DNA of 25,314 bases from a virus, in IMG/VR virus record IMGVR_UViG_3300021599_000496, positions 2,460-27,773 of that record. One strand, 5' to 3'. A model generated the notes under the pieces. That model saw only the letters and a list, made by a program, of their open reading frames with translations, was not told where the DNA came from and did not search any database. The position numbers were made by a program, and so were the translations under genes. Each line of letters opens with the position of its first letter. Positions within the stretch are counted from its first letter, which is position 1. Shown here in pieces: positions 1 to 25,314 of the stretch.

Positions 1-1109
1 TTTTTGCCTCGGAAGTATGGGAACGGAAGCGATGGAATCTTGAATGTAATTTCTTCTTGGAAGATTTCGCTTTTCTGAATAACCTCGTTGTCGGCCTCGG
101 TAGCCCGTGCAATCTCTGCGCCAATTTGTATTGGAGAAGTAATGTTCCCCCTGTGCGGACAACCCTCACATCCACCCGCCCTCAATTTTTCAAAGGTGGC
201 GCAAGTGTATGGGCCTTTGATATGACTAGCCTTTTCCTCAGTTGCTTCGGGTGTGTAGTGTGGGTGGTCTTTAGACACCTCATGAATAGCGGTTTCTTCA
301 TCGTCACAAAATGCCGCCACTGAAAGCGCCGCTCTCCACATCGGTTCTTCCAAGGTAGCCTGATTCTCTATGCAGTGTTTGATCTGCAAGCAACCCTTAC
401 CTTCGTCAATTTTCTTTTTGATTGTGGAAAACTTGTTGATGTAATTGCCCATAAGTGCCCTGGTTATCGCATCCATAGGGCGGCGGGTCTTAGGAGCAGG
501 GGGTAGTAGTTCCCCTATCCTAGATATCAAATCCTCTAGGCGGCGGGGTTTACCCTGAAGGATGATCTCCACGGGGCGTGGGTCATCGGTCTTATGGTTA
601 AAAGTGCCGGGGATTCTGAGGATTCGGGCGGCATCGGCAGTCACAGCAGGGTCGGCTTTTAGGTCGTGCTGAACGCACTTGGCCTTCAAAGACTCGGCTA
701 CACGGCTCCATTTGTCGATGGGAACGGCTTCTTCCAAGGGCCAATACACATGAACCCCACCGCCTGAATTGACGATAGTGGGTTTTGGCATCTTGACCTC
801 TTGGCAAAATCTGCCCAAATCAGCGATTGCGTCTTCCCTTGTCTCATAGGGTTTTCCCTCCCCGCAATCTAAATCTAACCACAAGGCTTTAACTTGCGTT
901 GCGTTTGCGCGAGTTCGCTCCTTGGGCGTGGCAAATTTTGCCAGTCCAAAAAATATGTCCCGATTATTAGATGCCAACCCTGCAACAGTTGACTCTACTT
1001 CATCAAGCGTCTCGACAAATATCTGCTCACGCAGTTTGCCTTTGGTCATGCCAACGATGGCGTAATAGCCACCCTCGGCGGTTACGGCCTGTAAGAATTC
1101 TCGGTTCAT
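1..1109 (-). CDS. AEP-type (PrimPol/RepB-like) DNA primase, N-terminal part, cut by window edge
   Basis: The frame opens at ATG 1109 and runs off the left edge after 369 residues, so the C-terminal part (often a helicase in such phage proteins) is not visible. Archaeo-eukaryotic primase motifs are readable: LWLDLDCGEG around residues 77-85 (metal-binding DxD), NSGGGVHVYW around 114-123 (motif II with the catalytic His) and RILRIPGTFNHK around 162-173 (motif III). A cysteine cluster C303-x10-C314-x2-C317-PH, as seen after the primase core in many phage primases, probably binds zinc. The role inferred is primer synthesis for phage DNA replication. It is the last visible gene of the minus-strand cluster that starts at the 2714-2742 promoter, 6 bp after the HTH gene. 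The SD is weak (GACGAG), suggesting translational coupling. The family is well supported; the exact subtype is not. Confidence 0.85.
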   Translation of the reverse strand, partial: MNREFLQAVTAEGGYYAIVGMTKGKLREQIFVETLDEVESTVAGLASNNRDIFFGLAKFATPKERTRANATQVKALWLDLDCGEGKPYETREDAIADLGRFCQEVKMPKPTIVNSGGGVHVYWPLEEAVPIDKWSRVAESLKAKCVQHDLKADPAVTADAARILRIPGTFNHKTDDPRPVEIILQGKPRRLEDLISRIGELLPPAPKTRRPMDAITRALMGNYINKFSTIKKKIDEGKGCLQIKHCIENQATLEEPMWRAALSVAAFCDDEETAIHEVSKDHPHYTPEATEEKASHIKGPYTCATFEKLRAGGCEGCPHRGNITSPIQIGAEIARATEADNEVIQKSEIFQEEITFKIPSLPFPYFRGK

Positions 1110-1115
1110 GACTCG

Positions 1116-1361
1116 TCACTTAAAAGATTTTTTACGAAGTTTTTCTATGGCTTCTTTAATCTTGTTTAAGTAACGTTCTTGAGGTTTAGTCTTATTGAGG
1201 AACCAATGATAGACAGTCTGCCGTGTGACCCCGAAAAATTCTGCTACATGAGAAACAGGAATCTCTCGCTCGGCACATATCAACCCCAGTTGAACCCAGG
1301 GTAGTGACGTGTCCTGCTCCTTTATCCTGTCAACAAGTCTCTTTGTGTATCCAATTTCCAT
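1116..1361 (-). CDS. Small helix-turn-helix protein, putative regulator
   Basis: An 81-residue protein with a Cro/XRE-like helix-turn-helix at about residues 35-56 (PVSHVAEFFGVTRQTVYHWF), followed by a basic C-terminal helix (KIKEAIEKLRKKSFK). Such small proteins usually bind DNA as dimers; a target is not evident. It sits between the candidate ssDNA-binding protein and the primase in one transcription direction. No Shine-Dalgarno is visible upstream of ATG 1361. Instead a very stable hairpin with a TTCG loop (1370-1387) ends 8 nt before the start codon, so translation may depend on coupling or be controlled by this structure. DNA binding is inferred from the motif only. Confidence 0.75.
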   Translation of the reverse strand: MEIGYTKRLVDRIKEQDTSLPWVQLGLICAEREIPVSHVAEFFGVTRQTVYHWFLNKTKPQERYLNKIKEAIEKLRKKSFK

Positions 1362-1369
1362 AGTCGTAA

Positions 1370-1387
1370 GCGGGGGCGAACCCCCGC
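1370..1387 (-). promoter_or_regulatory. GC-rich hairpin with TTCG tetraloop before HTH gene
   Basis: A perfect 7-bp stem GCGGGGG/CCCCCGC closes a TTCG loop on the minus (transcribed) strand, between the ssDNA-binding-like gene (ends 1401) and the HTH gene (starts 1361). No U-tract follows, so it is not a standard terminator. It may mark an mRNA processing or stability boundary, or control initiation of the HTH gene. Confidence 0.6.
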
Positions 1388-1400
1388 ACCTTAAGTTTTG

Positions 1401-2261
1401 TTAATCGTCTGCCCACTGAGAAAGAACTTCACCCAAGTCAGGTTTAGACTCGGATACAGTAGCCTTCTCAGACTTTCGTTTTGTAGGTTCCGCTACTTTG
1501 GCTTCAGCCTTGGATGCGGGAGCAACTTCAGCAACGACTTCTTCAACTTTATCGACTTGCGCTACGGTCATGGTAATTGCTTGTAGTGCGGCGGCAGACT
1601 TGCTTTGTTTGATAGCACCGTCTAATTCGCCCTCGTTCAACCAACGAACAGGCTTGAATGTGAGGCGGGGTGTAGACGAATTAATGTCAAACTTGGCTTC
1701 GGTTACGACTGCAGTAATTGATGTGCGTTGTGCCTTGAGATACTTGGCATACGCTTGCATCGGCATACGATCACCTTCGGGTTTACCGAAGATTGACTGC
1801 GAAGGCAGAGTTAGTTGGTACACATCGCCATGAATGTCGTTCTCTAAAACGATGGCAAGTCTCTGCGAGAAGCGGCACGCGCGAGAATCCCCTTGACCTG
1901 ATCCCTTGATATTCTGTGGACAATCCGCGCAAGTCTCCGCCTGTTTGTTTTGGGCATCAGCGGAAGGGGCAACACCATCTGCACTCCAACAATCGGGAGG
2001 CAGGTTTTTTCCTTCTTCATATGTTCCTCCATAGTAGGTGCGCGAGATATTCGGTGCGGCGTTAACCACAACAACATTCATAGCGCGATCTTCATTGACT
2101 GCAATTTGTTGGCCCCCATCCATTAAGCGGAATACCTTGCCACGAATAGAGATACGCTTAGAACCACCACCCCCTGCAAGCGATGCAGTTACATCATCAA
2201 TCTGACGATTGCGAATGTGGTCGGGGACATTATTACCGCTGAACAAAGTGATATCACTCAT
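1401..2261 (-). CDS. Candidate ssDNA-binding protein (zinc-containing core, acidic tail)
   Basis: The open frame extends to 2342, but ATG 2261 is chosen: it has GAGGA 7-8 nt upstream and overlaps the stop of the preceding gene as ATGA. The 286-residue product has a beta-rich core (about 35-205) with four cysteines, C91, C111-x2-C114 and C129, that could bind one zinc. A charged, Ala/Glu/Lys-rich linker (about 235-275) follows, and the C-terminus is acidic (LSQWADD). Core plus flexible linker plus acidic tip is the layout of phage ssDNA-binding proteins such as T4 gp32 and T7 gp2.5. The position between replication genes fits. I do not recognise a named family with certainty; the function is inferred from architecture and context. 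Confidence 0.55.
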   Translation of the reverse strand: MSDITLFSGNNVPDHIRNRQIDDVTASLAGGGGSKRISIRGKVFRLMDGGQQIAVNEDRAMNVVVVNAAPNISRTYYGGTYEEGKNLPPDCWSADGVAPSADAQNKQAETCADCPQNIKGSGQGDSRACRFSQRLAIVLENDIHGDVYQLTLPSQSIFGKPEGDRMPMQAYAKYLKAQRTSITAVVTEAKFDINSSTPRLTFKPVRWLNEGELDGAIKQSKSAAALQAITMTVAQVDKVEEVVAEVAPASKAEAKVAEPTKRKSEKATVSESKPDLGEVLSQWADD

Positions 2262-2680
2262 CTTGTTTTCCTCACAGTGATTGAATAAGAATTTACAACA
2301 TTCATACCTTTTGGCATGAGCGTAGGATGTTCCTGTAGCCATGATTTAAGGTTTGTTTGATTGATGCGCCTGTGTAAAACATCATACAACTTATGCTCAT
2401 CAATATACTCATGGAACGATTCCCAATCATTCGTGGAGTATTCGGTTTTGACGGAACGAATAATCGTACCGTACTTAGTCTTTATGTTTTGCGCCCCGAT
2501 TTGTTTGCACCTTTCTCGGAAGTGCTCTTCAATCGTTTCTAACTGAGCATTGATTGCTTCTTCTTTGGCGGCAAACTCTGATTCCAATTTACGCTTGTGA
2601 TCTCTGATCTTAATGTAGATCCTGACCATTTCGTCTATTGATACATCAGTTGTTTCTTTTTCTTCTACTGCATCACTCAT
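2258..2680 (-). CDS. Coiled-coil protein of replication cluster, unknown function
   Basis: A 140-residue protein, first gene after the 2714-2742 promoter, with start context AAAGGATAAACACCATG. Residues about 15-62 form a long charged helix (KIRDHKRKLESEFAAKEEAI), followed by a compact C-terminal part (about 68-140) with KTKYGTIIRSVKTEY and a short DVLHRRIN-LKSWL helix. A helical N-terminus followed by a small 'GTIxxxxK' beta section is also seen in phage Gp157- and Gam-like proteins that act on host nucleases or DNA ends, but the similarity is architectural only. It overlaps the next gene by 4 bp (ATGA), which indicates coupled translation with the candidate ssDNA-binding protein. Confidence 0.7.
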   Translation of the reverse strand: MSDAVEEKETTDVSIDEMVRIYIKIRDHKRKLESEFAAKEEAINAQLETIEEHFRERCKQIGAQNIKTKYGTIIRSVKTEYSTNDWESFHEYIDEHKLYDVLHRRINQTNLKSWLQEHPTLMPKGMNVVNSYSITVRKTR

Positions 2681-2713
2681 GGTGTTTATCCTTTATTTTG
2701 CTTTTATGGCCTC

Positions 2714-2742
2714 ATCCTAAAATACGAATTTGACATTGTCAA
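2714..2742 (-). promoter_or_regulatory. Sigma70-like promoter for the primase cluster, with palindrome over -35
   Basis: On the minus strand TTGACA (2742-2737) and TAGGAT (2719-2714) are separated by exactly 17 bp, close to the sigma70 consensus. It lies in the 58-bp gap between the helicase gene stop and the 140-aa gene. The -35 box is part of an inverted repeat TTGAC-ATT-GTCAA (2730-2742), which could be an operator. Confidence 0.6.
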
Positions 2743-4289
2743 CTAGTTAATTCACGATACAACGAAATTATTTCGCTATGAACATCCAGTTTCGATTGAA
2801 GCATTTTATAGATGCGCTTCTCTGCGGGTGATCCTTGCAAGTGAATAACGGTGACAGGGTTGTGTTGTCCTTGGCGGTGCGCTCGAGCGTTGGCTTGTAA
2901 GTATGTTTCCAAACTTGTTGTTGGGCCAAACCATATGATGGTGTTTGCTGCAGTTAGAGTAACACCATGCGATGCCGCTTGTGGTTGGATGATCAAAACT
3001 TTTGGGGACGGCTCACTCTGAAATCTTCGGAAAATATCAGTGCGCGCTTTTGCGGGAACTTCCCCATTGACAATTTCGTTGGAGTAGCCTCTGCCGCTTA
3101 AAAAATCTGACACAACATTTATTGCGTGTTTGAACGGAACAAATATGAGAACTTTGTCACTGGTTTCGCTTATCACATCCTCTAATTCCGATAACCTGTT
3201 GCTACAATCAAACTCAACAACTTCACCAGAATCTGAATAGACCGCACCCGCAGAGATCTGTAATAGTTTGTTTAGTATTGCCGCCGCGTTCACACCCGAT
3301 ACTTCCTCGCCTGCCGCAATCATCAAGGCTTGTTGCTTCATCTGTTTATAGTAGCGTTCTTGTTGCTTAGTCAACGGGATCTCGCGCGTCTCGTAAGTCA
3401 TGTCGGGTAAGTCAAGACATTCTTTTTTAGTAAAACGAATTGCAGGCTGTAACGCTTCATGAACTGTTTGGCTTGCGTTGTCTCTAGGTATCCATCGAAA
3501 CTGCGAGACCCTCCACATAACCTTGTCGCGCCATGAGCCAAAGAATCTAGGCACGCGATCAGGACACATTAACTTAGCCAACCCATATGCGTCTTCAGGC
3601 GATTGTGATGCAGGTGTTCCCGTAAGCATCCATAGCCATCGTTGTGGATTAATAAGTTTTTGTATGGTCTTCCAACGGCGCGTAGATACATTCTTGTATG
3701 CGTTGGCTTCATCAATAACTATGAGATCAAACTCGTTTGCGATTATGTCGTTAATCACAATCTCTACGCCATCAAAGTTGACAATCACAAACTCTGCGTG
3801 GCTATCGATTATCTTCTTGCGTTTATCCGGTGTGCCGTATGCCACATCACATGAGCGATGCATAGCAAACTTAAACAAGTCATCTTGCCATGCTGACTGC
3901 ATGATGGAGAGTGGACATATCACAAGCACCCTGCGTATGAAGCCGAGTTTCATCAAATAGTCTGCGGCCCATATTACGGATGCAGTCTTGCCTGTGCCTT
4001 GTTCGTTAAAACAAAATGCACGGCGGTGTAGTGTAAGAAACGATGCAGTTGTGATTTGATGTGCGAATGGCTTGTGCAAGCCTGGGAAATCGTAGTTGCC
4101 TACGATTGGTGATGGGACATTCTTGATGCCTAGGTTCTTAAGGACTTGTGCTTCTTCTAGCCCCCAATGAACTGCGACTTTATGAATGCCGTTTTCTTCG
4201 CCGAGAGTTTTGCTCTTGGGAATTACTGCGGTTACCCGATCAGGGTTCTTTAACTTCAATAATAGTAATTTGTTTTCTACAATTTCCAT
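2739..4289 (-). CDS. SNF2-type DEAD-like helicase (superfamily 2)
   Basis: A 516-residue protein with a complete set of SF2/SNF2 motifs: KPFAHQ (about 73-78), Walker A GTGKT (98-102), ICPLSIM (motif Ia, 124-130), DEAN box LIVIDEAN (189-196), motif III LTGTP (222-226), and in the second RecA-like lobe VLIFVPF (380-386), VLIIQPQAASHGVTLT (431-446) and motif VI QANARAHRQGQ (465-475). ATP-driven translocation on DNA is expected; phage SNF2-type proteins are usually placed with replication or recombination genes, as here. The start ATG 4289 has the ACACCATG context used by several genes of this arm. The length matches stand-alone phage SNF2 helicases. Whether it unwinds DNA or displaces proteins cannot be told. 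Confidence 0.93.
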   Translation of the reverse strand: MEIVENKLLLLKLKNPDRVTAVIPKSKTLGEENGIHKVAVHWGLEEAQVLKNLGIKNVPSPIVGNYDFPGLHKPFAHQITTASFLTLHRRAFCFNEQGTGKTASVIWAADYLMKLGFIRRVLVICPLSIMQSAWQDDLFKFAMHRSCDVAYGTPDKRKKIIDSHAEFVIVNFDGVEIVINDIIANEFDLIVIDEANAYKNVSTRRWKTIQKLINPQRWLWMLTGTPASQSPEDAYGLAKLMCPDRVPRFFGSWRDKVMWRVSQFRWIPRDNASQTVHEALQPAIRFTKKECLDLPDMTYETREIPLTKQQERYYKQMKQQALMIAAGEEVSGVNAAAILNKLLQISAGAVYSDSGEVVEFDCSNRLSELEDVISETSDKVLIFVPFKHAINVVSDFLSGRGYSNEIVNGEVPAKARTDIFRRFQSEPSPKVLIIQPQAASHGVTLTAANTIIWFGPTTSLETYLQANARAHRQGQHNPVTVIHLQGSPAEKRIYKMLQSKLDVHSEIISLYRELTS

Positions 4290-4311
4290 GGTGTTTACAG
4301 ATGCGTTATCA

Positions 4312-4341
4312 GGCGTAAGTGGAATTCCACTACGCCTTTTT
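4312..4341 (+). terminator. Terminator-like hairpin plus T5, plus-strand orientation
   Basis: GGCGT-a-AGTGGAATTCCACT-ACGCC forms a 12-bp stem with one bulged A, centred on an EcoRI-type palindrome and followed on the plus strand by TTTTT (4337-4341). It lies between two minus-strand genes, so in that orientation it would stop antisense transcription. The minus-strand copy lacks a U-tract but could still be an RNA-processing hairpin in the helicase leader. Confidence 0.45.
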
Positions 4342-4362
4342 AATACTGCTTAATCTGTCGAG

Positions 4363-4617
4363 TTACTTAACGGAACTATCTTTGTTCCGCTTGAAACTTC
4401 TGTTCTTTGATGGAGATTGTAGTCGGTATCCGTCTTTATTGCTACCCCCTTTAGATAGGGGTTTTACATGAGACACATCCTTGCCCTTGCGGTCAATGCC
4501 TTTCTTGTCAAGGGCACGCCTCGCACGCTGACGCTCCATGCGATTTTCGTGTTCTCCCCTAGCAACTTGTTGCTTGTATTCCTTTTTGTAAGGCCGGGAT
4601 TTGTTAGTGTAAGGCAT
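4363..4617 (-). CDS. Small HNH-like protein
   Basis: The frame is open to 4737, but ATG 4617 (MPYTNKSRPY) is preferred because it follows the stop of the upstream nuclease gene (4655) and avoids an 83-bp overlap. The 84-residue product is very basic. Its C-terminal half reads KDVSHVKPLSKGGSNKDG then SPSKNRS, resembling the DHIxPLSKGG...N...NRSK part of HNH endonucleases: His50, Asn60 and Asn72 line up with the H-N-N/H positions. Upstream zinc-binding cysteines are missing, so this is a minimal or non-zinc HNH, or a DNA-binding relative. The leader between 4618 and 4654 is almost entirely one copy of the GGAAC hairpin repeat. Confidence 0.6.
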   Translation of the reverse strand: MPYTNKSRPYKKEYKQQVARGEHENRMERQRARRALDKKGIDRKGKDVSHVKPLSKGGSNKDGYRLQSPSKNRSFKRNKDSSVK

Positions 4618-4629
4618 AAAGAAATTGTG

Positions 4630-4654
4630 TCGAGTGGAACTCGGTTCCGTTCGA
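4630..4654 (-). repeat. Dispersed hairpin repeat, copy 1
   Basis: The core GGAAC-TCG-GTTCC is at 4636-4648. Flanks extend the stem through two G-U-type pairs to an outer TCGA/TCGA, giving 11 paired positions around a 3-nt loop. It fills the gap between the PD-(D/E)XK nuclease stop and the HNH-like start. Confidence 0.85.
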
Positions 4655-5326
4655 TTATGCGTGTTTTCCGTTATGAATGCAAGAGTGCACCGCACAATAA
4701 TTGCGGCAAGTGAAGTTGGGTTTGGGGTTCCAAACATCCTGTGTATAAGCGGATTCTAGGGGGACATACAGATATAGTGCATCGCGCAGAAGTCCGAGAA
4801 AATCGCCACGCACATAGTCTTTCTTTATAAAGTCATTAGACACTACGAACATCAACGCACCCTTTATCCGTTCGACTTCGGGGAAGTGTGCAAAGGTAGC
4901 CATCGCCAAGAAGTCTAATTGCTTAGTGTCGGCATACTTGGCATTACGCCCTGTCTTGTAGTCAATGATAAATGCAGTCTTATCTTTTACGATTACAAGA
5001 TCGGCTATTCCACGCCACCAAACTTGTTGGTCAAAGAAACCGCAGGGTTTCCCGTCGTCTGACAACCCCATCTTATACTCACAAAGTTTTTGTCCTTCGA
5101 TTGCATTAAGGGTATCTAATTGGGATTTGATGAACAAGAATTGTTCGGGCAACGGGGTTCCGTCTTTGATGTAGAGTTCGGCTGCCTTATGAAGTTGTTC
5201 TCCATAAAGAAGTTGCTCTGTCTTGGGTTCAACAATGTCTTTTACCACCCGTAGATGGTGATACTTCTTAGGGCATTGGTGAAACAGGGTGATGCTTGAA
5301 TACGACCAAGCGGGGGGTTTACTCAT
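4655..5326 (-). CDS. PD-(D/E)XK exonuclease, Cas4/RecB-like, probable Fe-S cluster
   Basis: A 223-residue protein of the PDDEXK_1 (RecB/AddB/Cas4) type. The N-terminus SYSSITLFHQCPKKY (8-22) is the typical opening of the family. Nuclease residues follow in order: H46 (GEQLHKAAE), D109 (GIADLVIV), D122 and K124 (FIIDYKTG) and Q136 (QLDFLA). Four cysteines, C18 and C207-x3-C211-x4-C216, match the split arrangement that holds a 4Fe-4S cluster in Cas4 and AddB. Single-strand exonuclease activity in recombination or end processing is expected. The gene overlaps the 57-aa gene upstream by 8 bp, and the neighbouring polymerase and VRR-NUC genes support a replication/recombination role. No cas1 or cas2 is near, so a CRISPR function is not suggested. 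Confidence 0.88.
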   Translation of the reverse strand: MSKPPAWSYSSITLFHQCPKKYHHLRVVKDIVEPKTEQLLYGEQLHKAAELYIKDGTPLPEQFLFIKSQLDTLNAIEGQKLCEYKMGLSDDGKPCGFFDQQVWWRGIADLVIVKDKTAFIIDYKTGRNAKYADTKQLDFLAMATFAHFPEVERIKGALMFVVSNDFIKKDYVRGDFLGLLRDALYLYVPLESAYTQDVWNPKPNFTCRNYCAVHSCIHNGKHA

Positions 5327-5492
5327 CGGGTAAGTTAGAAATGATTGCGGCTTTCATCATTCGTAATTCTACAATCGCTAAGTTTATATGATCGACTGCT
5401 GACTTGTAATCATTCTTCAGTATGAGTTGGACAGTTCGTTCTAGTTCTTTCTTTCCCTCAATGTAATGGGGGGCATAGTCAAGTTTTACCAT
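5319..5492 (-). CDS. 57-aa hypothetical protein between polymerase and nuclease
   Basis: A short gene starting MVKLDYAPHYIEGKKELERT, followed by LILKNDYKSAVDHINLAIVELRMMKAA and ending NLPDE. It is preceded by AGGAGAT 5 nt before ATG 5492, a strong ribosome site. It begins 18 bp after the polymerase stop and overlaps the nuclease start by 8 bp, so it sits tightly in the operon. The product looks like two amphipathic helices. I do not recognise a family. Coding status rests on the ribosome site, the packing and the protein-like helix pattern. Confidence 0.7.
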   Translation of the reverse strand: MVKLDYAPHYIEGKKELERTVQLILKNDYKSAVDHINLAIVELRMMKAAIISNLPDE

Positions 5493-5509
5493 AGTTATCT
5501 CCTATTAAA

Positions 5510-7330
5510 TTAACACTCTCCATAGTTTGCACCAACACCTGATTCGCAGTTCAAGGGTAGTCCAATGGCCCACTCAGGTATCCATCGCATACAGGATTCA
5601 ACATACTCTTTAGCCTGGTATTGCTCTTCGATAGGCGCGATACAAGCAATTGCATCGTGGACAGTCAAGACCACGCGGTAGCGTTCTGCAATCTTCAACA
5701 TCTGCTGACCAACCACAATTCTAGCCAATGCTTGCACCACATTCTCTATTACTTTCCCGCCGTAAATTTTTACCCACTCGTTCTTTCGGGCTTCGTATTC
5801 AAACCCACCATCCGATGTAGGCCGCAGATTGTTGTATTTAACATGGAGTCCTGACGGGAGCCGGATACCTTTGGCCCCTTCAACCATCAACACTTTGTGC
5901 TGACCAAGCGGAGCGTTCCTGTTTTTAAGAATCGCAGGTAACGAGTTCTGTCCTTCATACCACAACTGTTTAACCTTGAAGTTCCGTTCCCGATAAACCT
6001 GAATGATTCGCTCGGCTTCATGCTTCTCCAACTTAACCTTTTGCAACGCAAGCATATTCTTAAACTTCTCTGCGCCCATGCCGTAGCCGCAACCTAGCAC
6101 AACAGTCTTGCCTATGAAGCGTTCATCCTTCGTTATATCTTCGGGGGGTTTGCTGTATATCGCTGACGCCATGATGCGATAAACATCTTCTCCTGTGCTG
6201 AATGCTTGGACTATGTCCTGCTGACCCGCCAACCATGCAAGCATACGAGCCTCAATCTGTGATGAGTCTGCATCAATAATCACATAGCCTTCGGGCGCAC
6301 ATATAGAGTTCTTCAGGGCTGATGAGCCTGTGCGTGAGGGTAAGTTCTGAAGATTCAAACTGTCTGCACCACCCCATCTGCCTGTGTGTGCGGCATAGTA
6401 TTTAAGTGGAACCGGCAAAGCGCCTCTGTTACCTATACCTATAAACCTCTCTGTGCGTGTTTCTTCAAGGGTGCTTTTAACGCCGAGCCTAGCCGCCACC
6501 GCAGTTTGCACCGCAACATCTTCATGGTTTTGCAAGGCAAGAAACTCTTTATCAGTCTTAGCAAATGCCAATGCTTCTTTGCCTGTGGTCGGACTGATTT
6601 TCATTGGGGGATCAACTCCACGCCCACGCAACCATTCTGCAAACTTGTTGTTGGACATGATAGTCTCTGTATCCAGGCCAGACGCAACAAGCAACTTGTC
6701 CTTGAAGTCTCTGATCTGCGCTAAATGTTTAGTAAGTAAGTCAACATCCACCATGAGAACGGGTTCGGCAAACATCCGTATCGTTAGGTCAATCAGTTTT
6801 AGTTCCTGTCTTGGGAAGTCTAGCAACATCTTCTTGAATAACTTAAATGTAATGTCCACATCGTTACAACAATACAACCCATAGTTCCGTAGTTCGGATT
6901 TTGTGAAGTCATGTCTGCGCTTACCAATCGCACTCTCAACTTCTATGCCTTTCGTGCCAACGCCGTATAACTCAGCAAGTTTTGCCAACGACTTTGACTG
7001 CGTTGCGGGAAGTAAGGCTTGACCCATAGACATGGTATCTACCCAACCCAAAGGCACAATGCCAAAACGCCATACAAGAATGGCGGCATCAAACATTGTG
7101 TTATGTGCAAGGACTAGTGAAGACGGCCAATCAAACTGCCCCAACCAATCCTTAACATCTTGGTGTGTGCCACTAAACCATTTGACATCTCCACCGTTCT
7201 CTTTAACTGCTACACCAATTACTTCAAACGAATCTGATCTTACATACTCCTCTGTCGTGATCTTGCTTAACGAATAGTCTCTGTCATAGTAAGTCTCAAA
7301 GTCTATCGTCAACAACTTTGTTGATGACAT
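5510..7330 (-). CDS. polA: Family A DNA polymerase with 3'-5' exonuclease domain
   Basis: 606 residues. The proofreading domain has Exo I DFET (D10, E12), Exo II AHNTMFDAA (N77, D81) and Exo III YCCND (Y153, D157). The polymerase domain has HTGRWGG...LNLQNLP (315-331), motif A IIDADSSQIEAR (D353), motif B R404-x3-K408-x7-YG (Y416) and motif C VHDA (H558, D559). The residue equivalent to E. coli Pol I Phe762 is Leu412. Motif C has Ala560 where Pol I has Glu. There is no 5'-3' exonuclease domain, as is usual in phage enzymes. This is the replicative polymerase. It overlaps the VRR-NUC gene by 35 bp; the start MSSTKLLTIDFETYY places the first exonuclease motif at residue 10, as expected. Confidence 0.96.
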   Translation of the reverse strand: MSSTKLLTIDFETYYDRDYSLSKITTEEYVRSDSFEVIGVAVKENGGDVKWFSGTHQDVKDWLGQFDWPSSLVLAHNTMFDAAILVWRFGIVPLGWVDTMSMGQALLPATQSKSLAKLAELYGVGTKGIEVESAIGKRRHDFTKSELRNYGLYCCNDVDITFKLFKKMLLDFPRQELKLIDLTIRMFAEPVLMVDVDLLTKHLAQIRDFKDKLLVASGLDTETIMSNNKFAEWLRGRGVDPPMKISPTTGKEALAFAKTDKEFLALQNHEDVAVQTAVAARLGVKSTLEETRTERFIGIGNRGALPVPLKYYAAHTGRWGGADSLNLQNLPSRTGSSALKNSICAPEGYVIIDADSSQIEARMLAWLAGQQDIVQAFSTGEDVYRIMASAIYSKPPEDITKDERFIGKTVVLGCGYGMGAEKFKNMLALQKVKLEKHEAERIIQVYRERNFKVKQLWYEGQNSLPAILKNRNAPLGQHKVLMVEGAKGIRLPSGLHVKYNNLRPTSDGGFEYEARKNEWVKIYGGKVIENVVQALARIVVGQQMLKIAERYRVVLTVHDAIACIAPIEEQYQAKEYVESCMRWIPEWAIGLPLNCESGVGANYGEC

Positions 7331-7598
7331 TTTTTAACTCCTCTACATTCTCTGCGTTAATAACAACGGCGATACCCCCTTGGTCTTTAATACTTGCCAA
7401 GTTCTTTTGTTGCAACGCAGTAGGCTGATCCTTCGGCGTAGCCTTACATTCGATGGCTACAAACCGACCACGCACACAGGCAACAATATCGGGTATTCCA
7501 CTAGATCCGTAACCGGACATTACAGGGTAAAACCAATAGACACCATAACTGTCAAGCAGTTTGGTTACTCGCGTCTTTACTTTCTTCTCCGGAGTCAT
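7296..7598 (-). CDS. VRR-NUC domain nuclease
   Basis: A 100-residue stand-alone VRR-NUC (PD-(D/E)XK superfamily) protein. Catalytic residues are readable: GIPDIVA (D37), FVAIECKA (E50, K52) and the following Q63/Q64 in ALQQKNL, with an N-terminal Glu in a helix (PEKKVKTRVTKLL). Phage VRR-NUC proteins are thought to act as structure-specific nucleases, for instance on branched DNA. It overlaps the polymerase start by 35 bp and the upstream 292-aa gene by 47 bp, so these genes are translationally linked. Its size is that of phage stand-alone versions. Confidence 0.92.
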   Translation of the reverse strand: MTPEKKVKTRVTKLLDSYGVYWFYPVMSGYGSSGIPDIVACVRGRFVAIECKATPKDQPTALQQKNLASIKDQGGIAVVINAENVEELKNVINKVVDDRL

Positions 7599-8430
7599 TT
7601 GGTTTTCTTAAGACTTTAAGATCGTTACCATACAAGAAGTATGAGTTTGCTTCAACCTTGACCCCAATATCTTCAAGCATTTCGTTGTGGGGTGCGATCC
7701 TCAACAGGGCAACCTTCTGCTGAACAAAGTCAGGCATAGCCTCAAAGGAATCGTATTCCTCGACTCTATTTTCATTATTACCATAGATATTCAGGATCCA
7801 CCGATCATTAACATTGAAAGCGACTATCTGCATGGCTCCATTGACACCATTGTAGTTATCCCGCACCCAATGAGAAAGCGTGCGTAACTCTCTGTATTCC
7901 TTGACTCCAGCACAAAACTTTTCGCCAAGCATAGCATGAGGAATCTTATTCTCAAAGTAATCTAATACTTTGTTCATGTCGTTATGCAGTAACTCTGTCC
8001 AACAACTTCTTGCTTTTTCTTCTGCTCTACGCATTTCATAATACAACTTGTGTCTACCAGCACTTACTATTTCATCTGCACGCTCTTGAAAAGTAAACGG
8101 CCTTACAAATTGATCGACTATATTAGTAATCAACTTAACTTTTTTGGTTCGCTTCTCGTCTCTAGGACTGCGTTCATTTTTAATCAAGCGAGACTCTGCA
8201 ACAAATATATGTTCATCCGCATTCATATGTTGATGATCATTGATCCACAATCTAGCAAACGCTTTATCAGGGTGAACATCTGTAAAAAGATTTAGGGATA
8301 TGATCAACTCCGGATCAGCGTCACTTCGTTTGCTTGTCCTGTAACCTTTTACAGTTATGTTGGAGTATCGCTTGTTCAAGCGATCAACTGCAACTTGAAG
8401 TTTGGGATGTAATTGTGCGTTAGTTTTCAT
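7552..8430 (-). CDS. Unknown 292-aa protein downstream of the MoxR/VWA set
   Basis: Start ATG 8430 has AAGAAAGGAAAACACC directly before it. The protein has an N-terminal alpha/beta section (HPKLQVAVDRLNKRY; LIISLNLFTDVHPDKAFARLWIND), a charged middle rich in Arg/Lys/Glu (about 85-150) and a C-terminal alpha/beta section (AMQIVAFNVNDRWILNIYGNN). No signal peptide, membrane segment or known catalytic motif is visible, and I recognise no family. It follows the 281-aa unknown by 18 bp and overlaps VRR-NUC by 47 bp, so it could belong to either the AAA/VWA module or the replication genes. Confidence 0.8.
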   Translation of the reverse strand: MKTNAQLHPKLQVAVDRLNKRYSNITVKGYRTSKRSDADPELIISLNLFTDVHPDKAFARLWINDHQHMNADEHIFVAESRLIKNERSPRDEKRTKKVKLITNIVDQFVRPFTFQERADEIVSAGRHKLYYEMRRAEEKARSCWTELLHNDMNKVLDYFENKIPHAMLGEKFCAGVKEYRELRTLSHWVRDNYNGVNGAMQIVAFNVNDRWILNIYGNNENRVEEYDSFEAMPDFVQQKVALLRIAPHNEMLEDIGVKVEANSYFLYGNDLKVLRKPNDSGEESKDASNQTA

Positions 8431-8448
8431 GGTGTTTTCCTTTCTTAG

Positions 8449-9294
8449 TTATCGAATGATTGTGGTGTTCGGCACATCGCGCATTTCATAGACTATGTCT
8501 TTGTGCTTATCTTTAATCCATGAATAAATGGCAGACTTCAAATCGTAGGTGTGGCATCTGTAACCATCTTCGTAATAGCGATACTTAGCATTATTACCTA
8601 CCAAGTTATTGAAGGCAGACGCAAAAATATCAGGTGCAGACTCCATAGTTTTATTGGCAACTAACCTAAGCAATTCGGGATTCATACCACCATAAGTTTT
8701 CCGATATGTTTCTACATCTTCTTCGGAATACGAGCCGCCTGATAGTTTGTTCATAACTTCAATATACTTAATGAAGTCTTTATACTGCTTGATGATGGGC
8801 AAATACTTGTCGCGCACCACATAATGCTTCTGCTCTACAACAAGTTTCCCTTCAAGAATGTAATCAAGTCCTTGTTCTGTCTTGACACATTTCAAAGTCA
8901 ATGGGTTGTCATCGGTAACAGGGTATTGAATATGCTTTGTCTTGTCATACAAATACCATTTGTGTCTAGAAGCGTATCTAACTTTGAATCTATTCTTGAA
9001 CATAGCACCAACTAATTGCCTAGTGTTCAAAGGCCAACGACCTACAAAGAAAGTGATTCTGTTATTAGGATAAAACCTAACACACACATCGCTTGCATAA
9101 GTGCCTACATCAATGGTGTGTTTCGGTTCGTTTGGGAATTTACTTTTGTCAGTAAACGCAATCCACCTTGCATGGTAATATCGGCGTGCGCCCAACGGGC
9201 GGATACCATTTGTCCCACGAATAGGGTTAACTGCATTTACGAATGTGTCAGCGTCTGCATAACACACCATCTTTGGAACATCGTAGACTATCAT
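8449..9294 (-). CDS. Conserved-looking phage protein of unknown function, 281 aa
   Basis: Start ATG 9294 follows GAAAGGAG at good spacing. The N-terminal third contains NPIRGTNGIRPLGARRYYH (23-41), then TYASDVCVRFYPNNRITFF and NTRQLVGAMF. This resembles a family I recall from many phages, with an N-terminal 'PIRG...RPLGxRR' segment followed by a 'V.Y.T.VV.Y.P.G.I...' strand; no function is known to me. The rest is helical and Tyr/Lys-rich. It lies 12 bp after the DUF3150-like gene and is in the same transcript as the MoxR and VWA genes. The function is open; co-transcription with that module is the only clue. Confidence 0.8.
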   Translation of the reverse strand: MIVYDVPKMVCYADADTFVNAVNPIRGTNGIRPLGARRYYHARWIAFTDKSKFPNEPKHTIDVGTYASDVCVRFYPNNRITFFVGRWPLNTRQLVGAMFKNRFKVRYASRHKWYLYDKTKHIQYPVTDDNPLTLKCVKTEQGLDYILEGKLVVEQKHYVVRDKYLPIIKQYKDFIKYIEVMNKLSGGSYSEEDVETYRKTYGGMNPELLRLVANKTMESAPDIFASAFNNLVGNNAKYRYYEDGYRCHTYDLKSAIYSWIKDKHKDIVYEMRDVPNTTIIR

Positions 9295-9306
9295 TTCATA
9301 CTCCTT

Positions 9307-10173
9307 TCAAAAAGACATACGCTTAAGAATGTCATCAACTTCAGACTTCACATGATTGCGTGTATCAGTTTCCTCACGCAATTCCTTAGCGGAGATACCG
9401 AACATGGCTTTCTCCAATTGCTTACGGGACTTCTCCAACTCAGGATCGTTGGTAATGTTCATGCACTTCAACATATCAATCAGTTCGATTGCGTTGTCTA
9501 CCAATGAATCACGGAAGATCTTCTTGTTCTCATCTTCTGCGTAATCCAAGCGTTCACTCATGCGAGTCAAGCACTCATGCAAACGGCTCCATGCATCTTT
9601 CATAGCAGTCTGCACTCGTGCATCGAACTGAGACTCATACCTACCAACAAGTTCTTGTATTCCTTCGTTACTAATATCAACGCGAAAGTCACCCGACTGT
9701 GGGACAGGCGTGTATTCATACTTGAAGTAAAACTTATGAGCGATTACATCAGGAAGCGGATAGTCCTCACGATTGAATAACTCACCGAGAGTAAAAGCCG
9801 CCGCAGTAATCATGTTGTTATAGTCACCAAGGAACTTGTTCTTGAGTGCATCAAACTCAGTTTCAAACTGACGCATCTTTGTGTTGTATTCCATGAAGCG
9901 ACCCATGACTAGCAACCTAGTGCCTGAATCCGACCAAGGCAAAGTGTTGTTGTAGTGATAGGTTCGGACTTGGGTTACAAACTTCTGAATCTCGTCAAGC
10001 GCATTGTCGCCTGCAAATAACTTCTTATGAAAGTTACCTGCCCTAGCCTTGGTGTTCTTGGCTATATCAATCTCTTCCGACACACGCTTGTCGTTCTTAC
10101 GCGCAGTCCATATGGCGATGTTCAAATCCACCAACACGGAACTTGATGAAATGCTTGTGACTTCTTGGTTCAT
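9307..10173 (-). CDS. DUF3150-like protein, partner of AAA/VWA genes
   Basis: The frame reaches 10242, but ATG 10173 (MNQEVTSISSS) has GAAAGGAGAAACACC immediately upstream and is taken as the start (288 aa). The N-terminus VLVDLNIAIWTARKNDKRVSEEI and the mostly helical body resemble DUF3150, whose members typically lie next to a MoxR/CobS-like ATPase and a VWA/CobT-like protein. That is the arrangement here. DUF3150 has no established activity. Residues 55-160 and 195-288 are strongly helical and charged, which suits an adaptor or scaffold protein. The family call rests on the opening motif and gene context, and is less certain than for its two neighbours. Confidence 0.7.
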   Translation of the reverse strand: MNQEVTSISSSSVLVDLNIAIWTARKNDKRVSEEIDIAKNTKARAGNFHKKLFAGDNALDEIQKFVTQVRTYHYNNTLPWSDSGTRLLVMGRFMEYNTKMRQFETEFDALKNKFLGDYNNMITAAAFTLGELFNREDYPLPDVIAHKFYFKYEYTPVPQSGDFRVDISNEGIQELVGRYESQFDARVQTAMKDAWSRLHECLTRMSERLDYAEDENKKIFRDSLVDNAIELIDMLKCMNITNDPELEKSRKQLEKAMFGISAKELREETDTRNHVKSEVDDILKRMSF

Positions 10174-10186
10174 GGTGTTTCTCCTT

Positions 10187-11467
10187 TCATTTAACATAGA
10201 CAACTTGACCATGCGTAGGCATAGCCTTGTTATCGCCAACAACTACCCACAACACAGGTGCATTGATACCATGTGGATCACCCCACCCTGGCACATACCC
10301 ATCAGTTAGAACTACGATTGCGTCAGGCGGAACGGAACTCGGTTCCTTTCGCAAATAGTCAAACACACAGGCAGGGTCTGTTCCACCACCGCCACTCATC
10401 TTTATATCCATCATCGTCTCACCCGCATCACGCTCAAATCGTTTGTGCGATTCAACTTCGGTATCCCACGCCAATACATCAAGGATTTCGGGATTGACTT
10501 CGGTTCGTATGGATTCCAACTGCGAGAAGAACTCTTGCCTCAGATCATGGTTCACAGATCCTGAAACATCTGTTGCACCAACGATGCGAGAGGTTGTCTC
10601 GCTGTATGCGCTAGGCATATATATGCCAAGATGTTGTAGCCTCTTGTTCGGTTGACGATAAGTAGAAAGATCCTTGCCTGCCATCGTAGCCTTCACAAAG
10701 TCACGCATTACATCACGCCAATCCACATATGGCTCAAGCAACTCTTCCAAACCCAACTCGGAATCACCACGACCAATGCCATACTTCTTGCAAAGATCTT
10801 TGGACAACATCTGACCTTGGCGTATTGCTTGGTCAATCTGAGAACGCAACTGATCCTTCTCGGCTTGCGTCATGTTGTTATCCATAATCTTTTCGTGATT
10901 GTCGAGTGCCGATGGACTATCGGTGTTTGCTTTTGGATTACTTGGCGGTTGCGTTGAGGGTTTGTCCTTCCCACCATCATTGTTGTTCTTAGATGGGCTA
11001 TTGGGCGGCGGCTTTTGTTGAGACTTGAGAATCCGATACACAGATCCTGCATCCATGCCACGGAACTGCTCGTCATAGATACCACCAATAGTCGGGAACT
11101 TCACGATGCGATCAAACTGTCCGACAGGTGCGCCCCAATCTTCAATCATTAGATTGATAACTGCATCGCACGCAACACCCGCAGTCTCTGCATCTTCATT
11201 AAACAAATGATTCCATATAGTCCCATGCTGAAACATCTTGTGGAAGTTCTCATGCGCTACGACAAAGCACAACTCCTGATCATCTAACTGATCAACAAAC
11301 TCAGGGTCATACCACTCGTTGCGACCATCGGTGCAGGCGGTTCCCCACCCTTCCTCGACAGTTACCTTACCCATCAACATGATGCCGGACAGGGCGGCAA
11401 ACTTCGGATGCGTCATCAAGGCAACCCTTGCTTTCGCAACCCGTTGTTCAGGTGTTAATTTACTCAT
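10187..11467 (-). CDS. Metallopeptidase-like and VWA-like fusion protein (DUF2201 type)
   Basis: 426 residues in two parts. The N-terminal part has a zinc-protease HExxH signature, AHENFH (His72, Glu73, His76), with VACDAVINLMIED (98-110) probably giving the third ligand. A low-complexity Pro/Ser/Asn/Lys linker spans about 151-190. The C-terminal VWA-like domain has the MIDAS DxSxS in GATDVSGS (D300, S302, S304), GGTD (361-364) and VVLTDG (385-390). This matches the DUF2201 layout. Such proteins pair with MoxR ATPases, and the MoxR gene is 39 bp upstream. The GGAAC hairpin repeat lies in this gene, giving EPSS at 375-378 between the MIDAS loops. The start has AAGGAAGG 5-6 nt upstream. Confidence 0.9.
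   Translation of the reverse strand: MSKLTPEQRVAKARVALMTHPKFAALSGIMLMGKVTVEEGWGTACTDGRNEWYDPEFVDQLDDQELCFVVAHENFHKMFQHGTIWNHLFNEDAETAGVACDAVINLMIEDWGAPVGQFDRIVKFPTIGGIYDEQFRGMDAGSVYRILKSQQKPPPNSPSKNNNDGGKDKPSTQPPSNPKANTDSPSALDNHEKIMDNNMTQAEKDQLRSQIDQAIRQGQMLSKDLCKKYGIGRGDSELGLEELLEPYVDWRDVMRDFVKATMAGKDLSTYRQPNKRLQHLGIYMPSAYSETTSRIVGATDVSGSVNHDLRQEFFSQLESIRTEVNPEILDVLAWDTEVESHKRFERDAGETMMDIKMSGGGGTDPACVFDYLRKEPSSVPPDAIVVLTDGYVPGWGDPHGINAPVLWVVVGDNKAMPTHGQVVYVK
10334..10346 (-). repeat. Dispersed hairpin repeat, copy 2 (inside a gene)
   Basis: A perfect GGAAC-TCG-GTTCC core lies inside the metallopeptidase/VWA gene. On the coding strand it is read as GAA-CCG-AGT-TCC (Glu-Pro-Ser-Ser). Pairing outside the core is poor here, apart from a few A-T/G-C positions. 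Confidence 0.85.
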
Positions 11468-11487
11468 AGTGCCTTCCTTTCTTGAAT

Positions 11488-11500
11488 GGAACTCGGTTCC
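11488..11500 (-). repeat. Dispersed hairpin repeat, copy 3
   Basis: A perfect core lies in the 39-bp gap between the MoxR gene stop (11507) and the start of the metallopeptidase/VWA gene (11467). It sits about 20 nt upstream of that start codon, just before its AAGAAAGGAAGG ribosome site. Confidence 0.85.
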
Positions 11501-11506
11501 GTTGGA

Positions 11507-12592
11507 CTACTTAACATCGGGCAACATCCAATGATTCTCGACTGCCCACTTTGCAAACTCTATGTTACGACTTGCAAACTCCCGCTTGTCCTTGATCTTG
11601 TAAAGATTAGTGCCGAACAACGCTTGTGATTCTCTCGGCAATCGCTTCATGTATTTCACGATTGCAGTCAGGTTAGCCTTGTCTGCACGCATCATCGCTT
11701 GTTGCACCAAGATACAGACAGCGATTGGATTCTCAGGAACCTTGCAGTTGTTGGGATCACGCTCAATCACAGCCCAATCTTCAAGTTCTTTCTCCACAGT
11801 AGAGTAGGCTTGAATATCTGCCGCCGCGCTTGGCCCCAACACACCGACCAAGTTTGCATGGATAAGATGTTCAGGCAGTTGATCACGCTTGTGCATAATG
11901 ATTGATGCACGGGCCAATGAACGGGGCGCAACGAACGACCGCTTCGGTAACTGCGGGAAAAAGATATACGGGTTAGGTGGCACGCCGTTCTTAAAGTCCT
12001 TGTCGCTGAAGTCCGTATACGACTGAAGACAATGCGGGTTCTTGGTAGCCCACGCCATCAAAGTCGGATGTTGATTGTTTGATCGACCCCACTCGCACCA
12101 CTCTTCTGCATTCGGCTTGCGAACATTCAGCCAATCAATACGAGAGATAAAGTGTGGTGGCATATTGTCGCCAACACCATCGCCACTCAGGTTACCCGTA
12201 GCAAACACGACAGACTTGGTAGTCAGGTGCTTGTCATACAGACGCCTATCGTTGAATGTTGGCATCAACATATTCATCACAGGGCGGGGAGACTTGGTCA
12301 GCTCGTCTAGCAACATGACAACATCTTTACCCTTGTGCATTCCAAAGCGTGCGTTCGGCAGAAACTCCGTGCATCCCGCTTCTTTGTCCTGATACGGAGT
12401 GCCGAGGTCGCCCAACTCAAGAGTCGCACAGTCAATCGGCGCATACTCATAGCCCAACTCTGCGGCAATCTCTTGACCCATAGCAGTTTTGCCAATGCCA
12501 GGCTCACCGCATAGGAATATCGGAACATCTGCGCCGAACTCCAAGACAGACCGCTTGGCTTCGGCTAGAGATACTGTTTGCATTTCAATCAT
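11507..12592 (-). CDS. MoxR-family AAA+ ATPase
   Basis: 361 residues. Walker A GEPGIGKT (29-36), Walker B VVMLLDE (91-97), sensor 1 FATGN (130-134) and a probable arginine finger in HFISRID (R151) are all present, with ELGDLGTPY (59-67) as the pore-facing segment typical of MoxR/CobS-like ATPases. Families of this kind remodel or load a VWA partner protein using ATP. The partner is encoded immediately downstream (metallopeptidase/VWA), followed by DUF3150. The start ATG 12592 follows AAGAAAGGAAACACACC. Activity as a hexameric chaperone-like ATPase is known for the family; the target in this phage is unknown. Confidence 0.93.
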   Translation of the reverse strand: MIEMQTVSLAEAKRSVLEFGADVPIFLCGEPGIGKTAMGQEIAAELGYEYAPIDCATLELGDLGTPYQDKEAGCTEFLPNARFGMHKGKDVVMLLDELTKSPRPVMNMLMPTFNDRRLYDKHLTTKSVVFATGNLSGDGVGDNMPPHFISRIDWLNVRKPNAEEWCEWGRSNNQHPTLMAWATKNPHCLQSYTDFSDKDFKNGVPPNPYIFFPQLPKRSFVAPRSLARASIIMHKRDQLPEHLIHANLVGVLGPSAAADIQAYSTVEKELEDWAVIERDPNNCKVPENPIAVCILVQQAMMRADKANLTAIVKYMKRLPRESQALFGTNLYKIKDKREFASRNIEFAKWAVENHWMLPDVK

Positions 12593-12612
12593 GGTGTGTT
12601 TCCTTTCTTGGT

Positions 12613-13050
12613 TTAGTTAGATTTTGAAATACGGGTTACAAGACCCTCAAGGTATCGAATGATAGCCTGCTGATCCTTGATCTCGTTATACAGATCTCGG
12701 TTCTTAACAAGCAATTCAGCAACATCAAAACTACGAGGCGGGACAAACTTAGCCTTGGGATCAAACTGAGTGAACGCATTCATCTGCTCACCTGATATCG
12801 GTTTGGCTTTAACATCTTTCTTCGTCTTGCCGCCCCTGATATACGGCCCAACTTTCTGCAACTTCTTGGGGTGATGCGGTGTCTTGCGAACATAGGCACG
12901 GACTTTCTCCTTCGCTTGTTGTTTAAGTTTATGTCGGATGTTGTAGATCCGACTCTTTGATACGCCAACTGTCTCGGCAATCTCTTCGGTTGGCATTCCC
13001 TTTTGCAAGGCATTGATTACTGCAATAACTTTTTGGCTTTTCGGTTTCAT
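12613..13050 (-). CDS. HTH protein with coiled-coil tail, putative regulator
   Basis: 145 residues with a homeodomain-like/resolvase-type helix-turn-helix at about 20-41 (PTEEIAETVGVSKSRIYNIR). A long Lys-rich linker (43-90: KQQAKEKVRAYVRKTPHHPK) follows, then a C-terminal helix (VAELLVKNRDLYNEIKDQQA) that may oligomerise. The ribosome site GGAGG lies inside the end of the preceding tiny reading frame, suggesting coupling. It is encoded 20 bp before the MoxR gene in the same direction, so it may control the module or be a packaging/recombination accessory. DNA binding is inferred from the HTH. Confidence 0.8.
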   Translation of the reverse strand: MKPKSQKVIAVINALQKGMPTEEIAETVGVSKSRIYNIRHKLKQQAKEKVRAYVRKTPHHPKKLQKVGPYIRGGKTKKDVKAKPISGEQMNAFTQFDPKAKFVPPRSFDVAELLVKNRDLYNEIKDQQAIIRYLEGLVTRISKSN

Positions 13051-13054
13051 GGCA

Positions 13055-13141
13055 TTACCTCCAAATAAAAATGATTAAGTGAATAGTTAAATAGATCATC
13101 AACGCAACGACTAACCAATACGCTAACTGATCCGACTTCAT
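13055..13141 (-). CDS. Possible 28-aa single-span membrane peptide
   Basis: The frame reads MKSDQLAYWLVVALMIYLTI followed by HLIIFIWR and a stop. It begins 10 nt after the stop of the 68-aa membrane protein and ends 4 nt before the HTH gene ATG. After a short polar N-terminus it is hydrophobic throughout, which fits one membrane helix. The SD is weak, so coupling to the upstream gene would be needed. A random frame with such a clean hydrophobic pattern in a compact operon is unlikely but possible. Confidence 0.4.
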   Translation of the reverse strand: MKSDQLAYWLVVALMIYLTIHLIIFIWR

Positions 13142-13151
13142 GCGGTCATCT

Positions 13152-13358
13152 TTATAAAAGATGTTCCGTTGAACTGCACTTCTGAACGGAACTCGGTTCC
13201 GCCCGTTTGGCAGACTGCTTCTCATTACGACTCTCCTTTCTTATATCAAGGTAAATAACAACTGCTACTCCAAACAAAACTACAACTGCAAACCATGCAA
13301 CAGATTGTGCGGCTTCATGACTATCATAATCTTGATACTGCACTCTATAAATTTTCAT
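13152..13358 (-). CDS. Small single-pass membrane protein with repeat-encoded tail
   Basis: The frame opens at 13391, but ATG 13358 has GAGGAGG 6 nt upstream and overlaps the NinX gene end by 14 bp, so the product is taken as 68 aa (MKIYRVQYQD start). Residues about 15-37 (AQSVAWFAVVVLFGVAVVIY) form one membrane helix, followed by a basic tail. The tail contains Glu-Pro-Ser-Ser encoded by hairpin repeat copy 4, so the last 20 residues may be a late addition. Function unknown; it could be a superinfection-exclusion or holin-like accessory, but nothing proves this. Confidence 0.6.
   Translation of the reverse strand: MKIYRVQYQDYDSHEAAQSVAWFAVVVLFGVAVVIYLDIRKESRNEKQSAKRAEPSSVQKCSSTEHLL
13188..13200 (-). 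repeat. Dispersed hairpin repeat, copy 4 (inside a gene)
   Basis: A perfect core lies in the 3' end of the 68-aa membrane protein gene, read as Glu-Pro-Ser-Ser. Its left arm with the neighbouring AAC can alternatively pair with GTTCCGTT at about 13164-13171 (8 bp, 13-14 nt loop), so two exclusive hairpins are possible. Confidence 0.85.
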
Positions 13359-13698
13359 CACACACCTCCTCGGGAACCTCCACTTCTTCACCTAACTTAC
13401 TAAATACATAGCACCTCATGGCGGCGATTAGGGGGGTTGCTCCTAACGAATATGTTCGACAGTCGGAAGATAACGCCAAAAGATGCGTGTCATAACACTG
13501 ATCAAGACTTATCTTCTCCCGCTCAATGATCGGCCCACCATGCTCCCAATCTTCTGAGGGTCTATAAAGATCTCCATAGGTTATGTTAGGGGTAATCAGG
13601 AACAACAGACCACACTCAAACTTAACTTGTTTATCTTCAGCCTTCGCCACGGCCCAATCCAACTGCGCACCGCTTAACTCACTTGTTTTTACTTTCAT
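13345..13698 (-). CDS. ninX: NinX-like protein (DUF2591)
   Basis: A 117-residue protein with the family's signature segments: MKVKTSELSGAQLDWAVAKA at the start, DWEHGGPIIEREKI (50-63), and near the end GATPLIAAMRCYVFSKLG followed by EVEVPEE. It belongs to the DUF2591/NinX family first named from the nin region of lambdoid phages; its function is not established. The start overlaps the preceding stop as ATGA, with GGAGGAAGAGAA as a strong ribosome site. The length is normal for the family. Confidence 0.92.
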   Translation of the reverse strand: MKVKTSELSGAQLDWAVAKAEDKQVKFECGLLFLITPNITYGDLYRPSEDWEHGGPIIEREKISLDQCYDTHLLALSSDCRTYSLGATPLIAAMRCYVFSKLGEEVEVPEEVCDENL

Positions 13699-14186
13699 TT
13701 CTCTTCCTCCTCTTCCTTAATAAATTCACCAAGAACATCATTCTTTGCCGATCCCAAAGGCAACTTACTACTTACATCAATCGAACGGGCAAGACTCATT
13801 TCATCCCTTTGTTTGACTTCGGGATAGTCTTCATACCACTTAACACTCTCGACAAAGAACACAATGTTCTGATCATCCCAACCCCATGAGTCTGCGTGCC
13901 ACTCACCAAATAACTTACCGCCTTGTGCGTTCACAAACAGTTTTAGGTGCGTGCAGAACTGATCAAACTGCGCCTTCTCTCTTCCCTTTCCTGAGATGCA
14001 TATGCCAACATCAGATCTGTAACCCATGATTGACCTCCGTATTTGTTTGTGTATCGGGTGATTGGAATTGGTTATCTCTCTCCGGAACTGCTCGGAACTG
14101 TCTACGACTTGTTTCCAAGACCTCTCTTGCCCAACGATTGCACGCAGATACGCCGCATTCCGTTTGATCCTGTGCTTGATTCTCAT
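13695..14186 (-). CDS. Hypothetical protein with 'MGYRSDV' domain; two possible starts
   Basis: The open frame from ATG 14186 (163 aa) starts 8 nt after the preceding stop with GAGGA upstream, which leaves no gap in the operon. An in-frame ATG at 14027 has a much stronger site (GGAGG, 7 nt) and opens MGYRSDVGICISG, the usual N-terminus of a phage protein family I recall as functionally uncharacterised. Either the gene is the 110-aa form preceded by a 170-bp spacer, or both forms are made. The extension (MRIKHRIKRNAAYLRAIV) is strongly basic. The conserved part (about 54-163) contains GEWHADSWGWDDQNIVFF and ends in an acidic run EEEEEK. I annotate the long form because the frame is uninterrupted, with low certainty on the start. 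Confidence 0.65.
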   Translation of the reverse strand: MRIKHRIKRNAAYLRAIVGQERSWKQVVDSSEQFRREITNSNHPIHKQIRRSIMGYRSDVGICISGKGREKAQFDQFCTHLKLFVNAQGGKLFGEWHADSWGWDDQNIVFFVESVKWYEDYPEVKQRDEMSLARSIDVSSKLPLGSAKNDVLGEFIKEEEEEK

Positions 14187-14195
14187 GGTCTATCC

Positions 14196-14483
14196 TCATT
14201 CCTTTGCCTTTCTCCAATCGGTCATAGTCCACGACTGCATGGCCTGCTTCATGCTCGGTGGTTTTTGTTCGGGTTTAGGTTTGGGTTTAACGGAACTCGG
14301 TTCCGGTGGGGATTGTCTTTTGTTGATACGATTTAACACACCCCAAGTTGTTGTCATGTAATACTTACGCTCGCACATGGATGTAAGGCCGATCTTCTCG
14401 CCATCAATCCACGCGATGTAAAAGGGCTTGCCGTGAAACCGCACGACTTCGCCCAACGAATAACCTTCGGTTTGCTTGCTCAT
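14196..14483 (-). CDS. Hypothetical protein with proline/lysine linker carrying a repeat
   Basis: A 95-residue protein. The first 50 residues (GYSLGEVVRFHGKPFYIAWI; GLTSMCERKYYMTTTWGVL) look like a small beta-barrel. A Pro/Lys-rich linker follows (about 55-75) that includes Glu-Pro-Ser-Ser from hairpin repeat copy 5, then a short C-terminal helix (MKQAMQSWTMTDWRKAKE). It overlaps the upstream gene by 4 bp (ATGA). Function unknown. The repeat sits in the linker, where an extra few residues would be tolerated. Confidence 0.7.
   Translation of the reverse strand: MSKQTEGYSLGEVVRFHGKPFYIAWIDGEKIGLTSMCERKYYMTTTWGVLNRINKRQSPPEPSSVKPKPKPEQKPPSMKQAMQSWTMTDWRKAKE
14292..14304 (-). repeat. Dispersed hairpin repeat, copy 5 (inside a gene)
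   Basis: A perfect core lies inside the 95-aa gene, in the stretch encoding its Pro/Lys linker, and is again read as Glu-Pro-Ser-Ser. Confidence 0.85.
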
Positions 14484-14677
14484 ATTGATACCCCCTGTTC
14501 CTCGCTCAGTTGATGCAGTTTGTATATGTAGTGGGCAAAGCGAATGATCGACTTGCCACGCTCAGTCTTGGGCTTTAGTTCTTTGTCTGAGTTGGCATAC
14601 TCGTAATACGCATCAGACGCCTTGACCATGTAGAAGAACAATTCCTCGTGGGTCATGTCCTCAAACTTCTTCTTCAT
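14480..14677 (-). CDS. Small helical hypothetical protein
   Basis: 65 residues, almost entirely helical by pattern (MTHEELFFYMVKASDAYYEY; GKSIIRFAHYIYKLHQLSEE). It overlaps both neighbours by ATGA, so it is translated as part of a coupled chain of early genes. AGAGGTG precedes ATG 14677. No family is recognised. Confidence 0.7.
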   Translation of the reverse strand: MKKKFEDMTHEELFFYMVKASDAYYEYANSDKELKPKTERGKSIIRFAHYIYKLHQLSEEQGVSI

Positions 14678-14874
14678 TTCCGCACCTCTTTCTGATTGGT
14701 CATCTTCAGTTCCTCGGGGTCATAGATCAGTTGATACGCACCCTTGCCATACGGGATACCGACTGTCCACTTGACCATACGCGCTTCACGCTCTCCGCAG
14801 GTCTTGCAGGTTTCATACCCCGCCTCGTATCGGGCGGGTGTTACAACGGCTTTCTTACATTTTGCGCATTTCAT
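14674..14874 (-). CDS. Small zinc-ribbon protein
   Basis: 66 residues starting MKCAKCKKAVVTPARYEAGY, with two CxxC pairs (MKCAKC and YETCKTCGE), the pattern of a small zinc ribbon. The tail GIPYGKGAYQLIYDPEELK recalls a family of short early phage proteins of unknown function. The chosen ATG 14874 has AGGAGAAACATT in front. The frame is open much further upstream (to beyond 15171), and an in-frame ATG at 14901 has the ACACCATG context seen in other genes of this arm, so a nine-residue longer product is possible. It is the first convincing gene of the early operon. Confidence 0.7.
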   Translation of the reverse strand: MKCAKCKKAVVTPARYEAGYETCKTCGEREARMVKWTVGIPYGKGAYQLIYDPEELKMTNQKEVRK

Positions 14875-15143
14875 AATGTTTCTCCTGTAAAGATGTTGCA
14901 TGGTGTTATGGTGTATTTCGGACAACAACTCGTTCCTAAAAAACACACCGCCGAATAGATTGGTCTTACAAGTGAGTCCCGTTTTACGCATACGGGACAG
15001 GAGACGAACCACATACACAAACGCTACTCCACTAGGCCAATCCACTCGGCGGTATGTTCTACCGCTTTTGCCTTCTGCTATTTCGTTGCAGTCGGGGTTA
15101 CCGAAAGGTTCAGGCATGGGGGAACAAATAAGTAGGCATGACC

Positions 15144-15156
15144 GGAACTCGGTTCC
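15144..15156 (-). repeat. Dispersed hairpin repeat, copy 6
   Basis: A perfect core in the non-coding leader region of the early operon. Confidence 0.85.
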
Positions 15157-15510
15157 ACTCGGCTCCGGCAACGATCAACAAGAGCAAGACGCACCACCAC
15201 AACAGTTGAGAACTTGGTTTGTATGATTTTTCTCAGGGTGTTGTGGATCGGTATCTTGATTGATGGGGTCGTGTCTAATTTGTTACCCGCAGAGATACTG
15301 CTACTTGGCATCGCTTGTTCAACAGGGAGAACCTTCAGGACTTTGGTTTGTCCTGCTTTGCGGTTCTGTGAATGGACTGTGTTTGAATAGGTCGGGTTGG
15401 GCTTTATTGCGCCACCTATACTTTATTCCCGCCTACCTACGCACCGCCTTATGCACGACTTGGAGTTCGTGTTTGCGACTTGCAAGATACGCCTACTCTG
15501 CACCCCGAAC

Positions 15511-15523
15511 GGAACTCGGTTCC
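15511..15523 (-). repeat. Dispersed hairpin repeat, copy 7
   Basis: A perfect core in the leader, about 70 nt downstream of the proposed promoter. The flanks (CCCCGAAC on one side, GGTCGAGG on the other) extend the stem by six further pairs, interrupted by two mismatches, making this the longest stem of the set. Confidence 0.85.
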
Positions 15524-15592
15524 GGTCGAGGCTTTTGTGCAACTAGATTGTAAAAGAGCAGGGAAGTAGTGACAGACTACCTCCGAGGGGAG

Positions 15593-15621
15593 AGTATACC
15601 ATAGATTAGACAACAACGCAA
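15593..15621 (-). promoter_or_regulatory. Candidate early promoter, extended -10, directing the left arm
   Basis: On the minus strand TTGCGT (15621-15616) and TATACT (15598-15593) are 17 bp apart, and TGG precedes the -10 box (extended -10). It lies at the edge of the AT-rich block and points into the minus-strand early genes. Confidence 0.5.
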
Positions 15622-15870
15622 TATATTTGACAACTATTTTTGCACATTGACACAAACGAGAAATCATACAAAAGGCACATAAATACTACTTGCACATTGG
15701 AACATTTGGACATTCTTGAGAGCCGCATCAGGACTCGTTTGTGCAAATGTGTAATGTGGATTGTAAAAGAAATAAGGTAGTTGTAAATGTTCAAATGTGC
15801 AAAAACTGAAATCGGGTTTGGAATTTTTGCACATTCGATAAGTGCTTGATTTGCAAAGGGAAAATGCGTT

Positions 15871-15898
15871 GAATGTGCAAATGTGCAAATGTGCAAAG
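15871..15898 (+). repeat. Three tandem 8-bp iterons (ATGTGCAA)
   Basis: TGTGCAAA occurs three times head to tail with exact 8-bp spacing at 15874, 15882 and 15890, preceded by GAA. Single copies of the same octamer lie on both sides. Confidence 0.85.
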
Positions 15899-15984
15899 GG
15901 TTTTAAGTGAGCGCGCCAAAAAATTGGAAAAACTGCATGGGTGGGGGGAGAGAGGGTTAATTTAGATTTCTCTCTTTTTTTTAT

Positions 15985-16009
15985 GGAACATTTGAACATT
16001 TGAACATTC
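15985..16009 (+). repeat. 9-bp tandem repeat (AACATTTG type)
   Basis: GAACATTT-type units are repeated with a 9-bp period from GGAACATTTG to GAACATTC. A shorter relative is at 15699-15715 and a single unit near 16065. Confidence 0.8.
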
Positions 16010-16137
16010 GGCCCGCAAACCCGCATGGTTGAGCCAAAGTTGAATGTGCAAAAGTTTTTTTGCGTTTGGACATTACAGACAATTCAATGCTGGCGCGGGT
16101 CTGCGTGTTTTGGTTAATTATTGACCACCCCGCAAAG

Positions 16138-16152
16138 CCTTATGCCATAAGG
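16138..16152. repeat. Palindrome CCTTATG-C-CATAAGG
   Basis: A perfect inverted repeat with 7-bp arms and a 1-bp centre, 26 bp from the DnaA box. It is a likely protein-binding site in the candidate origin. Confidence 0.6.
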
Positions 16153-16177
16153 GTTTGAGCCGTTTTTGATGCGTAAC

Positions 16178-16186
16178 TGTGGATAA
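16178..16186 (-). promoter_or_regulatory. DnaA box (TTATCCACA)
   Basis: TGTGGATAA on the plus strand is the exact complement of the consensus DnaA box TTATCCACA. Only one perfect copy was found in the window; TTATGCACG near 15440 is a one-mismatch relative. Confidence 0.6.
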
Positions 16187-16310
16187 CTTTTTTGGAGGGT
16201 GCTTTTTGGGGTCGCGCGTGTCAGCCGACTCTGTTGTCACTGGTTTCGATTGTCGTGCGTTGGGGGTTGCAGGGGGTTGCGGTTGTGTGGTGCGGGGGAA
16301 GATGTTGAGT

Positions 16311-16323
16311 GGAACTGAGTTCC
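16311..16323 (-). repeat. Dispersed hairpin repeat, copy 8 (variant loop)
   Basis: GGAAC-TGA-GTTCC: the arms are intact and the 3-nt centre differs (TGA instead of TCG). It lies in the non-coding stretch between the candidate origin and the terminator. Confidence 0.8.
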
Positions 16324-16367
16324 GTTGGGTTGGGTGGCGAATGTTTGGCATTTGCGCGGTGCAGACG

Positions 16368-16402
16368 AAAAAAAAACCCCGCAAGCCCGAAGGCCTGCGG
16401 GG
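16368..16402 (-). terminator. Rho-independent terminator of the 195-aa gene
   Basis: On the minus strand an 11-position stem (CCCCGCAGGCC with GGCTTGCGGGG, one G-U pair) closes a TTCG loop and is followed by nine T. It ends 19 bp beyond the stop of the minus-strand gene at 16421 and would isolate it from the origin region. Confidence 0.93.
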
Positions 16403-16420
16403 TAAAGTGCTTGTGTCTAA

Positions 16421-17008
16421 TTACTTCTGTCCTGCGGGGACTGCATACTTGATCTTGGACTTGAACCACTTAGTAGCCCATGCCTGTAATTCAACGCTCG
16501 CTTGCTTGAGATCGTTCTTGTAGCACGCGTTATAACATCTTTGCCCATGATCTTGGACAATCTCTTGCACGCTCTTTTTGTTCTTAGAACTAGACTGCCG
16601 ATTGTTTGGATCTTTATCACTTTTTATTTCGCCACGCGAGGGATTGATTGATACATTTACAGCAAGACCCTTTGACTCAAAGTGCGCTTTGTAAAATATC
16701 ACGCGGATTTGATTCGTAATACTTTTATCAGCATCAAAAAACTTCTTGCCATATGATTGCTGACACTCCGCGTAAAACACTTTACGGGCCGCGCTTACTG
16801 CATCGCCTGCCGTATCTTCGGCATTGAACGCATTGACTAATGCAAGCGCGCTAGACTGCAACTGTTTCAAACGCGCATTGATCGCATCGCCTATTTGCTT
16901 GGCCTTGCGAGTAGCACCTGCCACGCGCTTGTTTGTTGCTTCCCCTTTCAAGTGTGATTGAATGGGGGACTCTTTTACTGCAACTTCTTTCTTGGCGGAT
17001 TTAGCCAT
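16421..17008 (-). CDS. Hypothetical 195-aa protein in its own transcription unit
   Basis: ATG 17008 (MAKSAKKEVAVKESPIQS) is chosen over the upstream 17077 because the longer frame would translate the hairpin repeat; AGGAG lies about 10 nt upstream. The N-terminus is Lys/Ala-rich, followed by helices (GDAINARLKQLQSSALALVN; AVSAARKVFYAECQQSYGKK) and a section ending KKSVQEIVQDHGQRC with several Cys/Tyr. A C-terminal helix (VELQAWATKWFKSKIKY) closes it. No family is recognised. The gene is the only one between the candidate origin and the late genes and has its own terminator, so a role in replication initiation or in the early/late switch is an attractive guess, but not shown. Confidence 0.8.
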   Translation of the reverse strand: MAKSAKKEVAVKESPIQSHLKGEATNKRVAGATRKAKQIGDAINARLKQLQSSALALVNAFNAEDTAGDAVSAARKVFYAECQQSYGKKFFDADKSITNQIRVIFYKAHFESKGLAVNVSINPSRGEIKSDKDPNNRQSSSKNKKSVQEIVQDHGQRCYNACYKNDLKQASVELQAWATKWFKSKIKYAVPAGQK

Positions 17009-17014
17009 TTGATT

Positions 17015-17036
17015 ACATCTCCTGTAAACAAGTTGA
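17015..17036 (-). repeat. 22-bp direct repeat, copy A (leader of 195-aa gene)
   Basis: It matches 17274-17295 at 21 of 22 positions (CCTGTAAACAAGTTGA in both). On the minus strand it reads TCAACTTGTTTACAGGAG, and contains the ribosome site of the gene at 17008. A looser relative (TCTCCTGTAAAGATGTTG) precedes the zinc-ribbon gene at about 14880. Confidence 0.85.
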
Positions 17037-17042
17037 TAGACA

Positions 17043-17067
17043 GCGAGTGGAACTCGGTTCCGTTCGC
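17043..17067 (-). repeat. Dispersed hairpin repeat, copy 9
   Basis: The core is at 17049-17061. The flanks match copy 1 except that the outermost pair is G-C instead of T-A, so the extended stem is kept. It lies in the leader of the 195-aa gene, next to a second hairpin (17071-17094). Confidence 0.85.
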
Positions 17068-17070
17068 CGC

Positions 17071-17094
17071 GAAGCAAGCGGAATCGCCTGCTTC
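17071..17094 (-). promoter_or_regulatory. Hairpin in the leader of the 195-aa gene
   Basis: GAAGCA-A-GCG and CGC-C-TGCTTC pair (nine base pairs, one mismatch) around a GAAT loop. Together with repeat copy 9 it gives two adjacent stem-loops before this gene. No U-tract follows, so it is not a terminator. Confidence 0.5.
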
Positions 17095-17151
17095 TACCCT
17101 TAGTGAATTCCTAGCCCCAATCGCGCCTCAAGTTGTTGTCCAGATCGCACC

Positions 17152-17277
17152 CTACCGGCGTGGGGGGTCCGCTTCCACAGCGTTGTTCGGGTCCCATCGC
17201 TCTACACAGTAATCCGCACAAACAACTACAACTTTTTTACAATCACCATCAATTGGCAACAAAACGTACTGATACAT
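17152..17277 (-). CDS. Possible 41-aa cysteine-containing peptide
   Basis: ATG 17277 lies within direct repeat copy B, so its leader resembles that of the 195-aa gene. The frame reads MYQYVLLPIDGDCKKVVVVC then ADYCVERWDPNNAVEADPPRR. The alternation of hydrophobic strand and CxxxC looks protein-like, but the AGG of the ribosome site is almost on top of the ATG. It may be a genuine small early gene or the decayed head of a longer one. Confidence 0.35.
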   Translation of the reverse strand: MYQYVLLPIDGDCKKVVVVCADYCVERWDPNNAVEADPPRR

Positions 17278-17295
17278 CACCTGTAAACAAGTTGA
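17274..17295 (-). repeat. 22-bp direct repeat, copy B
   Basis: The partner of 17015-17036, 259 bp away in the same orientation, with one mismatch. It overlaps the start of the possible 41-aa gene. Confidence 0.85.
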
Positions 17296-17387
17296 CCCCC
17301 ACCCCTCAATCCTGCAGACCCACCCCCTTCGTTTTAATTACCTCCCCTGCCCCCCACCCCCTATATTTTTAGACACTCACAAACATC
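17296..17387. other. C-rich spacer between divergent arms
   Basis: No gene. Runs of C on the plus strand (17340-17360) are followed by TATATTTTT. TTTTAGACA occurs at 17367-17375 and again at 17393-17401 within the late promoter, a possible pair of regulator sites. Confidence 0.4.
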
Positions 17388-17417
17388 TTGACTTTTAGAC
17401 AGTTTCAAGGGTACATT
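17388..17417 (+). promoter_or_regulatory. Candidate late promoter next to the terminase gene
   Basis: TTGACT (17388-17393) and TACATT (17412-17417) are 18 bp apart. Transcription would be expected to start about 7 nt beyond the -10 box, at or next to ATG 17425, and no ribosome-binding sequence precedes that ATG. A leaderless mRNA is therefore plausible. Confidence 0.45.
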
Positions 17418-17424
17418 CCGCCCC

Positions 17425-18030
17425 ATGCTGATTTTGACACCCGACCTTGAGATCCCCCTGATTGACGACCTTGATCAGGACTTCAATAAATTGACACTGC
17501 GGGAGCGGGCCGAGGTAGCGTGCAGAACCATCGAGATCCTGTCTGCGGCGGGAGCCGACTTCACAGGAGAAGAGCCTCAAGACATGGCTATAGCCAGGGA
17601 TGTAATTCGGGGCAGCGAATCACTAACTACAAAGACGGTAAAACAAAGTCCGGGTGCATTGGCTCATGTACGCCGCTTGTTAACAGAGTACGAAGAACAA
17701 GTTGTTATAGAAGCAGCCCAACTTCGTAACTACATTACCAATAAACTAATTATTGAGTCGGATGACAACGATCCACGCATACGGATTAAAGCGCTTGAAC
17801 TTCTTGGCAAGATTAGTGATGTAGGGTTGTTCACAGAGAAGTCTGAGATTACATATAAGAACAAGTCTGATGAAGAGTTGGATAAGACGCTTGAGTCTAA
17901 GATCCAAGAAATTCTCAACCGCAATACGATTGACCTAGCCCCGGAGGATGTCTTTGGAGACCCCAAAGAGCGAAGCCCATTCCTTGAAAAGTTTAAACCC
18001 GCAGATTCTGAGCAATCTCAGCAGGGTTGA
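17425..18030 (+). CDS. terS: Terminase small subunit (putative)
   Basis: A 201-residue, acidic, largely helical protein directly before and overlapping the large terminase by 83 bp, the standard position of terS. Helices include LRERAEVACRTIEIL, SPGALAHVRRLLTEYEEQ and DPRIRIKALELLGKISDVGL, the last being a feature of several phage small terminases (a helix pair before an 'LFTEKSEITYKNKSDEEL' segment). The expected role is recognition of the packaging site on phage DNA. The identity rests on position and general character rather than on a strong motif. It lacks a Shine-Dalgarno and follows a promoter at leaderless distance. Confidence 0.75.
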   Translation: MLILTPDLEIPLIDDLDQDFNKLTLRERAEVACRTIEILSAAGADFTGEEPQDMAIARDVIRGSESLTTKTVKQSPGALAHVRRLLTEYEEQVVIEAAQLRNYITNKLIIESDDNDPRIRIKALELLGKISDVGLFTEKSEITYKNKSDEELDKTLESKIQEILNRNTIDLAPEDVFGDPKERSPFLEKFKPADSEQSQQG

Positions 18031-19483
18031 GAAGGAAAAACTTCTAGAAGCGCTCTTGGAAAAAGAGCGTAGGCAGCGTGTTGCCTCTTGTAAAGCAGAC
18101 TTTCTTGAGTACGTCAAGCAGATGTGGCCAGGGTTTATATCAGGTAGACACCATCGCATCATGGCGGATGCGTTTAATAAAGTAGTAAAAGGGGAACTAA
18201 CTCGTGTCATCATCAATATGCCACCCCGGCACACCAAGTCTGAATTCGCTTCGTATTTGTTTCCATCCTGGTTTCTTGGAAATAACCCACACAAGAAAGT
18301 CATCCAAACCTCTCACACTGCCGAACTTGCCACCGGATTTGGTCGTAAGGTCCGGAACCTTGTGGACGGAGGCGATTACAAAAAAATTTTTGAGGATGTT
18401 GAACTGCAAGCGGACAGTAAGGCTGCGGGCCGTTGGAACACAAATCACGGCGGGGAATATTTCGCAATTGGTGTTGGCGGTGCAGTTACGGGTAAGGGCG
18501 CCGATCTACTTATCATTGATGACCCGCACTCGGAACAAGAGGCGGTTCAAGCCGAAACTAACCCGGAAATCTATGACAAAACCTATGAATGGTATACGTC
18601 TGGTCCGCGCCAGCGCTTACAGCCAGGGGGCCGCATTGTCATCGTGATGACACGGTGGAGTAAAAAAGATCTGACTGCTCAAGTTTTAAAATCCTCATTA
18701 CAAAGAAACGGTGAGACGTGGGAAGTGATTAACTTCCCAGCAATCATGCCGAGTGGCAAACCACTGTGGCCTGAGTTTTGGCCTCTAGAAGAACTAGAAG
18801 TACTAAAAGAACAACTGCCCGTACACAAGTGGCAGGCGCAGTATATGCAGGACCCCACCAGTGCAGAAGGCGCGCTGATCAAAAAAGAATGGTGGCGGAT
18901 GTGGGAGAGAGAACACGCACCTCCTTGCGAGTTCATCATTCAGTCTTGGGATACTGCATACACTAAGAACACACGGTCTGACTACAGCGCCTGCACCACA
19001 TGGGGTGTGTTTTACCAAGAAGATGAAGACACGGGATATAAGAAGCCCAACATCATATTGCTCAATGCGTTTAAAGAACGCATGGAGTTCCCAGAATTAA
19101 AACAAAAAGCGTTGGAAGAATATCAATATTGGAAGCCCGATGCGTGTATTGTTGAAGCGAAGGCGGCTGGCGCGCCGCTCATATTTGAGTTACGTCAGAT
19201 GGGGGTTCTTGTTTCCGAATACACCCCTAGCCGTGGCAACGACAAGATTGCCCGAGTTAATGCGATTACGGACCTCTTTGCTTCAGGCGTTGTCTGGGCA
19301 CCCGAGACCCGCTGGGCTGAAGAAGTCATAGAGGAGTTTGCGGCGTTCCCGGCTGGCGAACATGACGACTTGGTGGACTCCAGCACCCAGGCGTTGATCA
19401 GATTTAGACAGGGCGGCTTCATACCATTAGACAGTGATGAAGCAGATACTCCGTTTGAGGCTAGGCCAAGGGCGTACTACTAA
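17948..19483 (+). CDS. terL: Terminase large subunit (ATPase and nuclease)
   Basis: 511 residues. The packaging ATPase has a Walker A-like MPPRHTKSE (91-99), Walker B LLIIDD (187-192) and coupling motif VMTRW (233-237). The RNase H-like nuclease domain has SWDTAY (D335), CIVEAKAAG (E403) and GEHDDLVD (D473/D474). It powers DNA packaging into the prohead and cuts the concatemer. ATG 17948 directly abuts GGAGG; the in-frame TTG at 17954 would have normal spacing to the same site, so the true start may be two codons later. It overlaps terS by 83 bp. Length and motif spacing are normal. Confidence 0.96.
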   Translation: MSLETPKSEAHSLKSLNPQILSNLSRVEKEKLLEALLEKERRQRVASCKADFLEYVKQMWPGFISGRHHRIMADAFNKVVKGELTRVIINMPPRHTKSEFASYLFPSWFLGNNPHKKVIQTSHTAELATGFGRKVRNLVDGGDYKKIFEDVELQADSKAAGRWNTNHGGEYFAIGVGGAVTGKGADLLIIDDPHSEQEAVQAETNPEIYDKTYEWYTSGPRQRLQPGGRIVIVMTRWSKKDLTAQVLKSSLQRNGETWEVINFPAIMPSGKPLWPEFWPLEELEVLKEQLPVHKWQAQYMQDPTSAEGALIKKEWWRMWEREHAPPCEFIIQSWDTAYTKNTRSDYSACTTWGVFYQEDEDTGYKKPNIILLNAFKERMEFPELKQKALEEYQYWKPDACIVEAKAAGAPLIFELRQMGVLVSEYTPSRGNDKIARVNAITDLFASGVVWAPETRWAEEVIEEFAAFPAGEHDDLVDSSTQALIRFRQGGFIPLDSDEADTPFEARPRAYY

Positions 19484-19722
19484 TGGAACAGTGGAAAAAG
19501 AGAAACTGGGTGCAGATCACGGGAATTCTGTGGCGCGATGGGTTTGATGAGAGGAATTTATTACAGAGGTTGCGAGACTATGCGCTTTGGCGTTGGTACA
19601 GCGCTGTACGGGCTATGAAAAACCCAGCAAAATGGTGGAAGCGCCGCCAACGGGTGCGCCAGATCAACCGATATTTACTAGCCGAGGCTCGTAAATATGA
19701 ACAAGACCGACAAGGAATTTAA
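19483..19722 (+). CDS. Small basic hypothetical protein between terL and portal
   Basis: 79 residues, rich in Trp, Arg and Lys (WKKRNWVQITGILWRDGFDE; AKWWKRRQRVRQINRYLLAE). The ATG shares one base with the terL stop (TAATG), so translation is coupled. A basic, aromatic helix protein at this place could touch DNA or the portal during packaging, but no family is recognised. Confidence 0.75.
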   Translation: MEQWKKRNWVQITGILWRDGFDERNLLQRLRDYALWRWYSAVRAMKNPAKWWKRRQRVRQINRYLLAEARKYEQDRQGI

Positions 19723-19724
19723 AA

Positions 19725-22115
19725 ATGGCTATTGACAAAGCGCTTTACGAGGCTCCAATGGGTTTGCAAGCCCTAGAAACTGAGCCGCTTGAGATTGAAA
19801 TTGAAAATCCAGATTCCGTTTCTATTGGAATGGACGGAATTGAAGTTGAAATTGAGCCTGGCCGCAAAGAAAAAACAGGAATTAAAGACTTTTCAGCCAA
19901 TTTGGCTGAACACATGGACGAAACTGCGCTTCAATTGCTATCAGATGAGTTAATTGACAATTTTGATAACGATAAACGTTCGCGTAGAGACTGGGAACAG
20001 ACGTACAAAACCGGTCTAGACCTGCTGGGACTCAAAATTGAGAACAGAACTGAGCCTTGGCCGGGGGCGTGCGGGGTGTACCACCCCATTTTGACTGAAG
20101 CCACAGTGCGGTTTCAGTCAGAAGCCATCATGGAGACGTTTCCAACGCGTGGTCCGGTCAAAGCCAAGATCCTCGGTAAGGAAGATGATGCTGCTGAGAA
20201 GGCTGCAGAGCGTGTCAAAGACTATATGAACTATGTGTTGACCGAGAAAATGGTCAACTACCGCACCGAGCATGAGCGGATGCTCTGGGCGCTGCCTCTA
20301 ACAGGCTCGGCGTTTAAGAAAATCTACTATGACCTGACGATTAAACGCCCAGAAGCCATATTTATTCCTGCTGAAGACTTTGTAGCGCCATTTACAGCGT
20401 CTGATCTTGAGTCATGTGAGCGCTTTACGCACGTAATGCGTAAAGTTAAAAATGAAATTAAGAAAATGCAGGTGTCAGGGTTCTATAGAGACATAGAACT
20501 TGAAGATCCGCCTGAAGTTGTAACTGATGACGTTAAAAAAGCAGAAGCCGAGGCTCAAGGCATCGACATTATTAAAGATGATCGGTACACGCTGCTTGAG
20601 ATGAACGTCAATCTAGACTTAGAAGACGATCCGTACCGTGCAGAGGGTGAAATTGAGATCCCATACGTTGTTACGGTGGACTACAACAGCGGTCAAGTGT
20701 TATCCATCTATCGTAACTGGAGCGAAGATGATGACACGTACAAACGGCGTATGCACTACGTCAAGTACGACTACGTTCCTGGGTTTGGGTTCTACGGTTA
20801 TGGTCTGATCCACTTAATTGGTGGTCATGCTAAGAGCGCAACCTCACTGCTTCGACAATTGATTGATGCTGGCACGCTGGCTAACCTGCCAGGTGGACTG
20901 AAAACCCGTGGTATGCGGATCAAGGGCGATGAAACACCAATTATGCCGGGTGAGTTTAGGGACGTGGACGTGCCTAGTGGCAAGATACAGGAGAACATTG
21001 CGTTCTTGCCATATAAAGAACCAAGTCAAACTCTTCTTTCGCTCTTCGATAAGATCGTAGAACAGGGCCGAGGGATGGCAGCGGTTGCTGATCTAAAGAT
21101 TGGTGATGTAGACCAGAACACCCCAGTAGGCACTACGTTGGCGGTCCTTGAGCGGATGCTCAAGACCATGTCTGCGGTCCAGGCACGGATGCACTCCACA
21201 CTCAAGAAAGAGTTTGGGCTGCTAAAAGCCATTATTGAGATAACTCCACCTGCGGCCTACGAGTACAACGTGGACCCAGACCGCATGATCAAGACTTCGG
21301 ACTTTGATCGGGTGGACATTATTCCTGTATCAGACCCCAACGCCTCTACATTCTCACAGCGGATGTTGCAGTACCAGGCTGCACTACAACTTTCTCAACA
21401 AAAGCCTGAGTTGTATGACTTGCCTGAGTTGCACCGGGGCATGATCCGGCTAATTGGGTTTGAAAACGCTGACAAGATCGTGCCTAAGAAGGACGAGATA
21501 CCGTACCGCGACCCCGTGTCTGAAAATGCCATGGTGCTGCAGGGCAAGCCTGTCAAGGCGTTCCCTGAGCAGGACCACGAGGCCCACATCATGGTGCATA
21601 CAAACGCTATGAAAGATCCCAAACTGCGTGCCTTGGTTGGTCAGTCTCCTAACGCACAGGCTATTGCTGCCGCCATGGAGGCTCATGTTGCGGAACATCT
21701 GGGTTATGCCTATCGCACTGAAGTTCAACGCGCCCTAGGTATTGAGATCCCGCCGCTTGGCGCGAAGATGGACCCGCTGATGGAGAACCAACTGTCTCGT
21801 CTGATGGCAGATGCGTCTCAGAAAGTGTTGCAGCAGAACCAGGCAGAGATGGCTCAGAAGGAAGCCATGGCCCAAGCACAAGATCCGCTTAATGAGATTC
21901 AGCGCCAAGAACTGCAGATCAAAGCCGCTGAAGTTGAACGCAAGACTAAGAAAGATATGTCTGATGCAGCGCTTCGGTCAGCCGAGGTTGCTATCAAACA
22001 GGAAGAGGCTGCTAACAAGAAGGCAGAGCAAGAACAAAAACTTGCATCTCAGGAAGTGTTGGAAGGATTCCGTGCAGCAGTCAACTTAAGAAAGGGGCCG
22101 TCACAACGTGGCTAA
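19725..22115 (+). CDS. Portal protein
   Basis: A 796-residue protein in the canonical place after terL. Typical portal traits are an acidic N-terminus, the segment RTEPWPGACGVYHPILTEA where the structured part begins, a mixed alpha/beta body with IYYDLTIKRPEAIFIPAEDF, a loop/wing region, and a very long helical C-terminal 'barrel' rich in Gln/Glu/Ala/Lys (about residues 695-785: EMAQKEAMAQAQDPLNEIQR). It would form the dodecameric ring at the prohead vertex and the channel for DNA. The size is like the large P22-type portals (about 725 aa) rather than the T7-type ones. The start has AAGGA 9 nt upstream. It overlaps the next gene by 8 bp. Confidence 0.88.
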   Translation: MAIDKALYEAPMGLQALETEPLEIEIENPDSVSIGMDGIEVEIEPGRKEKTGIKDFSANLAEHMDETALQLLSDELIDNFDNDKRSRRDWEQTYKTGLDLLGLKIENRTEPWPGACGVYHPILTEATVRFQSEAIMETFPTRGPVKAKILGKEDDAAEKAAERVKDYMNYVLTEKMVNYRTEHERMLWALPLTGSAFKKIYYDLTIKRPEAIFIPAEDFVAPFTASDLESCERFTHVMRKVKNEIKKMQVSGFYRDIELEDPPEVVTDDVKKAEAEAQGIDIIKDDRYTLLEMNVNLDLEDDPYRAEGEIEIPYVVTVDYNSGQVLSIYRNWSEDDDTYKRRMHYVKYDYVPGFGFYGYGLIHLIGGHAKSATSLLRQLIDAGTLANLPGGLKTRGMRIKGDETPIMPGEFRDVDVPSGKIQENIAFLPYKEPSQTLLSLFDKIVEQGRGMAAVADLKIGDVDQNTPVGTTLAVLERMLKTMSAVQARMHSTLKKEFGLLKAIIEITPPAAYEYNVDPDRMIKTSDFDRVDIIPVSDPNASTFSQRMLQYQAALQLSQQKPELYDLPELHRGMIRLIGFENADKIVPKKDEIPYRDPVSENAMVLQGKPVKAFPEQDHEAHIMVHTNAMKDPKLRALVGQSPNAQAIAAAMEAHVAEHLGYAYRTEVQRALGIEIPPLGAKMDPLMENQLSRLMADASQKVLQQNQAEMAQKEAMAQAQDPLNEIQRQELQIKAAEVERKTKKDMSDAALRSAEVAIKQEEAANKKAEQEQKLASQEVLEGFRAAVNLRKGPSQRG

Positions 22116-22308
22116 GTCGTTTGAAGAATTATTTTTAGAAAAAGTAAAGGTGGAAGTAGAACGCTACACAGAAGATGTTGTCATGGGATCAGCCAACGAT
22201 TACTCAGAGTATCGGGAAAAAGTTGGCTTCCTTCGCGGCATGATGAGTGCAGTTGGTATTTTTGAAGAAATCATTAATAGAGCAAGAAAGGAAAACTTAG
22301 ATGATTAG
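22108..22308 (+). CDS. Small hypothetical protein, GTG start, head module
   Basis: 66 residues (AKSFEELFLEKVKVEVERYT; VGFLRGMMSAVGIFEEIINRARKE), mostly helical. It starts at GTG 22108, with AAAGGGG about 11 nt upstream, and overlaps the portal gene by 8 bp and the GroES-like gene by 8 bp. Small helical proteins in this slot are common in phage head operons, but I cannot assign a function. Confidence 0.75.
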   Translation: MAKSFEELFLEKVKVEVERYTEDVVMGSANDYSEYREKVGFLRGMMSAVGIFEEIINRARKENLDD

Positions 22309-22702
22309 AGGTGTTGGCGCGCCAAGCGTTGAAGCAACAAAAAACAAAGTCGAAGAAGCAAGAGCCGCACATACGCTGCCGGTTCCGCAGGGGTGGAAGA
22401 TTTTGATTGCCATGCCGGTCTTGGAAGAAAAGACCTCAGGCGGCGGGATCATTCTGCCTAGCCAAACTAAGAACGCTGAAGAAGTTGCAGCAAACATTGG
22501 ATACGTTGTATCCATGGGTCCAGATTGCTATACCGACATGAGCCGATATGCCAGCGGCCCGTGGTGCAAGTTAGGTGACTGGATCATCATGCGTTCTTAT
22601 TCTGGCTCGCGCTTCACTATTGGTGGGCATGAGTTCCGCCTAATCAACGAAGACACGGTTGAGGCCGTGATTGAAGACCCATCAGGGTTTACCCGAGCAT
22701 AA
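22301..22702 (+). CDS. GroES-like co-chaperonin domain protein
   Basis: 133 residues with the GroES/Cpn10 pattern: VPQGWKILIAMPVLEEKTSG opens like 'P..D.V.V......KT.GGI', with the mobile-loop GGGIILPSQTKNAEE. The second half has GYVVSMGPDCY, WCKLGDWIIMRSYSG ('vkvGD.V.f..y.G') and EFRLINEDTVEAVIE ('y.i..e.dIlAvie'). It probably helps folding of the capsid protein with host GroEL, as T4 gp31 does. Alternatively it is a structural protein that has reused this fold. AAAGGAAAAC precedes ATG 22301. It lies between portal and scaffold, in the assembly genes. Confidence 0.85.
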   Translation: MIRGVGAPSVEATKNKVEEARAAHTLPVPQGWKILIAMPVLEEKTSGGGIILPSQTKNAEEVAANIGYVVSMGPDCYTDMSRYASGPWCKLGDWIIMRSYSGSRFTIGGHEFRLINEDTVEAVIEDPSGFTRA

Positions 22703-22712
22703 GGAGCAATAC

Positions 22713-23681
22713 ATGGCAACTAATAAGATGAAGGAAATGATCGAGGACGAGGGTAACGGCCTTGGCCCCGATGGGCTTCCTGAAGAGACGCAGATCCTAA
22801 AAAAATCTGCCGAGCCGGAAGAAAAGTTTGAGTTTGTGGTTGAGGGTGAAGAAAATGTTGCACCGCAAAAAAGAACCGCCCCCAAGGACGAACTAGAGCA
22901 ATACAAAGAAGATAAAGACGATGAGTACGCAAAACTCAAAAAAGAACTTGAGGAAGAGCGTGCCTATCGTCTTAGGGTGCAAGAAGAACAGGAAGAGGCT
23001 CTTCGGTACGCTCAAGCAGCGGCTGAAGAGAATAAGCGACTTAAGACTGTTCTTGACCAAGGCTCCACACTCTATACCGATACTGTCAAATCTAAATTAG
23101 ACACTGAGTTGGTTTCTGCTCAGAAGGCTTATAAGGAAGCCTATGAGTCTGGAGATTCAGAGGGCATGGTCCAAGCCCAACTTAAGATGGCAGAGGTGGT
23201 TGCTGAAAAAAGAGAACTTTCTCGCAATCCCCCTTTACAAAGGGCAGAAAGCGCTGTATATAGTCAACCTATACAGCAGCAAGTTGCTTCAAGTCCATCT
23301 GCACCAAAAGCTGACCCAAAAGCCGAAGCGTGGTATGAACGGAATAAAGGTTGGTTTGGACCAGATGATGAGATGACGGCAATTGCTTATGCTGTTGACA
23401 AAAAACTCATGCGAGAAGGCGTAGACCCTCGCACGGACGAGTATTACAGGCGTATGGATGAACGTCTGCGTCAGTTATTCCCTGATCGGTTTGACGATGT
23501 AGAGCCGCCTCAACAACGTACTGTAAGACAGCAATCCACTGTGGTTGCTCCCGCTTCTAGAAGTACTTCCCCAAAGACCGTCAAGATCCCGCCCGGTGGC
23601 GCGGCTGTTGCACGTAAATTGGGTATACCTTTAGAAGAATACGCTAAACAATGGGCTGCTGTTAACGGAAGGAGTCAGTAA
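22713..23681 (+). CDS. Capsid scaffolding protein (putative)
   Basis: The frame begins at 22671, but ATG 22713 (MATNKMKEMIEDEG) follows AAGGAG at 7 nt and starts after the previous stop. The 322-residue product has an acidic N-terminus, a long charged coiled coil at about 58-172 (KLKKELEEERAYRLRVQEEQ), a flexible Pro/Ser/Gln part and a basic C-terminus GGAAVARKLGIPLEEYAKQW. Highly charged helical rods with a basic C-terminal capsid-binding end are characteristic of scaffolding proteins, and the gene sits upstream of the capsid gene. There is no visible protease domain. Confidence 0.75.
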   Translation: MATNKMKEMIEDEGNGLGPDGLPEETQILKKSAEPEEKFEFVVEGEENVAPQKRTAPKDELEQYKEDKDDEYAKLKKELEEERAYRLRVQEEQEEALRYAQAAAEENKRLKTVLDQGSTLYTDTVKSKLDTELVSAQKAYKEAYESGDSEGMVQAQLKMAEVVAEKRELSRNPPLQRAESAVYSQPIQQQVASSPSAPKADPKAEAWYERNKGWFGPDDEMTAIAYAVDKKLMREGVDPRTDEYYRRMDERLRQLFPDRFDDVEPPQQRTVRQQSTVVAPASRSTSPKTVKIPPGGAAVARKLGIPLEEYAKQWAAVNGRSQ

Positions 23682-24142
23682 TGGGTAATCAAAATCGTAT
23701 GAGTCGTGAGTTGGAATCTCGTGAAAATGATATTCGTGATCAACCATGGGAACCTCCATCTTCAATACCAACCCCCGATCCACAAGACGGGTATGCATTT
23801 CGTTGGGTACGTGTCTCAACGATGGGTCTAGACGATGCTAGGAATGTTTCTATGCGCCGTAGAGAAGGTTGGGAGCCTGTAAAGGCTGAAGACCACCCAG
23901 AACTGCTTCTAGATTTAGGCCTATATGATGGTTCCGCCCCGAAGAATGGACTAGTGTTATTTGGTGGCCTAATGTTGTGCAAGAACCTCGAAGAGAAGGT
24001 CGAAAAGCGTAATGGTTATTACGAAAATATGGCTGATCAACAGATGAGGTCCGTGGACAACAACTTTATGAGAGAAAGTGACGTTCGTATGCCTTTGTTT
24101 AGCGACAAACGTGCGGAAGTTACTTTTGGACGTGGCAAATAA
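23681..24142 (+). CDS. Probable structural protein of head module, 153 aa
   Basis: It starts at ATG 23681 overlapping the scaffold stop (TAATG), with AAGGAG before it. The N-terminus is charged and Pro-rich (WEPPSSIPTPDPQDG), followed by a compact section GYAFRWVRVSTMGLDDARNV, then RRREGWEPVKAEDHPELLLD and GLVLFGGLMLCKNLEEK. I recall similar 'F.WVR...G..D..N...R...GWEPV...DHP' proteins near capsid genes in other phages; the function is not established. It could be a minor head or scaffold-associated protein. Confidence 0.7.
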   Translation: MGNQNRMSRELESRENDIRDQPWEPPSSIPTPDPQDGYAFRWVRVSTMGLDDARNVSMRRREGWEPVKAEDHPELLLDLGLYDGSAPKNGLVLFGGLMLCKNLEEKVEKRNGYYENMADQQMRSVDNNFMRESDVRMPLFSDKRAEVTFGRGK

Positions 24143-24524
24143 CTTTTTCACCTATAGCCAATATTGGCCTGGGTTTGCCTCTGGCGTAACTGATGCATTT
24201 GCTTACATCAGTGATGATCCGGATGCGCTGTATCAAGTCGCTTCTGTCGGTGCAACTGCCGACACTACTGGTCTGGACATTACTCCGGTACAACAGACCG
24301 CCCTTGGAACCAACGTAGTTCTGGTGTTGAATGCAGCAAATACTACTTATGGCAACGCCCAAACTGGTATTTACTACAACAACGTTACTACTGCATTGCC
24401 GTTCCGTATCGTTGATCTGGTACCCGATACTTCCTATGTTTCATCTGGAAACATCGTATATCCAGAAGTGATCGTCAAATTTAACTTTGGCTATCACTCG
24501 TACTATCAAGCCGTTGGCAAATAA
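24132..24524 (+). CDS. Probable structural or decoration protein, 130 aa, GTG start
   Basis: An ATG is available at 24078, but it lies 65 bp inside the previous gene and would add an unlikely N-terminus. GTG 24132 (VANNFFTYSQYWPGFASGVT), overlapping the stop of the previous gene by 11 bp, is preferred. The protein is rich in Thr, Val, Tyr, Asn and Gly with beta-strand patterns (GTNVVLVLNAANTTYGNAQ; PFRIVDLVPDT; YPEVIVKFNFGYHSYYQA), which fits a beta-sandwich surface protein. The place just before the major capsid gene is typical for head decoration proteins. No confident family. Confidence 0.65.
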   Translation: MANNFFTYSQYWPGFASGVTDAFAYISDDPDALYQVASVGATADTTGLDITPVQQTALGTNVVLVLNAANTTYGNAQTGIYYNNVTTALPFRIVDLVPDTSYVSSGNIVYPEVIVKFNFGYHSYYQAVGK

Positions 24525-24535
24525 GGAGCGAATAA

Positions 24536-25314
24536 ATGGCTATTTCACGCGCACAATTACTTAAAGAGTTGCTGCCCGGCCTAAACGCTCTGTTTGGCAT
24601 GGAGTACAACCGCTATGGTGAAGAGCACAAAGAGGTCTTTGTAACTGAGACTTCTGAGCGTTCTTTCGAGGAAGAGGTCAAACTGTCAGGCTTCTCAGCC
24701 GCTCCGGTTAAAAACGAGGGTTCGGCTATCGCTTATGACAACGCGCAGGAAGCATTTTCTGCTCGTTACAACCATGAGACGATTGCTCTGGGCTTCTCGA
24801 TTACTGAAGAGGCAATTGAGGACAACCTGTACGATAGCCTCTCGGCTCGGTATACCAAGGCCCTGGCTCGTGCCATGTCCTATACCAAACAGGTTAAGGC
24901 TGCAAACATTCTGAACAATGGGTTTAGTTCATCCTACCCCGGTGGTGACGGTGTAGCGCTGTTTGCTACAAACCATCCGCTGGTGTCTGGTGGAGTTAAC
25001 TCTAACGAGCCGTCTACTCCGGCTGACCTGAATGAGACTTCTCTGGAAGCCGCCGTTATTCAGATCGCTGCATGGACGGACGAGCGTGGCCTGCTGATTG
25101 CTGCAAAGCCGCGTAAACTGGTTGTTCCTCCTGCTCTGATGTTCGTTGCAACTCGTATTCTGGAGACTGAACTCCGGGTCGGTACGGCTGACAACGATAT
25201 CAACGCTCTGAAGAACAATGGTTCTATCCCCGAGGGTTACACCGTTAACCACTTCTTGACGGATACGAATGCATGGTTCCTCACGACAGACGTTCCCAAT
25301 GGTCTGAAGCACTT
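24536..25314 (+). CDS. Major capsid protein, N-terminal 259 residues, cut by window edge
   Basis: Starts MAISRAQLLKELLPGLNALF with AAGGAG 8 nt upstream of ATG 24536. Visible parts typical of HK97-fold capsid proteins are the N-terminal arm, an acidic EEHKEVFVTETSERSFEEEV segment, ETIALGFSITEEAIEDNLYD, a long helix of Lys/Ala residues (ARYTKALARAMSYTKQVKAA), FATNHPLVSGG and PRKLVVPPALMFVATRILET. The 'GF.ITEEa..DnlY' plus 'LFatnHPl.sgg' pair recalls Mu gpT-like and related major head subunits. The C-terminal part is outside the window. Confidence 0.88.
   Translation, partial: MAISRAQLLKELLPGLNALFGMEYNRYGEEHKEVFVTETSERSFEEEVKLSGFSAAPVKNEGSAIAYDNAQEAFSARYNHETIALGFSITEEAIEDNLYDSLSARYTKALARAMSYTKQVKAANILNNGFSSSYPGGDGVALFATNHPLVSGGVNSNEPSTPADLNETSLEAAVIQIAAWTDERGLLIAAKPRKLVVPPALMFVATRILETELRVGTADNDINALKNNGSIPEGYTVNHFLTDTNAWFLTTDVPNGLKH

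Follow-up and report, generated by a model that had tools for sequence, protein, structure and literature searches.

We identified nine copies of a 23-bp palindrome in a 25,314-nucleotide stretch of viral DNA (the window; from IMG/VR virus record IMGVR_UViG_3300021599_000496), and we propose that they are dispersed operators read by a single phage-encoded dimeric DNA-binding protein. We put the probability of this reading at roughly 0.55. Since the palindrome differs among relatives while its positions are mostly retained, the repeats look like fast-changing docking sites for a putative phage DNA-binding regulator. Each operator would consist of two half-sites, YSARY-GGAAC, around a 3-bp centre in double-stranded DNA. 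The reader, probably encoded by the phage itself, would act on transcription, mainly by repressing or road-blocking early transcription in a stoperator-like manner, silencing the early genes as infection proceeds. Divergence of the palindromes would free each phage from the regulators of its relatives.

The palindrome and its places in the window

Eight of the nine cores are exact (GGAACTCGGTTCC) and the remaining one, at 16311, is a variant (GGAACTGAGTTCC). The sequence-only reading had given the same nine coordinates and eight identical copies, and its claim that such a repeat is rare by chance was also confirmed: GGAAC-N3-GTTCC occurred on average 0.03 times in 500 shuffles, with a maximum of 1. 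When up to two mismatches were allowed, the motif appeared 0.41 times per shuffle on average (largest 3, 100 shuffles), and palindromes with 5-bp arms and spacers of 0 to 9 never exceeded three copies in 30 shuffles, against nine observed. However, the unit is not the 13 bp first proposed, as the palindrome extends to 23 bp (YSARY-GGAAC-YSR-GTTCC-RYTSR). The sites and the genes discussed below are as follows.

Site 1, 17044..17066 (core 17049-17061), minus strand: in the leader of the first early gene, whose ATG is near 17008; counterparts G002 42897, G003 10083
Site 2, 16306..16328 (core 16311-16323), minus strand: centre variant TCA/TGA; in the same zone, G002 43696 and G003 10878/10995
Site 3, 15506..15528 (core 15511-15523), minus strand: no called early-strand gene here; counterparts G002 44462, G003 11644
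Site 4, 15139..15161 (core 15144-15156), minus strand: no called early-strand gene here; counterparts G002 44814, G003 12021
Site 5, 14287..14309 (core 14292-14304), minus strand: within a 95-aa gene; G002 and G003 have the homologous site, which G003 reads in another frame
Site 6, 13183..13205 (core 13188-13200), minus strand: in a doubtful 56-aa ORF, with the HTH145 gene about 140 bp downstream
Site 7, 11483..11505 (core 11488-11500), minus strand: between the MoxR stop and the VWA Shine-Dalgarno sequence; counterparts G002 48333, G003 15846, G004 3098
Site 8, 10329..10351 (core 10334-10346), minus strand: within the VWA gene, where comparison with three relatives shows no insertion
Site 9, 4631..4653 (core 4636-4648), minus strand: between the exonuclease stop and the next gene; counterparts G002 55413, G003 22740, G004 10024, L237 2546
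HTH145, 12613..13050, minus strand: helix-turn-helix with a C-terminal helix; candidate reader whose helix does not track the palindrome
HTH81, 1116..1361, minus strand: small conserved protein with an HTH; rejected as reader after testing
MoxR-type AAA ATPase, 11507..12592, minus strand: early-cassette marker
VWA/metallopeptidase-like DUF2201 protein, 10187..11467, minus strand: early-cassette marker (PHROG label HNH endonuclease)

Confinement of the repeat to one arm, the minus-strand arm, holds in the window, in its own 27.8-kb record (exact motif) and in a near-identical 43.9-kb record, which has the same nine copies and none further. The orientation said to be shared by all nine is common to the eight exact copies only. 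The core at 16311 shows two mismatches on the plus strand and one on the minus strand and so has no secure orientation, and in relatives the centres point both ways. Three sites had been placed inside genes; this stands for 10334 (VWA gene) and 14292 (95-aa gene), while 13188 falls in the doubtful ORF and 4636 would be in the leader if translation of the next gene begins at the ATG near 4618, also present in the compared relatives.

Across 16 genomes, which are not independent of one another, 62 of 115 sites are followed within 60 nt by a Shine-Dalgarno sequence and start; random points give an expectation of 23.6. Nearly all of these (58/62) are 11-40 nt from the start codon. In G001, only two of nine sites stand before such a Shine-Dalgarno sequence. 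Promoter-like matches between 4 and 18 kb are fewer than expected from shuffles (13 versus 21.8); one of them stops about 19 bp short of site 3, another begins at the edge of site 9.

Exchange of palindromes among related phages

The GGAAC core is found at 9 sites in G001, 11 in G003 and 5 in G004, and G002 has 10 sites with TTAAAC-N3-GTTTAA instead. Copies with one mismatch in the arms are almost absent from these four genomes. By our reading, nine of the ten G002 sites have a positional counterpart in at least one GGAAC phage (G001, G003 or G004), and seven are common to G001 itself. The two lineages have a common outer half-site, with A at -3 in 48 of 50 GGAAC and 20 of 20 TTAAAC half-sites; between them the inner GG becomes TA, and T is fixed directly outside. 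At site 5 the palindrome is kept even though the encoded protein differs at that spot and G003 reads it in another frame. Sequence comparison thus shows that one palindrome has been exchanged for another at homologous places between lineages, and that the sites are preserved as DNA whatever the reading frame.

More distant relatives carry other palindromes, confined to a single early stretch in 10 long contigs. Loci with the MoxR/VWA cassette had a palindrome in 26 of 44 cases, loci without it in 6 of 76; by the test used, 18 of the 44 cassette loci have none. G024 (CGGACA-2) and G028 (CCGACA-2) have polymerases with 95% identity but not the same palindrome, a contrast easier to reconcile with a reader encoded by the phage than with one from the host. 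The Rhizobium phage RHph_TM3_14A, on the other hand, has sites genome-wide, late genes included (50 places with no more than one mismatch, spread over both arms of the phage in the 50 kb read), which fits early control poorly. No such palindrome was found in 50 kb each of DSL-LC04, HTVC027P and KPP25 except in low-complexity runs. A near-DNA search with 14 kb against named phages gave no match, and a 14-base pattern searched in viral contigs gave only single matches per stretch among the matches listed. In bacterial genomes, mostly metagenome-assembled, 55 terminase relatives were found. A tRNA search and an Rfam search of the window (Rfam E up to 1) gave no match. None of 13 records, several of them fragments, matched PF00589, PF00239 or PF02195 (integrase, resolvase, ParB), and a lysogenic repressor is therefore unsupported.

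These phages form a natural series with largely the same places and different palindromes. It bears on an old question, the joint change of specificity in a regulator and its many dispersed sites, which is made testable by the homologous positions, the neighbouring lineages (GGAAC/TTAAAC; CGGACA-2, CCGACA-2 and CCGACA-3) and an isolated phage that has around 50 of them. We tentatively suggest, as a possibility short of an even chance, that this clade of apparently non-integrating phages has a heteroimmunity-like operator code. Each lineage would own a long palindrome at about five to fifteen places, and the copies would be rewritten jointly when reader specificity changes, driven by cross-repression among co-infecting relatives and not by lysogeny. 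Among the matches listed in a literature search, judged by titles and the starts of abstracts, none describes such sites in this phage group, which is no proof of absence.

Candidate readers and competing explanations

Four helix-turn-helix proteins were considered as the reader. The recognition helix of HTH81 first seemed to track the palindrome (H in GGAAC phages, N in G002), but L237 and L238, which each carry a single site of the TTAAAC type, have the helix seen in GGAAC phages, and HTH81 was rejected; by sequence it is absent from G024, G026, G028 and the Rhizobium phage. The HTH145 family (an iterated search started at the L264 N-terminus gave 18 distinct proteins with E below 1e-10) was also rejected as a tracking reader because helix and palindrome type do not go together. 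Phages of the TAACA group have one palindrome and two helices of this family, G026 and L097 have one helix and two palindromes, and HTH145 differs strongly among phages with a common core. The C-termini of the family vary (DUF3310, DUF6378, helix), and a palindrome site often lies directly after or within its gene. Foldseek returned no match to HTH145 at E up to 0.001, with short HTH alignments to resolvases and response regulators. HTH197 tracks in part, with H or P in CGGACA-2, E in CCGACA-2 and K in CCGACA-3 phages; L402, with Y and CCGACA-3, does not contradict this, but the helix fails to predict the spacer. Its structure model was too poor for use (mean pLDDT 48.7). HTH67, encoded past the primase, was discarded since palindrome-negative DSL-LC04 has it too. 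Seven genes are closer to their counterparts in G003/G004 than to those in G002: HTH81, with a margin of one bit, a head-region gene of 204 aa, a GYRSDV protein and four past the primase, in whose region the G002 contig ends. Under the operator-code possibility raised above, the reader may come from a family not yet recognised.

Among the four origins that the sequence-only reading had entertained, the operator family is the best supported, with one palindrome per genome type to which every site of a genome conforms, DNA kept in any frame and sites in the early stretch only. What is repeated is a palindrome of the DNA, not a hairpin. A 5-bp stem with a 3-nt loop, and the many leader sites between stop codon and Shine-Dalgarno sequence, would suit mRNA hairpins for processing, stability or translation control through an RNA-binding protein. 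However, flank pairing does not exceed that of shuffles (P 0.90 sense, 0.71 antisense), so covariation is lacking; folding is unremarkable (z -0.2 and -0.5 for the two strands of one leader, -1.0 for one 23-mer), and asymmetric centres occur both ways (in G012, TGAAAA 4 and TTTTCA 1). These results make such hairpins very improbable. A mobile palindromic element spreading by insertion is also disfavoured, and we give it practically no credence: many identical copies would accord with it, but at the one locus compared, the VWA copy, the palindrome is aligned with other residues without change of length in four proteins, unlike REP/MITE-type presence or absence by insertion, and relatives carry another sequence at the corresponding positions.

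It is improbable that the phage exploits the binding sites of a host regulator. The G002 sequence TTAAACCGAGTTTAA reads TTAA-N7-TTAA, which we take to be the CtrA box, but the homologous G001 sites have no TTAA. The GAAC/GTTC arms resemble the Gram-positive LexA box, GAAC-N4-GTTC, whose centre is 4 bp, whereas all nine sites have 3 bp. The contrast between G024 and G028 described above also speaks against a host reader, as does the count of GTTACC-N6-GGTAAC, found twice in a 9.2-Mb Bradyrhizobium genome that is not the phage's own host (reversed control 1) versus 15 times in the 60.9-kb Rhizobium phage. For a host-derived repeat, another of the origins first entertained, the relevant observation is likewise the low frequency of this palindrome in that Bradyrhizobium genome. 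Somewhat less improbable, although still doubtful, is a role in the expression of middle genes, either as activator sites or as a phage-specific promoter element. Early genes are preceded by sites, and in G024, G028 and L104 a promoter-like TTGAC(A/T) sequence closely follows the first site, as judged by eye; on the other hand, the short distances to the start codon leave little room for a promoter activated from upstream, and centre orientation varies. It is also conceivable, though unlikely, that a nucleoid-, partition- or replication-type phage protein bridges or marks DNA at these sites and that effects on transcription are secondary. MatP-, Noc- or KorB-like logic is the model here. The intragenic copies, the sites without clear promoters and the 50 places of the Rhizobium phage are in its favour. 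Against it are the single early stretch in the 10 long contigs of closer relatives and the clustering directly before starts; a ParB/parS system in particular lacks its ParB gene in the 13 records, some incomplete (no ParB_N, PF02195).

Comparison with known dispersed operators

The conserved inverted repeats of phiC31, a temperate Streptomyces phage with a known repressor, are palindromic operators scattered through early genes, and the present palindromes are likewise dispersed among early genes. In IncP plasmids, KorA and KorB each read many dispersed palindromes, so that here the readers are known. A KorA likeness is seen in HTH153 of G002, whose KORA match is just below the Pfam cut-off (26.1 versus 26.7 bits); its binding to the palindrome is only conjectural.

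By analogy, the layout resembles stoperators or SPBRE. SPBRE of Bacillus phage SPbeta is described as a 15-bp prophage promoter motif, repeated in the promoter regions of ten named genes and bound by MrpR, which has a tyrosine-recombinase fold; sequence had raised the suspicion of such an element 24 years before MrpR was recognised as its reader (PMC10516654). The palindromes here, unlike SPBRE, were found without a prophage context. Cluster A mycobacteriophage stoperators (L5, Bxb1 Rep) are reported to be 13-bp binding sites, 20-30 per genome, dispersed and mostly off promoters, with a consensus that varies between subclusters and mostly one orientation (PMC6550527); another source calls them asymmetric (PMC9283540). 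In contrast, our sites are symmetric 23-bp palindromes with centres both ways in relatives, they lie in the early stretch only, and they come with a candidate reader only and no integrase in 13 records. What they have in common with stoperators is many near-identical dispersed sites with a lineage-specific consensus. If the operator reading is true, stoperator-like control would operate outside lysogeny.

Copies in the window and the form of the unit

The window scan bore out the sequence-only reading of nine repeat copies confined to one arm: eight exact copies of GGAACTCGGTTCC and one GGAACTGAGTTCC at 16311 all lie in the minus-strand arm, between 4.6 and 17.1 kb of the window. As the sequence-only reading had it, chance does not account for this number of copies. 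GGAAC-N3-GTTCC averaged 0.028 (maximum 1) in 500 first-order window shuffles, and shuffles averaged 0.41 matches at up to two mismatches. The rest of the window's own 27.8-kb IMG/VR record held no exact copy, and the 43.9-kb record G001, which is at least 99.68% identical to the window in each of five aligned blocks, carries the same nine copies and no others. Pieces of 151, 104, 112 and 244 bp present in G001 are missing from the window at 13319, 13808, 16617 and 24148 and are probably assembly deletions; at the 244-bp gap, in the head-gene region, the relatives G002 and G003 are longer too. Ahead of the first early gene there are also two copies of a short repeat, CAACTTGTTTACAGG(T/A)GATGTA, at about 17294 and 17035 on the minus strand.

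The 25 GGAAC sites of G001 and its relatives G003 and G004 were pooled as 50 half-sites. Their flanks had Y at -5 and G or C at -4 (49/50 each), A at -3 (48/50), R at -2 (42/50) and Y at -1 (49/50). Because conservation extends beyond the GGAAC core to left and right, the full unit is a 23-bp palindrome around a 3-bp centre.

An RNA hairpin and a mobile element had been proposed beside an operator family as origins of the repeat. At these 25 sites flank pairing did not exceed that of shuffled flanks for the one strand or the other (P 0.90 and 0.71), and neither strand of one leader folded better than its shuffles. Asymmetric centres occur in both orientations in four relatives: TGAAAA 4 and TTTTCA 1 in G012, AA 3 and TT 2 in G024, A 7 and T 2 in G019, and TCA 7, TGA 2 and CGA 2 in G003. 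These observations point to a double-stranded-DNA site for a symmetric dimer and argue against the hairpin. At the site inside the VWA gene (core 10334), four proteins align without a gap (KEPSSV, SERDAV, AESSSV, EEQSSI); this copy therefore most likely arose by substitution, which tells against a mobile element. The operator family is the best supported of the proposed origins. The site at 14292 lies inside a small gene. Its homologous position is occupied by a site in G002 and G003 too, although the protein differs at that spot and G003 reads it in another frame, which points to selection at the DNA level.

Palindromes among relatives

G002 and G005 (VWA 76% and polymerase 89% identical to the window) have ten copies of TTAAAC-N3-GTTTAA and none of GGAAC-N3-GTTCC. 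Matched by gene order and flanking sequence, in our own reading, nine of the ten lie at places holding a site in G001, G003 or G004, and seven at places holding one in G001. The outer half-site is the same, with A at -3 in 20/20. Since one-mismatch arms are nearly absent from G001-G005 (2, 0, 1, 1 and 0 places), every copy is kept exact, and the whole set appears to have been rewritten at one time. The contigs L237 and L238 have the TTAAAC form at the last of these places, the sole such place within them.

Wider relatives were collected by terminase, VWA, polymerase and MoxR searches. Written as half-site and spacer length, their palindromes include CTAACA-2, CCTAACA-1, CCTAGTTT-1, TTTCATAC-1, ATTAAAC-2, TGTAGT-4, TAAACC-2, GTTAGC-6, GTTCC-6, CTGAC-5, CGGACA-2, CCGACA-2 and CCGACA-3. 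Loci no shorter than 9 kb numbered 163 and formed 113 clusters, 44 of them with a MoxR or VWA gene. A palindrome in four or more copies, exceeding every one of 10 shuffles, was found in 26 of the 44; two of these are doubtful, L277 by its motif and L307 since TTTCATAC, present there three times, is not its top motif. Among loci without the cassette, 6/76 passed (these had their own redundancy filter, so that 44 and 76 do not sum to 113): two low-complexity runs, two early fragments bearing palindromes of the cassette-phage kind (L076 and L304) and two others. Ten long contigs (G001-G003, G009, G011, G012, G019, G024, G026 and G028) have their copies in one stretch each, which adjoins the terminase in the eight compared (all but G026 and G028). 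Outside it were one TTAAA-5 copy (G002) and one GTAGT-4 copy (G012), both shorter-arm only.

The MoxR ATPase, VWA/metallopeptidase-like DUF2201 and DUF3150 genes are consecutive in the window (9307-12592) and present in 23/25, 24/25 and 21/25 palindrome genomes; phages of 75-79 kb, e.g. Presley and SBP1, encode distant relatives of this VWA protein. A GroES-like co-chaperonin is encoded between portal and head genes (22301-22702) and annotated in DSL-LC04 and HTVC027P too. Phage G001 has a Rap1a-like immunity-protein domain (L223:15451-15792, minus) near methyltransferase and glycosyltransferase-like genes.

In 50 kb of each of three named relatives, DSL-LC04, HTVC027P and KPP25, no such palindrome was found beyond low-complexity runs. 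The isolated Rhizobium phage RHph_TM3_14A, a relative by polymerase (36% identity), has 15 exact copies of GTTACC-N6-GGTAAC. Allowing one mismatch and a spacer of 5 or 6, 50 places match in 50 kb, in both arms and late genes included. Such a genome-wide spread argues against a role confined to early genes. The places are missing from its annotated features, and its 3-kb gene annotated as a putative integrase is a homologue of the primase of the window's phage family.

The putative regulator and the candidate readers

The best-supported reading is that the palindromes are the operator set of one phage-encoded dimeric regulator. Of 115 sites in 16 non-independent genomes, 62 had a Shine-Dalgarno sequence and start codon no more than 60 nt downstream, against 23.6 expected from random points in the same stretch (2/9 in G001 alone); a frequent layout is stop codon, palindrome, Shine-Dalgarno, ATG. 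By analogy with stoperators, and judging from site position, the regulator would repress or block early transcription, although a search for promoter-like matches in window 4-18 kb showed no link between sites and promoters. Our preferred guess is that early genes would be shut off and that relatives would be excluded as a side effect. A lysogeny repressor as reader is not supported, because 13 records, several of them fragments, yielded neither an integrase nor a resolvase or ParB. That a host regulator reads the palindromes is less likely, since those of G024 and G028 differ, yet the polymerases of this one pair are 95% identical.

Three helix-turn-helix candidates for the phage-encoded reader were considered, and none was established. 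HTH81 is present in 13/25 palindrome genomes and absent from three palindrome-negative ones; its seeming tracking of the palindrome was broken by L237 and L238, which combine the GGAAC-phage helix with a TTAAAC site. HTH145 combines a confident helix-turn-helix within residues 1-50 with a C-terminal helix and belongs to an early family common to many palindrome phages. A site often lies inside or directly after its genes, yet its helix varies independently of the palindrome. HTH197 of the CGGACA/CCGACA clade evolves fast, being 44-76% identical to that of G024 against 84-95% for MoxR, VWA and polymerase, and its helix differs across palindrome classes; as a sign of a reader role this is suggestive only. 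Early HTH-like proteins are also encoded at G009 38767-39171, L264 7590-8105 and L303 1984-2421 (C-termini: helix, DUF3310, DUF6378); the G009 and L264 genes contain a palindrome or are directly followed by one.

Relation to known dispersed sites

The nearest known kinds are stoperators (PMC6550527) and SPBRE with MrpR (PMC10516654), which the present sites resemble in layout and lineage-specific consensus. The window-type sites are symmetric and thus fall outside the definition of stoperators.
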